This document shows, piece after piece, positions 1-64,000 of a stretch of DNA of 64,000 nt (position 1 is its first letter; every line of letters starts with the position of its first letter). This stretch comes from Bryobacteraceae bacterium (GTDB taxonomy: Bacteria; Acidobacteriota; Terriglobia; Bryobacterales; Bryobacteraceae). Location of the stretch: positions 62,001-126,000 of the forward strand of contig JAICJH010000005.1 of NCBI GenBank assembly GCA_025928545.1. The letters run 5' to 3'. The notes below the pieces were generated by a model. The model was not told the DNA's origin. It did not search any database and saw only the letters and a program-made list of their open reading frames with translations. Both the position numbers and the translations under genes were made by a program.

Positions 1-1
1 G

Positions 2-2038
2 GCCGAGGTAGTCGACGAATGGAAGAAGTACCTCGAGTCCTTCGATTCGATCGACGAGTTTTCCATGTACGTCGACAAGCTGGAAAAGTGGGGCTCGACG
101 GACGCAATGACGGCACGGGTCCGCTTCGAAGTAATCGCTACGCCGCATGGAGCGACACAGGCCGGTATTGATCGCGGCTATTTTCAGATGTCTTTCCGGG
201 CCGGCGGCTCGCACGGACTTGAAATTACCGCGGCTTCGCTGGACCAGGGCGACCGTTATATCGGCGACAAGCCGCAATTTAACGACGTGGCCCATGACGC
301 CGGAATCGATTTTACGAACCAATACTACCCGGGCTTCCTGGACCAAAAGCTGGCCTTCGGCATGATCAAGTACGGCCCGGCGGGAATCACCGCCGCCGAC
401 GTGGATAACGACGGCTTTTACGATCTATTCATTCCGGATGGCGTAGCGTCGAAGTTTTTCCACAACCTGGGAAACGGCAAATTCGAAGACGTCACCGCGA
501 AATCCGGCCTGTCCGGGCTGGACGGCGTCAGCGTCGCGCTGTTCGCGGATTACGACAACGATGGCTACAAAGACCTGTTCGTCAGCCGCACTTTTAAGCC
601 GAACCAACTTTTTCACAATAACCATGACGGCACGTTTACCGACGTGACGGCGAAATCCGGCATTGCCGAAGATTGCTGCACGACGGTCGCGTCCTGGGCC
701 GACTACGATAACGACGGCTATCTGGACCTCTACGTAGGCCGTTATCTTGACCCGCGGAAAGAAATCCCAACGACGTTTTACGCCCGCAACGGCCTTCACA
801 ACCAGCTGTACCACAACAACGGCAACGGCACTTTTACCAACGTAACGGAAAAAGCAGGGGTCGGCGAAGTCGGCCTTTGTTTGGGGAATGTGTGGGGGGA
901 TTACAACGACGACGGCTACCCGGATCTCTATGTTGTGAATGACTTTGGCCGCAAAACCTTGTATCGGAATAACAAGGACGGCACGTTTACAGACGTCACC
1001 GTTGAAAGTGGCACACTTGCGTATGGTGCGGGAATGAGTGCCAGCTTTTCCGATTATGACAACGACGGAAAACTCGACCTGTACAGCACGGATATAAGGT
1101 CGGAAGATGCCTGGTACGCGGAATGGCCGACAGTGGCCCGGTATATGGTCAATACCTGGAGACAGGGCGTCTGGGTCACGGACATGCCGCTGTACATGCA
1201 GGTTTTCCGCCAGTCGGGCACCGATTTCGTCAAGGTTTTCAAGCAGATGGCCGACGGCAACGTCCTGCTCCGGAACCGAGGCGACGGGACTTTTGAAGAT
1301 ACCAGCGCGAAGCACCACGCCAATCCTCCCGGCTGGTTCTGGGGCGCGACATTTCAGGATTTCGACAACGACGGCTGGCAGGACATATATGCCGCCAATG
1401 GTTGGGTTTACAACGATAAAGACACCGAAATCGAGCTGAACTTCCTCAACGGCGTCGTCACCCAGCAGAAACTCTATAAAAGCGGGATTTTCTTCGATCC
1501 GGCGCACTTTGGGCACACTTCCTGGCATGGCTGGGAACACAACCGCTACATGCGCAATCGCGGGGACGGCAGCTTCGAGGAAATCGGGCGCGCCGCCGGT
1601 AACGATCTGCTGCTGAACTCCCGGGGCGTGGCCGCGGCGGACTACTGGAACCGTGGCGTGATGGACATTGCCGTCTCAGCCTCAACCGACAGGCACGCGT
1701 TGCTGCGTAACGAAGTAGCAAGCGGAAGACACTGGTTACAAGTGGAACTGGTAGGGGTGAAGTCGAACCGCGATGCCGTGGGGGCGAGGATTTCAATCCG
1801 CGTCAAGGGAAAGCCTCAGATGCGCGAAATCGTGCTGGGTGACGGCTACGGATCGCAAAATTCCCTGCGCCAGCATTTTGGAATCGGCGACGAGATGATT
1901 GTCGACGAACTCACCGTAAAATGGCCCCGCTCCGCCACGGTTCAGACTTTCAAATCAGTTCCGGGCGATCGGATTATCGAGATCACCGAAGGCGTCAACG
2001 ACATTAAAGAAAAGCACTACACGGAGGCGCGCAAGTGA
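2..2038 (+). CDS. Secreted FG-GAP/VCBS repeat protein with ASPIC/UnbV C-terminus (5' partial)
   Basis: The reading frame is open from base 2, before the first ATG at 65, so the gene very probably begins upstream of the window. The protein carries at least six calcium-loop motifs of the form DxDNDGxxD (DVDNDGFYD, DYDNDGYKD, DYDNDGYLD, DYNDDGYPD, DYDNDGKLD, DFDNDGWQD), each next to GDGTF/GNGTF strands, as in FG-GAP/VCBS beta-propellers. The last ~80 residues (GARISIRVKG, GDGYGSQNS, FGIGDE, VKWP) match the ASPIC/UnbV domain. Such CRTAC1-like proteins are normally exported, but the signal peptide would lie off-window. The stop overlaps the GTG of the next paralogue (GTGA). The substrate or partner is unknown. 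Confidence 0.88.
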   Translation, partial: AEVVDEWKKYLESFDSIDEFSMYVDKLEKWGSTDAMTARVRFEVIATPHGATQAGIDRGYFQMSFRAGGSHGLEITAASLDQGDRYIGDKPQFNDVAHDAGIDFTNQYYPGFLDQKLAFGMIKYGPAGITAADVDNDGFYDLFIPDGVASKFFHNLGNGKFEDVTAKSGLSGLDGVSVALFADYDNDGYKDLFVSRTFKPNQLFHNNHDGTFTDVTAKSGIAEDCCTTVASWADYDNDGYLDLYVGRYLDPRKEIPTTFYARNGLHNQLYHNNGNGTFTNVTEKAGVGEVGLCLGNVWGDYNDDGYPDLYVVNDFGRKTLYRNNKDGTFTDVTVESGTLAYGAGMSASFSDYDNDGKLDLYSTDIRSEDAWYAEWPTVARYMVNTWRQGVWVTDMPLYMQVFRQSGTDFVKVFKQMADGNVLLRNRGDGTFEDTSAKHHANPPGWFWGATFQDFDNDGWQDIYAANGWVYNDKDTEIELNFLNGVVTQQKLYKSGIFFDPAHFGHTSWHGWEHNRYMRNRGDGSFEEIGRAAGNDLLLNSRGVAAADYWNRGVMDIAVSASTDRHALLRNEVASGRHWLQVELVGVKSNRDAVGARISIRVKGKPQMREIVLGDGYGSQNSLRQHFGIGDEMIVDELTVKWPRSATVQTFKSVPGDRIIEITEGVNDIKEKHYTEARK

Positions 2039-3750
2039 AGCGGGTCCTGATCGGCGCAGTGGTTTGCGGGATGGCCGGCGGCGTGGCGCTGCTGGCCGAT
2101 CTGGCCGCGGACGGTCGCTGGTTTCAGGACGTGACAGTATCGGCCGGGGTGAACAAGCCGCACACGAACCGGTCGTTCGATAATCCTTACGCCAAGATCA
2201 TGGCGGGATACACCGCTTTGGGCGCTTCTGCAACCGTAGCCGACTACGATGCCGACGGATTCGACGACGTTTTCGTCACCGACTCCAGGCTCGGCGGCAA
2301 GAATCACCTATACCACAACAATCACAATTTCACGTTCACGGACGTGGGTGAACAGGCTGGAGTATCGGGCGGCAACGATGCCACCAATGCCACCTCGGCG
2401 TCGCTCTGGTTCGACTACAACAACGACGGCCGTCCCGATCTGTACGTGGTTCGGTTCGGACACAACACCCTGTACGAAAATCTGGGCGGCGGCAAGTTTC
2501 GCGATGTCACAAAGAAGGCCGGGCTGGACCGTTACAGCAATGCGATCAAGGCTATCGCTTTCGATTACGACCGGGACGGGCAACTGGACCTGTTCGTAGG
2601 CTCTTACTTTCAGCCGATCAACATTTTCAATCCGGAATCGCCGCGATTCTTCCCGGAAAGCTTTGAGACCGCCAACAACGGCGGCGGCGTGACCGTGTTC
2701 CATAACAAGGGGAACGGCACGTTCGAGGATGTCACCGAAAAAGTGGGACTCAGGCTGAGCGGCTGGACGCTCGACATGGGCAACGGCGACGCGGATAACG
2801 ACGGGTTCGACGATCTATACGTTGCCTGCGACTTCGGCACCGACCGTTTCTTCCACAACAATGGCAACGGCACCTTCAGCGACATCACGGAGAAAGCCAT
2901 CGGGTTCGATACGAAGAAAGGCATGAACGTCGACTGGGGCGATTACGACAATGACGGCCTGCTCGATATCTACGTCACCAACATCACCGACGACTATATG
3001 CGGGAAGGAAACTTCCTGTGGCATAACAACGGGAATCTGGCCTTCACCGATGTCTCGCGCGATACCGGCACGGCTGAAACCGGCTGGGGCTGGGGTGCGA
3101 AGTTCTTCGATTACGACAACGACGGCTGGATGGATCTCTATGTTGTGAACGGGTGGGTTTCCGCGGGCAAGGACAGCTATGTTCCGGACATCTTCGCCAT
3201 GGTTGTCAAACCCGGAATCGATTTCAGCGACGCCCGGAACTGGCCGCCGATGGGCAGCAAGAGCCTGAGCGGCTACGAAAAGAAGAAACTGTTCCACAAC
3301 GAGCACGGCGAATCGTTCCGCAACGACGCCGCAAAACACGGAGTGGATTCCGTCCGCGACGGCAGAGGAATCGCAATCGCGGATTTCGACAACGACGGAC
3401 GGCTGGATATGTTTGTGGCAAACGCCAATGCCGAGCCGTATCTCTACCGGAACACTTCGCCGGCCGGGCCGCACTGGGCTCAGTTCGCGCTGGAAGGAAC
3501 GAAGTCGAACAAGGCAGCCGTGGGCGCCCAGGTTCGTCTGACTGCCGATGGCAAAACGCGGCTGCAGTTCATCAACGGCGGGAATGGTTTTGCGTCGCAG
3601 TCCACCAGACGAGTTCATTTTGGTCTGGGGGAAGTTGCGAAGATCGATCAGATCGAAGTCCGCTGGCCTACCGGAAACAAAGAAGTATTTACCGGCCTTT
3701 CAGCCGACAAACTCACCCGAATCGTGGAAGGAACTGGAAAGAAAAAATGA
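2035..3750 (+). CDS. Secreted FG-GAP/VCBS repeat protein with ASPIC/UnbV C-terminus
   Basis: A 571-residue CRTAC1-like protein. It starts at GTG in a GTGA overlap with the upstream stop and opens with a signal-peptide-like segment (MKRVLIGAVVCGMAGGVALLA). Seven DxDxDG calcium loops follow (DYDADGFDD, DYNNDGRPD, DYDRDGQLD, DADNDGFDD, DYDNDGLLD, DYDNDGWMD, DFDNDGRLD), predicting a seven-bladed propeller. The ASPIC/UnbV signature (GGNGFASQS, HFGLGE, VRWPTG) ends the protein. It is a paralogue of the genes on either side and shares the operon. The role is probably extracellular binding or adhesion; no catalytic motif is seen. Confidence 0.9.
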   Translation: MKRVLIGAVVCGMAGGVALLADLAADGRWFQDVTVSAGVNKPHTNRSFDNPYAKIMAGYTALGASATVADYDADGFDDVFVTDSRLGGKNHLYHNNHNFTFTDVGEQAGVSGGNDATNATSASLWFDYNNDGRPDLYVVRFGHNTLYENLGGGKFRDVTKKAGLDRYSNAIKAIAFDYDRDGQLDLFVGSYFQPINIFNPESPRFFPESFETANNGGGVTVFHNKGNGTFEDVTEKVGLRLSGWTLDMGNGDADNDGFDDLYVACDFGTDRFFHNNGNGTFSDITEKAIGFDTKKGMNVDWGDYDNDGLLDIYVTNITDDYMREGNFLWHNNGNLAFTDVSRDTGTAETGWGWGAKFFDYDNDGWMDLYVVNGWVSAGKDSYVPDIFAMVVKPGIDFSDARNWPPMGSKSLSGYEKKKLFHNEHGESFRNDAAKHGVDSVRDGRGIAIADFDNDGRLDMFVANANAEPYLYRNTSPAGPHWAQFALEGTKSNKAAVGAQVRLTADGKTRLQFINGGNGFASQSTRRVHFGLGEVAKIDQIEVRWPTGNKEVFTGLSADKLTRIVEGTGKKK

Positions 3751-4562
3751 CGCGCCGGACTTACGCCTGCCTGATTTTCGCATCGACCCTTGTTTGTGCC
3801 ACCGGCGTGAATGCCGCCAGCGTGTCCGACGAGAATTTCGAAGCCGCCGAGAAGGCACTGGCAGCGAAGCAGTGGGATACTGCGTTGGGATATTTTGAAT
3901 CTTCGCTCACGGCCGACCCGGACAGTATGCGGAACGCGAGCGAGTACCGGATGGCGACACTCCAGCGGGCACTGGCGCTTCAGCCGGCTGTGAAAGGCTT
4001 AGCTCACGAAGGCAAGCCTGAGTCTTTCGACCGTGAACTTGCTTTTTTTGAAAAGCTCACCAAAGACCATCCTCAATCGGCGAACGCGTTTCTGAATTAC
4101 GGTTTCTGTTATGTCGACAAGATCCCGGCTGCCGGCACCATTGGACAGGTGGTGCTCGCCAATAACTCTCTATCTCTTTTCACAAAGTCGATTGATCTGA
4201 AATCCAGCTGGATCGGCCTTTATACGCGCGGCAACAGCTATCTTTACTGGCCAAAAATTTTCGGCCACGGTGGCGATGCCGTTGCCGATCTGGAAAAGGC
4301 TTACGAAATTCAGAAAAAGGAACCGGTGAAGAGCCTCCATGTGCGAGTGCTGATCGCATTGGGCGATGCCTACTGGAAGACGGACGCCAAAGAGAAAGCC
4401 CGCACCATCTGGCGGGAAGGCGTCAGACAATTCCCCGATAACAAGGGCCTCAAAGAACGGATGGCCAGGGATGGCGACGATCTGGACGACTACATCGCCA
4501 CAGTGCTCGATCCGGGCAAACGAGTTGACACCGATCTGCGCGAATTGTGGAGCGGGCAGTGA
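3747..4562 (+). CDS. Exported tetratricopeptide-repeat-like protein
   Basis: A 271-residue protein. ATG at 3747 overlaps the upstream stop as ATGA, and the frame then gives a good signal peptide (MTRRTYACLIFASTLVCATG followed by VNAAS). The frame is open upstream, but this start is favoured by the overlap and signal. The mature part is helical, with TPR-like segments (AEKALAAKQWDTALGYF, NAFLNYGFCYVD, ALGDAYWKTDAKEKARTIW). It sits between VCBS/ASPIC paralogues and probably acts as a periplasmic scaffold for them. This is inference from position; the repeats are divergent. Confidence 0.75.
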   Translation: MTRRTYACLIFASTLVCATGVNAASVSDENFEAAEKALAAKQWDTALGYFESSLTADPDSMRNASEYRMATLQRALALQPAVKGLAHEGKPESFDRELAFFEKLTKDHPQSANAFLNYGFCYVDKIPAAGTIGQVVLANNSLSLFTKSIDLKSSWIGLYTRGNSYLYWPKIFGHGGDAVADLEKAYEIQKKEPVKSLHVRVLIALGDAYWKTDAKEKARTIWREGVRQFPDNKGLKERMARDGDDLDDYIATVLDPGKRVDTDLRELWSGQ

Positions 4563-6307
4563 TCGCTGGCGATTTTACACGAAGAATTCTGAAACCAGCC
4601 GCTGCTCTCGTGGTTGCACTCCCGGTAGTTGTCTGGGCTGCGGATAAGCTCGTCCCGAAGATCCACTTTACGGAGATCGCCGCGACCGCCGGCATCCAGA
4701 CCGAGCATCATTCCCACCGTTTTACCGGAGTTCATGCGGACGTCCTGCGGATGTTCACCTCCGGTGGAGCATCGGCCGCCATCGGCGACTTCGATGGTGA
4801 CGGACTCGACGATCTTTTCGTCACGGATTCCGATGCGGGCAAGACGAATCACCTCTTTCACAACGATGGAAACCTGAAGTTTACCGACGTCACCGAAAAG
4901 GCCGGAGTGGGCGCTGGTAACGACGCGCACAACATCGTGGCGGACGCTATCTGGTTCGATTACGACAATGACGGCCGCGAAGACCTTCTGGTGGCGCGGT
5001 TCGGGACGCCGATTCTTTATCACAACGAAGGCAACGGCAAATTCAAAGATGTTTCGAAAGCCGCGGGCTTTACGAAATTCGGCAACACGATCGCGGCTGT
5101 CGCCTTCGATTACGACAATGACGGCTATCTCGACGTGATGCTCGGCAATTACTTCAAGCCCGAAAGCCTGACCGACCTCAAAGACCCGCATGTATTGCCC
5201 AACGATCTGGATAACGCAATCAACGGCGGCGGTGTGACGCTGTGGCATAACACCGGCAAGGGTACATTTGTCGAAACCACCGCGAAAGCAGGGTTCGGTA
5301 AGCACACCGGCTGGACGCTCGATCTGGGCCACGGCGACTTCAACAACGATGGTCTCCAGGACATCTATATCGCCTGCGACTACGGAACTGATCGCATCTT
5401 CTTCAACAACGGCGACGGAACTTTCAAAGAGGTGACCGAGAATGCGATCGGCTTCGACACCAAGAAGGGCATGAACGCCGAGGTCGCGGACTACGATAAC
5501 GACGGCTGGCTGGATATTTACGTCACCAACATTTACGACGAATACATGAAGGAATGCGCCATGTTGTGGCATAACAACCACGACGGCACCTTTACCGACG
5601 TTTCCAAAGAAACCGGGACCTGCAGGACGTTATGGGGCTGGGGCGCAAAATTCGGCGATTTCGATAACGATGGCTGGCTGGATCTTTTTGTTACGAACGG
5701 TCTGCGCTCGGCCGGCAAAGAGAACTACATCCCGCTGCTCCTCAACGCCACGATCACGAAACCAGGTGTGGATTTCACCGACGTGAGCAGCTGGCCCGAT
5801 ATCGGCGGTATGACGTGGAGCGGTTATCAGAAGAAAAAACTATTCCACAGTGTCGGCGGTCAGGCATTCAAAGAAATCTCGGCTGAGGCCGGCGTCGACA
5901 ACGACCTGGATGGCCGCGGCGTCTCGCTCGGGGATTTCGATCATGACGGCAAACTCGACATGTATCAGGTCAATGCCGACCAGAAGGCTCTCTTCTATCA
6001 CTCGGCCACCGAGAACGCAGGCAACTGGATCGAGTTCATCCTCACCGGCGACGGTGTGAAGTCCAACCGCGACGCAATCGGGGCCCGCATCACTTTGAAG
6101 GCGGGCGGCCTGAGTCAGATCCGCGAGATCAACGGCGGCAATGGCTATGCGGGCCAGAGCACCAAACAGGCTCATTTCGGGATCGGGGAAGCTTCGAAGA
6201 TCGACAGCGTGGAAATCCGCTGGCCCAGCGGCAAGGTGGAGAAAATCAAAGATTTTGCAATGAATAAGGTGAATAAGATCGCCGAAGGAAAGGGCGACAA
6301 GCACTGA
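4559..6307 (+). CDS. Secreted FG-GAP/VCBS repeat protein with ASPIC/UnbV C-terminus
   Basis: About 582 residues. I choose the GTG at 4559 because it forms the same GTGA overlap seen at the neighbouring junctions; an in-frame GTG at 4547 is also possible. An N-terminal membrane-crossing segment (AAALVVALPVVVWAADK) looks like a signal peptide. Seven DxDxDG loops (DFDGDGLDD, DYDNDGRED, DYDNDGYLD, DFNNDGLQD, DYDNDGWLD, DFDNDGWLD, DFDHDGKLD) predict a calcium-bound propeller, and the end has the ASPIC/UnbV pattern (GGNGYAGQS, HFGIGE, IRWPSG). It is closest to the protein encoded at 2035-3750. Function unknown. Confidence 0.88.
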   Translation: MIAGDFTRRILKPAAALVVALPVVVWAADKLVPKIHFTEIAATAGIQTEHHSHRFTGVHADVLRMFTSGGASAAIGDFDGDGLDDLFVTDSDAGKTNHLFHNDGNLKFTDVTEKAGVGAGNDAHNIVADAIWFDYDNDGREDLLVARFGTPILYHNEGNGKFKDVSKAAGFTKFGNTIAAVAFDYDNDGYLDVMLGNYFKPESLTDLKDPHVLPNDLDNAINGGGVTLWHNTGKGTFVETTAKAGFGKHTGWTLDLGHGDFNNDGLQDIYIACDYGTDRIFFNNGDGTFKEVTENAIGFDTKKGMNAEVADYDNDGWLDIYVTNIYDEYMKECAMLWHNNHDGTFTDVSKETGTCRTLWGWGAKFGDFDNDGWLDLFVTNGLRSAGKENYIPLLLNATITKPGVDFTDVSSWPDIGGMTWSGYQKKKLFHSVGGQAFKEISAEAGVDNDLDGRGVSLGDFDHDGKLDMYQVNADQKALFYHSATENAGNWIEFILTGDGVKSNRDAIGARITLKAGGLSQIREINGGNGYAGQSTKQAHFGIGEASKIDSVEIRWPSGKVEKIKDFAMNKVNKIAEGKGDKH

Positions 6308-9300
6308 TGTCGAAAGCCGGCACCATTCTGCGAGCGTCGGTAGTAGGCACAGCAAGCCTGCTCTCGTTCGGTTTTCAGGCTGGCCAGCCGGTCGCGGACC
6401 AACTCGCTCAGGCGCGAAATCTGGGGAAAGCATTCTTCGAAAACCCCACTACCCAGACCGAGTGTCTGGATCAGTTCAGGAAAGCGCTGGAGCTGTCTCC
6501 GGATTCCGTGCGGGAACGGATCAATTACGGACTGGCGCTGCTGCATGCCGGTAAAACAGACGAAGGCGTCGCGGAACTTCAGAAGGCGCAGAAGCAGGAC
6601 CCGAAGATTCCGCATACCTGGTTCAATCTCGGTATCGCTTACGAGAACGATTCCAAAACGGACGAAGCCATCGCACAGTTTCAGGGCATGTTGAAGCTGG
6701 TTCCCGATGAGGCGATTTCGCATTACAATCTGGGCGTCATGTACCAACTGAACGCCCAGGCGCCGGAAGCCATCGCGGAGTTCCAGCTTGCCGAGAAATA
6801 CAATCCCGATCTCAAGGGGCCGCATTTCAAGTTAGCGAATGCGTGGCGCGCCAGCCGTCCGGAAGACTCGGCGCGTGAGAACAAGCTCTTCGCTGCCATC
6901 AACGACCGGCAAAAGCTTACGGGCGCCACGGAAGATCTTAAATGGAGCTACTACGCCGAAATTTACGATCCGGCTGAGGCTGCTCCCGTAGTCGCCACTC
7001 AGGCGGAACTGAAGCTCTCGACCGAAAAGATATCCAGTACGCTTGCCGGCGGCACGGGCCTGATCGCCGCCGATATCGATGGCGATGGAGTGGCCGACCT
7101 GATCGCCTGGTCCGCCAACAGCGCGCAGGTTTTCAAGTCCGGAGCAAAGGCCGTAGATGCGGGATTGTCCGGTGTCAAAGACATTGTTTCCATCGCCGCT
7201 GCCGACATCAACAACGACGGTTCCTCCGACCTGGTTATCGTGACGAAGACCGGCGCTGAATTGTGGACGAACGCCGCCGGCAAGTTTTCAAAGTCAACCG
7301 TGGCGCTTCCGTCAGGCACTTACACGAGCGCAGTGTGGCTCGATTATGACCACGATTACGATCTCGATCTGTTCCTGCTGGGTGAAAAGCCGGCTCTGAT
7401 GCGGAACAACGGCGCAGCCGGTTTCAGCGATGAAACGAAGTCGTTCCCGTTTAAGCCCGGCAAAGCTCTTGCGGGCATCATGTTCGATGCAGTACCCGAC
7501 ACCGATGGCATGGATCTGGCGGTCGCGTATGCGGATCGCGCCGGAGTCCTTTATCGCGATCGCCTGAACGGGAGATACGAAGCCGAAGATCTGAACGTTG
7601 TTCCCGCGGGTGCCACGGCCATCCTTTCCGCCGATCTCGATAGCGATCGTGCGACCGACCTGGTTGTCGCGACGGCATCTTCGACGTTCATTGCCTGGAA
7701 CAAAACAACTGGTTTCGTAAAATCCGCAGACATGCCCGCCCCGGGTGGCGTCGTCGCGCTGGCGGATTTTGAAAATCGCGGCGCACTCGATATCGCGGCC
7801 GGCGGGACAATTTACCGGAACGAAGGCAAGGGTGTTTTCAAAGCAAACAAGGCCGCTCTGCCCGCGCAACCGATCGCGATGGTGAGCGCGGTTTTTGGCG
7901 GGACGCACACGTCGCTGGCGTCGATTGAAGGCTCCGATGTGGAGATAGTCGGCAATACCACCACGGGCAACGGCGCGTTAAAGATCGCCGTCACCGGAGT
8001 CAAGAATCTGAAGCTGGCATACGGCTCGAAGATCGAAGTCAAGGCCGGCAGTCACTACGAAAAACAGACCTTTCGCGGTTTGCCGTTGTTCTTCGGTCTG
8101 CCCGATCCGTACAAGGAAGCCGACACGGTTCGCATCAATTGGGCGAACGGCCTGATCCAGAACGAAGTGCATCAGCCCGCCGGCGCGCATACGTACAAGG
8201 AAGCGCAGCGGCTTTCCGGTTCCTGCCCGATGATTTTCACCTGGAACGGCGAGAATTTCAAATTCCTGACCGACGTTCTCGGCGTCGCCCCGCTGGGCGC
8301 GAGTTCGGGAGACGGCACCTACTTCCCGGTGGACCACGACGAATACGTACAGATTCCCGGCGACGCCATGGTCCCGAAGGATGGCAAGTATGAGATTCGG
8401 ATCTCCGAGGAACTCCGCGAAGTTTCTTACATCGACAAGATCCGGCTGATTGCAGTCGATCACCCGGCCAACGTGGCCATCTACACCAACGACAAGTTCA
8501 AATCGCCACCGTTCCCGGAATTCCGGTTGTTCGGCGTTACAACGCCCGTGCATCCGGTTGCAGCCCGCGACGATGCCGGGCATGATGTGCTCCCCAGGCT
8601 CCAGAAAAAGGACCAACAGTATCCGGATGCCTTTACCCGCGATTTCGCAGGTACGGCGCAGTTGCACCATCTCGATCTGGACTTCGGCAAAGCCGCTGCT
8701 TCCAACAATGCAGTGCTCGTCCTCAGCGGCTGGGTGGATTGGGCCGATGGCAGCACATTCCTGCAAAATTCCCGCGAAAGCGCCGACGGCCTGATCATGC
8801 CCTATCTTCAGGTCAAGGACGCGCAGGGCAAGTGGCAGACGGTTGTGAAAGACATGGGAATCCCCGCCGGTAAACCGAAAACCATTTCCGTCGATCTGAC
8901 GGGGAAGTTCCTTTCGGGATCCCGCGAAGTTCGCATCGTCACCAATCTCTGCGTTTACTGGGATGAGATATTTCTCAGCGAGAGCACGGCGCGACCGAAT
9001 GCGGTCCTCACCACGACCGCCGCGCGCGTCGCCGATTTACATTTCCGCGGCTTCTCGAAGCCCGTCATCGATCCGGAACGCAAGCAGCCGGAAAACTTTC
9101 TGTACGATGAAATATCGCCGGTTTCCCAGTGGAACCCGACGGCCGGCATGTACACGAAGTATGGCGACGTTCGCAAGCTCCTGGCATCGGTCGACGACAT
9201 GCCCGTGATCATGGGGTCCGGCGATGAGATGCTTCTACAGTTCGACCCCGCTGCCTTCCCCGCTCTGAAGTCCGGCTGGAAGCGCGATTTTCTTCTTCTT

Positions 9301-9510
9301 GTAGATGGCTGGGCCAAGGACGCCGATGCCAACACCGCATTCTCCACGTCTGTAGAGCCATTGCCATTTCACGCCATGAGCGCGTATCCGTATCCCTCGC
9401 ACGAGCATTATCCCGACGATGTGGCACATCGAAAGTATCAGAAGGAATACAACACCCGGCCCGCGCTGAAGCTTTTGCGCCCGCTCAAAGACAACGGAAG
9501 GACAACTTAA
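6307..9510 (+). CDS. Large exported TPR / VCBS / ASPIC-UnbV protein
   Basis: A 1067-residue multidomain protein whose ATG shares its A with the upstream TGA. After a signal-like N-terminus come TPR units (about residues 45-200, e.g. VRERINYGLALLHAGKTDEG, HTWFNLGIAYENDSKTDEA). Degenerate VCBS repeats follow (about 240-520: DIDGDGVAD, DINNDGSSD, DYDHDYDLD), then an ASPIC/UnbV-like stretch (GLPLFFGLPDPYKEAD, VRINWANG). The C-terminal ~430 residues (from SCPMIFTWNGENFKFLTDV) are a separate region I do not recognise. It joins in one chain the two protein types encoded singly upstream. The ACP gene follows after four bases. Confidence 0.85.
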   Translation: MSKAGTILRASVVGTASLLSFGFQAGQPVADQLAQARNLGKAFFENPTTQTECLDQFRKALELSPDSVRERINYGLALLHAGKTDEGVAELQKAQKQDPKIPHTWFNLGIAYENDSKTDEAIAQFQGMLKLVPDEAISHYNLGVMYQLNAQAPEAIAEFQLAEKYNPDLKGPHFKLANAWRASRPEDSARENKLFAAINDRQKLTGATEDLKWSYYAEIYDPAEAAPVVATQAELKLSTEKISSTLAGGTGLIAADIDGDGVADLIAWSANSAQVFKSGAKAVDAGLSGVKDIVSIAAADINNDGSSDLVIVTKTGAELWTNAAGKFSKSTVALPSGTYTSAVWLDYDHDYDLDLFLLGEKPALMRNNGAAGFSDETKSFPFKPGKALAGIMFDAVPDTDGMDLAVAYADRAGVLYRDRLNGRYEAEDLNVVPAGATAILSADLDSDRATDLVVATASSTFIAWNKTTGFVKSADMPAPGGVVALADFENRGALDIAAGGTIYRNEGKGVFKANKAALPAQPIAMVSAVFGGTHTSLASIEGSDVEIVGNTTTGNGALKIAVTGVKNLKLAYGSKIEVKAGSHYEKQTFRGLPLFFGLPDPYKEADTVRINWANGLIQNEVHQPAGAHTYKEAQRLSGSCPMIFTWNGENFKFLTDVLGVAPLGASSGDGTYFPVDHDEYVQIPGDAMVPKDGKYEIRISEELREVSYIDKIRLIAVDHPANVAIYTNDKFKSPPFPEFRLFGVTTPVHPVAARDDAGHDVLPRLQKKDQQYPDAFTRDFAGTAQLHHLDLDFGKAAASNNAVLVLSGWVDWADGSTFLQNSRESADGLIMPYLQVKDAQGKWQTVVKDMGIPAGKPKTISVDLTGKFLSGSREVRIVTNLCVYWDEIFLSESTARPNAVLTTTAARVADLHFRGFSKPVIDPERKQPENFLYDEISPVSQWNPTAGMYTKYGDVRKLLASVDDMPVIMGSGDEMLLQFDPAAFPALKSGWKRDFLLLVDGWAKDADANTAFSTSVEPLPFHAMSAYPYPSHEHYPDDVAHRKYQKEYNTRPALKLLRPLKDNGRTT

Positions 9511-9514
9511 GACT

Positions 9515-9796
9515 ATGCCCACAATGACGTACACAACGGATCAAATCAAAGCCGAAGTCAAAAATCTGGTCGCGCGCGTCACCGAACGCGAGCCGGATGA
9601 AATTCCGGACGATGCCCATTTCATGGAACAGCTGGGCGTGGATTCGCTGATGGCCATGGAAATCATGATCGCGGTGGATCGCAAATTCGGCATCGACATC
9701 CCTGAGGAAGAATTCAACAAGGCAATCAACGTGAACCAGTCCGTCGCGTTGGTGGAGCACTGGCTGTCTCAGCACGCCGCTTCCGCCGCATCATGA
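9515..9796 (+). CDS. Acyl carrier protein
   Basis: A 93-residue ACP. Ser44 in GVDSLMAME is the expected 4'-phosphopantetheine attachment site, followed by the acidic helix typical of ACPs (FGIDIPEEEFNKAINVNQS). A GGAAGGA ribosome-binding site lies about 11-18 bases before the ATG. The stop overlaps the next start (ATGA), tying it to the ketosynthase. It should carry the growing chain for the enzymes encoded downstream. Being cotranscribed with two ketosynthase-type genes rather than fabD/fabH argues for a dedicated ACP, not the housekeeping AcpP. Confidence 0.93.
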   Translation: MPTMTYTTDQIKAEVKNLVARVTEREPDEIPDDAHFMEQLGVDSLMAMEIMIAVDRKFGIDIPEEEFNKAINVNQSVALVEHWLSQHAASAAS

Positions 9797-11004
9797 AGCG
9801 GGTCGTGATTACAGGCATCGGCGTCGTCTCTCCCATCGGAACGGGTAAGGACGTCTTCTGGACAGGTCTGCTCGCCGGCAAGTCGGGCATCAGGCCTGTT
9901 TCTTCGTTCGATTCGACGGCTTTCTCCGCTCACATTGGCGCCGAAGTCATCGATTTCGACCCGAAGGACCATCTGGAGCGGCAGAAACCCGGGGATATGG
10001 GCCGCGCCTCTCAGATGGCGATTGGAGCGGCGCGCCACGCGCTCGCCGATGCCGGACTCGATCTCAATACCCTGAATCGCTCGCGCGTTGGCGTGAGTAT
10101 GGGGACCACGTCGGGAGAGCCGCTGTTCGTCGAATATTACAACGACGCGAAGCGGGCGGGCACAGAGCCCGCGGTTGAAGTGTTCAGCCAGTATCCGTGT
10201 CATTTGATTCCCACCCACGTTGCCATCGAGTTCGGCCTGAACGGGCCCTCGATCATGATCCCGAATGCGTGTGCGGCGGGTAATTATGCGGTCGGGTATG
10301 GTTTCGATCTGATCCGCAACGGCCGGGTAGACATGATGATCGCCGGGGGCGCCGATGCGTTTTCACGCATTCCCTACATGGGGTTTGCGCGTCTGGGAGC
10401 CATCGCGCCGGAACGTTGTCAGCCGTTCGACAAGAACCGTAAGGGCATGGTGCCGGGCGAAGGAGCCGCGGTACTGATTCTGGAACCGCTGGACGCCGCA
10501 ATTGCCCGCGGCGCCACCGTCTATGCCGAGGTTCTGGGATACGGGGCAAGCTGCGATTCGCATCACATGACCGCCGCGCATCCACAGGCGGATGGCGCAA
10601 TACGCGCCATGTCCGCCGCAATCTCCCAAAGTGGCCTGACCACAAACGATATCGATTACATCAGCGCACACGGCACCGGCACGCCCACCAACGATCGTGT
10701 GGAATCGCTTGCAGTGCGTACGCTGTTCGGGGAGCGTGCGCCTCTGGTGCCCATGAGTTCCATCAAGTCGATGCTCGGGCACACCATGGGCGCGGCCAGC
10801 GCGATAGAAGCCGTGGCCTGCACACTGGCCCTGCACACCGGCTGGATTCCGCCAACCATCAATCATGAGGAACCGGACCCCGATTGCGGCCTCGACATCG
10901 TACCGAACCATGCACGGAAGACGGATCCCAAAGTGGCTCTGAATAATGCCTATGCGTTCGGGGGTAACAATGCTTCGTTGTGCCTGGCGAGGTGCGAGGG
11001 CTAA
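9793..11004 (+). CDS. Beta-ketoacyl-ACP synthase (FabF type)
   Basis: A 403-residue condensing enzyme of the usual FabF length. The full catalytic triad is visible: Cys160 in PNACAAGN, His293 in SAHGTGTPTND and His330 in MLGHTMGAAS. The glycine-rich C-terminus (AFGGNNASL) is also conserved. It should perform decarboxylative Claisen condensation of malonyl-ACP onto an acyl-ACP in the cytoplasm. It starts in an ATGA overlap with the ACP and is followed with no gap by a second ketosynthase-like gene, the arrangement of KS-alpha/KS-beta pairs in type II polyketide, aryl polyene and similar systems. Confidence 0.93.
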   Translation: MKRVVITGIGVVSPIGTGKDVFWTGLLAGKSGIRPVSSFDSTAFSAHIGAEVIDFDPKDHLERQKPGDMGRASQMAIGAARHALADAGLDLNTLNRSRVGVSMGTTSGEPLFVEYYNDAKRAGTEPAVEVFSQYPCHLIPTHVAIEFGLNGPSIMIPNACAAGNYAVGYGFDLIRNGRVDMMIAGGADAFSRIPYMGFARLGAIAPERCQPFDKNRKGMVPGEGAAVLILEPLDAAIARGATVYAEVLGYGASCDSHHMTAAHPQADGAIRAMSAAISQSGLTTNDIDYISAHGTGTPTNDRVESLAVRTLFGERAPLVPMSSIKSMLGHTMGAASAIEAVACTLALHTGWIPPTINHEEPDPDCGLDIVPNHARKTDPKVALNNAYAFGGNNASLCLARCEG

Positions 11005-12210
11005 ATGACTCCCCGGATTGTAGTGACAGGAACGGGCGTCATCGCCTCTATCGGCGCCGGTGTATCCGCTTTCGAGGAAGCGTTGTGGTCGGGCGCCACG
11101 GGAGTAAAGGACAGCACGCGCGTGGCCGGCCACACCTTCGCCGACGCCGGTGAATTCGATGCCAAGCCGTGGCTCGGCAATAAGGGTGTCCGTGTGTTGG
11201 ATCGGGGAACGCGCCTGCTTTGCATTGCGGCGCAGATGGCTCTGACTGAAACGGGTCTGTCTCAGGACGCGGTGGAAGTGGGCGACGCCGATCTGGGGAT
11301 GATCTGCGGCACAATGTTCGGCGGCATCCACAGCATCGCCGGATTCGACTGGATCGGGATCACCGACGGACCCGCCCTGGTCAGCCCGATGGATTTTCCC
11401 AACACCGTTATTAACGCGCCGGCGGGCCAGGCTGCGATCAAGCACAAACTTCGCGGAGTGAACTCAACCATCTGCTCCGGCCTCGCCTCCGGGCTTTACG
11501 CCATCGACTACGCGGCGGAATTCCTTCGCCTGGGGCGGGCAAAGTATCTGCTGGCCGGCGGCATGGAAGAGGTGTGGGAAGAGGCGGCGGAAGGGTTTCG
11601 GCGCATGAACCTGACTTCTCCCAAAGGAACACCGCGCCCATTTGGAGAGAAACGCGACGGCACGGCAGCAGGTGAAGGCGCCGGTCTCTGGATGCTGGAA
11701 TCCGAAGCAACGGCCAAATCCCGGGGCGCTACGCCTATCCTCGAAATTCTTGGTTTTGGCGCATCGCACGATGCCGCCTCGGGCACCGGCTATCAGATGT
11801 CGGGTAAAGGCGCGACCCTGGCCATGGAACGCGCGCTGGAGTATTCGGGCATCGGACCGGATCAGGTAGCCTGCGTGATTGCGAGCGCTAATGGCAATCC
11901 GGCGGGCGACGAAATGGAAGCCCGCGCTCTAACCAACGTGTTCGGTGCGTGGACGTCTTCCCTGCCCGTCTGCGCTCCCAAAGCGGCGCTGGGTGAGTGC
12001 ATGGGTGGTTCCGGGGCGCTGTGCGCAATCGTTGGCGGCCTGTCGCTGTTGCGGCATGAAATTCCCCCGACTGCCGGATTTACGGGAACGGATACCAACC
12101 TCAAACTCTCGCTTCAGCCTCAAAAAATCTCCGGCGAATATGCCATGATCAACGCATTCGGCTGTGACGGCAACAACTCTTCCCTGGTGATCCGCTTATG
12201 GAAAAGCTGA
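11005..12210 (+). CDS. Ketosynthase-like protein lacking both catalytic histidines (chain-length-factor-like)
   Basis: A 401-residue thiolase-fold homologue of the preceding KS, beginning directly after its stop. By motif comparison Cys157 is kept (STICSGLASG), but the two His positions are replaced: HGTGT becomes NGNPAG (Asn296) and LGHTMGA becomes LGECMGG (Glu331). The C-terminal FGCDGNNSSL is retained. Without the histidines decarboxylative condensation is not expected, so I infer a KS-beta/chain-length-factor partner of the preceding enzyme. Classical chain length factors lose the Cys instead, which makes this version unusual; a Cys-dependent acyl-transfer role is possible. Confidence 0.85.
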   Translation: MTPRIVVTGTGVIASIGAGVSAFEEALWSGATGVKDSTRVAGHTFADAGEFDAKPWLGNKGVRVLDRGTRLLCIAAQMALTETGLSQDAVEVGDADLGMICGTMFGGIHSIAGFDWIGITDGPALVSPMDFPNTVINAPAGQAAIKHKLRGVNSTICSGLASGLYAIDYAAEFLRLGRAKYLLAGGMEEVWEEAAEGFRRMNLTSPKGTPRPFGEKRDGTAAGEGAGLWMLESEATAKSRGATPILEILGFGASHDAASGTGYQMSGKGATLAMERALEYSGIGPDQVACVIASANGNPAGDEMEARALTNVFGAWTSSLPVCAPKAALGECMGGSGALCAIVGGLSLLRHEIPPTAGFTGTDTNLKLSLQPQKISGEYAMINAFGCDGNNSSLVIRLWKS

Positions 12211-13430
12211 CCGCGACAGAGATGGCCAAGGCAACTGAAGAAGCTGCCCCGGTTGAAATCGGGCCCACCGATCTGCTGCCGCGACTGAAAGACAACGGCT
12301 ACGACGCGGAACGTGTCGGACGTCGCCGCGCATGGGTCGAGAATAAGACCGGTACCGAACTGCCTCACATCGGAGGTCAGACCTGGGACCCCGAACTGAC
12401 GCGCGGCAACATCGAAAATCCGATCGGGGTAGCGCAGGTTCCGCTTGGCGTCGCGGGGCCGGTGTTAATCCACGGCCAGAATGCGAATGGCCTGTTCTAT
12501 GTTCCGATGGCCACCACGGAAGGCGCATTGCTCCGCAGTTACGAGCGGGGCATGGTGGCGCTGACGAAATCCGGCGGCGTGCAGACCGCGGTGCTGGCGG
12601 ATGAAAATCAGACCGCTCCGGCTTTTCATTTTGACGATGTCAGAACGGCCGCGGCTTTCCCCGCCTGGATCGAATCGAAGCTGCCGGAATTGCGGGAAGT
12701 GGTTGGCGCCACAACGCGCCATGGTGTTTTAACCGGACTCCGCTGCTACCAGACCGGCCGCCAGGTCATCGTCAACTTCGGATTCCGGACCGGCGACGCT
12801 CAGGGCATGAACATGATCGTCCGCGCGACGGACGCGGTGTGCCGTTGGGTCCAGGCCAACTATTCGATTGCGAATTACTTTCTGTTCAGCGGACTCTGCG
12901 GTGAGAAACGCGCCAGCGGTTTCCTGATGACCCGCGGAAAAGGAAAACGCGTAACGGCGGGCGCACTGCTGCGGCATGACGTTCTTCGCCTTTATCTCCA
13001 CGTGACCGCGGATCAGATGTTCCGCGTCTGGCAGTCCACCGTGGTCGGCAATTTTCAGGCAGGATCCGTCGGCTACCACGGTCACGCCGCGAACGGGTTG
13101 ACGGCAATTTTTATCGCAACAGGTCAGGATGTCGCGAATGTAGTGAATTCTTCCTGCGCGATGACTGTGTTCGAACCGCATCCCGACGGCTTGTATGTCT
13201 CGACCACGCTCTCCGCGCTTTCGGTGGCAACGGTGGGCGGCGGCACCGGCCTGCCCACACCGCGCGAAGCCCTCGGCATCATGGATTGCGTCGGAACCGG
13301 CAAAGCAGGTAAACTGGCGGAAATTGTGGCAGCGGCCATTCTGGGCGGAGAGATCTCCATGGGCGCGGCAATTTCATCGGGAGAATTTGTGGGAGCGCAC
13401 GAGCGCTACGGAAGGAACCGGCCAACTTGA
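12198..13430 (+). CDS. HMG-CoA reductase family protein (class I-like)
   Basis: A 410-residue protein with the class I HMG-CoA reductase motifs in order: ENPIGVAQVPLGVAGP, ATTEG (Glu108), GDAQGMNM (nucleotide site), EKRASG (Lys237), GQDVANV (Asp311), GGGTGLPT and a C-terminal GAHERYGRNR (His401). These correspond to the catalytic Glu, Lys, Asp and His of known enzymes, so it should reduce a thioester to an alcohol with NAD(P)H. The start overlaps the upstream gene by 13 bases; an internal ATG at 12222 is an alternative. No other mevalonate gene is present, so the substrate may be an acyl thioester made by this operon rather than HMG-CoA. Confidence 0.87.
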   Translation: MEKLTATEMAKATEEAAPVEIGPTDLLPRLKDNGYDAERVGRRRAWVENKTGTELPHIGGQTWDPELTRGNIENPIGVAQVPLGVAGPVLIHGQNANGLFYVPMATTEGALLRSYERGMVALTKSGGVQTAVLADENQTAPAFHFDDVRTAAAFPAWIESKLPELREVVGATTRHGVLTGLRCYQTGRQVIVNFGFRTGDAQGMNMIVRATDAVCRWVQANYSIANYFLFSGLCGEKRASGFLMTRGKGKRVTAGALLRHDVLRLYLHVTADQMFRVWQSTVVGNFQAGSVGYHGHAANGLTAIFIATGQDVANVVNSSCAMTVFEPHPDGLYVSTTLSALSVATVGGGTGLPTPREALGIMDCVGTGKAGKLAEIVAAAILGGEISMGAAISSGEFVGAHERYGRNRPT

Positions 13431-14143
13431 AAGTCGCGTTAGTCACAGGGGGAGGCCGGGGGATCGGGCGGGCGATCGTGGAGGAATTCCACGGGGCCGG
13501 ATACAAGGTGGCCTTTACCTACAGTTCGAATGACGACGCGGCCAACGCGGTGGTAGAGCACTGCGGACCCGACGTGATGGCTATCAAAGCCGACGTGCGC
13601 GACTTCGCACGTGCCGGGCAGGTGGTGGCCGAGACCATCGCAAAATTCGGGCCGATCACCGCGCTGATCAACAATGCCGGAATCAAGAAAGATCTTCCGC
13701 TGATGAAGATGGACGCCGATTCCTGGCGCGACGTGGTGGATACGAATCTCAACGGCACCTTCAACTATTCGCGCAATGCAGTCAGCGGAATGCTGCGTAC
13801 CGGCGGCGCCATCCTGAATGTCACCAGCGTGAGCGGGGTGATTGGCATGGCCGGGCAGACGAATTACAGCGCGTCGAAAGCCGGTGTGATCGGCTTTACC
13901 AAAGCTCTGGCGAAAGAAATCGCACGCTTCGGCGTCCGGGTGAATGCAATCGCGCCGGGCTTTATCGATACGGACATGACGTCGGCCATCGACGAAGCCA
14001 CTCGCAAAAAGCTGTACAGCCAGATTCCCTCGGGTCAGCCCGGCAGCGCCGCGGATGTCGCAAAGCTGGTTTTATATCTGGCGAGCGACGAAGCCAAATA
14101 CGTGACGGGACAGATCTGGAACATCGACGGCGGCCTGACCTGA
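13427..14143 (+). CDS. SDR-family 3-oxoacyl-ACP reductase (FabG-like)
   Basis: A 238-residue classical short-chain dehydrogenase. It shows the TGGGRGIG nucleotide-binding loop at the N-terminus, NNAG, the catalytic Ser region (NVTSVSGVIG), Tyr147 and Lys151 in YSASK, and the closing IDGG. It probably reduces the beta-keto group after each condensation with NADPH. Translation starts at TTG in a TTGA overlap with the HMG-CoA-reductase-like gene. No dehydratase (FabZ/FabA type) or enoyl reductase is found in the operon, so those steps would have to come from elsewhere or be skipped. Confidence 0.9.
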   Translation: MKVALVTGGGRGIGRAIVEEFHGAGYKVAFTYSSNDDAANAVVEHCGPDVMAIKADVRDFARAGQVVAETIAKFGPITALINNAGIKKDLPLMKMDADSWRDVVDTNLNGTFNYSRNAVSGMLRTGGAILNVTSVSGVIGMAGQTNYSASKAGVIGFTKALAKEIARFGVRVNAIAPGFIDTDMTSAIDEATRKKLYSQIPSGQPGSAADVAKLVLYLASDEAKYVTGQIWNIDGGLT

Positions 14144-14156
14144 CCGGGAGCAATAC

Positions 14157-15731
14157 GTGTCGCAGAACTTTACCATCTTCGGGCGTGACTATCCACGGCG
14201 TTACGATGCGATCGTAATCGGGGCGGGGATCGGCGGGTTATTCTGCGCCAACATGCTGGCGAATGGCGGCATGAAGGTACTGCTGCTGGAGCGCCACTAC
14301 ATGCTGGGCGGTTTCTGCTCCACGTTCCGGCGCAAGGGCTTTATCTTCGATGCGGCAACGCATTTTTATCCTCTGCTCGGCAATCCTTCGACTCTCACGG
14401 GCAAGATCGTAAAAGATCTACAGCTTCCCACCGAGTGGGTCAGGATGGAGCCGGTCGATCAGTTCCACCTGCCGGGTGAGCCGGTCTTCACCGTGCCAGG
14501 CGAGTTCGGCCCTTATGTGGAGCGGCTGAAAACATGGTTTCCGGACGAGAGCGCGAACATTGACGCTTATTTCAACGAGCTGCGGCAGGCCTACATGTAC
14601 GGGCTGCTTTACTATTTTCGCGGGGTCGCCAACGATCAGGTGGAAAAGCTCGAGAAGTACTCGATGGTCGACAAGCTCAACCAGCATTTCCGCGATCCGA
14701 GGCTGAAAACAATCCTGATGGGCGATGCGCCGCACTGGGGTTCGCAACCCGGCCGGACGTCCTATGTTTTCGATGCGATGCTGCGGCTGTCGTACTTTCT
14801 CGGCAACTATTACCCGAAAGGAAGCTCGCAGAAATTCGCCGACGATCTGGGCCGCGTCTTCACCGATAAGGGCGGCAAGATCCTCAAGTGCGCCGATGTT
14901 CAGCGCATTGTCACTGAGAATGGCAAATGCAGGGGCGTCAGGCTGCAAACCATTTCGAAACGCGAGCCGGAGACCTTCGAGTTTGAAGCCCCGGTTATCG
15001 TCTCCAATGCCGACGCGCTGCACACGTATCGCGATCTGATCGGCGACGAGGACCGCGATCCGTGGCTGCTCGATCACATACGGAAGCAAAAGCCGACGTT
15101 CGCCTGTAGCCTCACTCATATCGGCCTGCGCGGCATGGACCCGGAAAAACTGGCGGCGGCGGAAGGCTATTACTGGGGCGAGTGCGACCCTTCCGACATC
15201 ATGAAAAATGTCTTCAAGATCTTCGTGCCGACGCACTTCGATCCCGACATCGCGCCGCCGGGATGCCAGATTGTGATCACACAACGGCCGTCTCCGGTGC
15301 AGTTCGATTCTGTAACGGACTGGCCGGCCCACAAAGCGGAACTTGAGGCGAAGACGATGCAGCGCCTGCGGGAGGAATTACCCGGCATCGACGATCACAT
15401 TGTGGTAAAGTCCAGTGCAAGCGCCATGACTTCGTTTCGCTTCACTAATAATCTGGAGGGCGGGATGCTCGGCTGGGAGATGTCTCCCGGACAGCTGGGC
15501 AATAACCGCCTGCCGGTCTACACCCCCATCGAGAATCTTTATCTCACCGGGCACTGGACCCAGCCAGGAGGTGGAATCACGCCCGTGATCGTCTCGGCCC
15601 AGCGCGTAGCGAAGATTATCCTGACCGGGCGGGAGGAAGGAAAAGATGTGGCGGCTTCCTACTTCACGTTCAATGCGGCGGCCGGCGGCGCAGCGGCCGC
15701 GAACGGAAAAACAGCGGACGTTCGTTCATGA
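14157..15731 (+). CDS. FAD-dependent oxidoreductase, phytoene desaturase (CrtI)/carotene isomerase-like
   Basis: A 524-residue flavoprotein with GTG start and a GGGAG ribosome-binding site. The N-terminal dinucleotide-binding motif (IVIGAGIGGLFCANML) is followed by ERHYMLGGFCSTF and FDAATHFYP, as in the CrtI/retinol saturase/CrtISO group. The C-terminal FAD motif is LYLTGHWTQPGGGITPV. Family members desaturate, isomerise or saturate polyene chains. Next to a KS pair and ACP it could act on an acyl or polyene intermediate. CrtI-like genes also occur beside FAS genes in reported candidate ladderane loci, but that link is from memory and only an analogy. Confidence 0.85.
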   Translation: MSQNFTIFGRDYPRRYDAIVIGAGIGGLFCANMLANGGMKVLLLERHYMLGGFCSTFRRKGFIFDAATHFYPLLGNPSTLTGKIVKDLQLPTEWVRMEPVDQFHLPGEPVFTVPGEFGPYVERLKTWFPDESANIDAYFNELRQAYMYGLLYYFRGVANDQVEKLEKYSMVDKLNQHFRDPRLKTILMGDAPHWGSQPGRTSYVFDAMLRLSYFLGNYYPKGSSQKFADDLGRVFTDKGGKILKCADVQRIVTENGKCRGVRLQTISKREPETFEFEAPVIVSNADALHTYRDLIGDEDRDPWLLDHIRKQKPTFACSLTHIGLRGMDPEKLAAAEGYYWGECDPSDIMKNVFKIFVPTHFDPDIAPPGCQIVITQRPSPVQFDSVTDWPAHKAELEAKTMQRLREELPGIDDHIVVKSSASAMTSFRFTNNLEGGMLGWEMSPGQLGNNRLPVYTPIENLYLTGHWTQPGGGITPVIVSAQRVAKIILTGREEGKDVAASYFTFNAAAGGAAAANGKTADVRS

Positions 15732-16333
15732 AAGCTCTCGATTCGGACCAGCAGCGAGCCGTACTTGATGGCGCGATGCAGTTGTTTGGCCAATACGATC
15801 TGAAGGATATTTCCCTCGATAAACTTACGCGCCTGACAGGCATTCCGGCTTTCGATATTCTGCGTGAGTACCATTCGAGCGACAATATTCTGCGGGCGGT
15901 TCTTGAGCGCGAACTGGAACTCATGGCCGCCGCGGCCCAGGCGCCGGAACTCCGGATGCCGGGTGAAACGCTGGGCGATGAACTTCATGTGCTGGCGGGC
16001 GTCATCCTCGATCAATACCGCAAACGAAGTAAATTCCTTTCCAAGATTCTCAATGAGGCGATGCACAATTCTCAGGTGGGAGCGCTGTTCTACAGCACTT
16101 TCATTGTCCAGGGACGGCTGCTGTTCAGCGAGTTCCTGAAGGTACGGAAACAGCGGGACGAACTGCGCAACGAGGTCGATGTGGAAGCCGCGGGCGCAAT
16201 GTTTCTGGCCTCGCTGACCGGAATGTTTATCATGTACGAATTCTTCGGCGGCAACAAGGTGGAGCCGCTGGACGACGAGCGCATGCTGACTCAGATGTGC
16301 GATACTTTCCTGCGCGGAGTCATAAAGAGATGA
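15728..16333 (+). CDS. TetR/AcrR-family transcriptional regulator
   Basis: A 201-residue helical protein. Residues about 8-55 form a TetR-type helix-turn-helix domain (AVLDGAMQLFGQYDLKDISLDKLTRLTGI, then YHSSDNILRAVLERE), followed by a ligand-binding-type helical domain ending FLRGVIKR. It overlaps the oxidoreductase gene as ATGA and is itself overlapped by the next gene, so it is an internal member of the operon. I infer a local repressor that responds to an acyl-type ligand. No operator palindrome could be assigned. Confidence 0.82.
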   Translation: MKALDSDQQRAVLDGAMQLFGQYDLKDISLDKLTRLTGIPAFDILREYHSSDNILRAVLERELELMAAAAQAPELRMPGETLGDELHVLAGVILDQYRKRSKFLSKILNEAMHNSQVGALFYSTFIVQGRLLFSEFLKVRKQRDELRNEVDVEAAGAMFLASLTGMFIMYEFFGGNKVEPLDDERMLTQMCDTFLRGVIKR

Positions 16334-17895
16334 CGGTCGGGATAGCGGGGCTGGAAGGTCCCCTTGCCCGCGCAACGAAAGCTGAGCTGGAGCGGCGCGG
16401 TCACCAGGTTGTTGCAGGCGCGGCGGAGTGCGTTGTTTACTTTCCCGGCGAATTGCCCGCACTCAGTGCACTGGCCGCGGACTCGCAGGTAAACAGACTG
16501 GTGCTGCGCAGTCACGGCTATGCCTACGGGACCAACGCGAAGAATCCTGGCATGATGACCGAGGAGCGGATCTCTTTGCTGCCGCCCGCCGACCCCGCCC
16601 AGCGCTGGCTTCATGCCGAAGCAATTGCGGCCACGCATCCGAACGCAGCCATGATCCGCATGGCCAACGTGACCGATCCCGGCGAGGGCGATTTGCTGGT
16701 TGCCAAACTGGCGCGACGCTCCGCCACAAAAATTCTGGGACGGAATCCGAACGTTCAGTTCATCTCAGTCGAGGATGCCGCCAGGGCGCTGGCGGCCGCC
16801 TGTGAATCGACGGCCACCGGCTTATTCAATGCAGCCGGCGGCGGCGCATTGCCGCTCGTCGATGCCTTTCGCGCAGCAGGGACGCGGCAAATCCATGCGC
16901 CCGAAGTACGCAGTCTCGATGAGTTGCGCTACAACTGGACGTTATCGAGCGAGCGCGCTCAAAAAGAATTGGGCTGGGCTCCCGAAAAATCGTCCGTCGA
17001 AGCTCTCAAGGCATTTCTCGCCACCAAGCACGGAGCCCGGCCGGAGCGTCTGCGCGGCCCCTACGACGATTGGGGACTCGATCTCGATTACATCCGCGCC
17101 TGGGGCGCATGGTTCGGCTTTCTGCGCAACATCTACTGGCGCATCGAACACGAAGGGATGGAGAATATCCCGGCAACGGGACGAGCCCTGTTCGTTTCCA
17201 ACCACCGCGGTTTCATGCCGCTCGATGCGGTGATGCACCTGTCGCTGATTTTTACGCATCGTCAGCGCGTGCCGCGCTTCCTCATCATTCCTTCGCTGCT
17301 GCGTACGCCCTTCATGTGCAACTTCCTGACCAAGCTCGGCGGCGTGGTTGCCAGCCAGGAGAACGCGGCGCGGCTGCTCGAACAGGAGAGCCTGGTGGGG
17401 CTGTTTCCCGAAGGCATCCGCGGAACGTTCACGCCCTATAAGCGCACTTACAAACTGCGCGATTTTTCACGCAGCGAATTCGCCACGCTGGCGGTGCGCC
17501 ATCAGGCTCCCGTGATACCCACGGCAGTGGTGGGACATGCCGAGATATTTCCGATTCTGGGGCGAATCGATTCCAGCTACATCGTGAAGGAGGTTGGCTG
17601 GCCTTATCTTCCGATTGCGCCGCCGTTTCCGCTGGCGCCGATTCCCCTGCCTTCCAAATGGCACGTGCGCGTGCTGAAGCCGGTCTCGCTCGAAGGGCTG
17701 AAGCCATCCGATGCCGAAAACGCCCGCCTGATGGTGGACTATAGCCGGCACATCCAGAGCATCATTCAGAAGAATGTCGATGACATGGTTTCGCGCCGCA
17801 AGAGCCTGGTGAGAGGCCGTTTTCTGGATGGAACATCACCTTCGATACCGCCTTTTAAACGCTCGGCTGCCGCAATATCGGCTAATTCCGCGTAA
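16330..17895 (+). CDS. SDR/epimerase-like domain fused to PlsC-type acyltransferase
   Basis: A 521-residue two-domain protein; the ATG at 16330 is chosen for its ATGA overlap, although the frame is open upstream. Residues about 1-220 resemble an extended NAD-dependent epimerase/dehydratase (NVTD, SVEDAARAL, LGWAPEKS at the end), but the N-terminal glycine motif is weak (GIAGLEGPLA). Residues about 255-500 are a lysophospholipid-acyltransferase domain: NHRGFMPLD gives His292 and Asp299 (H-X6-D spacing), and GLFPEGIRG is the FPEG motif. The acyltransferase half probably transfers the operon's acyl product to a hydroxyl acceptor at the membrane. A basic, Pro-rich tail follows. Confidence 0.85.
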   Translation: MTVGIAGLEGPLARATKAELERRGHQVVAGAAECVVYFPGELPALSALAADSQVNRLVLRSHGYAYGTNAKNPGMMTEERISLLPPADPAQRWLHAEAIAATHPNAAMIRMANVTDPGEGDLLVAKLARRSATKILGRNPNVQFISVEDAARALAAACESTATGLFNAAGGGALPLVDAFRAAGTRQIHAPEVRSLDELRYNWTLSSERAQKELGWAPEKSSVEALKAFLATKHGARPERLRGPYDDWGLDLDYIRAWGAWFGFLRNIYWRIEHEGMENIPATGRALFVSNHRGFMPLDAVMHLSLIFTHRQRVPRFLIIPSLLRTPFMCNFLTKLGGVVASQENAARLLEQESLVGLFPEGIRGTFTPYKRTYKLRDFSRSEFATLAVRHQAPVIPTAVVGHAEIFPILGRIDSSYIVKEVGWPYLPIAPPFPLAPIPLPSKWHVRVLKPVSLEGLKPSDAENARLMVDYSRHIQSIIQKNVDDMVSRRKSLVRGRFLDGTSPSIPPFKRSAAAISANSA

Positions 17896-17919
17896 GATGA
17901 AGGATCTTCGGTCCGACGG

Positions 17920-19110
17920 ATGACAAATCAAAATGACAAGGAAATGGTCGCCGTAGTTCTGTCCGGCGGCGGGGCCTATGCCGCTTACGAAATCGGCGCC
18001 ATGCGGGCGATTCTTGAGGGCAAGACAGTCGCAACTTCGTATGAGCCGCTGGTTCCGGATATCTATACCGGCACTTCCGCGGGGGCGCTGAATGCGGCCC
18101 TGATGACTGCAAACTCGGTGGGAGACGAGCACCAGGCCGTCGAGAAAGTGGCGCGCATCTGGCTGGATGAACTGGCAGGCAGCACCGCGATCACCGATAA
18201 TGGCGTCCTGCATCTGCGGCTCAATCCGATGTGCCTGATGAACGTGGTCGGCGGCAATCCCTGGGAGCCGCTGAAGCAACTGGCCGGCGATGCCGCCACC
18301 ATTTCGGAATCCATGTGGCAGCACGTTTCGGAGTTTCTGCACTCCAAAGGAACGCTCGCGTCGCGCGCGGTGGAACTGCTGGATCTCTCCTCGATGATCT
18401 GCAATTTTCCACTGGAGGCCACGCTTCGGCGCGTCCTCGATCTGAAGCACATCCGGGAGTCCAAAGCCATCCTGCGGATTGCCGCCACGAACTGGACGAC
18501 GGGGCAACTACAGACGTTCTGCAATGCCGACTTCGACGGACCCCACGGCTATGCCGCCATCGAAGCTTCGGCCGCCATACCGGGAATCTTTTCCCCCGTG
18601 GTGTGCGGCGAAGGGACATACGTGGATGGCGGGCTGATCATGAATACGCCCATGAAGCCCGCGATCGATTGCGGCGCCACTCAGATCCATATCATTTACG
18701 TGGATCCGGATATCGCGGCCATCCCGATCGGCAAACTGCAAAGTACGTTCGCGATGTTCGACCGCTCGCTTGCGATTACGTTTGCGGCGCGCACCAATCA
18801 GGATATCGAGAACGCCAGGTGGATCAATCACGGGCTGGCCCTGGCGCGCAGCAAGAAGCCGCACGAAGAGCATACGCATCATGAGAAGAAGACGCGGAAT
18901 CGCACCGCGGCCAAAATTCACGCTCATGCCGAAAGCGACGAACCGCACCGGCAATTGACCGTGCACCGTTACCATCCGAAAAAGGATTTAGGCGGCGGCG
19001 TAGGTCTTCTGGATTTCAGCCGGCGCGCAATTCAGGGGCTGATCGACCGCGGGTACGAAGAAACGATGCGCCACGATTGTCTGGAAAGCGGCTGCGTTCT
19101 GCCGGTCTGA
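17920..19110 (+). CDS. Patatin-like phospholipase
   Basis: A 396-residue patatin-fold protein. It has the oxyanion-hole motif LSGGGAYAAYEIGAM, the nucleophile motif GTSAG (Ser53) and DGG (Asp236), the Ser-Asp dyad of this family. It therefore probably hydrolyses acyl esters of lipids. It lies 24 bases after the SDR-acyltransferase gene on the same strand and may belong to the operon as an editing or turnover enzyme. The C-terminal ~80 residues are His- and charge-rich (EEHTHHEKKTRN) and are not part of the catalytic fold. No signal peptide is seen. Confidence 0.88.
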   Translation: MTNQNDKEMVAVVLSGGGAYAAYEIGAMRAILEGKTVATSYEPLVPDIYTGTSAGALNAALMTANSVGDEHQAVEKVARIWLDELAGSTAITDNGVLHLRLNPMCLMNVVGGNPWEPLKQLAGDAATISESMWQHVSEFLHSKGTLASRAVELLDLSSMICNFPLEATLRRVLDLKHIRESKAILRIAATNWTTGQLQTFCNADFDGPHGYAAIEASAAIPGIFSPVVCGEGTYVDGGLIMNTPMKPAIDCGATQIHIIYVDPDIAAIPIGKLQSTFAMFDRSLAITFAARTNQDIENARWINHGLALARSKKPHEEHTHHEKKTRNRTAAKIHAHAESDEPHRQLTVHRYHPKKDLGGGVGLLDFSRRAIQGLIDRGYEETMRHDCLESGCVLPV

Positions 19111-19158
19111 GTTCACGGCAATTCTGCATCTGAGCGTCGCAGGCCTGGCTGCAGCCCC

Positions 19159-19878
19159 TTACCAGCTCGGCAAAGTCGGCGCATCCGGCGGAAAGTCTTC
19201 CATAGCGCGAATGGCGGCAATCTGACCCTGATGGCGCTCCTCGTGAACGATCACGATCCGGAGGAGCTGCCGGATGTTATTCCTGCCCATGATCGGATGG
19301 TCGATAACGGGAACTTCCACATTCTGCGGCAGAGGCCCACGCAGGAGCTTGTCGGTTTCTTCGAGCGAGGCAGCCAGATCGGCGCTGAGCTCATGGACAG
19401 GCCGGCCAGCGCGCGGCTCGGACGATGTTGGATTCACCGCCGAAACCAACGGGTAACGGATCGCCATTTCGCGGACTGCGGAAGGCACAAAATAATTGAA
19501 TATCCGGGTGGGAATCTCAAGGGCCTGCATGACTTCGCGCGGAACGCCGGCGAACGAGGAATCGACCTCGCGAAGACTGATCTTGTCCGACAGATTGCGC
19601 CCTTCCCGAGCCATGCGAATCAGCCGGTGAAACTGTTCCCTGTAGAGAAATTCGGAACGGAGCAAATGATCGGCAATCTGGGAAATCGACCACTTGCCGG
19701 GTGCGGGAGACCAGAGGGCCTGTTCGGTGGTGAATCCTGCCAGCGCGGCCAGGGTGTTCTCGCGAACCATTCTCAGACGATCCACCTCTGCAATCAGGTA
19801 GCACGGAGCAGCCGTGGCAGACTGCGCCAGGCTCGCTATTGCCGCTCCGATGCCTCGCAGCGATTTCTCTTCGTTCAT
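19159..19878 (-). CDS. DinB-family protein
   Basis: A 239-residue protein of the DinB/YfiT-like four-helix-bundle group. Conserved His residues that usually bind a metal are present (ISQIADHLLRSE near the middle, IVHEERHQGQI near the end), as is the typical LAALAGFTTEQALWSPAPGKWS lead-in. The ATG at 19878 overlaps the stop of the upstream gene as ATGA, so the two are probably co-translated; an ATG three codons earlier is less likely. Proteins of this fold often act as thiol-dependent S-transferases, but the substrate cannot be told here. Confidence 0.82.
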   Translation of the reverse strand: MNEEKSLRGIGAAIASLAQSATAAPCYLIAEVDRLRMVRENTLAALAGFTTEQALWSPAPGKWSISQIADHLLRSEFLYREQFHRLIRMAREGRNLSDKISLREVDSSFAGVPREVMQALEIPTRIFNYFVPSAVREMAIRYPLVSAVNPTSSEPRAGRPVHELSADLAASLEETDKLLRGPLPQNVEVPVIDHPIMGRNNIRQLLRIVIVHEERHQGQIAAIRAMEDFPPDAPTLPSW

Positions 19879-20966
19879 GCAGCACACTCGCCGGGATTGC
19901 GATCGCCGATAGTCAGACGCGCCAGTTCTCCCTGTGTCCGATAGGTGTAAAGCGCGGGTATTTTGTTTCGCAGCTTCAGGCCGGGGAAAATATCGTCCAG
20001 CGCTTCACGGCACGGGGCCGTCACCCACTGATTCCACACCAGGCCATCGCCATCCAAACGGGGCCGGACATAAGCCTCTGTGTACTGCGAATCTTCCGGC
20101 GCCATGTGACGCCACGCCATCAGCGCGGAAATCACGCCGTTGGTGAATTCGTCCCTTAGCTTTAATTCCTGGCAAATCTCCATGAGCGACCGGGCGATGT
20201 CGGGGTGACAGAGATTGACGAGAGTCACCGCCCAGACGAGTCCAGCGAGCACGTTGCGGCGGTCTTCGAAATTGGTGGTTTCCTCCATTGCACTCCGCAT
20301 CATTCTCTTGCGGGCGCCGGAAAGCGGCGCGAAATTCGAAGGGACAAAGTACAGGCCGCGACCCACGCCGTGCCAGAAAAGCACGCGCAGCCGGTGATCC
20401 AGCGCTTCCATCGCGGCGCTCACCGGACCCAGAAGATTCGGGTACAGGCAGCGCACGACCAGGCCGAGCGGCTCCATGGTGGCGTCTTCCCAACCTGGAC
20501 GGCAATTGGCGGCGCAGGTGTCGACGAAGCGCCGTACGGTACTGTCGATCTCACTTCGTGAAGGATTCGGAGTCAGCCCCTGAAATAGTTTTTCGGCGAA
20601 AGCCGTTCCCATCCCGGCATGCAGTGGAACGAGCGATGTTTCCGGGATAAATGCCGCATCTCCGTCGGTGAGAAGACCCTTCACCGCAACGCTGGAGGCC
20701 AGCCCGGCCATGTGTCCGGCGCCCTCCGTCACCCAGATCGAGTGGAACCTTTCTCCGGGAGCCGGGCGCGAAAGAATCTGGTTGGCCGGCGGGTGGCCTT
20801 CGGGCAGCTTTAATTCGCGGTCGGCATACTGAAACAGACGAAACGATTCAATCTTGTTGTCCAGTTCCTGCCAGTCGCAAAGAAAGCCGGCCGGAGCCAG
20901 CGTCCGCATCAGACGCGCCGATTGCTGGGTCCATTCGAAACCGGTCCGTAAGGCGTCGCGCATCAT
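19875..20966 (-). CDS. DUF1702/UnbL-like protein (tentative)
   Basis: About 363 residues from the ATG at 20966; an in-frame ATG at 21209 would add 81 residues that include three copies of FPELLSSK encoded by a DNA tandem repeat. I prefer the shorter form because the longer one leaves only 23 bases to the divergent gene. Glycine-rich segments recur (TEGAGHMAGL, LHAGMGTAFAEKL, WHGVGRGLYFVPS, LAGLVWAVTLVN), a rhythm I associate from memory with DUF1702 (UnbL of enediyne clusters). That assignment is tentative. No catalytic motif is seen. Its stop overlaps the DinB gene. Confidence 0.6.
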   Translation of the reverse strand: MMRDALRTGFEWTQQSARLMRTLAPAGFLCDWQELDNKIESFRLFQYADRELKLPEGHPPANQILSRPAPGERFHSIWVTEGAGHMAGLASSVAVKGLLTDGDAAFIPETSLVPLHAGMGTAFAEKLFQGLTPNPSRSEIDSTVRRFVDTCAANCRPGWEDATMEPLGLVVRCLYPNLLGPVSAAMEALDHRLRVLFWHGVGRGLYFVPSNFAPLSGARKRMMRSAMEETTNFEDRRNVLAGLVWAVTLVNLCHPDIARSLMEICQELKLRDEFTNGVISALMAWRHMAPEDSQYTEAYVRPRLDGDGLVWNQWVTAPCREALDDIFPGLKLRNKIPALYTYRTQGELARLTIGDRNPGECAA

Positions 20967-20969
20967 TTG

Positions 20970-21041
20970 GAACTTCGAGCTTAGCAACTCGGGGAACTTC
21001 GAGCTTAGCAACTCGGGGAACTTCGAGCTTAGCAACTCGGG
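20970..21041. repeat. Perfect 24-bp tandem repeat, three copies
   Basis: Three identical 24-bp units lie head to tail (20970-20993, 20994-21017, 21018-21041), with a 4-base start of a fourth unit after them. They sit just upstream of, or inside, the 5' end of the minus-strand gene. Read on the minus strand the unit is eight whole codons giving FPELLSSK. Units contain the palindromic core AGCTT/AAGCT-like sequence. The position between divergent genes also fits a regulatory or slippage-prone element. Confidence 0.9.
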
Positions 21042-21232
21042 GAACGCGTAACAACTGCGGCCGCTGGCGCACACAGTTGTTCCCTGACGACTGCCGGGGA
21101 AGAGCGCACCCGGCCGCGATGAGCCGAAAACCATCTCGGGGACTTTAGCAGCGAACCGCCTGCATACGGGCGGTATTATGGTTTGGTCCGTCGGCCTGAT
21201 TCGAAACACGGCAACGGCGGGGAGGATTCTCT

Positions 21233-21514
21233 ATGGCTGACGAATTCGATCGGCGAATGATGCCGGATTTATTCCAGACAACCTTGTCGGTGTCGCTGGG
21301 CGCGGCATACAAGAGTCTCGAAATGCTCCGCAGTCCGGCCGACACTCTGCCGAAAGTAGTCGACGAAATGAAGACTCTTCTCACGGTGCCGGAGAATGCC
21401 GGTGAAGGGGTGCAGGAGAAATTGCAGGCCATGGCCGGAGTCTGGCTCACCAAGGGCACCATGATTGTTGCCGAGTGCAAATCCGCCGGCGAAAAATTCA
21501 CGGAAGGCGGATAA
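21233..21514 (+). CDS. Small hypothetical helical protein
   Basis: A 93-residue protein with a strong GGAGGA ribosome-binding site seven bases before the ATG. It is almost wholly predicted helix, with alternating hydrophobic positions and no signal peptide or membrane segment. I do not recognise a family. Position before a UbiB-type kinase gene, and resemblance in composition to the protein encoded at 23288-23719, suggest a shared role, perhaps coating or bridging lipid surfaces; this is speculation. Confidence 0.65.
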   Translation: MADEFDRRMMPDLFQTTLSVSLGAAYKSLEMLRSPADTLPKVVDEMKTLLTVPENAGEGVQEKLQAMAGVWLTKGTMIVAECKSAGEKFTEGG

Positions 21515-21568
21515 CCGCCGCTGTATCCCTCCGGTGAAACACTGGCACGGGGCACTGGCCAACGAAAG

Positions 21569-21589
21569 CCGGTTCCGCGGTGGAACCGG
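21569..21589. other. Inverted repeat (8-bp stem, 5-nt loop) at the UbiB gene start
   Basis: CCGGTTCC at 21569-21576 pairs perfectly with GGAACCGG at 21582-21589 across GCGGT. The candidate GTG start at 21580 lies across the loop and the second arm, while the alternative ATG at 21601 is just beyond. No T-run follows, so an intrinsic terminator is unlikely. It could be an mRNA hairpin that limits translation or a dyad operator. Confidence 0.5.
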
Positions 21590-23265
21590 TGACGAGCACA
21601 ATGACCCCGCGTCATCCCGCATTTGATTATCTTCAACGCCTCACGCAAATCCTGAGGATTGTCGTGAGGCAACTGATCGTCCTCGCTTCGAGACGGATGC
21701 GGAAGCAGCCTACCCTCGGACATCTGGTTCTGCGCGATTCGCTGGAGCAGATCGGCGGTTGTTTCGTCAAGCTGGGGCAGATTCTCTCGCTTCAAATCGA
21801 TACGCTGCCGCGCGAATATTGCGATGCGCTGCTTTCACTCCTGGATCGGGTACCCACCGCCAACTCCGCGGAGATTTCCAGTGTCTTTCTGAAAGAATTC
21901 GGTTGCGGCCCGGAAGAACTGTATGCCGAGTTCGACTTCAAAGCCATCGGCTCGGCTTCCATCGGCCAGGTGCACCGGGGCGTCCTCAAAAACGGTACGA
22001 AGGTCGCTATCAAGGTGCAGCGTCCGGGCGTCCGCTATGCGTTCCGCCGTGACATCCTGCTGATGCGAAGTTTCGTGTGGATGATCTTCCTGTTCCGCGT
22101 GCGCAGCCTCTACTTTATGCGGGATCCGGTGCGGGAATTGGCGACGTGGACACGCGACGAACTCGACTACCGGCGCGAGGCCAGCCACTGCGACATCGTG
22201 CGGATGAACGCGGTGAATACACCGACCGAGCGGATCCCCGTCATCTTCTGGGAACTCACCAAATCCCGCGTTCTCACCATGGAATTTCTGGAGGGGCCGA
22301 GCGTTCTCGAATACCTCCGCCTGGTGGAGAACAACGAAACGCACGCGCTGGCCGAACTCGCGAATGCCGGCTTCGACGCCCGGATCTTCTGCGGGAATGT
22401 GATCACAAATTTCCTTCGCGACGCGTTCCGGCACGGCGTCTTCCATGCCGATCTTCATCCGGCGAACTTGCTGATCCTGCCGAATAACGTCGTCGGCTAT
22501 GTGGATTTCGGCATTGTCGCCAAACTGACGCCGGAAGCGCGGCACAAACAGATTGAACTCAACGTCGCGTTTTCCGAAGGCGACCCGGAGGAGATTTACC
22601 GCCAGTTCCTGAACATCATCATGCTGACTCCGGACTCGGATCTGGAAGGCATGCGGCGCGGGATTGCTGCCTTCAGCCGAACCTGGTACGAAGAGCCCGC
22701 CGTGCGCGGCAAAGTCCGGCTGAAGGTTTCGATCACCATCGTGATGAGGGATTTCCTGGTCGTATGCCGGAATTATGGCGTTCTCGTCGACCGCGAAATG
22801 ATCAAGTACATCCGGTCCATCGTGCTGGTGGATGGAGTGGTGTCCCGCCTGGCGCCGGGTTTCGATCTGGCGCTGCTACTCCGCAAGGTGGTGGAAGATT
22901 ACATGTTTGAGGACGCCCGCCGCAAGATGTTTTCCGCGGCCGGAACCACTTCCCTGCTGGCGGACATGGCAATCTGGCTGAAGACCGGGCCGGCTTCGAT
23001 GCTGCGCGCCCTGGAGCATTTTGAACGCCGGCAAATCAGCCTGAAGACGAAGTCGGATCAGGAGACGGCGGACAACCGGCCGCTTCGCTCGCAACTCATC
23101 GCCGGGGCAGCCGTGTGGGCCTTTACAATTGTGTTTCTGGCGCTCGGCGGAGGCTCCGCGGCGCTCAGTGAATCGCTGTTCTGGCGGGTCACCATTGGCG
23201 TTTTTGTGTCATCATGGACTATATGGCTGTTGTATTTGCTACATCGGCTCGGGCGACGCGCTTAA
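21580..23265 (+). CDS. ubiB: UbiB/ABC1 (AarF)-family atypical kinase
   Basis: A 561-residue membrane-anchored protein-kinase-like ATPase. It carries the family hallmark KxGQ (Lys64-Gln67, FVKLGQ), the Ala-rich nucleotide loop (GSASIGQVHRG), AIKVQRPG, the catalytic ADLHPAN (Asp291, Asn296) and VDFG (Asp309). The C-terminus has two hydrophobic helices separated by a short turn, as in UbiB/COQ8. Family members support ubiquinone or other isoprenoid-lipid metabolism. The start could be GTG 21580, which lies in a hairpin, or ATG 21601. A UbiB-like pseudokinase is encoded downstream. The symbol denotes the family rather than a proven quinone role. Confidence 0.88.
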   Translation: MEPVTSTMTPRHPAFDYLQRLTQILRIVVRQLIVLASRRMRKQPTLGHLVLRDSLEQIGGCFVKLGQILSLQIDTLPREYCDALLSLLDRVPTANSAEISSVFLKEFGCGPEELYAEFDFKAIGSASIGQVHRGVLKNGTKVAIKVQRPGVRYAFRRDILLMRSFVWMIFLFRVRSLYFMRDPVRELATWTRDELDYRREASHCDIVRMNAVNTPTERIPVIFWELTKSRVLTMEFLEGPSVLEYLRLVENNETHALAELANAGFDARIFCGNVITNFLRDAFRHGVFHADLHPANLLILPNNVVGYVDFGIVAKLTPEARHKQIELNVAFSEGDPEEIYRQFLNIIMLTPDSDLEGMRRGIAAFSRTWYEEPAVRGKVRLKVSITIVMRDFLVVCRNYGVLVDREMIKYIRSIVLVDGVVSRLAPGFDLALLLRKVVEDYMFEDARRKMFSAAGTTSLLADMAIWLKTGPASMLRALEHFERRQISLKTKSDQETADNRPLRSQLIAGAAVWAFTIVFLALGGGSAALSESLFWRVTIGVFVSSWTIWLLYLLHRLGRRA

Positions 23266-23287
23266 ATTCTGAATCGAGGGACTAACA

Positions 23288-23719
23288 ATGCTGGAACTCT
23301 TAAACTCTTTGGTCCGGTTGTCGGCGGCGGTGACTGTTTATAGCATGCAGGAAGCCCAGACGGCTGCCAGTTCGGTCAGTCCAACCGAATCGGTGGACAA
23401 GCTGCGGGATATGATCGATTCGCTGACAAATTCGGTTTCGTCGAAGATCGAGGCGAGCCGGCGATCCACTTTGGACAGCTTTGCCAATCTTGGGCAGAAC
23501 GTCGTCGACCAGACTGTTGGCCGGACGATGGACACTCTCAATTCAACGCTGCACGTGCCGTCCATGCTGCCGAAGGATATTCTCCAGAGCACGACCGACG
23601 CCGTGAAGTCCACGTCGGACTGGCTGGGGAAGATCGTCAAGCCCGCGGGTGCGTCAGGCGAGAAGGCTGCCCCTGTTGAAAAAGAAATTTTCGTCGAAGA
23701 GATTGTGATCGTCAGCTAG
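23288..23719 (+). CDS. Small hypothetical helical protein, phasin-like in composition
   Basis: A 143-residue protein with a GAGGG ribosome-binding site eight bases before the ATG. It begins with a hydrophobic helix (MLELLNSLVRLSAAVTVYSM) and continues as Ser/Thr/Asp-rich amphipathic helices (SVDKLRDMIDSLTNSVSSKIEASRR is spread over about residues 34-58). The tail is charged with a run of Glu and Val. Such composition is typical of phasins and other granule-coating proteins, but no motif proves this. It sits between the UbiB kinase and its pseudokinase paralogue. Confidence 0.65.
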   Translation: MLELLNSLVRLSAAVTVYSMQEAQTAASSVSPTESVDKLRDMIDSLTNSVSSKIEASRRSTLDSFANLGQNVVDQTVGRTMDTLNSTLHVPSMLPKDILQSTTDAVKSTSDWLGKIVKPAGASGEKAAPVEKEIFVEEIVIVS

Positions 23720-23798
23720 TCTCTGCGATAATCCGCATTGCCGCTCGCGCTTGCTTTTTGCGAGGATGGGATAGTTTTGTGCGGTCCGGCAAAGTAGT

Positions 23799-25385
23799 TT
23801 GAAAAGCCCCGACAAATTGAGCCAAACCAGCACAACTCCGGATGCGGTCTTCCGCTCCATCGGCCTGTTCTCGAAGGGCGGCTGGAGCAGTTTTTCCATT
23901 CCCCTCGATGAGGATGGCTCCGGTGACATTCCCCTGGCGTTGTGCGGCGCTCTGGACAAACTGGGCGGGCTTTACTCCGCGTTCGGAGCTTTTCTTCGCT
24001 GGCGCGCGGACCTTCTGGATTCCCGCTGCATCGAGCGCCTTCGGAGTATCAATGCTGTCCCGCCCCCGGTTTCGCTGGACGCCGCCGAGGCGATTCTGCG
24101 GCGCGAACTGGGCCGCGCCGCAATCGAATTGACGGCACATCTGGAGGCTCCTCCGCTCTGGAATACGATGTTTCGGACCGCCTGGATCTCCGAATATATG
24201 GGCCAGCGCGTTGTCGTAGAGGTGGCCCACACTCCGGTCAGCGAGCGACAGCTGACCGCGTTTGAATGCGCCATGGGGAAGATCCGGCATCCCGACGCGG
24301 CGGCAATCGCCTCTGAAACCATGCTGGCGCAGTTTCGGGAATGGCTTCGAAACGGCGAATCGTTGTCTCGCGAAAGATCGTTTCTTGAGGTGCTCAGCGA
24401 TCAGCGCGCTGAAACTCTGGCGGGCTACCCCATTCCGATTGCGGCTCTTTCAACGCCTTCTGTTCTTTGCTGGCCGGCAGTGGGAGGAAGATCCGCCCTG
24501 GAACTGGTGAATGATGGCGATCCGCGAGTCTCGCCGCTGGTCGCGACCGCAGTGCTGGAGCAGTTCTATTCGTTGTCGATGATTGATGCCGATCTGGAAC
24601 TGGAGGGGATGATTGTCGACAGAGAGAACCGCCTGCATTTCCGGCGACTGAACAACGTCCTCGCAGTGCCTCCTAGTCTGGTGAACTATGGAATTAAGTA
24701 CATCTCATCGGTGCTGGCGGGCAATGCTTCCGTTTCCGCTCAAACGCTGATACGGCTGGTCGTTTCACACCCTCCGCTGAACCTCGAAAGAAGGTTGATG
24801 GACGCATTTTCCGGTGTCGATCCGGAGCTGAAGATCAATCGCTGGTTTCCGAATTCCGCCGGCGTCTTCGAAAGCAATTGGCGCGCATTGGCTAAAGTGG
24901 CTCCCCGCCGTCCTCTTTTTCTGGATTGTCTGCATCGCAATCTGCTCGCTGCCGGATATTGGAATTCCGATGCCGCCCGCGCCGGAGCGCCCGTAGTGGA
25001 TGCGATGGCTGTGGCGGAAGCTCCCGTTGTCGCCCGCCTGCTTCGAACTCAATTCGGAATGGTAATGAACCAGGACACCATGAAAGAGTGGGCGCTGGGT
25101 TCCGGCCTGCTGATGTTCGGATCTTTCCGCGAGATGAATCGCCTGGTGGAAGAAATCCGCGAAAACGACGTCACTGTGGGAGTGGACATGACCGCCCCCA
25201 TCCGCCCGACCCGTAAACGCCGCTCTTCTAAGGGGCTCGTGCTCGCCGGGGTTCTGGTCATCCTGTTGCTCTGCCTGCTGCTGGGCGCATCCGCCCCGGA
25301 ACCGTGGCATGGCTTATTGAGAATTCTTGCCCTCGGGGCGCTGCCTGCAACATTCTGGGCTGCGCGGCGCATGGGAGCGGGATGA
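23799..25385 (+). CDS. Degenerate UbiB-like pseudokinase with two C-terminal membrane helices
   Basis: A 528-residue protein, TTG start. It can be aligned by eye with the UbiB protein encoded just upstream: GGCFVKLGQ there is GGLYSAFGA here, and ADLHPAN is ADLELEG at the same distance (18 residues) from the DFG position, which here reads RLN. Thus the KxGQ Lys and Gln (Ala61, Ala64), the Mg-binding Asn (Gly270) and the DFG Asp (Arg283) are all lost, while Asp265 remains. Two hydrophobic helices end the protein (residues about 468-520), as in UbiB. I infer a non-catalytic membrane partner or scaffold for the active kinase. Confidence 0.72.
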   Translation: MKSPDKLSQTSTTPDAVFRSIGLFSKGGWSSFSIPLDEDGSGDIPLALCGALDKLGGLYSAFGAFLRWRADLLDSRCIERLRSINAVPPPVSLDAAEAILRRELGRAAIELTAHLEAPPLWNTMFRTAWISEYMGQRVVVEVAHTPVSERQLTAFECAMGKIRHPDAAAIASETMLAQFREWLRNGESLSRERSFLEVLSDQRAETLAGYPIPIAALSTPSVLCWPAVGGRSALELVNDGDPRVSPLVATAVLEQFYSLSMIDADLELEGMIVDRENRLHFRRLNNVLAVPPSLVNYGIKYISSVLAGNASVSAQTLIRLVVSHPPLNLERRLMDAFSGVDPELKINRWFPNSAGVFESNWRALAKVAPRRPLFLDCLHRNLLAAGYWNSDAARAGAPVVDAMAVAEAPVVARLLRTQFGMVMNQDTMKEWALGSGLLMFGSFREMNRLVEEIRENDVTVGVDMTAPIRPTRKRRSSKGLVLAGVLVILLLCLLLGASAPEPWHGLLRILALGALPATFWAARRMGAG

Positions 25386-26191
25386 CCTCGCTGATCGGAA
25401 GAACCGCATTCTTTGCGGGAATTGACCCAAAGCTCCTGCAAAAGGTAGCTGAAAGCGCGATTGTCCGCACCTACCGTCAGGGTGAGGTCATTATCGGTGA
25501 AGGCGAGATCGGGCCGGGAATGTATGTGATCCTGCGCGGGCGTGTGGAAGAGACCAGGCTCCGCGGTGGTTCGCGGATCGTCCTCTCCCAATTGGGTCCG
25601 GAGCAGTTTTTCTCCGAAACTTCATTGATCGACGACAAGCCTCGCGCCGCGACGGTGACGACGCTCGAAGAAACCGAGTGCCTCCTGTTCACTCGCGAGA
25701 GTTTCGTGCAATTGATGAGCCGGAATCCGCAACTCGCAATCAGTCTCGCCCGCTCGCTCGCCGAGCGCCTGCGCGGTGTTGACGAGGGAAATGGAAATCC
25801 CTCCGAAACTCCCGTTTCCGGCAACGGGGCACCGGCACACGCTCCGTCGGGCAAAGCTGCCGTTCAGGAGAGACTGCTGGGCATGTTCGAATGGCTCTAC
25901 ATGGCAAAAGCTTTTACGCGGTTCTCGGTGGCGATGCTCGGTTGCCCGGTGGAGGGCACGGCGGCGAATCTCGTCGGAGAGATCCGTGTTGGTGAGATCA
26001 AAATGCTGGTATTGCCGGCTGGCGAGGCGGTTGAAATGCGGATCGACGCTTACGATAGCGGCAGCTTCGGTTTGCACGTATTCACGCCGCAAAACCCGGC
26101 GTCTTTCCGTTTTGAGCCTGTGGCGATCCGGGCGGGCGATTGCTTCGCCCTTAGTTTGCCGGCCATGCGGTTGTCCCGTCTATCCGGCTGA
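25382..26191 (+). CDS. Cyclic-nucleotide-binding-domain protein
   Basis: A 269-residue protein starting in an ATGA overlap with the pseudokinase gene. Residues about 1-125 form a cNMP-binding beta-roll: ARTYRQGEVIIGEGEIG-type strands and a phosphate-binding cassette FFSETSLIDDKPRAATV, which keeps the Glu and Arg used for cyclic nucleotide contact. There is no Crp-type DNA-binding helix-turn-helix after it. The C-terminal ~110 residues (from RLLGMFEWLY) form an unrecognised domain. The overlap suggests it senses a nucleotide signal for the UbiB-like pair, by inference. Confidence 0.8.
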   Translation: MTSLIGRTAFFAGIDPKLLQKVAESAIVRTYRQGEVIIGEGEIGPGMYVILRGRVEETRLRGGSRIVLSQLGPEQFFSETSLIDDKPRAATVTTLEETECLLFTRESFVQLMSRNPQLAISLARSLAERLRGVDEGNGNPSETPVSGNGAPAHAPSGKAAVQERLLGMFEWLYMAKAFTRFSVAMLGCPVEGTAANLVGEIRVGEIKMLVLPAGEAVEMRIDAYDSGSFGLHVFTPQNPASFRFEPVAIRAGDCFALSLPAMRLSRLSG

Positions 26192-26755
26192 GGGTACCTG
26201 CTCCGCCAGATCGACGTATGCCAGATCGCGCCAGACGCCCGGCCCATCGCTGCGCACGAAAGATAGTTCTTCCACGTTGAATTCGCGGGGACCGTCGTAC
26301 GCCGCCCAGCGTTCGCGCGCGGTTACGGCCAGAGCCTCCGCCTGTTCTCGCGTCAGGTCCTGCGCCAGCGTAATGTGCGGATGATACGGGAAGGGGCCGT
26401 CGTACTCCAGTTGGCCTGTATTCATGTTTTCGTGGAGGACATGCAGTTCGCGTTCCCCGCGGCAAAGACCCAGATAGACGACATTCGATTTGTCGAAGAT
26501 CTGAACATCCCCCAGGCCAACCGTGAAAGGCGGATTCTCGTGGCCCTCCGCGGTGATCTGCCGCACGCTGTCTGTGATGTTGAGGTCGATGGGACGCGGG
26601 GGAAGGACTGTGACGTGAGCTCTGAGAGTGCAGCCTGGCTTCAATTCAAACCGGAGCCCATCCAAAAATTCCGCCAACCGGCCCGGGATATAGGACACCA
26701 GCGCAAAGTGGCAGGCCCCCGGTGTTTCCCCGTTGCAACCCATTTGTGTCTCCAT
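26180..26755 (-). CDS. 2'-5' RNA ligase / 2H phosphoesterase family protein
   Basis: A 191-residue protein with two HxT-type motifs, HVTV (about residue 48) and HITL (about residue 127), which define the 2H phosphoesterase fold and its active site. Family members act on 2'-5' linked or cyclic phosphodiesters of RNA or nucleotides. It ends convergently with the cNMP-binding gene, overlapping it by 12 bases. The N-terminus (METQMGCNGETPGACHFAL) has two candidate ATG codons. The substrate is unknown. Confidence 0.8.
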   Translation of the reverse strand: METQMGCNGETPGACHFALVSYIPGRLAEFLDGLRFELKPGCTLRAHVTVLPPRPIDLNITDSVRQITAEGHENPPFTVGLGDVQIFDKSNVVYLGLCRGERELHVLHENMNTGQLEYDGPFPYHPHITLAQDLTREQAEALAVTARERWAAYDGPREFNVEELSFVRSDGPGVWRDLAYVDLAEQVPSAG

Positions 26756-26910
26756 TGTAACGTTCGAGGCTTACTGGCAACCGGGACTGTACAATAGAAG
26801 ACATCGCCTCAGCTGTTCAAACCGCACCTGCAATTACAGTCGGCTCCCCGGTTTTACTCAGTCGCGAGCGCGCGCGGTCAGTCGTCGAGTATATCCCGGC
26901 ACTTACCGGC

Positions 26911-27987
26911 GTGCGTTTCTGGCTCGCCGTCTGGGTCATTTTGCATCACATCTCCGGGACCGGGATGATGCTGGAACCCTGGGTCAACTCGCTGCCGAAA
27001 CCCGTGTTTCAGTTCTTTCACGGCGGTTATCTGGCGGTCCAGACTTTCTTCATTCTTTCTGGTTTCGTCCTCGCGAGAACTTACGTTCACGTGAAGTGGG
27101 ACAAGAAAAGCCTCGGCAGGTTCTTCACGGCCAGATTCGCGCGTATCTATCCGGTGTATTTTGTCAGCCTGATTCTGATCTCTCCTTTCATTATCGAAAT
27201 GCTCCTCCCCTCTGCTACCGGCAAACAGATGATGTCGGCGTTTGCGGCCGGGCAGAGCGCGAAACTACTCGGGATATACATGTTCGTACTACAGGGCTGG
27301 ACAGGCTCGCTCGCTGTCGGCTGGAACACTCCCGCATGGTCGCTTTCCTGCGAATTCTTCTTTTACCTTTGCTTTCCCATACTATTCGCCGGGCTGAGAA
27401 ATGTGCGATGGCGCGGGATTTTCGTCACCGTCGCCGCTACGATCCTCCTTCCCATCGTCTTTGACCACACCGGCGTGCCATGGAACTGGAAGCCCATTTA
27501 CCACACGGCGGACTTCATGGCCGGCATCGCCGCAGCACGCATCTATGTTCTGCTGTCGGCTTCCCCGTGGTGGCGGGTTCGCGGTTATCTCCTCTACGTA
27601 CCGGCTCTGCTCGCCTTCGGCTGGCTGATCGTGCATCCGCATGTGGTCGACGGCACCGCGGCGGATCTGAACACTTACCTGCGGCCGCTCAACGTCGCTG
27701 TGCTGACCGGACTGGCGCTTGGCGGCAATGGACTGGCCCGAATTCTTTCCACCGGAATTGGAGATTTCCTCGGCAAGGCAAGTTATTCCATGTATGTGCT
27801 GCATGTCCCGATTCTGTGGTGGACAGGCCGATACCTTGTTCACGGAAAACTGCACCTGTCGCGGCCCGCAGGCGCGCTGATCTACCTCACGCTTGTTGTG
27901 CTGGCCGCGTCCGCCGTTTATCAGTGGTTGGAAGCCCCTGCCAGCACCTGGTTGCGCCGGCAGGGAAAACGTCTCGAAGGCGTGTGA
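26911..27987 (+). CDS. Membrane acyltransferase, acyltransferase-3 family (5' end uncertain)
   Basis: At least 358 residues with about ten hydrophobic segments, matching integral-membrane acyltransferases such as OafA that O-acylate surface glycans or lipids. The N-terminal motif LHHISG and the segment FFILSGFVLARTY are typical. The listed start is the only in-frame GTG/ATG/TTG, but the family motif YIPALTG lies before it: the frame is open back to 26761 without an ordinary start codon. The true start is therefore probably a rare codon (ATA 26794, ATT 26833 or ATC 26803/26893), or the 5' end is altered. Confidence 0.82.
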   Translation: MRFWLAVWVILHHISGTGMMLEPWVNSLPKPVFQFFHGGYLAVQTFFILSGFVLARTYVHVKWDKKSLGRFFTARFARIYPVYFVSLILISPFIIEMLLPSATGKQMMSAFAAGQSAKLLGIYMFVLQGWTGSLAVGWNTPAWSLSCEFFFYLCFPILFAGLRNVRWRGIFVTVAATILLPIVFDHTGVPWNWKPIYHTADFMAGIAAARIYVLLSASPWWRVRGYLLYVPALLAFGWLIVHPHVVDGTAADLNTYLRPLNVAVLTGLALGGNGLARILSTGIGDFLGKASYSMYVLHVPILWWTGRYLVHGKLHLSRPAGALIYLTLVVLAASAVYQWLEAPASTWLRRQGKRLEGV

Positions 27988-28024
27988 CAGTGACGGTCTT
28001 GCCGCTCCGGTTAGAATCAACAGC

Positions 28025-29488
28025 CTACAGGCCGGCCTGCTTCCAGATCTCCGATACCCGCGCCTTCACATCGTCCGGCATCTTCAGCACTTCAGGCCAT
28101 TCTCGCGTGAAACCTTCACCCTGCCATTTGCGCGTCGCGTCGATTCCCATCTTTGAGCCATAATTTACCAGCCGGCTCGCATGATCCAGTGAATCGATCG
28201 GCCCCATCGTGAACTGCACATCGCGCTCGGGATCGATATTATTCAGCGCGCGCCAGGCTACCTCGCTGACGTTCTGCACGTCGACATCTTCATCCACCAC
28301 CACAATGACCTTTGTGAACATGGCCTGACCCAGCCCCCAGATCGCACTCATCACCTTGCGCGCGTGCCCTGGATAGGACTTGCGGATCGAAATGAGCATC
28401 AGGTTGTGAAACACGCCTTCAGCAGGCATGCACATATCGCGCACTTCCGGAATCTGCATGCGCATTAACGGCAGAAAAATCCGCTCGATCGCTTTGCCCA
28501 TGTAGAAATCTTCCATCGGGGGCGGCCCAACGATGGTTGTCGCGTATATGGGATCCCGTCGCTCCGTCACGCAGGTGACGTGGAACACGGGATACTGGTC
28601 GGCCAGCGAATAATAGCCGGTGTGATCGCCAAACGGCCCTTCCGTGCGCAGTTCGCCCAGTTCGACGTAACCTTCCAGCACAAGTTCGGAGTTGGCAGGA
28701 ACTTCCAGATCGACGGTCTGGCACTTCACCATCTCGACCGGGCTGCCGCGCAAAAATCCCGCGATCATCATTTCATCCAGATCGGGCGGCAGAGGCAAAA
28801 TAGCGGAATACATCGCAGCGGGATCGGAACCGATCGCCACCGCGACATCCATACGGGTATGTTTGCCCTCCGCAAGATTCCGGCGGTAATGCTCCGCCCC
28901 CTGCTTGTGGGTCTGCCAGTGCATGCCTGTCGTGCGCTCATCGAACACCTGTAGCCGATACATCCCGCAATTGCGCTTGCCCGTTTCCGGATTGCGCGAG
29001 AAGACCATCGGCAGTGTTATGAAGGGTCCGCCATCGCCCGGCCAGCAGGTGAGCACGGGGTAATCGTGGAGCGAAAATCCTTCCGTCTTGATGACTTCCT
29101 GGCACGGGCCCTTCGCCACAATCTTCGGAAAGAAAGCCCCCATCTCCGCCAGCTTCGGCAGCATCTTCAGCTTGCCGAGCAAGCCCTCCGGCATCCGCAT
29201 TTCCAGGTACTCGCTGATGCGCTTTGCGACCTCGCCCACGGAATCCACCTCCAGGGCGATTTCCATCCGGCGCATGCTGGCAAACGAATTGATCAGCACC
29301 GGGATGCGCGAAATTCGGCCATCGGCCAGGCGCGGCTTCTCGAACAGCAGAGCGGGTCCGCCGTTCTTCACGGAACGGTCGGCGAACTCCGTGATCTCCA
29401 GCCGCGTATCCACTTCGAAAGGGATACGCTTCAGTTCTTTATTTTTTTCAAGGGCGCGAATGAAATCGCGCAGGTCGTCATGTGCCAT
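28025..29488 (-). CDS. ubiD: UbiD-family (de)carboxylase
   Basis: A 487-residue protein of the length and pattern of UbiD, the prenylated-FMN-dependent decarboxylase. Recognisable segments are GMYRLQVFDERTTGMHWQ, DVAVAIGSDPA, ELVLEGYV, LRTEGPFGDHTGYY and KVIVVVDEDVDV. It should decarboxylate an aromatic or alpha,beta-unsaturated acid, in ubiquinone or menaquinone formation or another pathway. The ubiX partner that makes the cofactor is not in the window. It is divergent from the FabG-like gene with 79 bases between. Confidence 0.9.
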   Translation of the reverse strand: MAHDDLRDFIRALEKNKELKRIPFEVDTRLEITEFADRSVKNGGPALLFEKPRLADGRISRIPVLINSFASMRRMEIALEVDSVGEVAKRISEYLEMRMPEGLLGKLKMLPKLAEMGAFFPKIVAKGPCQEVIKTEGFSLHDYPVLTCWPGDGGPFITLPMVFSRNPETGKRNCGMYRLQVFDERTTGMHWQTHKQGAEHYRRNLAEGKHTRMDVAVAIGSDPAAMYSAILPLPPDLDEMMIAGFLRGSPVEMVKCQTVDLEVPANSELVLEGYVELGELRTEGPFGDHTGYYSLADQYPVFHVTCVTERRDPIYATTIVGPPPMEDFYMGKAIERIFLPLMRMQIPEVRDMCMPAEGVFHNLMLISIRKSYPGHARKVMSAIWGLGQAMFTKVIVVVDEDVDVQNVSEVAWRALNNIDPERDVQFTMGPIDSLDHASRLVNYGSKMGIDATRKWQGEGFTREWPEVLKMPDDVKARVSEIWKQAGL

Positions 29489-29567
29489 ATTTGCCTGAGT
29501 CGGGTGCCTGCTTTATGTTGCTATGTGCCGGACTACAGATCCCGATCTACTATGATTGCAAGTTCAT

Positions 29568-30305
29568 ATGAATAACCGCATCGCACTGATAACGGGATCC
29601 AGCCGCGGCATCGGACGCGCCTGTGCCCTTGAACTGGCAAAGGCCGGCGCCAAAGTGGCTCTGGCCGCACGCCAGGTCGATAAACTCGAGGAAGTAGCCG
29701 CCGAAATTCGGGCGGCCGGCGGCGAGGCTTTCGTCGTGCCGATGGACCTCAGTTCTCACGATTCCATCAAAGAAGCCTTCGCAACGGTGGCGCGGGACTT
29801 CGGGCCTGTCGCCATTCTGGTCAATAACGCAGCCGTGACCCGCGATGGGCTGGCTCTGAGAATGAAACCTGCCGATTGGGATATGGTGATTCAGACGAAT
29901 CTCTCGGGAACCTTCTTTTGCATCCAGCAGGTGTTATCGCCGATGGTCAAAGAGCGTTGGGGCCGGATCGTGAATGTGTCCTCGGTTGTCGGCGAATCCG
30001 GTAATGCGGGCCAGGCGAATTATGTGGCCTCCAAGGCGGGAGTGATAGGTCTCACGAAAGCACTCGCCCAGGAACTTGCTTCGCGCAGCATCACGGTCAA
30101 CGCGGTGGCGCCCGGCTTCATCGAAACCGACATGACTGCCGTACTGAAGGACGAGGTCAAAGCTTCGGTGCTCGCCAACATTCCACTGAAGCGCTTCGGG
30201 AAGGCCGAAGACGTTGCCGCCGCTGTCCGATTTCTCTGCAGCGAAGAGGCCGGCTACGTCACCGGTCACGTTTTGGACGTGAACGGCGGCATGTACATGC
30301 GCTGA
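29568..30305 (+). CDS. fabG: 3-oxoacyl-ACP reductase (FabG)
   Basis: A 245-residue classical SDR. It has TGSSRGIG at the nucleotide site, NNAAV, the catalytic region VSSVVGESGNAGQ, YVASK and the C-terminal VTGHVLDVNGGMYM that is typical of true FabG. ATG 29568 is chosen over an in-frame TTG 12 bases earlier. It is longer and closer to housekeeping FabG than the reductase at 13427-14143. It stands alone, without other fatty acid genes beside it. Confidence 0.88.
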   Translation: MNNRIALITGSSRGIGRACALELAKAGAKVALAARQVDKLEEVAAEIRAAGGEAFVVPMDLSSHDSIKEAFATVARDFGPVAILVNNAAVTRDGLALRMKPADWDMVIQTNLSGTFFCIQQVLSPMVKERWGRIVNVSSVVGESGNAGQANYVASKAGVIGLTKALAQELASRSITVNAVAPGFIETDMTAVLKDEVKASVLANIPLKRFGKAEDVAAAVRFLCSEEAGYVTGHVLDVNGGMYMR

Positions 30306-30344
30306 GGCGGGCGCGCCCGGACTCAGTGCTATCCTCACGGGCAG

Positions 30345-31259
30345 GTGGGTACTCTGCACCGAAAATGGTCGGGAATTACGGCAGCGGCCATTCTCGCGCT
30401 GGCGCTGCTGGGCGCGATCGCCACAGCGGCCACCAGTGGCATGGAAAAAGCCGTTAATCCGCCCGATCCAACTCTTCCGCGCCCTTTCCGCGTATACCCA
30501 AGCCTGGAGGCGTACGATAACGTCGATATTCCCCCGGACTTCGAGGAGCAGACGGAGTTTGTTTTCGCCCGGCTGATGTATCCCTCCCATCCTTACGGCT
30601 TGTTTTCGCGTTCCCGCGGTTACCCCGAAATAGCCGCTCGCGACTGGCGGCAGGGCGGCATGAGCTGGACCCAGGATTATCCTCGCGCCGACCGGCATTT
30701 CGCGCTGGTCATGCGCCGGCTTACCCGCGTACATACGCGCTCTGCGGAGCAACCTGTAAATCCCGACGACGGCGACGATATCTTCAATTGGCCGTTTCTG
30801 GCCGCCGGCGAAATGGGCGACTGGAAACTCAGTGGTGAGCAGATTTCCAAGGTTCGTGAATACCTGCTGCGCGGCGGCTTCCTGATGCTCGATGACTTCT
30901 GGGGCAAGCCCGAATGGGATCGCTTCATGGAAACTATGCGCGAGATCATGCCGGATCGTCCGATCGTTGACATCGATAACCCGGACGCGATTTTCCACAT
31001 CGTCTACGACCTGGATAACCGCTACCAGATCATGGGCCAGTGGGCGATGCGCGGTGGGATGGCGGACCGCTGGGTTGGTTCCGTGCCCGCATGGCGCGGC
31101 ATACATGATGCGAAGGGCCGTATCATGGTCGCGATCACGTACAACAACGACGTGGGCGATTCCTGGGAATATGCCGATGACCCGATCTATCCCGAAAAAT
31201 ATTCGGCCCTCGGCATTCGGCTTGGCGTGAATGATGTCATCTACTCGATGACTCACTGA
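30345..31259 (+). CDS. DUF4159-domain exported protein
   Basis: A 304-residue protein, GTG start with GGGCAG before it and a signal-like hydrophobic N-terminus (ITAAAILALALLGAIATAA). The remainder matches DUF4159: EFVFARLMYP, DYPRADRHFALVMRRLTRV, LLRGGFLMLDDFWG, NPDAIFHIVYDLD, GRIMVAITYNNDVGDSWEYAD. A close paralogue is encoded at 36725-37570. DUF4159 proteins have a Rossmann-like fold and often occur near von Willebrand/MoxR genes; that context is absent here. Molecular role unknown. Confidence 0.85.
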   Translation: MGTLHRKWSGITAAAILALALLGAIATAATSGMEKAVNPPDPTLPRPFRVYPSLEAYDNVDIPPDFEEQTEFVFARLMYPSHPYGLFSRSRGYPEIAARDWRQGGMSWTQDYPRADRHFALVMRRLTRVHTRSAEQPVNPDDGDDIFNWPFLAAGEMGDWKLSGEQISKVREYLLRGGFLMLDDFWGKPEWDRFMETMREIMPDRPIVDIDNPDAIFHIVYDLDNRYQIMGQWAMRGGMADRWVGSVPAWRGIHDAKGRIMVAITYNNDVGDSWEYADDPIYPEKYSALGIRLGVNDVIYSMTH

Positions 31260-31265
31260 GGCCGG

Positions 31266-32657
31266 CTACCGGGCCGCTGCCGTACCCACTGGCGGAGGAA
31301 ACAGAGTTCCCCGCCCCAGCAACCATTGCGGGTCCAATCTGCGCTTGACAGCTTTCATGGCTTCGATCTGCTCCGGCGTAAACTGGATCGGCAGAAAGTC
31401 GCGTTTCCGTTTGCCCAGTCCGTGTTCGGCCGATACGGTTCCACCCAGTTCAACCGATTTGTGCGCAAAATCGGACATCAGGCGAACCGCGATCACCCAT
31501 TCCTCATGACTCGCACAAAGAAAGTTGACATGAACATGGGCGTCTCCGATGTGGCCGAAAATCGCACACTGGCCCGGGAAATCGCGGTCTATGCACCCGC
31601 GATAGTAACTCAGCATTTCCCGGTTCTTCGCAATGGGCACTGAAAAATCGGTTCCCACCAGCGTAAGCCCCCGTTGCCGCGCCAGACTCGTCGCCACTTC
31701 GGGCAGAGCGTGCCGGAACTGGCGGAAACGTTCCCGGTCAGCCGCGGAGGTTGCAAACCAGGAACCCTCAATCAGCGCGAGAGAAGATTTCAAACGCGCA
31801 AGCCAGGACTCTTCGGCGTCCTCATTTGGGGCGACTTCCTGCTCGGTCAGGATTCCTGCACGGGCAGTTGCGGGCATTTCCGGATAGCGCACCCGGACCA
31901 AATCCAGCGAACCAGCGTCGACATATTCCAGCATGCGCAGACCGGGGACGGAGCGCCAGGCGTCAACCGCATCCAGAGCCGCTTCATCGGAGTCGAAGAA
32001 AACGATGCCGGTGAAAAGCTCGCCCGGTAACGGCAGCAACCCTACCTTCACCTCCGTCACGATCCCAAGCGTACCTTCGGAACCGATGAAGAGGTCGATG
32101 TAATCCATGTCCGCTCGCATGAAATAGCCAGCCGTATTCTTGCGGACATCCGGAGCGGGTATTGCCGGTATTTCAAACGGCGGCTTCTCGCCGCGCCGGA
32201 GCGCCAACACCTCGCCGGAAGCCAGCACGACGCGCAACGCGCGAACATGCCGCCGTGTGTCGCGATACATGAAACTTCGCGAGCCGCTCGCATTCGTAGC
32301 AACAGTCCCGCCAATGGCTGCGCTGTATTCGGTGGGGTCCGGGCCGTAAAACTGTCTGGAAGGAGCCGCGGCAGCCTGAATCGACGTCAGCGACGCGCCC
32401 GCGCCACACACCGCGTACCCCTCATGCACCTGAATCGTATTGAGTTTTTCGAGCGACACCAGCCAGCCGCCATCGGGCACGCGCCCCCCCGTCAGCCCGG
32501 AACCGCCGCCCGAAATAGTAACCGGAATCCCCGCGGCCGACGCGCGGCGCATGATCTCGACAACCGCCGCTTCATCTTCCGGAACCAATAGTTCATCGGC
32601 GTGTCCGCGGTAGCCGGAAGCGTCGGCGAGATAGGGTGAGTCGGGTTCCAGATGCAT
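31266..32657 (-). CDS. FAD-binding oxidase, GlcD / D-lactate dehydrogenase-like
   Basis: A 463-residue flavoprotein of the FAD-linked oxidase family. The N-terminal FAD-binding domain shows PVTISGGGSGLTGGRVPDGG and GGTVATNASGSRSF; the C-terminal FAD-oxidase domain ends with GGTVSAEHGLGKRKRDFLP, where the His belongs to the active site. It should oxidise a 2-hydroxyacid such as glycolate or D-lactate. It is a tandem duplicate of the next gene upstream, three bases away, and no GlcE or GlcF subunit gene is present. Confidence 0.87.
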   Translation of the reverse strand: MHLEPDSPYLADASGYRGHADELLVPEDEAAVVEIMRRASAAGIPVTISGGGSGLTGGRVPDGGWLVSLEKLNTIQVHEGYAVCGAGASLTSIQAAAAPSRQFYGPDPTEYSAAIGGTVATNASGSRSFMYRDTRRHVRALRVVLASGEVLALRRGEKPPFEIPAIPAPDVRKNTAGYFMRADMDYIDLFIGSEGTLGIVTEVKVGLLPLPGELFTGIVFFDSDEAALDAVDAWRSVPGLRMLEYVDAGSLDLVRVRYPEMPATARAGILTEQEVAPNEDAEESWLARLKSSLALIEGSWFATSAADRERFRQFRHALPEVATSLARQRGLTLVGTDFSVPIAKNREMLSYYRGCIDRDFPGQCAIFGHIGDAHVHVNFLCASHEEWVIAVRLMSDFAHKSVELGGTVSAEHGLGKRKRDFLPIQFTPEQIEAMKAVKRRLDPQWLLGRGTLFPPPVGTAAAR

Positions 32658-32660
32658 GGT

Positions 32661-34049
32661 TCAGGCCTGGGCCACATTCGCGGGCACTTCAAATAGTGTC
32701 CCCCGCCCCAGAAGCCACTGGGGATCGAGCCGCCGCTTCACGGCCTGCATCGTTTCAATCTCCTGCGGCGTGAACTGCAGTTTCAGATAATCGCGCTTTC
32801 GTTTGCCCAACCCATGCTCGGCCGAAACCGTGCCGCCCATCTCCACCACCGCGGCTGCGAATTCCTTCATCAGTCCCATTGCGCGATCCCACTCGGCCTT
32901 GTTGGGTGGCAGCACATTGATATGGACGTGCGCGTCTCCAATGTGCCCGAAAATGACATACTGGCCCGGAAACTCCCTGTCCAGCGTGTCGCGATAGCGT
33001 TGCAGAATATCGCGGCTTCTGGCGAGGGGCACGGCAAAATCGGAGTTTGCTTTCATGAGCCCGCGCTGCCGGATAATCTCGTTCACGCCTTCCGCGAGCG
33101 CATGACGGAACCGCCGGAACCGCTCGCGGTCGCTGGCCGAAGCCGCGAACCACGAATCGTCCGTCAGTGCGCCCGCCTCTTCCAGCCGATTCAGCCACGC
33201 TTCTTCCGCGTCATTACTCGTCGATACGTCCTGCTCGATGATCAACGCCACGCGAGCTTCGCCCGGAATCTCCGGAAACCGGCTGCGCACCACGTCGAGC
33301 GACGCGGCATCGATGTATTCCAGCATGCGCAGGCCGGCGATCGGCCGCCAGACATCCACCGCATCCAGAGCACGCGCGTCCGAGTCGAAAAAAACAACTC
33401 CCGTAAACAGCGTCTTCGGGATTTCAAGCAGCGTCACTTCCACTTCGCTGACCACGCCCAAAGTCCCATCGGCGCCTACAAACAAATCGAGGTAATCCAT
33501 GCCGGGCCGCATGAAATAACCCGCCGTATTTTTCTTCACGTCAGGCGCGGGGAGCACGGGAATTTCAAACGGCGGCTTATCGCCCCGACGCAATGCGAGA
33601 ATCTCGCCGCTCGCGAGCACGACCCGCAGCGCGCGGACGTGTCGCCGCGTAGCGCCATACAGAAAACTGCGCGACCCGCTGGCATTCGTGGAAACGCTGC
33701 CGCCAATGGAGGCGCTGTTCTCGGTTGGATCGGGTGCGTAGAACTGTTTCGTAGGCGCCGCGGCCGCCTGAATTGCAGCGAGCGATGCGCCGGCGCCGCA
33801 AACCGCATAACCCTTCTCGACCCTGATACTGTTCAGTCTCTCCAGCGACACCAGCCAGCCGCCATCCGGAACACGGCCGCCCGTGACTCCCGTCCCGGAG
33901 CCGGAAATCGTTACGGGTGTCTTCGTGGCTGTGGCATCGCGAAGAATCTGCGCAAGTGCTGCCTCATTCTCCGGTACAAGAATTTCCGAGGCGCACCCAC
34001 GCATGCCGGAAGCGTCGGAAAGATAAGGGGAATCGGGCTCTGGCCGCAT
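32661..34049 (-). CDS. FAD-binding oxidase, GlcD / D-lactate dehydrogenase-like (tandem paralogue)
   Basis: A 462-residue paralogue of the protein encoded downstream, co-linear over its full length: both start with M-x-x-EPDSPYL-DASG and share PVTISG, TNASGSRSF, FMRPGMDYLDLFVGADGT and SAEHGLGKRKRDYL. The frame is open for another 72 codons upstream, but that sequence is unlike the family, and the ATG at 34049 gives the same N-terminus as the paralogue. It probably oxidises a related 2-hydroxyacid, or the two form a hetero-oligomer. It begins 29 bases after the MBOAT gene ends. Confidence 0.87.
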   Translation of the reverse strand: MRPEPDSPYLSDASGMRGCASEILVPENEAALAQILRDATATKTPVTISGSGTGVTGGRVPDGGWLVSLERLNSIRVEKGYAVCGAGASLAAIQAAAAPTKQFYAPDPTENSASIGGSVSTNASGSRSFLYGATRRHVRALRVVLASGEILALRRGDKPPFEIPVLPAPDVKKNTAGYFMRPGMDYLDLFVGADGTLGVVSEVEVTLLEIPKTLFTGVVFFDSDARALDAVDVWRPIAGLRMLEYIDAASLDVVRSRFPEIPGEARVALIIEQDVSTSNDAEEAWLNRLEEAGALTDDSWFAASASDRERFRRFRHALAEGVNEIIRQRGLMKANSDFAVPLARSRDILQRYRDTLDREFPGQYVIFGHIGDAHVHINVLPPNKAEWDRAMGLMKEFAAAVVEMGGTVSAEHGLGKRKRDYLKLQFTPQEIETMQAVKRRLDPQWLLGRGTLFEVPANVAQA

Positions 34050-34078
34050 CTCTATCTGATTTTGGCAGATACCCGTTC

Positions 34079-35464
34079 TCAGAACTGAAAGTAAACGAAC
34101 GGAATCGACAAGTCGGTTGCAGTAAAGAGCTCGATTACCAGCAGAGCAATCACGGCAGCCGCGGTTCGCACCCAAACGGAAGATTGCGCCAGGCGCGTGA
34201 GCCACCCCCGGTATTCTTCGGCGAAGGCAACCAGCGTTGTCAGCAAAGCCAGGCCCCACTGCCACGGGCCCATCAAAGAAGCACTCGCCGCACTGCCGGT
34301 AAACATTTCCCGGATTACAAACAGCGCCGCCGCCAGCGTCTTCGCCCGGAAAAACACCCAGCCGATCGTCACCAGCAGAAAAGTGACAACGGTCAACGGA
34401 ATTCGCACTGCCCCGCGTCTTTCTTCGCGCCCCCCGATCACTCGCTCAATCGACAAAAGCGCACCATGATACCCGCCCCAGATCACAAAATTCCAACTGG
34501 CGCCGTGCCACAGGCCTCCCAGCAGCATTGTCAGGATGAGGTTGATCCGCGTGCGCGACGCGCCTTTCCGGTTACCGCCCAACGAAATATAAACGTAGTC
34601 GCGCAACCAGCTGGAGAGCGTCATGTGCCATCTCCGCCAAAACTCCGTCACGCTGGCCGAAAGATATGGCCGCCGGAAATTTTCCGGAAAATGAAATCCG
34701 AACAGCAACGCTACGCCGATCGCGATGTCCGTGTAGCCGGAAAAATCGAAAAAGATCTGCAACCCGAAAGCAATGGCTCCGGTCCAGGCCGGGAACAAGC
34801 CCGGCAATGCGGCGGGGTTCGCAAAGTAGCGGTCGGCCACCAGCGAAAACTGATCGGCACAAACCAGCTTCTTGATATATCCCGTCAAAATCATTGCGCA
34901 GCCACGCTGCCACTCTTCAGCCGTCGGCGGCGTCCAGTGGAAGTAGTCGGCAAAGAATTCTCCGGCGCGCACAATCGGCCCCGCCACTAATTGCGGAAAG
35001 AAGGAAACGAACAGAGCGTAATCGACGTAGCTGCGAATCGCCGGCTGTTTCTTCCGGTACACGTCGATCACGTATGACATGCTTTGGAACGTGTGGAAGC
35101 TGATGCCGAGCGGCAGGATGATCGCGAGCGGTGTGACGTGCGCACCCGGATGCAGCAGCGCCGTCCATATCTCCCGCGCGAAATTTGCGTATTTGAACCA
35201 ACCGAGCAAACCCAGATTCGCGCACAGACTGATGACCAGTGCGCCGTGGCGGCGAGCGCCTTCGCGTTGTTCGATCCAGAGCGCGGCAAAGTAGTCGATA
35301 GTGATCAGCAGCAGCAGAATAAGCACATAACGCGGAATCCACGCCACATAAAAGAAAAGACTCGCAGTCAACAACAGGTACTTGCACACGCTGCGCGGCA
35401 GCGCGTAAAAAAGCGCGAGAACCACAACCAGGAAGATACAGAAATTCAGCGAGGTGAAAAGCAT
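34079..35464 (-). CDS. MBOAT-family membrane O-acyltransferase (AlgI-like)
   Basis: About 461 residues from the ATG at 35464, one base after the upstream stop; the open frame before it is ignored because MLFTSLNF is the usual AlgI-type beginning. It has about ten hydrophobic segments and the MBOAT signature around the invariant His (GGLWHGASWNFVIWGGYHG), plus LPLGISFHTFQSMSYVIDVYR. It should transfer acyl (often acetyl) groups across the membrane to a surface polysaccharide or lipid, with the SGNH-like protein encoded upstream as partner. Confidence 0.9.
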   Translation of the reverse strand: MLFTSLNFCIFLVVVLALFYALPRSVCKYLLLTASLFFYVAWIPRYVLILLLLITIDYFAALWIEQREGARRHGALVISLCANLGLLGWFKYANFAREIWTALLHPGAHVTPLAIILPLGISFHTFQSMSYVIDVYRKKQPAIRSYVDYALFVSFFPQLVAGPIVRAGEFFADYFHWTPPTAEEWQRGCAMILTGYIKKLVCADQFSLVADRYFANPAALPGLFPAWTGAIAFGLQIFFDFSGYTDIAIGVALLFGFHFPENFRRPYLSASVTEFWRRWHMTLSSWLRDYVYISLGGNRKGASRTRINLILTMLLGGLWHGASWNFVIWGGYHGALLSIERVIGGREERRGAVRIPLTVVTFLLVTIGWVFFRAKTLAAALFVIREMFTGSAASASLMGPWQWGLALLTTLVAFAEEYRGWLTRLAQSSVWVRTAAAVIALLVIELFTATDLSIPFVYFQF

Positions 35465-35465
35465 C

Positions 35466-36629
35466 TTAGCGCCCCTCGCCTCCTTTCCCCGCAACCGTCG
35501 CGTCAAGCAGTTCCGCCAGCCGCAACGAAAAGACGCCGCGTCCATCGTGATTCAGATGGAGCCCGTCCCCGAACATCGCGGGCTGTTCCAGATCTGTGAA
35601 TGTTTCCGCCGGCAGCACCGTGACCCGGGGCATTCCACCCAAACTGTCAACGAAGCGTTTTGCATTCGACGGCACATTCGCCACCGGATCGACCAGGGGC
35701 GCTCGTGGCAGCTGCAGGAATATCAGCCGCGTCGGCGAGTCCTTGTATAAATCGAGTATGCCGTTCAGCCAGCGCCGCCGGTAGCGCGCCAGCGCGCCCG
35801 TTTGCTGAACAGGTTCCCGCACGACAAATCGCTGTACATTCGCGCGCCGGTCTTCGCTGAGCCCGTCCGGAAAGCGAATCGTGCGCCGCTGCCAGTCCAC
35901 CGCCAGGCCGCTCATATTCTGCGTCATCCCACCGTAACCGTTGCTGTACTCAAGCCCGTTTTCCAGCTTGTCGGCCGCACGCGCAATTCGTGTCTGAAGA
36001 TGCGCCAGAAATCCCTGCACATCGTTTCGCAGAATCATTCCGCGAAAAAGGCAGCCGAAGAATGCCCGGTGCCGAATTTCCATCGAATGCATCGACATCG
36101 CGAAATCCAGGCAATCGCCCAGCCCCAGCCGCATCACCAGATATTTTTGGTCGCCATCCCGATCCTCGAATTCCGCAAACCAGTCTGCGTCCGAATAGTC
36201 GTCCAGCGCAATCGCGATGGCTGCAAAACGGCGGCGCGTCGGGTCCGCGGCTCGCAATGTGTAGTACCACACGCGCGGAGTGGTCCCCCCCAAACCGAAA
36301 TTCCAGAAACGCAGCCGCCGATGAGTCGCCGAGTCGGCGATGCGCGATGAAAAGCCCTCCGCGACCCTGGAATCGCCAATCGCCAGAACCTCCGGAGTCT
36401 TCCCCGCCGGCGTCGCCGCGAGCCAATGCAGCTGCGCCTCCAGCGATCCCGCCGATGAGTCCGGTTCCAGAAATTGGCCGTACCAACCGGTGCGAAAAAG
36501 AAGGCTGTCGGCAAGGAAAAAAGCGGCGAATACGAGGGCAACCCAGAGCGCGCCCCGCGCTACGCCGGGCAAGCCGGAAATGACGCTGCGAGCACCGATC
36601 TCTCGATCATATAGCAGCCCCCCGCCCAA
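35466..36629 (-). CDS. SGNH-hydrolase-like membrane-anchored protein, MBOAT partner
   Basis: Up to 387 residues. The N-terminal region has one hydrophobic helix (ALWVALVFAAFFLADSLLF), followed by an extracytoplasmic domain with the SGNH block I motif AIGDSRVAEG and, near the end, GDGLHLNHDG, corresponding to the Asp-x-x-His block V. This is the layout of AlgJ/AlgX/DltD-type proteins that pass acyl groups from an MBOAT to a glycan. The listed start is TTG; a second TTG about 19 codons later is also possible. It is directly upstream of the MBOAT gene. Confidence 0.78.
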   Translation of the reverse strand: MGGGLLYDREIGARSVISGLPGVARGALWVALVFAAFFLADSLLFRTGWYGQFLEPDSSAGSLEAQLHWLAATPAGKTPEVLAIGDSRVAEGFSSRIADSATHRRLRFWNFGLGGTTPRVWYYTLRAADPTRRRFAAIAIALDDYSDADWFAEFEDRDGDQKYLVMRLGLGDCLDFAMSMHSMEIRHRAFFGCLFRGMILRNDVQGFLAHLQTRIARAADKLENGLEYSNGYGGMTQNMSGLAVDWQRRTIRFPDGLSEDRRANVQRFVVREPVQQTGALARYRRRWLNGILDLYKDSPTRLIFLQLPRAPLVDPVANVPSNAKRFVDSLGGMPRVTVLPAETFTDLEQPAMFGDGLHLNHDGRGVFSLRLAELLDATVAGKGGEGR

Positions 36630-36724
36630 CCGCCTGAAAGCCCTTCTTAAAGGTTTGTGACAATTGCTTGACGATCCCTGGTCCAGGGGCTATCGTAGCT
36701 TCAGCGCCGTCGTTTTCGGTCATC

Positions 36725-37570
36725 ATGCGCATTTTCCCGATTGTCGCGGCAGGTTTGCTGGTTTCCCTGACGGCGGTCTATGCCTTTCAGATGCCCTTTC
36801 GCACTCTCATCAGTCAGGAAGGCTACAACAACGAACCCATTCCTTTCGACTACCTGGATCACAATGAGTTCGTGATCGGCCGCCTGATGTTCCCCAACGG
36901 CGGCGGCAGAGGCGGCTTCGGCGGCGGTGGTTTTCGCGGCGGAAGCTGGGAGCGCGGCGGAACAACCTGGTCCAACGATTACCCCATCGGCGATCGCGCC
37001 TTTGCCCGTATTCTTCGCCGCCTGACCCGGATCGATACCCGCTCGGTCGAGCAACCCATCAACCTCAACGATGGCGATGATGTTTACAACTGGCCCTGGC
37101 TTTACGCCGCCCATCTGGAAAGTTCCGGCCTCACCGACTCCATGATCCTCAAGCTCCGCGAGTACCTTACGCGCGGCGGATTCTTCTACGTCGACGACTT
37201 CTGGGGCGATAGCGGCTGGGCTGTCGTCAGCGACATCATGCACCGCATTCTGCCCGATTCAACGGCCGAAGACATCCCCGACAACGACCCCATCTTCCAC
37301 GTTCTGTTCGATCTCGGCGATAAGTTCATGGTGGCGAACCACAACGAACTCATGCGCACCGGGCTGCCGTATCACGCCGGGGCTGGGGCAAATGTCGCGC
37401 ACTGGCGGGGAATTCGCGACGCAAAAGGCCGCATCGTGATCGTGATGAATTTCAATTCCGATGTGGGCGATTCCTGGGAATGGGCAGACCGGCCCGAGTA
37501 TCCCGAGAAATATTCCAACCTCGGAATGCGCATCAGCACCAACTACACCGCCTACGCAATGACGCACTGA
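36725..37570 (+). CDS. DUF4159-domain exported protein (paralogue)
   Basis: A 281-residue protein; ATG 36725 gives a clear signal peptide (MRIFPIVAAGLLVSLTAVYA). It matches the DUF4159 protein encoded at 30345-31259 along its length (EFVIGRLMFP, DYPIGDRAFARILRRLTRI, LTRGGFFYVDDFWG, DPIFHVLFDL, GRIVIVMNFNSDVGDSWEWAD), and both end in MTH. It differs by a glycine-rich loop near residue 60 (GGGRGGFGGGGFRGG). The two genes flank a block of four minus-strand genes. Function unknown. Confidence 0.86.
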   Translation: MRIFPIVAAGLLVSLTAVYAFQMPFRTLISQEGYNNEPIPFDYLDHNEFVIGRLMFPNGGGRGGFGGGGFRGGSWERGGTTWSNDYPIGDRAFARILRRLTRIDTRSVEQPINLNDGDDVYNWPWLYAAHLESSGLTDSMILKLREYLTRGGFFYVDDFWGDSGWAVVSDIMHRILPDSTAEDIPDNDPIFHVLFDLGDKFMVANHNELMRTGLPYHAGAGANVAHWRGIRDAKGRIVIVMNFNSDVGDSWEWADRPEYPEKYSNLGMRISTNYTAYAMTH

Positions 37571-37614
37571 GGCTCGTCAAGCTTTGGGTAGAGGCATAAC
37601 GCGATAATGGCGCT

Positions 37615-38571
37615 ATGTCCCAAACGACGCCACCTTCGGGGAACAGCTTCGCCCTGCTGGTGCGTGGCCTCCGCAAAGCCTACAACGATGTCGTCGCCGT
37701 CAATGGCCTCGACCTCGAAGTGCGCCGCGGCGAATGCTTCGGTCTGCTCGGTCCGAACGGCGCCGGCAAGACCACCACAATCGAAATCTGCGAAGGCCTG
37801 ACCACTCCCGATTCCGGCGACGTCGAAGTGCTCGGCATGCACTGGAACACGAAGGCAATGGCATTGCGCCAGCGTCTCGGCATCCAGCTCCAGGACACCC
37901 AGCTTTCCGACAAACTCACTGTCTTCGAAACCGTCCGCCTCTTCCGCAGCTTCTACAATCAGGGACCCGCCGCTGCCGAAATGATCGAGCTGATGCAACT
38001 CGGCGAAAAAACGAACTCGCGCGTCGGCGGTCTTTCCGGCGGCCAGAAGCAGCGCCTGGCGCTTGCCTGCGCGCTCGTCGGCAACCCCGACCTTCTCTTC
38101 CTCGACGAACCAACCACCGGTCTCGACCCGCAGGCGCGCCGTCAGCTGTGGGACGTGATCGAAGAGTTCCGCCGCCAGGGCCGCACAATTCTGCTGACCA
38201 CGCACTACATGGATGAGGCCGAAAAACTTTGCGACCGCGTCGCCATCATGGATCATGGACGCCAGATCGCGCTCGGGACGCCGCGTGAACTCGTAGCCTC
38301 AATCGGTGGTGAAAACGTAGTCGAATTCTCGGCGGGCGGCGCAGCCCGGCCGTTCGATCCCGCTCCGCTCGGCAACATCCCCGGCGTCAGCGATGTCCGT
38401 ATCGAAAGCGGCAATGCACGAATGCAGGTCGGCGAACTGCACCACGCCGTGCCCGCCCTGCTCGACGAACTTACCCGCCAGGGCATTCCCCTGACGGAAT
38501 TACGCACTCACTCCGCAACGCTCGAAGATGTCTTCGTCGCACTGACCGGGAGGCATCTTCGTGAAGAGTAA
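37615..38571 (+). CDS. ABC transporter ATP-binding protein (DrrA-type exporter)
   Basis: A 318-residue ABC ATPase with Walker A GPNGAGKTT, Q-loop region QLQDTQLSDKLTV, signature LSGGQKQRLALA, Walker B LLFLDEPTTGLDPQ and the H-loop LLTTHYMDEA. The C-terminal ~90 residues are the extension found in DrrA/NatA-type exporters. It overlaps the permease gene by 11 bases (permease GTG at 38561). The cargo is unknown; this subfamily exports drugs, lipids or sodium. The adjacent permease reading frame is broken. Confidence 0.92.
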   Translation: MSQTTPPSGNSFALLVRGLRKAYNDVVAVNGLDLEVRRGECFGLLGPNGAGKTTTIEICEGLTTPDSGDVEVLGMHWNTKAMALRQRLGIQLQDTQLSDKLTVFETVRLFRSFYNQGPAAAEMIELMQLGEKTNSRVGGLSGGQKQRLALACALVGNPDLLFLDEPTTGLDPQARRQLWDVIEEFRRQGRTILLTTHYMDEAEKLCDRVAIMDHGRQIALGTPRELVASIGGENVVEFSAGGAARPFDPAPLGNIPGVSDVRIESGNARMQVGELHHAVPALLDELTRQGIPLTELRTHSATLEDVFVALTGRHLREE

Positions 38572-39597
38572 TTTTGCCGATGGCTCGCTGGTCCAGCTCA
38601 CCCTGGTCCGCTTTCGCGAATTCCTGCGCGAGCCGGAAGCCCTTTTCTGGGTCTTCCTGTTCCCCATTTTGCTGGCCGCGGGACTGGGCCTCGCATTTCG
38701 TAACCGTCCCGCCGAAGTTCTGAAGGTGGGCGCAGTCACTCCCGAAATCACGCAATCTCTCCGTGGCGAAAAACTGCTCGACGTTCAACAGCTGGATCCC
38801 CGCGCAGCTGAAGACGCCCTGCGCGCCGGCAAATCGCGCTCCTCGCCGAGCCCGGCCTCGCAGGCGCCGTGCAATTCCGCTACGACGATACCAATCCCGA
38901 AGGCCGCACCGCGCGCATGCTTGCCGATCGCGCCGTTCAAAAAGCCGCTGGCCGCGTCGATCCCGTAGTTGCCACCGACAAGTACATGCGCGAACCCGGC
39001 TCGCGATATATCGATTTCCTGCTTCCCGGACTGCTCGGCATGAACCTCATGGGGAATTCCATCTGGGGCCTGGCGTTTGGCATTGTCGATGCCCGCAAGA
39101 GAAAATACCTCAAGCGCCTGATCGCAACGCCAATGCCGCGGCACGAGTATCTGCTGTCGTTTCTGCTTTCGCGGCTGGTTTCGCTGGTCGTGGAAATCGT
39201 CCTGATCGCGGGCTTCGGCCTGCTCGTATTCAACGTACCGATGCGCGGCTCGCTCGCGGCCTTCTGCATTCTCTGCATACTGTCGTCGTTTTCGTTCAGT
39301 GCGATCGGGCTTCTGGTCGCGTCACGCGTCAGAACCATCGAAGCGGTCTCCGGCCTGTCCAACGCCATCATGATGCCGATGTGGATCGTATCCGGCGTCT
39401 TTTTTTCGGCGCAGCGTTTTCCCGATTTCATCCAGCCTGTGATTCGGGCACTGCCGCTGACGGCAACCATCGACGCCCTCCGCGGCAACATGCTCCAGGG
39501 AGCCACCCTCCCCGAGCTATGGCCGCAACTGGCGATTCTCGGTTCGTGGCTGATTGTCAGTTTCACTCTGGCGCTGAAACTGTTCCGCTGGCGCTGA
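38561..39597 (+). pseudogene. ABC-2 type transporter permease, split by a one-base frameshift
   Basis: The frame from GTG 38561 encodes the start of an ABC-2 permease (FREFLREPEALFWVFLFPILLAAGLGLAF) and then runs into nonsense after ALRAGK near 38831. The downstream frame carries the rest (IALLAEPGLAGAVQFRYDD, then six hydrophobic segments such as SRYIDFLLPGLLGMNLMGNS and MPMWIVSGVFFSAQRFP) to a stop at 39597. Adding one A to the AAA run at 38831-38833 would restore a single ~345-residue protein. It is either a sequencing error or a recent real mutation. The intact ATPase gene argues for an error or a very young lesion. Confidence 0.85.
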
Positions 39598-39634
39598 TGA
39601 TTTCCGGACGCTGCCGTAGGCTGATATTGCTTTA

Positions 39635-39877
39635 ATGAGTATTGTGGTTCACAACAGCCGTTGGGTGAATCGGCCGTCACCGGCGAACCTGATCATGGAC
39701 CAGGATTGCGCAGGCCGTCACAGAGTATTGCGCTTTCCGCTGTACTTCAACAACGTCGATCTGTTCGGCAAGCACTGCCTGAGACCCAATCGCAATTTAC
39801 CCTGGATCGGAGACCAGAGTGATCTTAGTCTCTTCGTGGCCCACCATCAATCGATCAACCACTACTCCTATGAATAA
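39635..39877 (+). CDS. Doubtful small open reading frame
   Basis: Eighty codons from an ATG without a good ribosome-binding site. The stop overlaps the ATG of the next gene by eight bases (ATGAATAA), which would allow translational coupling. The peptide is rich in His, Asn and Arg and resembles nothing I know. It may simply be leader sequence of the beta-helix gene. Confidence 0.2.
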   Translation: MSIVVHNSRWVNRPSPANLIMDQDCAGRHRVLRFPLYFNNVDLFGKHCLRPNRNLPWIGDQSDLSLFVAHHQSINHYSYE

Positions 39878-41921
39878 ATTACTAATCATTTCCGCATTCT
39901 GTATCGCTTCGCTCTCCGCGCAGTCCGTTCGGATTCTCGCACCCGTTTTTCAGGGGTCGGGTTTAAATGACGTAACCAGTGGAGGTGTTTTTACCGCCCT
40001 TGCCACGAACGCAACATATACCGTAACGATCGGTGCCACCGGCACGCCGGATCATTTCACATGGACCATAAATGGCAGTGCGGCAAGCGCGCCCATCGCA
40101 ATCACTGGTGCTGCCCAGGCACTGTCGAATGGCGTCACAGTGACGTTCGGGGCCACCACGGGCCATAGAATTGCTGACGCATGGAAGATCAGGGCAGTGG
40201 GGACCGGAAACACTACTCCGTATCTGGCTGGCGCTGATGGTGCCGTCGCTCGGACAATGGAAGCAAAATTACGCGAAATTCCGTTCACTCCGCTTGACTT
40301 CGGACCTCCTGGAACGTGTAGCGGTCCATCGTCTACCCGCGATGATACAGCCGCAATTCAGGCCGCTATCGATGCGGCAAAAGCCGGGACCGTCTTAATT
40401 CCGGATAAGGCCTGCACTACCACGGGGAACTACCTGTACCGGGAGAACGCGGGGATAACTGTCCTGGGTAGTGCCACACTCCCGTCTGGCACTTACGTGC
40501 CCGGCTCTGGCGGTGGACTTGTGGCACTAACCGGATCCCATCCAGATGCTTTACTTACCAACATGGCGGCAAACAGCCACCTCAGGAATATTTTATTTGA
40601 TGGGAATAACGGCGCGGCGGCCCATGGGCTCGTCGACGCGCTCTCAATCCTTGACACGGAAGAGAATCTGATAGCTATACATTTTAGTGGGGATGGTTTC
40701 CAGGTCAACGCCTCCGGGGGTATGCCGGGCACGACACTGACGGCAAGTACCAGCGTTGGTGAAACGGGCTTTCACATCGCGGCGGCAACGAACAAACGTA
40801 TTAAGTTTGGTGTGGATTGCCCTACCGTGACGGTCGGGTTTGGAACCGCCAATCACGAAGTACTGACCTGGATTAGCACGGCAGGGTTGGTGCTGACCCT
40901 CAGCGCGGCAACAAGAACTCATGCCTCCGGCGATCCCATCGGTTGTTTTGGCAACGCCGACCTTATGCATATTTCACACTCTTTCGCCTGGGCGGACGGT
41001 GGATGGGGTATGCGCATTGTGCAGAGCGGCGACAACAGCGGTATTTTTGTCGAGAATTTCTATTCCCGTGCTAACGCGCTGGGTGGCATCAAATGGTGTG
41101 GATCCGTAAACAAAATGGTGGGCGGCAGTTTCGAGGGCGATTCTGGCCCGGCTGTACAGTTGGGCGGTTCAGATTGCCTTTCCGCGTTTGGAAGCTTTGG
41201 TCCATTGGCTGATGCCGAGGAGGCCACAAACGCTTACAGTGCAATCCAATCGGTTTGCTCTTCTTACGATCAGGTACAATTTACTCGGTTATCCGCGTTT
41301 AGCGTTGTGGACGGGTGCGGCATCCCCACAGACCAAAACACTGCGATGGGGTTTGGCACAGATGGCAATCAATATGGCAATTCCTCATTTTGGCTCAAGA
41401 ACCGGGCCGGGGTGGTCCCGATAACGGTGGCAGGCGGCGTGGCAGTTGGTAGGTGCGAGTGGCCCGGCGGTACCAGCATTTCCCCCGGCGGGTCGCAACA
41501 GTTCGCCTACTGCCTCTTTGATGCCGGTAATCCCGTTTCCGCAACAACAAACGGAATTTCTACGATTCTAACGACAATCTCTGCGCCTTCATCTGGGTAC
41601 GTCTACATCTATGGCTATACGGGCGCATGTTCGGCGCTGAACGGACCTTGGAACGCAACTAACCTCAGCAGCACCACGTTTTCGATACCTGCCAACTCCA
41701 CAAACTTTGGGACTTGTACCGGGGCCCCGAATCAGCAGACGAACAAATGGTCAGCAATTCCAACGCCCCTCGCCGGATCCATAACGATCAATAACACGGC
41801 CCCTGCCGGTACAGGCTTCAGCGGCACCAGGCTCCGGACAGTCTGCACAACGATCAACGGTGGCGCCGCATCGGGATGTTCGAACGTCACTGAGACTTAC
41901 GTAAATGGATTACTTCAGTAG
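39870..41921 (+). CDS. Secreted right-handed beta-helix protein (pectate lyase 3-like)
   Basis: A 683-residue protein. ATG 39870 gives a short signal peptide (MNKLLIISAFCIASLSAQS). Residues about 145-200 (FTPLDFGPPGTC, STRDDTAAIQAAIDAAKAGTVLIP) match the start of pectate-lyase-3/glycosyl-hydrolase-28-type beta-helices; later parts are Gly/Asn/Ser-rich rungs. No clear catalytic residues can be named. The N-terminal ~110 residues and the C-terminal ~150 residues are unrecognised beta-rich regions. It may bind or cut a polysaccharide. By eye its codons are less GC-rich than those of the genes before it, suggesting separate origin. A similar protein type is encoded at 44493-46256. Confidence 0.7.
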   Translation: MNKLLIISAFCIASLSAQSVRILAPVFQGSGLNDVTSGGVFTALATNATYTVTIGATGTPDHFTWTINGSAASAPIAITGAAQALSNGVTVTFGATTGHRIADAWKIRAVGTGNTTPYLAGADGAVARTMEAKLREIPFTPLDFGPPGTCSGPSSTRDDTAAIQAAIDAAKAGTVLIPDKACTTTGNYLYRENAGITVLGSATLPSGTYVPGSGGGLVALTGSHPDALLTNMAANSHLRNILFDGNNGAAAHGLVDALSILDTEENLIAIHFSGDGFQVNASGGMPGTTLTASTSVGETGFHIAAATNKRIKFGVDCPTVTVGFGTANHEVLTWISTAGLVLTLSAATRTHASGDPIGCFGNADLMHISHSFAWADGGWGMRIVQSGDNSGIFVENFYSRANALGGIKWCGSVNKMVGGSFEGDSGPAVQLGGSDCLSAFGSFGPLADAEEATNAYSAIQSVCSSYDQVQFTRLSAFSVVDGCGIPTDQNTAMGFGTDGNQYGNSSFWLKNRAGVVPITVAGGVAVGRCEWPGGTSISPGGSQQFAYCLFDAGNPVSATTNGISTILTTISAPSSGYVYIYGYTGACSALNGPWNATNLSSTTFSIPANSTNFGTCTGAPNQQTNKWSAIPTPLAGSITINNTAPAGTGFSGTRLRTVCTTINGGAASGCSNVTETYVNGLLQ

Positions 41922-42118
41922 ACGGGCGACCGCCACTTGAATGTTTGATGTGGCTAGCGGCGGAATCAACCACCGGCGCGGTCTGGCTGAGTGCGCAGCC
42001 TCCGGACTGTAATAAGACTATGCAGCTCTTTACGTAGCAGTTGGCGTGCCGCCCTTGCCAATGAAGGGCTCGTTCGCGCCGTCGCTGGGTTCAGGCACCT
42101 TCGGGCGACCTGAAATAA

Positions 42119-43459
42119 CTACTGTTTGATGATCTGGCCGTCACTCCGCCGTAACTCGCCCCACCCACCATTCAAACCATTCGCTGGATTCGTGAACGGA
42201 TATTTCGCAGCCGCCTTCTCATCCACTTCAATCCCCCATCCGGGTTTCGTGCTCGGCCACAGATACCCGTCTTCCATCACCGGACAGCCGCTGAAGACTT
42301 CCTGCGTGCGGGCATTGAACGGCGTGTATTCCTGAATCCCGAAGTTGTAACTGACCACATCCAGAGTGACGTTTGCCATGTGACCGATCGGCGAAACATC
42401 CCCCGGACCGTGCCACGCCGTCTTCACACCGAACTGCTCGGCAAGGATCGCCATCTTACGGGCCGGCGTGAAGCCGCCCATCTGCGAAACGTGACAGCGG
42501 ATGTAGTCGATCAGGCGTTCGGAAATCAACGGAGTCCACTCATGCGGACTGTTGAACAGCTCTCCCATCGCGATCGGCGTGGCGCACTGCTGGCGAATCT
42601 GTCGAAAATAGGCAATATCCTCAGGTGACAGCGGGTCCTCCATGAAGAAGAGATGATATTTCTCCAGATCCTTCGCGAACCTCACCGCTTCATTCGGGGT
42701 GACCCGCTCATGCACGTCGTGCAGCAGCCCGACATCTTCCCCGAGTTCCTCGCGCGCGGTATCGAACATCTTCAGCACTCTCCGGATATACGGCAGCGGC
42801 TCAAACACCGGCCCCGCCGCCAGCCCTTTCACCGGAGGCACCGTGCCTCCGCCGCCGCCCGCATACCCCTGATAGCCCGGAACACTGACCTGCATCCGGA
42901 CATTGCGGAAGCCCTGGCTCACGTACTTTTTCGCGTTATCCACCACCTGCGCGATCTCATTGCCATCGGCGTGCGCGTAAACGTCGGCAGCCTCCCGGCA
43001 TTTCCCGCCAACCAGGTCGTAGACGGGCATGTTGGCCATCCGCCCCTTGATGTCCCACAGCGCCTGGTCCACACCGCTGATGGCGTTATTGAGGACGGGC
43101 CCGTTCTTCCAGTACGAACTGTCGTAGCAGGTCTGCCAGATGTCCTCGATCTTATCGACCGTATGATCTTTCAGCAGCGGCTTCAGGTACCGGTCCACGG
43201 CTGGCTTGATCAGATCGGCGCGCTGCGTGAACGTCGCGCATCCATAGCCATAGAGACCGGCCTGATCGGTCGTGATCTTCACTACGTCCAGCCGGACGCC
43301 CGCCGGTGCTGTTTCAATCACGGTGATGTCCCTGATCTTCGGCCGAGGCAACCCGCGGACGGCTTTCTCAACGGCCTGCTGGGCGCGTTCTTCGCGCGGG
43401 GTGAGGACGGTGGCCAGGCTGGCGCCGGCAATCGACTTGAGGATGTTGCGACGGTTCAT
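42119..43459 (-). CDS. Tat-exported enolase-superfamily enzyme (mannonate dehydratase/RspA-like)
   Basis: A 446-residue protein. ATG 43459 gives a twin-arginine signal (MNRRNILKSIAGASLATVL); an earlier ATG at 43492 would place the signal internally. The mature protein belongs to the mandelate racemase/muconate lactonizing group: metal-binding region LLHDVHERVTPNEAVRFAKDLE, then FFMEDPLSPED and PIAMGELFNSPHEW, and DYIRCHVSQMGG, closest to ManD/RspA sugar-acid dehydratases. It probably dehydrates an aldonic acid. Export of such an enzyme is uncommon outside a few phyla including Acidobacteriota. Confidence 0.85.
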   Translation of the reverse strand: MNRRNILKSIAGASLATVLTPREERAQQAVEKAVRGLPRPKIRDITVIETAPAGVRLDVVKITTDQAGLYGYGCATFTQRADLIKPAVDRYLKPLLKDHTVDKIEDIWQTCYDSSYWKNGPVLNNAISGVDQALWDIKGRMANMPVYDLVGGKCREAADVYAHADGNEIAQVVDNAKKYVSQGFRNVRMQVSVPGYQGYAGGGGGTVPPVKGLAAGPVFEPLPYIRRVLKMFDTAREELGEDVGLLHDVHERVTPNEAVRFAKDLEKYHLFFMEDPLSPEDIAYFRQIRQQCATPIAMGELFNSPHEWTPLISERLIDYIRCHVSQMGGFTPARKMAILAEQFGVKTAWHGPGDVSPIGHMANVTLDVVSYNFGIQEYTPFNARTQEVFSGCPVMEDGYLWPSTKPGWGIEVDEKAAAKYPFTNPANGLNGGWGELRRSDGQIIKQ

Positions 43460-43876
43460 AGGGCGGGTACCTTCCAGCATAGAAAGTATCACGTCTGCCC
43501 CCGAGCCGCGCCCGCAAGGAAGCGGGCTTCCTGGCCAACTCGTACGGCCACGGACGAATAATCCACCGAAGGGTAATTTAATTTTTACCTTAGCCTCCCG
43601 CTAAAAAGCCCGCCCATGCCAGATAACTGCTTCATTTAAAAGGTAATTCACGCCGAGACCCAAAAACCGCGTTTTGCCATATGTGTTAGCATGGGAGTTC
43701 CTGCACAAAGCCTTTCCTGTCGTTTGACACAATCCTTACGGATGTAGGACGATAAAGAGAAAGAAACAACATGTGCCCTTTTGTCACTCAATTGGAGCGT
43801 CAACGGGGCGGTTAGAGAGTAGATCCGATCCTTCGATGTAGTTGGATGTGGCGGCAGCCTGCCCAAAAACGAACAA
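43460..43876. other. 417-base intergenic region before the polysaccharide cluster
   Basis: No convincing gene. It holds the divergent 5' regions of the enolase-superfamily gene and the NusG-like gene. A perfect TTGACA lies at 43724-43729, but the nearest -10-like sequence (GATAAA, 43751) is 21 bases away, so a promoter is only possible. AGGAAG/CTTCCT arms at 43517-43522 and 43527-43532 could form a small hairpin around CGGG. A GGGGCGGTTAG sequence near 43805 recalls part of the ops element used by RfaH, weakly. Confidence 0.4.
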
Positions 43877-44443
43877 GTGACTGATTTTCCAAACCCAGCT
43901 GAAACTCGATCCTGGTATGCGGTCCATGTCCGGAGTCGACACGAAAAGTCGGTATCGACGATTCTTCGGAATAAAGGTTTCGACGAATTCCTGCCGCTAT
44001 ACAAGTCCAGACGGCAGTGGACCCAACGCATCGCCGAAATCGAACTCCCTCTCTTTCCTGGCTACGTATTTTGCCGCCTGGACCTCGCGGAGCGCCGTGT
44101 CCCCATCGTCACCACGCCCGGCGTCATGGACATCGTCGGGTTCGGCGGAACACCGATTCCGGTGGATGAAACCGAGATCGCCGCGATCCATAGGATCCTG
44201 AACCTCGGTCTGGCCGCTGAACCCTGGAAGTACACGCCCGCGGGCCAGAGAGTTCGAATCGAACACGGAGCTCTGGCGGGAATGGAAGGGGTCTTCCTGG
44301 AAGCGAAAAAAAATCATCGGCTGTTGCTGTCGTTAACGCTGCTCCAGCGAACGGTCGCCATTCAGATTGATGCGAGCTCAGTTAAACGCCTAAACGCCGT
44401 GAATGGGTCGATTTCTTCGTCCTTGACATTCGCCGCTAAATAA
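43877..44443 (+). CDS. NusG-family transcription antiterminator (RfaH/UpxY-like)
   Basis: A 188-residue NusG paralogue, GTG start. The N-terminal NGN domain shows SWYAVHVRSRHEKSV, FLPLYKSRRQW and PLFPGYVFCRLDL; the C-terminal KOW part is VRIEHGALAGMEGVFLEAKKNHRLLLSL. Specialised NusG proteins of this kind commonly head capsule and O-antigen operons and prevent early termination or polarity in them. That fits the location before a ~20-kb polysaccharide cluster, although the next gene is on the other strand. Confidence 0.9.
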   Translation: MTDFPNPAETRSWYAVHVRSRHEKSVSTILRNKGFDEFLPLYKSRRQWTQRIAEIELPLFPGYVFCRLDLAERRVPIVTTPGVMDIVGFGGTPIPVDETEIAAIHRILNLGLAAEPWKYTPAGQRVRIEHGALAGMEGVFLEAKKNHRLLLSLTLLQRTVAIQIDASSVKRLNAVNGSISSSLTFAAK

Positions 44444-44492
44444 ATACCCGATCGTTTGCCGTCGTCCTTGGTTGCGAATTTCGCCATTTTTC

Positions 44493-46256
44493 TTACCGGC
44501 CAGGTATCGACTCCGGGCCCACCGGCGCAGGAGAATACACTCCCCCGGCGCAACCGGCGCCGCAACGATTGTTGCTGTAGTGGATTTGGGAATTCTGACC
44601 GGAAACCCCGCTGGAGTCCTGAATACCGTACGAGAGCGAATTGCCTTCGTCGTTTTCAAACAGGTTGTCGATGATGTCAAGGTCGCGAGTGGATTTCCCG
44701 GTGATAATCAGCCCGGGGCGTGTTCCCCCTTGTTCCGCGGTATTGCAGTTGCGGCATAGATTGCCCCGAAATGAACCATGATGTATGTCGTTCAAAGTGT
44801 AGCCGCCGTTCGCAGCAGAGTTGCAGGTGTTATTGCTCATGTCAAGTCCGACGACTCCCCCGGCGATAGGACATTGATTGACACCGCCCGCGACGTGCGT
44901 ATTTTTAATCGAGATATCCGTTCCATACGTATCGTCGCGCGAACCTGCGATGAGAATAGAGTACCCACTATTGCTATCGACAATAGTCAGCCCGTTGATA
45001 CTTGCCCGGCTGCAGGGCAGTTTCAGGATGGTTCCCCCCGGCTCCGGAATCTGGAGGGTTGTCGCCAGACAAATCATCGCGCCCTGCTGACCATTGAAAT
45101 TGCTTATCAGATTCGATCCGATTGTCCAGTCGGAAACTCCCTCAAGAAAAATCGCGTTATAACTGTTGGCCCCTCCGCATTGTTTAGAAACGATGCAGCC
45201 CTGATCGGCAACTCCATTAAAAGTATTACCTTCAATCGTGGCGTATGCGTGCGGCATCTGAACCAGGGACAAATTGCTCCGGTCGAAAACGTTTCCCGTG
45301 ATCGAAATGTTCGAGAGGAAAAAGCTCAATCCGGCCCCGATAGGCGTATCGATGAATATATTGCCGTGGATATTAAAGTTGTAGCCATAAATGGGATCGG
45401 TCGTCGTTCCGCCCGAGGCGAAGGACAATCCAAACCACCAGTTCCTGTAAAATGTGCTGTTCGTGACCGTGGCATTTTGGCACGGTTGGCACTGTATTCC
45501 CACCGCCGAAGCATTGGCCCAGTAGGTTCTTTCCGCAAGGAAACTTCCGGAGCCGGAAGCGGCGAAAATGGCGCCGGAAAACCTCTCCGCGCCTCCTGTA
45601 ACCATGTCAAAACCCATGTCCCGGATCTCTATCGAGGCAGCATCCTTGACCGTTATCATGGTGGCCGGGTTATCGTGTTGACAGGAAGGGTGACGGCGAT
45701 ACGTTGTCTCGCGCATCCCCGCGCCGTAGATGGTCAGCGGTCCTCGGTTTGTAACGGTCGAGGCGCAACCGAGATATATCCCCGCCGGCCAATACAGAGG
45801 CTTGGCCGATGCCATCGCTGCTGTTACGGCGCCCTGAACCGCAGTGCTGTTTTCGGTAGAGTTGTCCCCGCGCACACCGAACCACTGGATATAAAGAAGC
45901 TCGGCGCCCGTAGCCAGAATGGCTCCCCCACCGGAAATGTCAAAAATTTGGATCGCGCCGGCTGTGATCGTTCCCGAAAGCGTTACCGTTTGCCCGTTGC
46001 CGGCTTGCAGCATTCCGGTTCCTGGAAACGTCAAATTGCAGCCATAGTTCGAGTTCGAAAGCGATTTCCAGACGCGCGTCACAACGAGTGTGCCCGAACC
46101 CGCAGCAGTACAGGCGGCGGCGAAGGTTGGATAATCAGTGTCGTAGATATATCCTGCCAGGTTCTGACCTGACGATACAGATCCTTGGAACCAGATCAGA
46201 ACTGAGAACACCCAGCCAAACTGTTTTATATATTTCAGAATTTCGGGTGGCTTCAT
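44493..46256 (-). CDS. Secreted right-handed beta-helix protein (pectate lyase 3-like)
   Basis: A 587-residue protein with an N-terminal hydrophobic signal (FGWVFSVLIWFQGSVSSGQ). The beta-helix begins at IQWFGVRGDNSTENSTAVQGAV, the usual pectate-lyase-3 entry motif, and continues with ITVKDAASIEIRDMGFD and many Asn-ladder rungs (NATVTNSTFYRNWW, ISITGNVFDRS, IDIIDNLFEND-like turns). No catalytic residues can be assigned. It lies against the direction of the surrounding polysaccharide genes and may process or bind the exported polymer. It also resembles phage tailspike folds, but no phage genes are near. Confidence 0.72.
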   Translation of the reverse strand: MKPPEILKYIKQFGWVFSVLIWFQGSVSSGQNLAGYIYDTDYPTFAAACTAAGSGTLVVTRVWKSLSNSNYGCNLTFPGTGMLQAGNGQTVTLSGTITAGAIQIFDISGGGAILATGAELLYIQWFGVRGDNSTENSTAVQGAVTAAMASAKPLYWPAGIYLGCASTVTNRGPLTIYGAGMRETTYRRHPSCQHDNPATMITVKDAASIEIRDMGFDMVTGGAERFSGAIFAASGSGSFLAERTYWANASAVGIQCQPCQNATVTNSTFYRNWWFGLSFASGGTTTDPIYGYNFNIHGNIFIDTPIGAGLSFFLSNISITGNVFDRSNLSLVQMPHAYATIEGNTFNGVADQGCIVSKQCGGANSYNAIFLEGVSDWTIGSNLISNFNGQQGAMICLATTLQIPEPGGTILKLPCSRASINGLTIVDSNSGYSILIAGSRDDTYGTDISIKNTHVAGGVNQCPIAGGVVGLDMSNNTCNSAANGGYTLNDIHHGSFRGNLCRNCNTAEQGGTRPGLIITGKSTRDLDIIDNLFENDEGNSLSYGIQDSSGVSGQNSQIHYSNNRCGAGCAGGVYSPAPVGPESIPGR

Positions 46257-46397
46257 ATTCTCATTCTATCCGCGATTAAATTGTTGACTTGTCGGCGATG
46301 AACATGACCCTGGGGCTATGATTCCGGACGGTGAGCTGGTCAGTACGACGAATATTGCGAATCAAATGGAAGCCTGGACATTCGGCCGAAACCGCAG

Positions 46398-47795
46398 ATG
46401 ACCAGCCACCTGGCTATCGAGAGCCCGCCAGTCCCCGATAATCTCGTTAGACGTTTCGTCGTCGGCGGAGCTTGGAATCTCCTCGGGAATGCAGCCCCGC
46501 AGATTCTGAATCTCGGCGCACAAATCACCATATCGAGAATGCTGGGGAAGACTCACTTCGGACAGATCGGCGTTATCTACGGCACGCTTCTGACCTGCGG
46601 GACATTTGCCGGTCTGGGTCTTAGTCTGACCGCCACCAAACACGTCGCGGAGTTTCACCTCGCGGACCAGAAGCGCACGGGACGAATCATATTTCTGACA
46701 TCGCTCATCACCTGGATCGTCGCGGGCCTCGTCACGCTGGCGGTAGCCGTCGCTGCTCCGTGGGTCGCGCAAGTCATTCTAAAGGAGCCTTCGCTCGTCT
46801 TGTCACTGCGAGTGGGCTCTCCCTTAATCCTGCTGACAGCTCTTGGTTCGCTCCAGTTGGGTGTCCTTTCGGGTTTCGAAGCGTTCCGGGCAGTCGCAGG
46901 TCTGAACGTAGCTCGAGGGTTCTTATCGTTGCCGTTTCTCCTGCTGGGCGCTTGGTGGGGAGGAACAACAGGGGTACTGGCCGCATATGTAGCCATTGCA
47001 GCCATTGTATGGATTGTCAGTCAATGGATGATATCGCAAAAGGCAAGGGATTTTCACGTATGGTCCGGATACTCCGACCTGATGGCTGAGATTCCGCTGC
47101 TATGGAGGTTTTCAGTTCCAGCCTTCTTGAGTTCTCTCCTATGGCCGATCTCTATGTGGTTGACGAATCTGTTTGTCATCAGATTGCCAGAGGGATACCA
47201 AAAGGTGGGCGAACTCAACGCTGTCAGGCAACTTCAGCAGGCAGTAAACGTCATTCCGGTCGCCTTGAACGGGGCCGTTATGCCGATTCTGACCTCGGTG
47301 TTGACGAACACGCCAAGGGATAAGGACCGAGCGTTGCGCTTCACAAACAATTTGTCGTTCGTCGCAATTCTTCCCGTCACGATTGCCTTGATGCTTGGAG
47401 CGCCCTGGATCATGAAGCTTTACGGAAGGGGGTTCTCGGATGGCTGGCCTATCTTGGTACTGATGATTGGCGCAATCGGCGTGAATCTGCTCAATTCGCC
47501 CGCTGGAACACTCGTTCTCGCGAAGGGCGCCATGATGGCGAGTCTCGTTAACAGCGTTCTCAGTTCTCTTTTCCTGGTTGTCGTACTGTACTTCACGATC
47601 TCGCGCTGGGAACTTTACAGCGTGAGTTACACGACTCTGACATGTAGCCTTCTTTCTACGGTGGGCATCGTGGTTTACGCCGTATATAGGTTGGGATTCC
47701 CGGCTCCAGTGGGTAAAGTAATTATTGCGTCGGCGGGCGCCCTGACAGGAGTCACGGCTGCGCTGCCATGGCTGCTTCGATCGGTACTGAGGTAG
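46398..47795 (+). CDS. wzx: Oligosaccharide flippase (Wzx-like)
   Basis: A 465-residue integral membrane protein with about 12-14 hydrophobic segments, belonging to the polysaccharide transporter (PST/MATE-like) family: FVVGGAWNLLGNAAPQILNLGAQITISRMLG at the N-terminus is spread over the first ~35 residues typical of Wzx. It should flip lipid-linked repeat units across the inner membrane. It is the first plus-strand gene after the divergent 141-base region. A Wzy-like polymerase is encoded later in the cluster, supporting a Wzx/Wzy pathway. Confidence 0.87.
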   Translation: MTSHLAIESPPVPDNLVRRFVVGGAWNLLGNAAPQILNLGAQITISRMLGKTHFGQIGVIYGTLLTCGTFAGLGLSLTATKHVAEFHLADQKRTGRIIFLTSLITWIVAGLVTLAVAVAAPWVAQVILKEPSLVLSLRVGSPLILLTALGSLQLGVLSGFEAFRAVAGLNVARGFLSLPFLLLGAWWGGTTGVLAAYVAIAAIVWIVSQWMISQKARDFHVWSGYSDLMAEIPLLWRFSVPAFLSSLLWPISMWLTNLFVIRLPEGYQKVGELNAVRQLQQAVNVIPVALNGAVMPILTSVLTNTPRDKDRALRFTNNLSFVAILPVTIALMLGAPWIMKLYGRGFSDGWPILVLMIGAIGVNLLNSPAGTLVLAKGAMMASLVNSVLSSLFLVVVLYFTISRWELYSVSYTTLTCSLLSTVGIVVYAVYRLGFPAPVGKVIIASAGALTGVTAALPWLLRSVLR

Positions 47796-47812
47796 GTTTC
47801 AGAGGTTTTCCA

Positions 47813-48421
47813 ATGTTCAGCGCGGCCATTTTCGACTTCGACGGGACCCTTGCTGACACCATGGATCTGCATTATCAGGCCTACCGGGATGTATTTTCGG
47901 CCAAGGGATGGGAACTGAACCGGGACACGTTTTACGCGGCGATCGGTGACAAGGCCCAGGTGACAATTCCGCGAATAGCGCAACGCGCGCTGAGTCCTGC
48001 GGAGATCCACGAGATTCATATCCGCAAGAAGGCAAGAGTGGAGGAACTGTTTCTGGCCGCCCCGGTACCAGTCCTGTCACCGGCTTTGCTAATGCTGCTT
48101 CTCGCCAGGAAAGTTCCTATGGCGCTTGCGTCTTCGGGATCAAGGCCGGGAATCGATATTTTACTCAAACGCATGAATTGGCACGGACACTTTTCCGCAA
48201 TCGTTACCGGCGAAGATGTTACCCACGGCAAACCCCATCCCGAAATCTATTTGTTGGCGGCGGAGCGCCTGTTGGTCTCGTCGGACTCCTGCCTTGTCTT
48301 TGAGGACACGGATGCTGGCGTTAGTTCCGCTCGCGCTGCGGGCATGATTGCTATTGACGTCCGCAAGCCGCTGAACGTGCCCGTGTTGGGTGAGGCATTG
48401 GGGAATGGCCGAGCGATTTAA
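47813..48421 (+). CDS. HAD-superfamily phosphatase/phosphoglucomutase-like
   Basis: A 202-residue protein with all HAD motifs: FDFDGTLAD (nucleophile Asp), ASSGS, GKPHPEIY and FEDTDAG, in the beta-phosphoglucomutase-like subgroup. ATG 47813, after an AGAGG-type site, is preferred to a start inside the flippase gene. It could dephosphorylate or isomerise a sugar phosphate for the next two enzymes, a kinase-like protein and a nucleotidyltransferase. The stop overlaps the next gene. Confidence 0.87.
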   Translation: MFSAAIFDFDGTLADTMDLHYQAYRDVFSAKGWELNRDTFYAAIGDKAQVTIPRIAQRALSPAEIHEIHIRKKARVEELFLAAPVPVLSPALLMLLLARKVPMALASSGSRPGIDILLKRMNWHGHFSAIVTGEDVTHGKPHPEIYLLAAERLLVSSDSCLVFEDTDAGVSSARAAGMIAIDVRKPLNVPVLGEALGNGRAI

Positions 48422-49310
48422 ACCTCTCACGGGCTACTCCGGAGCGCAACTCCTCATTGCTGCAACTCCAGGACGAGTTCCATTCGTTCGAAAATTCGCC
48501 GCCACGCCGCAACACAATGCTCGATTACGGCTTCAGATGGAGCGGCAGGCATATTTTGGATCTCTGGATGATCGGCCGTTTCTGGTTCCGGCAGTACTCA
48601 ATGAAGGTATGAGCGGAGATCGGTTTTATTTCGACATGGAGTTCGTGGAGGCAGTCCATGGGGCTTATTTTCTGGCTGTCGATACCGTTCCTATGATACG
48701 TAAGTTCTGCGCAAACTGCCGCGAATCGATCAAATATCTTTCGCAGGGAGATTCAATTCTCGCGGAACCGGATGCGCGACTCGATTTGCTTGCATCAAAG
48801 CTGGAGCGTCTTATTGCAGGCGCCGCGGGCCTCACACCGGAGGCCGGCGACCGGATCCTGACCGCGCTCGCTGAGCTAATCAGACAAGGGGCTCTGCGGT
48901 TACGCAGGACTTCGCTCTATCACGGTGATTTTACGCTCGAAAATATGCTGGTGAACAGAGACGGCGAAATCGTATTACTCGATTTTCTGGATTCGCCGTT
49001 GCCTCATTACTGGCAGGACATTTCCAAGCTCCACATAGATCTCGAATCTCACTGGTATTCGCGACGGCATCGGAGGATCTCGGAGTGGGTGGTGAATTAT
49101 CTGCGCGAAGAAATCATAGCGCTCGCGGCGCGACTGGACCCGCTCTACGCCGAGTTTCACCATCTCCTGGTAGCAACCAATCTGTTGCGGGTATTGCCAT
49201 ACGCTCGAAATGACCCCGACCGTGACTTTCTGGTGTTTGCCATTGAGCACCATGCCTCCCGAATCGCTCCGCAGCACCGTGCCCTGCGCAGCGCGCCAGT
49301 TGCCGTTTAA
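48405..49310 (+). CDS. Phosphotransferase of the aminoglycoside/choline kinase fold
   Basis: A 301-residue kinase-like protein. It has YHGDFTLENMLVN (catalytic Asp and Asn of the APH/choline kinase fold) and IVLLDFLDSP (the metal-binding Asp). In polysaccharide clusters such proteins phosphorylate a sugar, choline or similar precursor, which a nucleotidyltransferase then activates; that gene is next. The ATG at 48405 overlaps the HAD gene by 17 bases. A GTG at 48390 is also in frame. Confidence 0.82.
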   Translation: MAERFKPLTGYSGAQLLIAATPGRVPFVRKFAATPQHNARLRLQMERQAYFGSLDDRPFLVPAVLNEGMSGDRFYFDMEFVEAVHGAYFLAVDTVPMIRKFCANCRESIKYLSQGDSILAEPDARLDLLASKLERLIAGAAGLTPEAGDRILTALAELIRQGALRLRRTSLYHGDFTLENMLVNRDGEIVLLDFLDSPLPHYWQDISKLHIDLESHWYSRRHRRISEWVVNYLREEIIALAARLDPLYAEFHHLLVATNLLRVLPYARNDPDRDFLVFAIEHHASRIAPQHRALRSAPVAV

Positions 49311-49331
49311 TTAACGAATCGGCTCATCCAA

Positions 49332-50384
49332 ATGAAAATAATCGTACCCTGTTGCGGCAGATCATCCCGCTACCCTAACCAGCCTCCGAAATGGCTCTTG
49401 CCTGCATGGGACGGAAATCCGATGATTCACTGGGCGGTCTCCGGCCTCAATCTCGGCAACGCAGAGCTTGTGATCACGATCCTTAAGGAGCACGAGGAGA
49501 AATTCCAGGTTTCTGCGGGTATCGCAAAACTGTTTGGCGGGCGAGCAAGGCTGGTCGTCTTGGAAACTCCAACCGGCAGCCAGTCGGAAACGGTCGCAAA
49601 AACCCTCGATCAGCTTCAATACGATGGCCCATTCCTGATCAAGGATTCTGACAATACATTTGAGATAGGCACGCTCCAGCGAGACTACAATTACGTCTGC
49701 GTCGACTCGCTGAACAACTTCGACGAAATCAATCCCAGGAATAAGAGCTACGTGGCTTCCGATCATACGGGCCTGATTAATAACATTCGGGAGAAGAGCG
49801 TTATCTCCGATACATTCAGTGTCGGCGGCTACTTCTTTCGGAGTGCGCAAGTCTTCCTGGATGCGTATGCGGCCCTGAGAAACCAGCCGGAATCGCCGAA
49901 GCGCGAAATCTATGTGTCGGATATCATAGGACATTTGTTAGTGCGTGGCGTTTCCTTTTACGCCGAAAAGGTCAACCATTATCATGACTGGGGAACGATT
50001 CACGAATGGAGAAAGTTCCTGCATGACAATGCCGCGGTTTTTGTGGCGCTCGACGGTTTTGTCTTCGAGCGAGGCTATCGCTATTTTGAGCCTAAGTTCG
50101 AGAACGTAAAACCGCACGCCGGGGTGTTGCAGGCTTTGATAAAGCTGGCTGCCGACGGCAATTCGATTGTTTATCTCAGCGTCCGCGATGCCGCTGAATC
50201 GGAAATAACCCACCGGCAGATTCGGGAAGCCGGCTTGCCTGAAGGAACAATCGTATTCGGATGCCCGAGCGCCCGCTGGAAATTCCTGACGGCACCCCAT
50301 CCGGTCCTGCCCTTCGCCACTTTCGCGGCCCTCGAACTTAGCCCCGATGATCCTGAAATCTGCGAGAAGATTGCGTCTGTCTGA
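49332..50384 (+). CDS. Sugar-phosphate nucleotidyltransferase with degenerate HAD domain
   Basis: A 350-residue two-domain protein. Residues 1-225 are an NTP transferase: IIVPCCGRSSRYP with PKWLLP (phosphate/nucleotide loop), FLIKDSDNTFE (metal-binding Asp) and VGGYFFRSAQVF. Residues about 233-345 look like a HAD phosphatase (VALDGFVFE, VYLSVRDAAE, TIVFGCPSARWKFL), but the nucleophile Asp of DxDG is Ala239, and the C-terminal acidic motif is gone, so this half is probably inactive or regulatory. It should activate the phosphorylated precursor with CTP or another NTP. Confidence 0.8.
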   Translation: MKIIVPCCGRSSRYPNQPPKWLLPAWDGNPMIHWAVSGLNLGNAELVITILKEHEEKFQVSAGIAKLFGGRARLVVLETPTGSQSETVAKTLDQLQYDGPFLIKDSDNTFEIGTLQRDYNYVCVDSLNNFDEINPRNKSYVASDHTGLINNIREKSVISDTFSVGGYFFRSAQVFLDAYAALRNQPESPKREIYVSDIIGHLLVRGVSFYAEKVNHYHDWGTIHEWRKFLHDNAAVFVALDGFVFERGYRYFEPKFENVKPHAGVLQALIKLAADGNSIVYLSVRDAAESEITHRQIREAGLPEGTIVFGCPSARWKFLTAPHPVLPFATFAALELSPDDPEICEKIASV

Positions 50385-50426
50385 AAACGCTGTGTTCCCT
50401 GAATCGACGCTTTGCCCGCGCAATAT

Positions 50427-51449
50427 ATGATCCCGCCCGTAAATACCCTGGATTCTGACCTTTCCATAGTCTTCCAGGGCCCCGTCTTCGGTAAAAAGGG
50501 CGATACTGAGAAGAAGCGACTCACCAGAAATTCTCTGCTGAGTGCCCGGAGGTGGTTTCCACGCGCCGAGCTGATTTTGTCGACCTGGGATAACTACGGG
50601 GCAGATGAATATACGGGCGATCTTGAATTCGATCATTTGGTGCTTAATAAGGATCCGGGATCTGGCCTGCGAAAGGATTCACCGCCGACTTATCACAATG
50701 TGAACCGGCAGATCGTGAGCAGTCTCAATGGCCTGAAGAAAGCGTCCCGCCGCCTGGCCGTGAAGGCCAGGAGCGATATGGTATTCCAGCACGCGGGCAT
50801 GCTGGAATACTTTGGCCGCTTTCCGGCCTTCGACGAACAATATCGAGTCTTCAGCGAGCGTGTCTGCGTGTCCCAAAGAACGACGATTAATCCGCGCAGA
50901 TTATTTCCGATGCCTTATCATGTCTGTGACTGGTTCTTCTTTGGGCTGACCACTGATCTGCTGGATCTGTTCGGGATACCGTTGTTCCCCGAACCGCTCT
51001 ACACGCGGTGGTACGAAACCCATCCTAAGCCGGCAAATGATTTTGAGCCGCAGAACTACTGCCGGTACATGGCCGAGGATTACATCTGGTCGGAGTTCCT
51101 TAAGAAACATAAGTCCATCCGGCATGAGTATTACTCGCACACTTCCAGCGAAATTATCAATGAATCGGAGCGTTACCTGGCCAACAATGCAATTGTGCTC
51201 TCCAGTTCGCAACTAGGCGTCATTTCACAAAAGTACCAAGCCTGGGCCGCACCGCACTTGTTGAAATGTTACACATTCCGGGAATGGGAACACCTCTACA
51301 ATACCTACTCGGGCGGCTCGCAACGCGCCCGAGTTGACTGGGACTTAATCCACTACCGGATTGCACACCCCCTATACAGGATTTTCGAAGCCTGCCTGCA
51401 GCCATTGAAGCCCGTCGTCAGGCCCCTTCTGCGGCGCCTCCGCGCCTGA
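50427..51449 (+). CDS. WavE-family polysaccharide biosynthesis protein
   Basis: A 340-residue protein. The N-terminal pattern LSIVFQGPVF, RNSLLSARRWFPRAELILSTW, LVLNKDPG, NRQIVSSLNGL and AVKARSDMVF matches the WavE lipopolysaccharide synthesis family, which has a GT-A-like fold. ATG 50427 is preferred; an in-frame TTG lies 15 bases earlier. WavE proteins are often found with kinase/nucleotidyltransferase cassettes and may transfer the activated group. Exact reaction unknown. Confidence 0.8.
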   Translation: MIPPVNTLDSDLSIVFQGPVFGKKGDTEKKRLTRNSLLSARRWFPRAELILSTWDNYGADEYTGDLEFDHLVLNKDPGSGLRKDSPPTYHNVNRQIVSSLNGLKKASRRLAVKARSDMVFQHAGMLEYFGRFPAFDEQYRVFSERVCVSQRTTINPRRLFPMPYHVCDWFFFGLTTDLLDLFGIPLFPEPLYTRWYETHPKPANDFEPQNYCRYMAEDYIWSEFLKKHKSIRHEYYSHTSSEIINESERYLANNAIVLSSSQLGVISQKYQAWAAPHLLKCYTFREWEHLYNTYSGGSQRARVDWDLIHYRIAHPLYRIFEACLQPLKPVVRPLLRRLRA

Positions 51450-51488
51450 CCCGACTTCGCAGCCCTTTGCCGGGACAAACGAATCAAA

Positions 51489-52691
51489 ATGAGAATTGTC
51501 ATACCAACCGAAAACTTCCTGTATTACATGGGCACCAAAGATGCGATTTTTGGTGGCGCCGAGACCCTCCTCATGGAGATTTGCCGACTGCTGGTCGCCG
51601 ACGGCCATGATGTCACGGTCCTCCAGTTGGGAACGGAGTATAAGACCTTTGAGCACGAAGGAATCAAGGTCAGGCAAGTCAAAGCGCCTACATTACGCCT
51701 CATCCAGAAACTCGGCTTTCTGCGGCGTTGGTTCTGGGCAGGAATTTGCGTTTGGCGACACATCGACAAAGACGCGGACTGGGTGCATTTCCACTATCAC
51801 TATATGGCCTTCCCGTGGGCCGGACGACTCCGTTGCCGAAAAACCGGGATGAATCACGGCGTCGACTGGAACGTCCCCTGGGTTTACGAAAGCCTATCTC
51901 GGCGGAACATTCGGGATCGGTTCTCATTCGTGTGCCTGAAATTGGTAACCAGGTTCACCGTCCGAACACTCGACCAGTTGATCACAAATGATTACTTCTT
52001 CACGCATTACACCACTCATCGCCATCCTCAATTGCTGAAGAAGTTCTCCTACATTCCCAACTTCACATATACCGATCTTTTTCGCCCTGATGTGGTGCCT
52101 TCCTCGAAACTCCGCGAACAGTTCCCCGGCTGCAAACTGATTCTACTTCCGAAGATGGCCAGCCGGGATCGCGGGACCGACATCATTTATGAATGTCTCC
52201 TTAGACTGAATCGCCCCGATCTGCGTCTCATCATTACCGGAACGAGCGGCGGTGTCCCGCAATTTGTCAAACTGGCGCGCGACATGGGACTGGAGGATAA
52301 AGTACACTTCACAGGCCATGTGGATTTTAAATCCGAACTGCCGGGAATCTATGCGGCCGCTGACATCGTTGTGATACCAAGCCCCTGCCGGGAAGCCACA
52401 GCCATTGCGATGCTGGAAGGTATGGCAATGGGGAAACCAATGATCGTCGCCAATATCGGCGGCCTCACTGAGGTTGCGAAGGATCGCTATAACTGTCTGG
52501 TCCGGCATGCCAATACGGAAGATTTCAGTCAGGCGATTCAGGAACTTCTCGACGATCAGGAACTCGCTGGAAAACTGGGGGCGAACGCCCATCGATTTAT
52601 TAATGGTGCTTTCACGAAGGAAATCTGGGATGCGCGCATTCGCGATTTCTTTCATCCCCGTCACATTCATGCCGACCACCAACAGCGCTGA
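51489..52691 (+). CDS. Glycosyltransferase family 4
   Basis: A 400-residue GT-B glycosyltransferase. The N-terminal domain has a Gly-rich acceptor loop region (KDAIFGGAETLLMEI); the C-terminal domain has LLPKMASRDRGTDI, FTGHVDFKSELPGIYAAADIVVIPS and the E-X7-E motif EATAIAMLE followed by GMAMGKPMIVANIGGLTE. It should retain anomeric configuration, using an NDP-sugar on a lipid-linked acceptor at the cytoplasmic face. Donor unknown. Confidence 0.88.
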   Translation: MRIVIPTENFLYYMGTKDAIFGGAETLLMEICRLLVADGHDVTVLQLGTEYKTFEHEGIKVRQVKAPTLRLIQKLGFLRRWFWAGICVWRHIDKDADWVHFHYHYMAFPWAGRLRCRKTGMNHGVDWNVPWVYESLSRRNIRDRFSFVCLKLVTRFTVRTLDQLITNDYFFTHYTTHRHPQLLKKFSYIPNFTYTDLFRPDVVPSSKLREQFPGCKLILLPKMASRDRGTDIIYECLLRLNRPDLRLIITGTSGGVPQFVKLARDMGLEDKVHFTGHVDFKSELPGIYAAADIVVIPSPCREATAIAMLEGMAMGKPMIVANIGGLTEVAKDRYNCLVRHANTEDFSQAIQELLDDQELAGKLGANAHRFINGAFTKEIWDARIRDFFHPRHIHADHQQR

Positions 52692-52736
52692 CGCCGTGGC
52701 AAGATTCTCATTCTGAACCGCTGACCCAATCGCCCG

Positions 52737-53720
52737 ATGTCCACCAGATCAGTTGCAGTCACTGTCATCACTCGGAATCGCCCGGATAGTCTGGAGTACT
52801 GTCTGACTTGCGTCATGCTTCAGTCTCACCCGGCCAATGAAGTGATAGTGATCGATAGTTCCACAGATACGCGATCACGTGAATTGGTACTGGCGCGTTT
52901 CCCGTATGTACGATACTTCCATATAACAGCGCCACTGGGTTCTCAGCCAAGACTGAGAAACCTGGCCCTTCGGAACGCCGAATCCGACATTATTGCCGCA
53001 ATTGATGACGACGGTTATCCCCGGCCGGAGTGGCTTTCCGAAATTCTCCGGTGTTACGAATCCGGCGTAGGCGCGGTCGGGGGACGGATCCTTCAAGGTT
53101 CCGTGGACGAAGGCAGGAATCAGCAGCGTCCCGTTGTCGGAACAATTTCGCCTGCTGGCGGAGCGATGGCTAATTTTAATGCCGTCTGGCCGGAACCGTT
53201 CGAGGTGGATCATTTGCAGGGTACAAACATGAGCTTCCGCAGGGATCTTCTGATCGAAGCAGGCGGATGGGACCTGGCGCTGGAAAGCGGGTACGCGGCG
53301 TATGAAGACACCGAAACATGCCTTCGAATCAAGCGCCTCGGTTATAAAGTCTTGTATGCCCCGGCTGCGATCGTGCAACATGGACTGGAACCCCGGCAAG
53401 GCGGCTTCACCCGCGATTTCGGAGTTTCGGTTCCCCTCGCCTATTCGGTATCTCGTAACGCTGTTTACACCATTCTGAGGAGCTACCGGTTGACGCCTCG
53501 CGTTGTCCTCGGTGCAGGAATCCTCGCGCCGGCGTTGAATGTTGCCAGGTCGATTCTTCCGAGGAATGCTGCCACAGGACGACGTACTCTCTCGGTTTCG
53601 ATCCTCCGGCTTCGCACAGCGTCTGCCATAATCGCCGGACATCTTTCCGGTCTGGTTTGTCTCATCAGGGCTAGAAAGACGAATCTCCTGCCGCGCTTGC
53701 TGCCCGGCGGGCAGGCCTAG
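52737..53720 (+). CDS. Glycosyltransferase family 2
   Basis: A 327-residue GT-A glycosyltransferase. It begins with VTVITRNRPDSLEYCL, has the nucleotide/metal region AIDDDGYPRPEW (DxD) and the acceptor motif LQGTNMSFRRDLLIEAGGWD, YEDTETCLRIKRLGYK. The last ~70 residues contain hydrophobic helices, suggesting membrane association. It should invert anomeric configuration when adding its sugar to the repeat unit. Sugar specificity cannot be told. Confidence 0.88.
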   Translation: MSTRSVAVTVITRNRPDSLEYCLTCVMLQSHPANEVIVIDSSTDTRSRELVLARFPYVRYFHITAPLGSQPRLRNLALRNAESDIIAAIDDDGYPRPEWLSEILRCYESGVGAVGGRILQGSVDEGRNQQRPVVGTISPAGGAMANFNAVWPEPFEVDHLQGTNMSFRRDLLIEAGGWDLALESGYAAYEDTETCLRIKRLGYKVLYAPAAIVQHGLEPRQGGFTRDFGVSVPLAYSVSRNAVYTILRSYRLTPRVVLGAGILAPALNVARSILPRNAATGRRTLSVSILRLRTASAIIAGHLSGLVCLIRARKTNLLPRLLPGGQA

Positions 53721-53743
53721 TAGTATCTCGGCAGCCGAATACC

Positions 53744-55054
53744 ATGGAAATCTTCGTCTACTATCTCGTGTTCGCTTTGGTAACCGGCCTTTGTCTGCGG
53801 GTCGCCAGCAAACGCCACGCTAGCCGCCGCCATTGGGAAATGAGCCCGGAAGTTGTCCTGGTAATTTCATTTTTCCTATATGCCTCCGCTATGCCGGTAT
53901 CCCGCCTGCTTTGGGGAACCGGGGTGGACGATGCAGATGTCCCATTCATGCAGGCGCACATTCTGGCGGTACTGGGTCTCCTGATCGGTCTGATCGGCGG
54001 CAAATACCTCAGCCCTCCGAAGAAGACTCCTCCTGCGATCAAGCCGCTGCCCAAACAGAGGATCGTAGTACTCACAGTAAGCGCGCTTGCGGTCATCCTC
54101 GGTTATATTTACTACTCAATCGGTTTCAGTATCGCCAACTGGTTGCAACCGTATTCTTTTGAAACGACGCTCAACCCGGTAAGCACAACCGCCGATACCT
54201 TGATCGAGCCGGCGGCGTTCGCCCTCTTGATTCACTGTTATCTGAGCGCCGCCAGTTTTCGAATAGCCCGGCCAAAGATGTATCGTTTTGTAGTAGCGAT
54301 TGTCGGCATTGTCGCGATCGCGCTTTTACTTCGGGGAATGCGTAATCCAGTCCAGATCCTTTGCCTGCCAATCTTTGGCTTGGCTTTCCGGAATCGGAGG
54401 GTTCCGGTCTTCAAATCTGGCGTTGCCGCAGTCTGCGTGTTCATCCTGTTTTCTGTGGTAGCGGTTGTGAGAAACTTCGGCCTGATAAACGCTAACAGCG
54501 CGCCATTGACAACCTCCTCACTGGATCCTCTTCATGGTGAGTTGGGAACAAGTTACAACGTGTTTCGCATCTTTAACGCGATAGGCTATGAGGACGAACT
54601 CCAGTACGGTAAGACTTACACGGTCGATCTGGGGCTTAATCTCGTTCCACGAGCACTGTGGCCGAATCGCCCCGCTTCAACAGCCGTGCGATTCTCCATG
54701 AGGTACTATGGCACAACCGATCTGAAGTTTGGCCTCGGTTTTTGCCCGGTTGTAGAAGCTATGGCAAATTTCGGCATGGAAGGAATTCCCATTGTCTTCG
54801 CTTTATTCGCCGGGATAGTGATAGCTGGGGCAAATTACCTGCGCGGCAAAGGGCGTTGGGGACTGCTATCCTACGCGATGCTGCTGCCGATGCTGATTAA
54901 CTGGAACAGAATCGACTCAAACGCTGCATTCAAGATGTTTGCTGTTTACACCATGTTCTTCATTGTCTTTGACAAACTGATCTATCTCCGGCTCGATACT
55001 GCAGTGCGAACATCAATTAGCAGCCAGCCCCTGTCTCCTGCGCGGCAGGTTTGA
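53744..55054 (+). CDS. wzy: O-antigen polymerase-like membrane protein (Wzy-like)
   Basis: A 436-residue protein with about ten to twelve hydrophobic segments and a large loop in the C-terminal half (NSAPLTTSSLDPLHGELG to LWPNRPAS) before FCPVVEAMANFGMEGIPIVF. This topology and position within a Wzx-containing cluster suggest the polymerase that joins repeat units at the periplasmic face. Wzy sequences are poorly conserved, so the name rests on topology and context. Confidence 0.72.
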   Translation: MEIFVYYLVFALVTGLCLRVASKRHASRRHWEMSPEVVLVISFFLYASAMPVSRLLWGTGVDDADVPFMQAHILAVLGLLIGLIGGKYLSPPKKTPPAIKPLPKQRIVVLTVSALAVILGYIYYSIGFSIANWLQPYSFETTLNPVSTTADTLIEPAAFALLIHCYLSAASFRIARPKMYRFVVAIVGIVAIALLLRGMRNPVQILCLPIFGLAFRNRRVPVFKSGVAAVCVFILFSVVAVVRNFGLINANSAPLTTSSLDPLHGELGTSYNVFRIFNAIGYEDELQYGKTYTVDLGLNLVPRALWPNRPASTAVRFSMRYYGTTDLKFGLGFCPVVEAMANFGMEGIPIVFALFAGIVIAGANYLRGKGRWGLLSYAMLLPMLINWNRIDSNAAFKMFAVYTMFFIVFDKLIYLRLDTAVRTSISSQPLSPARQV

Positions 55055-55106
55055 ACGACAGGCTCTGCGGTCCGCCCCGCACTGAATCCATGGATTCTCA
55101 ACGACT

Positions 55107-56354
55107 GTGACCAAATCAATCTCAAAATGCCGTATCTGCGGCAACCCAAGCCTTATACCGCTCCTCGATCTCGGTGAGATGGCACTTACGGGGGTATTCC
55201 CCAAGCACCCCGACGAGAACGTTCCGCGCGCTCCGCTCGAATTAGTCCAGTGTTGTCCGAATGAACCGACTTCGTGCGGTCTGGTTCAACTGAAACATTC
55301 GTACGAGCCCTCTGGCATGTTTGGTAACGCCTATGGCTACCGTTCCGGTCTCAACCGCTCAATGGTCGAACACCTCAACGCGAAGGCTGCACGGATTAAG
55401 AAGTTCGTCTCACTGAACCCCGGCGATCTCGTGCTGGACATCGGCAGCAACGATGGCACTTTGCTGCACGCCATGGCCGCATCCGGAGTGACGTTGGCCG
55501 GCATGGATCCGTCCGGCTCTAAATTCCTCCATTATTACCCTGCGGATGCCTGCCTGATCCCCGATTTCTTTTCGGCTGCACGATTCCGCCAGGAATTCGG
55601 CCCGCGCAGAGCCCGCGTGGTGACTTCAATAGCCATGTTCTACGATCTTGAGGCCCCCTTCGATTTCGTTCGGGACGTGGCCGATATCCTTGCCGACGAC
55701 GGCGTCTGGATCTTCGAACAGAGTTACCTGCCCAGTATGCTCCGGACTAATTCTTACGACACGGTCTGCCATGAGCATCTTGAGTACTATGCCCTACGCC
55801 AAGTTCTCTGGATGACGAAGAGGGCCGGGCTGAAAATTCTCGACATTGAGTTCAATGATGCCAACGGTGGCAGTTTCTCCATCATTGCGACCAGGTCTTC
55901 GGCTCCATATCCAGAAGCCATCGAAGCAGTCGGGCGTGTGACGCAGGAAGAACAGACAATAGGGCTTGACTCCCCGGCCGTCTATTCGGAATTTGCCACC
56001 CGGGTTCGGAACCATCGCATCGAATTGCCAGAACGTCTTCGAAAGATGAAGCGGGATGGCTTGCGCGTTTGCGGTTACGGTGCATCGACCAAGGGTAATG
56101 TTCTGTTGCAGTATTGCGGCATCACGCGGGAATTGCTTCCTTCTATTGCGGAAGTCAACGAAGATAAGTTCGGTGCATTCACGCCGGGAACGCTGATTCC
56201 AATTATTTCAGAAGCTGAAGCCCGTCAATGCGCGCCGGATATTTTCATGGTTCTGCCTTGGCACTTCCGGAAAAACATCATTGGAAAAGAACAGGCGTAT
56301 CTGCAGTCGGGGGGGCGGCTTATGTTCCCGCTGCCGATCATCGAAATTCTCTAA
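55107..56354 (+). CDS. Sugar C-methyltransferase-like SAM enzyme
   Basis: A 415-residue three-part methyltransferase, GTG start. The N-terminal zinc-type Cys set (CRICGNPSLIPLLDLG, CCPNEPTSCGLVQL), a SAM-binding core (VLDIGSNDGTLLHAMA) and the C-terminal domain (GYGASTKGNVLLQYCGI, MVLPWHFRKNI) give the Methyltransf_13/Methyltransf_14 layout of NDP-4-keto-sugar C-methyltransferases such as TylCIII. It probably methylates a keto-deoxysugar made by the Gmd-type dehydratases encoded next. Confidence 0.85.
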   Translation: MTKSISKCRICGNPSLIPLLDLGEMALTGVFPKHPDENVPRAPLELVQCCPNEPTSCGLVQLKHSYEPSGMFGNAYGYRSGLNRSMVEHLNAKAARIKKFVSLNPGDLVLDIGSNDGTLLHAMAASGVTLAGMDPSGSKFLHYYPADACLIPDFFSAARFRQEFGPRRARVVTSIAMFYDLEAPFDFVRDVADILADDGVWIFEQSYLPSMLRTNSYDTVCHEHLEYYALRQVLWMTKRAGLKILDIEFNDANGGSFSIIATRSSAPYPEAIEAVGRVTQEEQTIGLDSPAVYSEFATRVRNHRIELPERLRKMKRDGLRVCGYGASTKGNVLLQYCGITRELLPSIAEVNEDKFGAFTPGTLIPIISEAEARQCAPDIFMVLPWHFRKNIIGKEQAYLQSGGRLMFPLPIIEIL

Positions 56355-56355
56355 A

Positions 56356-57324
56356 ATGCCGACAGCCCTTATTATCGGCCATAAGGGTCAGGACGGCACA
56401 TACCTAACGCAACTGCTTCGTCGAAAAGCATATCGTATTGCGGCCACGGACAGAGAGTCGATCGATAGTGACGTCGATGAGTTGCGTGCCCCGCTGGATA
56501 TCGGTAATGCCCACAAAGTTCAGCAGTTAGTTGCTGCCCTCCGCCCCGACGAAATCTATTTTCTGGCGGCCTTCCATCATTCTTCTGAAGATTCACCCGT
56601 CGGAGATGGTGAACTGATATCAGAAAGTTTTGCCGTTAATACTCTCGCGCTGAATCACGTCCTGAATGCCATGGTCGCCGCGCGCTCAGCCAGCAGGCTG
56701 TTTTACGCGTCATCGTCACGTGTGTTCGGCGAACCGCCGCACGATCTCCAGGACGAAAGCACGCCACTTAACCCGGTTTGCGCATACGGCATCTCGAAAG
56801 AAGCCGCAATGCGGGTTTGTCGCTACTACCGGCAGCGTGGTGTATACGTTTCCTGCGGAATCTTCTATAACCATGAGTCGCCCCTGCGGCCACCACAATT
56901 CATTTCCCGTAAAGTTGTTCAGAGTGCCCTACGAATTTCGCGCGGAAGCCACGAGCGACTCGTCGTCGGCGATCTTGGGGCTCAGGTAGACTGGGGCTAC
57001 GCGCCGGATTACGCTGATGCGGTTTGGCGGATTCTGCAACTGGATTCCTCAGATGACTTCGTGATCGGCACCGGCCGGCTCCACACAGTTCGTGATCTTG
57101 TGGAAACGGCATTCCGCCTTGTCGGATTGGACTGGCGAAGCCACGTGACAGAACGCGCGGCAACTCTGCGTCGCAAAGCATCGGCAACACCTCTTCGGGC
57201 AAACAGTCGCAAGTTACGGGATCTGACGGGTTGGGAACCCACAGTGAGCTTCGAACAAATGATTGCAATTATGATGGACGCCGAGAAGGCGGAAGCAATT
57301 CAGTCGATGAACACGCTGCACTGA
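56356..57324 (+). CDS. NDP-sugar dehydratase/epimerase, divergent Gmd-like
   Basis: A 322-residue extended SDR. ATG 56356 directly follows the methyltransferase stop; the upstream open frame is ignored. It shows IIGHKGQDGTYLTQLL (cofactor loop), YASSSRVFGEPP, YGISK (catalytic Tyr and Lys), FYNHESPLRPPQFISRKVV and DWGYAPDYADAVW, matching Gmd along its length but shorter and divergent, for example in the missing RRSSSFNT segment. It may act after Gmd, as a reductase or epimerase, or on another NDP-sugar. Confidence 0.8.
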   Translation: MPTALIIGHKGQDGTYLTQLLRRKAYRIAATDRESIDSDVDELRAPLDIGNAHKVQQLVAALRPDEIYFLAAFHHSSEDSPVGDGELISESFAVNTLALNHVLNAMVAARSASRLFYASSSRVFGEPPHDLQDESTPLNPVCAYGISKEAAMRVCRYYRQRGVYVSCGIFYNHESPLRPPQFISRKVVQSALRISRGSHERLVVGDLGAQVDWGYAPDYADAVWRILQLDSSDDFVIGTGRLHTVRDLVETAFRLVGLDWRSHVTERAATLRRKASATPLRANSRKLRDLTGWEPTVSFEQMIAIMMDAEKAEAIQSMNTLH

Positions 57325-57351
57325 ACCGATTACGAAAAAGGAACCGAATCT

Positions 57352-58347
57352 ATGAAGCGAGCGCTCATTACAGGCATTACGGGTCAGGACGGATCTTACC
57401 TGGCGGAATTGTTGTTATCCAAGGGCTATGAGGTACACGGGATCAAGCGCCGCTCAAGCAGTTTCAACACCGGCCGAATCGAAGGGATCTATTCCGATTG
57501 GCATCAAAAATCCAGTCGCCTGTTCCTGCATTTCGCGGATTTATCGGATTCTGGAAGCCTTTGGAAACTCCTGTATGAGATCCAGCCCGATGAAGTCTAC
57601 AACCTCGCCGCCCAGAGCCACGTACGCGTCAGCTTCGACATTCCGGAGTACACTTGTGATATTGCTGGCAACGGAGCTTTGCGTCTGCTGGAAGGTATCC
57701 GTCACGTCGGATTGAAGACTCGCTTTTATCAGGCATCGTCAAGCGAAATGTTCGGCGCAACCCCGCCGCCGCAGAATGAGGATACGAAGTTTTATCCGCG
57801 CAGCCCATACGCGTGTGCCAAGCAATTTGCTCATTCCATCACTGTGAACTATCGGGAAAGTTACGGTATGCACGCGTCATGTGGCATCTTGTTTAATCAC
57901 GAATCGCCTCGCAGGGGCGAAACTTTCGTGACGCGCAAAATCGCCCGTGCCGCAGCTAAAATTAAGCTTGGCCTGGATTCGAAATTGTATCTGGGCAATC
58001 TAAACGCGCGCCGAGACTGGGGCTACGCGCCGGAATATGTCGAAGCTATGTGGCTAATGCTTCAGCAGGATCAACCGTCTGACTTCGTCATAGGGACAGG
58101 CCAGACCCACTCAGTGGAAGATTTTCTGCGCCTCGCTTTTGAGCAACTCGATCTCGATTGGCGTGAATACGTCGAGATCGATCCCCAGTACTTCAGGCCA
58201 ACGGAAGTAGAATCGCTCCGCGCCGATGCTTCCAGAGCGCAGAAACATCTCCAATGGCAATACAGGACGGAACTGGATGAATTGGTTCGGATCATGGTGC
58301 AGGCCGAAACCGCATTCCTCACCCGCCCCGCGATAACCACGGCCTGA
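57352..58347 (+). CDS. gmd: GDP-mannose 4,6-dehydratase
   Basis: A 331-residue protein with the full Gmd signature: [63 protein letters not shown] (catalytic Tyr and Lys), [18 protein letters not shown] and [17 protein letters not shown]. It converts GDP-mannose to GDP-4-keto-6-deoxymannose, the precursor of GDP-fucose, GDP-rhamnose or GDP-perosamine. A GGAA ribosome-binding site lies about ten bases before the ATG. No fucose synthase gene is in the window. Confidence 0.92.
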
Positions 58348-58377
58348 ATTTCAGTTCGCGGACTGCAAGCGTGCCAG

Positions 58378-59598
58378 ATGAAAATCCTTCTGCTGAGTAG
58401 CCAGGACCCGAACGATTTGGCCAATGGGATCGGCTCAATTGCTCACAATTCCCTCCACTGTCTGCGCGAACTGGGGCATAGCGTCCAGGTGATCTGCATT
58501 ACCAATGAAAAACGTACCGGATTCCCGGTGCATTACGCCCAATGCAGATCCGATGGAATACGAGACCTGGTCGTGACGCGCTTTGCACGGCCGATCGCCC
58601 CCCAATTGGACGGCCTTCGCGCTCTGGCCGGTGCATGGTTGACCAAAGAAGAACGCAACTTCGCGACGGAGGTGACACAGCGCAGCCGCGAATGCGATCT
58701 CGCGATCTGGTTCGGACACATGTGGGACCCTCTTACTCGCGCCCTATTGAACTGTTGCCGTTGTCCTGTGATTCTGCATGTGAACGACAGCATTACTTTG
58801 GTTCGACAGCAGCGATCCAGCAGCGTTGGCGGACGTATCCAGACCGCGCTCGCCCGATTTCTTGAAGCTGCAATTCTTCGTCGAATGAAACTCGAAGCCG
58901 CGGGCATTGTCTACGTAGGAGACGAGGACCGTAGGTCGGCCCTGTCGATGGCCCGCGTTCCAAACGCAGACGCGGTGTTCAGTCTGCCACTCGCAGTTGA
59001 TACTGTTACGTTCTCCCCGTCTGAAGATCGACCCGCTGCGGCCGGTGCCGAGACAACGGAAGCAATATTGCCGGTATTGTTGTTTACCGGGCACATGGGA
59101 TACGGCCCTAATATTACTGCCGCCATTCATCTTGTAGAAAAGGTCTTACCCCTCCTGCCGGCGAATGTTAAGGTCAGACTAGTTGGTAAAAGCCCGGCGC
59201 AGGCGATCTCCGCCCTGGCAGCTCTCGATAAAAGAGTTTGCGTAACTGGCGAGGTTCACGATATCGTCGCGGAATATCGTGCCGCCGACATCTTCCTGGC
59301 TCCGATCTCTTTTTCTTATGGCATGAAGACCAAGGTCTTGGAAGCAATGGCGTGCGGACTGCCCGTAGTCGCCTCACCGGGAGCGGCCAGCGGCTTTGAC
59401 GGCACCCCGCCAGGCGTTCTGGTGGGAAATACCGACCAGGAACTTGCCGCACTTACAATAGCATTGCTCCGTGACGCCGGTTTACGCCGTGCTACGGGCG
59501 CGGCTGGCCGGCGACACGTCCTCGGTCATCACAGGTGGATCGACCGGACCCGCCGTTTGGCCGGGCTCCTGAGAACTCAGCCGGACTCATTCTCTTGA
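58378..59598 (+). CDS. Glycosyltransferase family 4
   Basis: A 406-residue GT-B enzyme. The N-terminal half begins MKILLLSSQDPNDLANGIGS; the C-terminal half has LLFTGHMGYGPNITAAIHL, VRLVGKSP, VCVTGEVHDIVAEYRAADIFLAPI and GMKTKVLEAMACGLPVVASPGAASG, a family 4 donor-binding site with a shortened first Glu motif. The stop overlaps the TTG of the next glycosyltransferase (TTGA). Donor unknown. Confidence 0.86.
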   Translation: MKILLLSSQDPNDLANGIGSIAHNSLHCLRELGHSVQVICITNEKRTGFPVHYAQCRSDGIRDLVVTRFARPIAPQLDGLRALAGAWLTKEERNFATEVTQRSRECDLAIWFGHMWDPLTRALLNCCRCPVILHVNDSITLVRQQRSSSVGGRIQTALARFLEAAILRRMKLEAAGIVYVGDEDRRSALSMARVPNADAVFSLPLAVDTVTFSPSEDRPAAAGAETTEAILPVLLFTGHMGYGPNITAAIHLVEKVLPLLPANVKVRLVGKSPAQAISALAALDKRVCVTGEVHDIVAEYRAADIFLAPISFSYGMKTKVLEAMACGLPVVASPGAASGFDGTPPGVLVGNTDQELAALTIALLRDAGLRRATGAAGRRHVLGHHRWIDRTRRLAGLLRTQPDSFS

Positions 59599-60728
59599 AA
59601 ATCCTCCACGTTGTAACCGGCTTGAATGTGGGCGGCGCGGAATCTCAGTTATGCGGCCTGATTGAAGGGTTGGCGCCTCTCGGCTTCGAACAAAAGGTTG
59701 TGTGCCTGATTTCAGAGGGCTCCTTAACTTCGCGGATACGCAGTCACGGCGTGGAATGCATTCACCTCAATTTGCGCCGGGGACGCCCCGACTTACGTGG
59801 GGTGCTGGAACTGCGCAAACAAATAGCGCTCTACAGACCGTCCATAATTCACGCCTGGATGTATCATGCCTGCATATATTCCTCTTTGGCCGGCAGTTTC
59901 ACACCCTCCGCGACGCCACAACTTTGGGCAATTCACCACTCCAGTCTTGGATTTGCCGGCAACAGTTTGTCAACTGTGGCTGCGGTAACGCTATGCAGGC
60001 GCCTGTCCCGGCGAAACAATGTCCATATGGTCTATTGCGCCGAAGCAGCCAGGCGGGCACATGAAGCCCGTGGTTTTTGTCGGGAACGTGCAGTCTTTAT
60101 CCCGAATGGCTATGATGCAGACAAGTTTCAGTGGCGCGCCGAAGCGCGCGAACGAATCCGGACGCAACTCAGAATTCCTGCGGATCGGACAGTCTTCGGT
60201 CTCGTGGCGCGTTTCGACCCCATCAAAGATCACGCAACTTTCCTCGCTGCGGCCGGTTTGGCTGTTCAGAAACACCCCGGAAAACTGGCAATCGTGCTCG
60301 TCGGTCACGGGATCGACGAATCGAATGCCGCCCTGATGAGTCTGATCGAAAAGAATAATCTTCGCAGTTCTGTCATCTTGGTGGGCCGGAGGGATGACAT
60401 TGCTTCCGTATATTCTGCCCTCGATTTCCTCGTGTTAAGTTCGCGAGGCGAGGCATTTCCGAATGTAATTTGTGAGGGAATGTTGTGCGAACTACCCTGC
60501 ATTTCCACCGATGTCGGAGATTGCGGCGCTATTATCGGGGACACTGGCTTCTTAGCGCCTGCTGGCTCGGCGATGGGCTTAGGTACGGCACTGGGTCAGG
60601 CGGCGAGTCTGAGCGAATCGGAACGTAACGAGCGCGCGGTGTCAGCCCGGCAGCGTATTCTCACCAGATACTCCGTGGAGGCCTACGTTTCGAAACATGC
60701 TGCCGTCTACAATCGTTTGGCGCGATGA
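59595..60728 (+). CDS. Glycosyltransferase family 4
   Basis: A 377-residue GT-B enzyme. TTG 59595 in a TTGA overlap is chosen because it gives KILHVVTGLNVGGAESQL, the usual beginning of the family. The donor site contains the E-X7-E motif (EAFPNVICE), followed by GMLCELPCISTDVGDCGAIIG. Other marks are FGLVARFDPIKDHATFL and LVGRRDDIASVYSALD. It should add one sugar to the growing lipid-linked unit. Confidence 0.88.
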   Translation: MKILHVVTGLNVGGAESQLCGLIEGLAPLGFEQKVVCLISEGSLTSRIRSHGVECIHLNLRRGRPDLRGVLELRKQIALYRPSIIHAWMYHACIYSSLAGSFTPSATPQLWAIHHSSLGFAGNSLSTVAAVTLCRRLSRRNNVHMVYCAEAARRAHEARGFCRERAVFIPNGYDADKFQWRAEARERIRTQLRIPADRTVFGLVARFDPIKDHATFLAAAGLAVQKHPGKLAIVLVGHGIDESNAALMSLIEKNNLRSSVILVGRRDDIASVYSALDFLVLSSRGEAFPNVICEGMLCELPCISTDVGDCGAIIGDTGFLAPAGSAMGLGTALGQAASLSESERNERAVSARQRILTRYSVEAYVSKHAAVYNRLAR

Positions 60729-62041
60729 AAGACCGGAAACCCAGCAGGTACCTCGTGAAACCTGACCCACCAACCCAGGTTGGGCCGAAAAACCCCTACG
60801 ATTCAACTGAAAGCATAATGAAATCCCGCTCTGACGCGGCCGCGATCAATCCGGGCCCCCGGCCCAAAATCCTTGCTATCTGCGCCGTCGACTTAATGGC
60901 GTGGAAATTATTGCGTCCGTGGTTTCTTGGTCTCAAAAAAGCCGGCTACGAAGTGCACATTGCCTGCGCGAAATCGCAGTACTTCGACCTACTCGAGGCT
61001 GACGGTTTTCACCTGCACGAGGTGCCCATCCGGCGGGTAATGAATCCCCTCGTCCATATCGGACCGCTCTGGGCGCTGTATCGTTTGATTCGGCAGTACG
61101 ACTTTGCTGCAGTCAATACCCATAGTCCCGTGGCAGCCGTACTCGGTCGCATGGCAGCCGCCCTCGCCGGCATGAAAGTGATCGTCTACACCGTACATGG
61201 CTTTTACTTTCACGACGACATGCCACGGTTCAAACGCTGGCCTTTCATCACCCTGGAATGGTTGCTCGGACGAATAACGAACTACTTCATGTTCGTGTCC
61301 GACGAAGACCGCCAAACAGCCGTGCGGGTGGGCATTGCGCGGGATCCTGAAAAAGCGATTACCATCTACAATGGCGTCGATCTCGATGCCTATCCCCCGG
61401 GAGGCGCCGCATCTCGCATCGGTGCGGAGCTGCGCAGCGAACTGAATATTCCTGATAGCGCCACGGTGGTGGGTATTGTAGGTCGCGTAGTTCGGGAAAA
61501 GGGCTATATGGAGTTCGCGGAAATGGCCAGATTAGTCTCGGCAAACCGAAGCGACATCTACTTTCTTGTGGTTGGCGACGCTCTTCCATCCGATAGGGAT
61601 GGCATCGTTGCAGAACTGCGGGAGCGTGTAGAGAAGGACGGCCTGAGCGACAAATTCCGGTTTACCGGTTTTAGTGACCGCGTGCCGGATTACCTGCAGA
61701 CAATGGACATTTTCGTCTTGCCGTCTTACCGCGAAGGATTTCCCCGTTCCGTTCTGGAGGCAATGAGCACGGCACTCCCCGTTGTGACGACCACTATTCG
61801 CGGCTGCCGCGAAGCCGTCGTGGACGGCGAGACTGGCTTGTTAGTGTCGCCGCGAAACAGCACGGCGCTGGCAGATGCCGTCTCTCGTCTCCTCGTGAAA
61901 GGTCTTGCTCGCAAAATGGGTGCCGCTGGAAGAGAGCGGGCAGTCCGCCTGTACTCACAGCAGAACGTTCAGAAACAGTTCGTGGAAGTGATCTCCACTG
62001 CGTTAAGAAAGTCCGGAACGAGCATTGCATGCGAAGAGTAG
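60725..62041 (+). CDS. Glycosyltransferase family 4
   Basis: A 438-residue GT-B enzyme starting in an ATGA overlap. The first ~45 residues are a polar extension absent from most relatives; an in-frame ATG at 60818 would remove much of it. Family features are VNTHSPVAAVLGRMAA, YTVHGFYFHDD, YNGVDLDAYP, GIVGRVVREKGYMEF and the E-X7-E motif EGFPRSVLE with GCREAVVDGETGLLV. It resembles the transferases that act just before or with PglC-type enzymes, whose gene follows. Confidence 0.87.
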   Translation: MKDRKPSRYLVKPDPPTQVGPKNPYDSTESIMKSRSDAAAINPGPRPKILAICAVDLMAWKLLRPWFLGLKKAGYEVHIACAKSQYFDLLEADGFHLHEVPIRRVMNPLVHIGPLWALYRLIRQYDFAAVNTHSPVAAVLGRMAAALAGMKVIVYTVHGFYFHDDMPRFKRWPFITLEWLLGRITNYFMFVSDEDRQTAVRVGIARDPEKAITIYNGVDLDAYPPGGAASRIGAELRSELNIPDSATVVGIVGRVVREKGYMEFAEMARLVSANRSDIYFLVVGDALPSDRDGIVAELRERVEKDGLSDKFRFTGFSDRVPDYLQTMDIFVLPSYREGFPRSVLEAMSTALPVVTTTIRGCREAVVDGETGLLVSPRNSTALADAVSRLLVKGLARKMGAAGRERAVRLYSQQNVQKQFVEVISTALRKSGTSIACEE

Positions 62042-62616
62042 CCGACGCGATTGTCTCATTTGCTGCGTTGATCGTTCTTAGTCCCTTGTTGGCTATGATT
62101 TATGCTGGGGTTCGCATCACTATGGGGTCGCGCCCAGTGTTCGTCCAGCCGCGTGTTGGCCTGAACGGTCGCATATTCGCGCTCTATAAATTCAGGACTA
62201 TGTCCAATCTAAGAGATCACAGCGGGAATCTGCTTCCGGACGAAAAGAGGCTTACGGCCCTGGGTCAGTTCCTGCGCAGTTCCAGCCTCGACGAGTTACC
62301 GCAACTCTGGAATGTACTAAAGGGCGACATGAGCCTGATCGGTCCGCGCCCTTTGTTGCCGGAGTATCTGCCGAGGTATAACGCTTTTCAGCGGCGTCGT
62401 CACGAGGTGAGACCTGGCATCACCGGCTGGGTCCAGGTCAACGGACGCAACAGCCTGTCCTGGGAAGAGAAGTTCGCTCTCGACGTCTGGTACGTCGATA
62501 ACAGAAATTTGACACTTGATCTGAAGATCCTGTGGATGACCCTGCTCAGAGTGATTCGGCGCGATGGAATCAGCAAAGATGGACATGCCACAATGCCGGA
62601 ATTTCTGGGCCAATAA
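62029..62616 (+). CDS. pglC: Phosphoglycosyl transferase, PglC/WcaJ type
   Basis: A 195-residue monotopic phosphoglycosyl transferase of the short PglC length. It has an N-terminal re-entrant helix (AIVSFAALIVLSPLLAMIYAGV), FVQPRVGLNGRIFALYKFRTM, the catalytic Asp88-Glu89 dyad (SSLDELPQLWNVLKGDMSLIGPRPL) and RPGITGWVQVNGRN. It transfers a phosphosugar from a UDP-sugar to undecaprenyl phosphate, starting the repeat unit. The start overlaps the glycosyltransferase gene by 13 bases. Confidence 0.92.
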   Translation: MRRVADAIVSFAALIVLSPLLAMIYAGVRITMGSRPVFVQPRVGLNGRIFALYKFRTMSNLRDHSGNLLPDEKRLTALGQFLRSSSLDELPQLWNVLKGDMSLIGPRPLLPEYLPRYNAFQRRRHEVRPGITGWVQVNGRNSLSWEEKFALDVWYVDNRNLTLDLKILWMTLLRVIRRDGISKDGHATMPEFLGQ

Positions 62617-62647
62617 TACTGCTACTGAACGGGTAAAATGTTGAAAA

Positions 62648-63328
62648 TTGTTGGCGGAAGCCTTGGATAATCCACGTTTGCGCCCGCTGATCCTGTGGGG
62701 TGCCAGCGGACATGGGAAGGTGATACTTGACATTGCCCGGGCGATGGGCGAATTCGACGATATCTCATTCATGGACGACGGGCAGATCAATCCGGCAACA
62801 GACTTTTGCGGTTGCAACGTAATCGCTGCCTCGTTGTATTTGGAAACTCGCAACAGAGGCGAAAAACCAAGCCCCCAATTTCTCATCTCTATCGGCCGCA
62901 ACCAGTCCAGAGCCGCCTGTTTCCAAAGAGCTCTAGACCAGGGGCTCCGACCGATAAGCCTGATCCACCCTTCGGCCGTCATCTCCCCTTCCGCTCAAAT
63001 CGACCCAGGTACCGTAGTCATGCCCCGCGTCGTTATCAACGCTGCCGCCAAAATCGGCCGGAACTGCATCATCAACACCGCTGCCGTCGTCGAACACGAT
63101 TGCTACATCGGGGACCACGTCCATCTATCCCCTGGTGTTCTCCTCGCGGGCAATGTTACGGTGAACGATTTCGCTCACCTCGGAATCGGAGCTGTGGTCC
63201 TGCCTAACTTGGAAATTGGTGCTAATGCGGTGGTAGGAGCGGGCGCAGTCATAGTTTCGTCCATTCCACCAGATACCACAGTAGTAGGTATTCCGGCGAG
63301 GCCACTGCTCGGCACTCATCGCCGTTGA
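62648..63328 (+). CDS. pglD: Sugar O/N-acetyltransferase, PglD/NeuD-like
   Basis: A 226-residue left-handed beta-helix acyltransferase, TTG start. The N-terminal Rossmann-like part (LILWGASGHGKVILDIA) is followed by hexapeptide repeats (HPSAVISPSAQIDPGTVVMPRVVINAAAKIG spread over ~residues 110-140; EHDCYIGDHVHLSPG with the catalytic His; IGAGAVIV-like coils) and the ending VVGIPARPL. It should acetylate the 4-amino group of a UDP-4-amino-deoxysugar from acetyl-CoA. Flanking PglC- and PglE-type genes support this. Confidence 0.88.
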   Translation: MLAEALDNPRLRPLILWGASGHGKVILDIARAMGEFDDISFMDDGQINPATDFCGCNVIAASLYLETRNRGEKPSPQFLISIGRNQSRAACFQRALDQGLRPISLIHPSAVISPSAQIDPGTVVMPRVVINAAAKIGRNCIINTAAVVEHDCYIGDHVHLSPGVLLAGNVTVNDFAHLGIGAVVLPNLEIGANAVVGAGAVIVSSIPPDTTVVGIPARPLLGTHRR

Positions 63329-63421
63329 CAACAATCTCAAGGTTTTAAATCTTGGATAATAAACGACTTATAAACTACTGCACCATAACAGTGCAATCCA
63401 TCCTTTCATACTGTGCCTGAG
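63329..63421. promoter_or_regulatory. AT-rich intergenic region, possible promoter
   Basis: This short stretch is clearly richer in A and T than its surroundings. It holds a TTGACA (63325-63330, overlapping the upstream stop), several TATAAA/GATAAT-like hexamers at unsuited spacing, and an inverted repeat TGCAC/GTGCA (63379-63383, 63391-63395). A promoter for the aminotransferase gene is plausible but unproven. Confidence 0.3.
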
Positions 63422-64000
63422 ATGACCGAAACTACGAAAAAATCCGCTCCCCGCTCATCGCCCGTCGCGATTGCCGGCCCCTCATACCGTAAAAAAAATG
63501 CCGGTGCCAAGCGAACCCGGGAAGTGACACAAAACAAAGACAAAGTCAAAATTGACGAACCCATTTTACCCTTGGGCGATCCGGCAAAAACGCCCCTCTC
63601 TGCCCGTTTTGAGCCCCCCCAATCCCATTTCATAGCTTCAAATCCGCCGCTCAGCGCCGCATCTGAGACAATAGCTTCGAAGGGTGATTTTCAGCCCCGC
63701 GTACAACCGATGAAGTCTCGGATATTACTTTCCGTCCCGCACATGGGTGGTCGGGAACAGTCCTACGTCGCCGAAGCCTTTGCGACGAACTGGCTCTCCA
63801 CAATCGGCCCCAACGTTACGGCTTTTGAGCGGGAATTCGGTCATCAGGTCGGCATGCCCTCCGTCGCGCTTTCCAGCGGCACCGCGGCTATGCATCTCGG
63901 TCTGCGCCTCCTCGGTGTCGGCCCGGGCGACGAAGTTTTCTGCCCCACCCTCACCTTCGTCGCGACAGCCAACCCCATCGTCTACGTCGGTGCGGAACCT
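63422..64000 (+). CDS. pglE: DegT/DnrJ/EryC1 (PglE-like) aminotransferase, 3' partial
   Basis: The frame is open from ATG 63422 to the window end. From the internal ATG at 63710 the sequence is clearly a PLP-dependent sugar aminotransferase: SVPHMGGREQSYVAEAF, NWLSTIGPNV, SSGTAAMHLGLRLLGVGPGDEVFCPTLTFVATANPIVYVGAEP. The active-site Lys is off-window. The 96 residues before it are Lys/Pro/Ser-rich and unlike the family, so the start may be 63710, or this protein has an unusual extension. It probably aminates UDP-4-keto-6-deoxy-GlcNAc (as PglE) or GDP-4-keto-6-deoxymannose (as perosamine synthase). Confidence 0.85.
   Translation, partial: MTETTKKSAPRSSPVAIAGPSYRKKNAGAKRTREVTQNKDKVKIDEPILPLGDPAKTPLSARFEPPQSHFIASNPPLSAASETIASKGDFQPRVQPMKSRILLSVPHMGGREQSYVAEAFATNWLSTIGPNVTAFEREFGHQVGMPSVALSSGTAAMHLGLRLLGVGPGDEVFCPTLTFVATANPIVYVGAEP

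Follow-up and report, generated by a model that had tools for sequence, protein, structure and literature searches.

Gene content of the locus

The stretch of DNA analysed (the window, 64,000 nucleotides, whose numbering is used throughout) carries the following genes:

65..2038, + strand, CRTAC1-type FG-GAP/ASPIC-UnbV protein belonging to the upstream portion of the run (PF13517, PF07593)
2035..3750, + strand, FG-GAP/ASPIC-UnbV protein (profile match)
3153..4562, + strand, open reading frame whose TPR repeats are confined to the C-terminal part, residues ~374-439 (profile match)
4547..6307, + strand, FG-GAP/ASPIC-UnbV protein (profile match)
6307..9510, + strand, TPR and FG-GAP protein (profile match)
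9515..9796, + strand, acyl carrier protein (ACP), phosphopantetheine serine in VDSL (PF00550)
9793..11004, + strand, KS1, ketosynthase with Cys-His-His (PF00109/PF02801)
11005..12210, + strand, KS2, ketosynthase-like, chain-length-factor-like partner, Leu/Ser/Glu replacing the active-site Cys/His/His (from the sequence)
12198..13430, + strand, HMGR-family reductase (PF00368, 349 bits)
13427..14143, + strand, KR, FabG-like ketoreductase (profile match)
14157..15731, + strand, CrtI/phytoene-desaturase-like FAD protein (TIGR02734, 160 bits, below the cut-off of 238)
15728..16333, + strand, TetR-family-like regulator (weak family matches, all under cut-offs)
16297..17895, + strand, SDR-like domain fused to a PlsC-type acyltransferase, SDR-PlsC (PF01553)
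17920..19110, + strand, patatin-like lipase, adjoining gene (profile match)
19875..21209, - strand, 444-aa protein without Pfam match that recurs in the vicinity of such clusters (remote profile similarity to DUF1702)
21580..23265, + strand, ABC1/UbiB-type atypical kinase (profile match)

The eight coupled genes from ACP to SDR-PlsC, which a sequence-only reading had listed, were all recovered at these positions by open reading frames and profile matches, and neighbours among them either overlap or lie 0-13 bases apart. The TPR/FG-GAP gene ends 5 bases before ACP and is found upstream of ACP in the related loci L052-L055 too, so the gene unit is probably larger than these eight. The true start of the frame at 3153..4562 probably lies after 3750, and translation of SDR-PlsC more likely begins at an internal ATG (16330). 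Promoter-like sites were not enriched (5, against 6.8 in shuffled sequence), and terminator-like sites numbered 28, against 21.9 in shuffles (sd 5.2).

The lack of dehydratases and of an ammonia lyase, also part of the sequence-only reading, was borne out by a scan of the genes from 65 to 27984 (a few short open reading frames excepted), and no radical SAM protein was matched in that range. With respect to SDR-PlsC, its SDR half matched no SDR family in the window protein and gave a weak Epimerase match in the relative L064. The H...D and PEG motifs of PlsC are kept in all 19 SDR-PlsC sequences; the first of them reads HRGxxPxD, whereas the usual PlsC motif has the shorter spacing H-x4-D. Members of the ABC1/UbiB-type kinase family also lie near the cluster in 8 relatives among the matches listed.

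The ketosynthase pair and related clusters

KS1 scores above the threshold of the NCBIfam FabF subfamily NF005589 (405 vs 387 bits), and for this reason automatic annotation would label it FabF. Despite this match, a housekeeping FabF origin was ruled out by identity and by phylogeny. KS1 is 52-53% identical to the KS of anammox-type clusters (L157-L160) against 38-40% to the two other FabF proteins of its own genome, and in the tree KS1, 6kxd and the anammox type split from FabF with support 100/99; the narrower grouping of cluster KS1 and the anammox KS that leaves out 6kxd is supported only at 85/65. The best PDB match of KS1 is 9s5h_B (493 bits), followed by 6kxd (370 bits), which we take to be the polyene KS of ishigamide. 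Once rows shorter than 330 residues were dropped, Cys-His-His was present in 27 of 27 KS1 rows, and Glu occupied the third site in 30 of 30 KS2 rows.

Close relatives of 9s5h_B sit in clusters ordered ACP-FabZ-KS-KSlike-CrtI-radicalSAM; from this gene order, and because Planctomycetota genomes yield 22 full-length matches (81-94%), we infer that the 9s5h KS pair is of anammox origin. KS2 is 33-35% identical to the anammox KS-like protein and the CrtI-like protein 32-36% to its counterpart (L157-L160), and PDB matches of the ACP do not pick out anammox ACPs. KS2 may be an ortholog of the anammox KS-like protein, a tie that is weak because KS1 scores on that protein about as well as KS2 does (KS1/KS2, 250/241, 247/223, 240/230 and 216/227 bits in L157-L160). 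The best PDB match of KS2 reaches 227 bits, vs 208 bits for ordinary FabF.

The candidate ladderane cluster of anammox bacteria is of the kuste3603-3608 type, as given in table 2 of PMC4790861 and in PMC2649909, and the former states that ring formation had no enzymatic precedent as of 2016. The anammox-type cluster shares with the window an ACP, an active KS, a KS-like protein with lost catalytic residues and a CrtI-like protein, in identical order. The window (ACP-KS-KSlike-HMGR-KR-CrtI) differs in carrying HMGR and KR after KS2 and before CrtI, with SDR-PlsC following, and in having, among the genes scanned, neither FabZ nor the B12-binding radical SAM gene, which in the anammox-type locus L157 lies at 4098-5558. 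Conversely, among 34 anammox-type genomes hand-chosen from a 9s5h homologue search, 31 gave no HMGR match; two of the other three gave weak matches (30 and 32 bits, over profile positions 73-349) that barely exceed the cut-off, and one a match below it.

The locus had been likened beforehand to ladderane or aryl polyene loci. The first likeness proved the nearer one, 9s5h_B being the closest match of KS1 among solved structures; aryl polyene membership was dropped, with no dehydratases or ammonia lyase among the genes scanned. Ishigamide-type highly reducing type II PKS and aryl polyene clusters do share a KS with an inactive KS partner, an ACP and a KR with the window, whose KS1 is nevertheless nearer 9s5h_B and which adds HMGR and the CrtI-like protein.

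UnbV/ASPIC and DUF1702 proteins are associated with enediyne clusters, and ASPIC-UnbV domains are encoded upstream of ACP. No enediyne-type type I PKS (PKSE) was found among the window genes scanned, and HMMER gave no DUF1702 match in the genome. A profile-profile comparison of the 444-aa family with five Acidobacteriota DUF1702 proteins returned a probability of 91.6 (0.3 for an HMGR-alignment control), and we treat a possible DUF1702 link as a lead only.

In the open-access literature, judged by titles and abstract openings (subscription journals and preprints being outside this scope), no such cluster was found described. KS-CLF pairs have been reported in Acidobacteria in a paper whose main text, at least, mentions neither HMG nor ladderane (PMC10132072).

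Conservation of the neighbourhood

Related HMGR loci were the best 80 of the candidate list, and their genes were chosen by homology ranking, since picking by length was confused by antisense reading frames. L033 and L034 duplicate L069 and L074, which leaves 42 distinct places behind the 44 HMGR alignment rows; both duplicates, together with L041 on a short contig, were excluded from the neighbourhood counts, the HMGR tree and the KS site check.

Conservation of the neighbourhood in relatives was found. Among the matches listed, KS1 lies near the cluster-type HMGR in 26 of 30 loci with enough flank, vs 0 of 44 in the sister HMGR family, and the CrtI-like gene in 29 of 32 vs 0 of 45; canonical HMGR loci had a cluster gene in 0 of 4 cases. 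SDR-PlsC was near 21 of the 32 cluster-type HMGR loci listed and was not found near the other 11. The conserved core is ACP, KS, KS-like, HMGR and CrtI-like protein and, less often, SDR-PlsC. Co-occurrence of all eight families is too broad a description: KR adjoins HMGR in 10 of 41 loci, and TetR is present in 4 of 41 (window counted, among the matches listed). A FabZ relative was near the cluster only in L071 (tblastn with the FabZ of the window's genome; Pfam agrees).

The Acidobacteriota loci that keep the neighbourhood bear several class names. Among the matches listed it is also complete in one locus labelled Poribacteria and one labelled Planctomycetota, and partial in one labelled Zixibacteria and one labelled Latescibacterota; the relatives are mostly MAGs, in which misbinning is possible. 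In 396 Acidobacteriota genomes (own included), cluster-type HMGR, defined by at least 51% identity, occurs in 11 (G172 and G226 are outside the HMGR tree) and CrtI in 12, the two together in 11/11 HMGR-positive and 11/12 CrtI-positive genomes (P ~1.5e-20, assuming independent genomes). CrtI was chosen for the reverse co-occurrence instead of KS2 because ordinary FabF scores on KS2 as high as KS2 relatives do.

Two further families recur among the 41 loci in the matches listed, an RPE65/lignostilbene-dioxygenase family (8 loci) and a halogenase/lycopene-cyclase-like FAD protein (10 loci); neither had a match among the window genes scanned.

The HMGR-family enzyme and a candidate pathway

HMG-CoA reductases (HMGR) normally serve in the synthesis of cholesterol-type precursors. 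The HMGR-family protein shares with class I HMG-CoA reductase the PF00368 family and the catalytic E/K/D/H, and scores 294 bits against the equivalog TIGR00533, below its cut-off of 442. In a tree for which the family at 48% identity or less was thinned to 27 of 53, cluster-type HMGRs form a separate clade (support 100/99). Grouping of the cluster genes with housekeeping ones would have counted against the sequence-only reading. It was not seen for HMGR and KS1, the two genes for which trees were built: the former falls outside canonical HMGR and the latter outside housekeeping FabF.

In cluster HMGRs, E559, K691 and D767 are kept in 44 of 44 rows and H866 in 43 (one row is truncated). The protein differs from class I HMG-CoA reductase at positions that, in human numbering, we assume to be its HMG-binding residues: R590 is replaced by T/I/V/L, S684 by F/L/I and D690 by E in all 44 rows, and K735 is kept in one, while the canonical rows keep every catalytic and pocket position (6/6). 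On the strength of this alignment, we propose that the substrate pocket would no longer be shaped for HMG.

Could the protein be an ordinary mevalonate enzyme that neighbours lipid genes by chance? Its PF00368 match is strong and it is the only HMGR found in its genome. However, that genome (95% complete, so that the absence is not absolute) gave no HMG-CoA synthase match and contains IspH, and these two results make a mevalonate role unlikely; no mevalonate context was found. Of 27 other cluster genomes (the survey took in 27 of 34 named cluster-type loci), 23 likewise gave no HMG-CoA synthase match; the remaining 4 had matches above the Pfam cut-off, which would suit a mevalonate role, and the search was positive in 4 of 14 control genomes. 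The altered pocket, the separate clade and the lack of cluster genes at the four canonical loci listed also speak against chance proximity, and we give this reading next to no weight.

We favour, with moderate confidence, a type II ladderane-related pathway in which a neofunctionalised HMGR would free an ACP-bound chain in the form of an alcohol, to be acylated afterwards. The order of steps, the chain and the product are what we infer from the gene set. KS1 and inactive KS2 would form a heterodimer resembling KS/chain-length factor and elongate the chain on the dedicated ACP; KR, probably with housekeeping FabZ in trans, would reduce it, and the CrtI-like flavoprotein would dehydrogenate or otherwise alter it. 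The HMGR-family protein would then reduce the acyl thioester with NAD(P)H in a four-electron step and set free a primary alcohol, or a 1,3-diol if its substrate is the 3-hydroxyacyl-ACP from KR, and SDR-PlsC would turn the alcohol into an ester lipid by acylation. Counting against this pathway, KR and FabZ accompany the cluster so seldom that several enzymes would have to work in trans. Reduction of the chain to an alcohol, as proposed earlier, has indirect support from the intact catalytic residues together with the altered pocket. To our knowledge no HMGR-family enzyme is known to work outside HMG/mevalonate chemistry, and no biochemical precedent for one acting on acyl-ACP was found in the literature searched.

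Within the same ladderane-related pathway the enzyme might work half-way or in reverse, making an aldehyde or oxidising an alcohol or aldehyde to an acyl thioester that primes the KS pair. The kept catalytic residues suit either direction, and the gene sits after KS2 and before CrtI rather than at the end of the operon; but an acyltransferase fusion accompanies 21 of the 32 loci listed, which hints at the formation of an acceptor hydroxyl, and we regard this variant as unlikely. A non-reductive role, in which the protein would catalyse nothing and serve to bind an acyl thioester or to shape the KS complex, would fit the 13-base overlap of the HMGR gene with KS2 and the coupling to KS genes in other loci. 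It seems quite improbable, since the four catalytic residues are conserved in the clade, unlike the decayed set of KS2.

Another proposal overlaps with the alcohol-releasing pathway and specifies its chain: a polyene handled like a carotenoid or retinoid, with CrtI-like dehydrogenation, an HMGR-made alcohol, a PlsC-made ester and, in some loci, RPE65-type cleavage or isomerisation. The RPE65-type (8 of 41) and halogenase/lycopene-cyclase-like (10 of 41) genes in the loci listed and the second-best match of KS1, 6kxd (taken to be a polyene KS), point in this direction; however, the window genes scanned include neither family, and its cluster is without a dehydratase. We consider this specification rather unlikely.

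Returning to alcohol release from the ACP, the cluster could, as a tentative view that we hold less firmly than the pathway itself, represent an unrecognised ladderane-related lipid class of Acidobacteriota and scattered phyla, with a type II synthase, alcohol or 1,3-diol release by an HMGR rebuilt for ACP-bound chains, and, in many loci, CrtI-like, RPE65-like and halogenase-like partners for polyene processing. It would be a second cluster family that shares the KS pair and the CrtI-like protein, with HMGR replacing FabZ and radical SAM, and comparing both families helps to separate the common core from the genes specific to the ladderane ring. If the HMGR reduces acyl-ACP, a textbook drug-target family would gain a new substrate class, and a common soil phylum a testable route to lipid alcohols.

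Gene set and conserved neighbourhood

The eight open reading frames proposed in the sequence-only reading were all recovered by ORF calling at the coordinates given there, and family matches agree with them. Because the genes touch or overlap, they are likely to constitute a single operon, whose start may lie further upstream than the ACP gene. The features of the window are:

65-9510, plus strand: three FG-GAP/ASPIC-UnbV (CRTAC1-type) genes, a TPR-repeat ORF and a TPR/FG-GAP gene, ahead of ACP
9515-17895, plus strand: ACP, KS1, KS2 (KS-like), HMGR-family, KR, CrtI-like, TetR and SDR-PlsC genes
19875-21209, minus strand: 444-aa protein
21580-23265: ABC1/UbiB-type kinase
23799-25385: 528-aa ORF downstream of the kinase gene, lacking any Pfam hit at E<=10

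The TPR/FG-GAP gene also precedes ACP in loci L052-L055. The host genome comprises 6.7 Mb in 171 contigs (95% complete). Most of the relatives are MAGs, and those closest by HMGR among the matches listed (76-77% identity) are labelled Acidobacteriia, Terriglobia or Bryobacterales, on which basis we assign the window to Acidobacteriota.

An HMGR-family match was present in 68 of 396 genomes of the phylum, the window's own included, and in 11 of these it was of the cluster type, assigned in this search by an identity of 51% or more; a match at 49% (G051, locus L040 in the tree) groups in the other HMGR clade. A second scan, of named genomes, yielded the best 80 loci of a longer list, among which L052-L084 and L089 were of the cluster type and the remainder (46% or less) belonged to another family. 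A neighbour was scored if it was co-oriented and no more than 10 kb away, and only loci whose flank on the side concerned reached 3.5 kb or more were counted. Among the matches listed, cluster-type HMGR had KS1 nearby in 26/30 loci, KS2 in 26/30, CrtI in 29/32 and SDR-PlsC in 21/32, whereas by the same criteria none of the four was found near HMGR of the other family (0/44 and 0/45 loci) or canonical HMGR (0/4). The neighbourhood that had been read as one pathway is conserved in relatives.

CrtI was detected at E<=1e-90 in 12 of the 396 genomes, among them all 11 with cluster-type HMGR. Leaving out the window's own genome, 10/10 HMGR-positive genomes have CrtI and 10/11 CrtI-positive genomes have HMGR, G008 carrying CrtI without it; the probability of this co-occurrence by chance, 1.5e-20, assumes independent genomes, which these are not. 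In two genomes (G368 and G172) the two genes lie on separate contigs. The distribution is patchy: two further members of the window's own family were sampled, and neither has the cluster. One cluster (L082) occurs in a MAG labelled Singulisphaera (Planctomycetota), reflecting inter-phylum transfer or misbinning.

Across 41 loci, the window included, Pfam and NCBIfam profiles revealed FG-GAP/ASPIC proteins in or near the cluster in 23, KR in 11 (adjoining HMGR in 10; in L061 it is away from HMGR and present only as a fragment at a contig edge), a halogenase/lycopene-cyclase-like FAD protein in 10 (e.g. L062:5799-7562), an RPE65/lignostilbene-dioxygenase-type oxygenase in 8 (e.g. L062:7553-9001), TetR in 4, and the ABC1/UbiB-type kinase in 8 relatives as well as in the window. 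Some loci also have genes for sigma and anti-sigma factors, or response-regulator/kinase genes, near the cluster. The 444-aa protein recurs in 7 loci; its family has no Pfam match and resembles DUF1702 by profile (probability 91.6). In an acidobacterial genome (L139:1501-3718), a ketosynthase gene immediately adjoins a DUF1702 gene.

The HMGR-family enzyme

The HMGR tree resolved three supported groups: canonical enzymes (human, archaeal 6hr7 and four acidobacterial rows), a scattered other family, and a cluster clade of 41 rows (support 100/99). In the residue alignment (human numbering; 44 cluster rows representing 42 distinct places), E559, K691 and D767 are retained in 44/44 cluster rows and H866 in 43/44, the exception, L075, being an incomplete sequence. 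All 44 present T, I, V or L at R590, F, L or I at S684, and E at D690; K735 is retained in L036 alone, and R, K or H occupies position 692. Canonical HMGR retains all these positions in 6/6 rows. We take R590, S684, D690 and K735 to be HMG-binding sites. Since the catalytic residues are kept and the HMG clamp is largely replaced by hydrophobic residues, the alignment suggests that the substrate is a different, greasier thioester than HMG-CoA.

The other family (53 rows, 43-48% identical to the window) retains R590 and D690-K691-K692 in 53/53 rows, lacks K735 in all of them and mostly has E at position 684; it may likewise use a substrate other than HMG-CoA. Its members (L085-L131 except L089; L040, L042-L045, L047 and L049) come from Chloroflexota, Pseudomonadota, Acidobacteriota and others, and any gene family shared among their neighbours is limited to at most 7 of the 53 loci.

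As regards the mevalonate pathway, the window's genome (95% complete) gave no match to HMG-CoA synthase and contains IspH. The synthase was also without a match in 23 of 27 other cluster genomes; the remaining four had matches above the Pfam cut-off, three partial and one weak. Given these four matches and the canonical HMGR (L048) that G410/G368 carries in addition to the cluster type, a few genomes may have a mevalonate pathway alongside the cluster.

Ketosynthases and the anammox candidate ladderane cluster

KS1 has Cys-His-His in 27/27 rows; KS2 has lost the Cys in 29/30 and the first His in 30/30, with Glu at the second His in 30/30. Among solved structures, KS1 is closest to the ketosynthase 9s5h_B (493 bits), followed by 6kxd (370) and ordinary FabF (314), and KS2 to 9s5h_C (227 bits, a small margin over ordinary FabF at 208). 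In the tree, the cluster, anammox-type and 6kxd ketosynthases stand together (support 100/99), separate from FabF, including the two other FabF of the window's genome; the cluster and anammox-type sequences join with support of only 85/65, 6kxd and one FabF being long branches.

A search of 392 Planctomycetota genomes with 9s5h_C returned 22 full-length matches (81-94%). Around four of them (L157-L160), ACP, FabZ, KS, KS-like and CrtI genes are consecutive, and a Pfam scan, run on L157 alone of the four, showed a B12-binding radical SAM gene next in line; composition and numbering order agree with kuste3603-3608 as listed in table 2 of PMC4790861. Identity to these loci is 52-53% for KS1, 33-35% for KS2 against KS-like, and 32-36% for CrtI. 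KS1 and KS2 match the anammox KS-like protein about equally, which counts against a simple one-to-one gene match between the clusters. HMGR matches were absent from 31 of 34 anammox-type genomes, with two weak ones barely above the cut-off and one below it. The weak matches at L161 and L162 (30-32 bits, profile 73-349) represent distant relatives or chance. L071, the only locus with FabZ alongside ACP-KS1-KS2-HMGR-CrtI, looks intermediate.

A probable pathway

Going beyond gene content, we infer that a chain on the ACP would be extended by KS1/KS2 and reduced by KR, with dehydration, if any, by the single FabZ found in the genome. The CrtI-like flavoprotein could introduce or move double bonds, as is proposed for anammox bacteria in PMC2649909; in experiments described in PMC4790861, anammox proteins failed to substitute for CrtI in lycopene production. 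Reductive release of the chain would then fall to the HMGR-family enzyme, and acylation by SDR-PlsC would be the last step. HMG-CoA is itself a 3-hydroxyacyl thioester, mevalonate contains a 1,3-diol unit, and KR directly follows HMGR; these points make it an appealing sub-hypothesis that the chain is released as a 1,3-diol.
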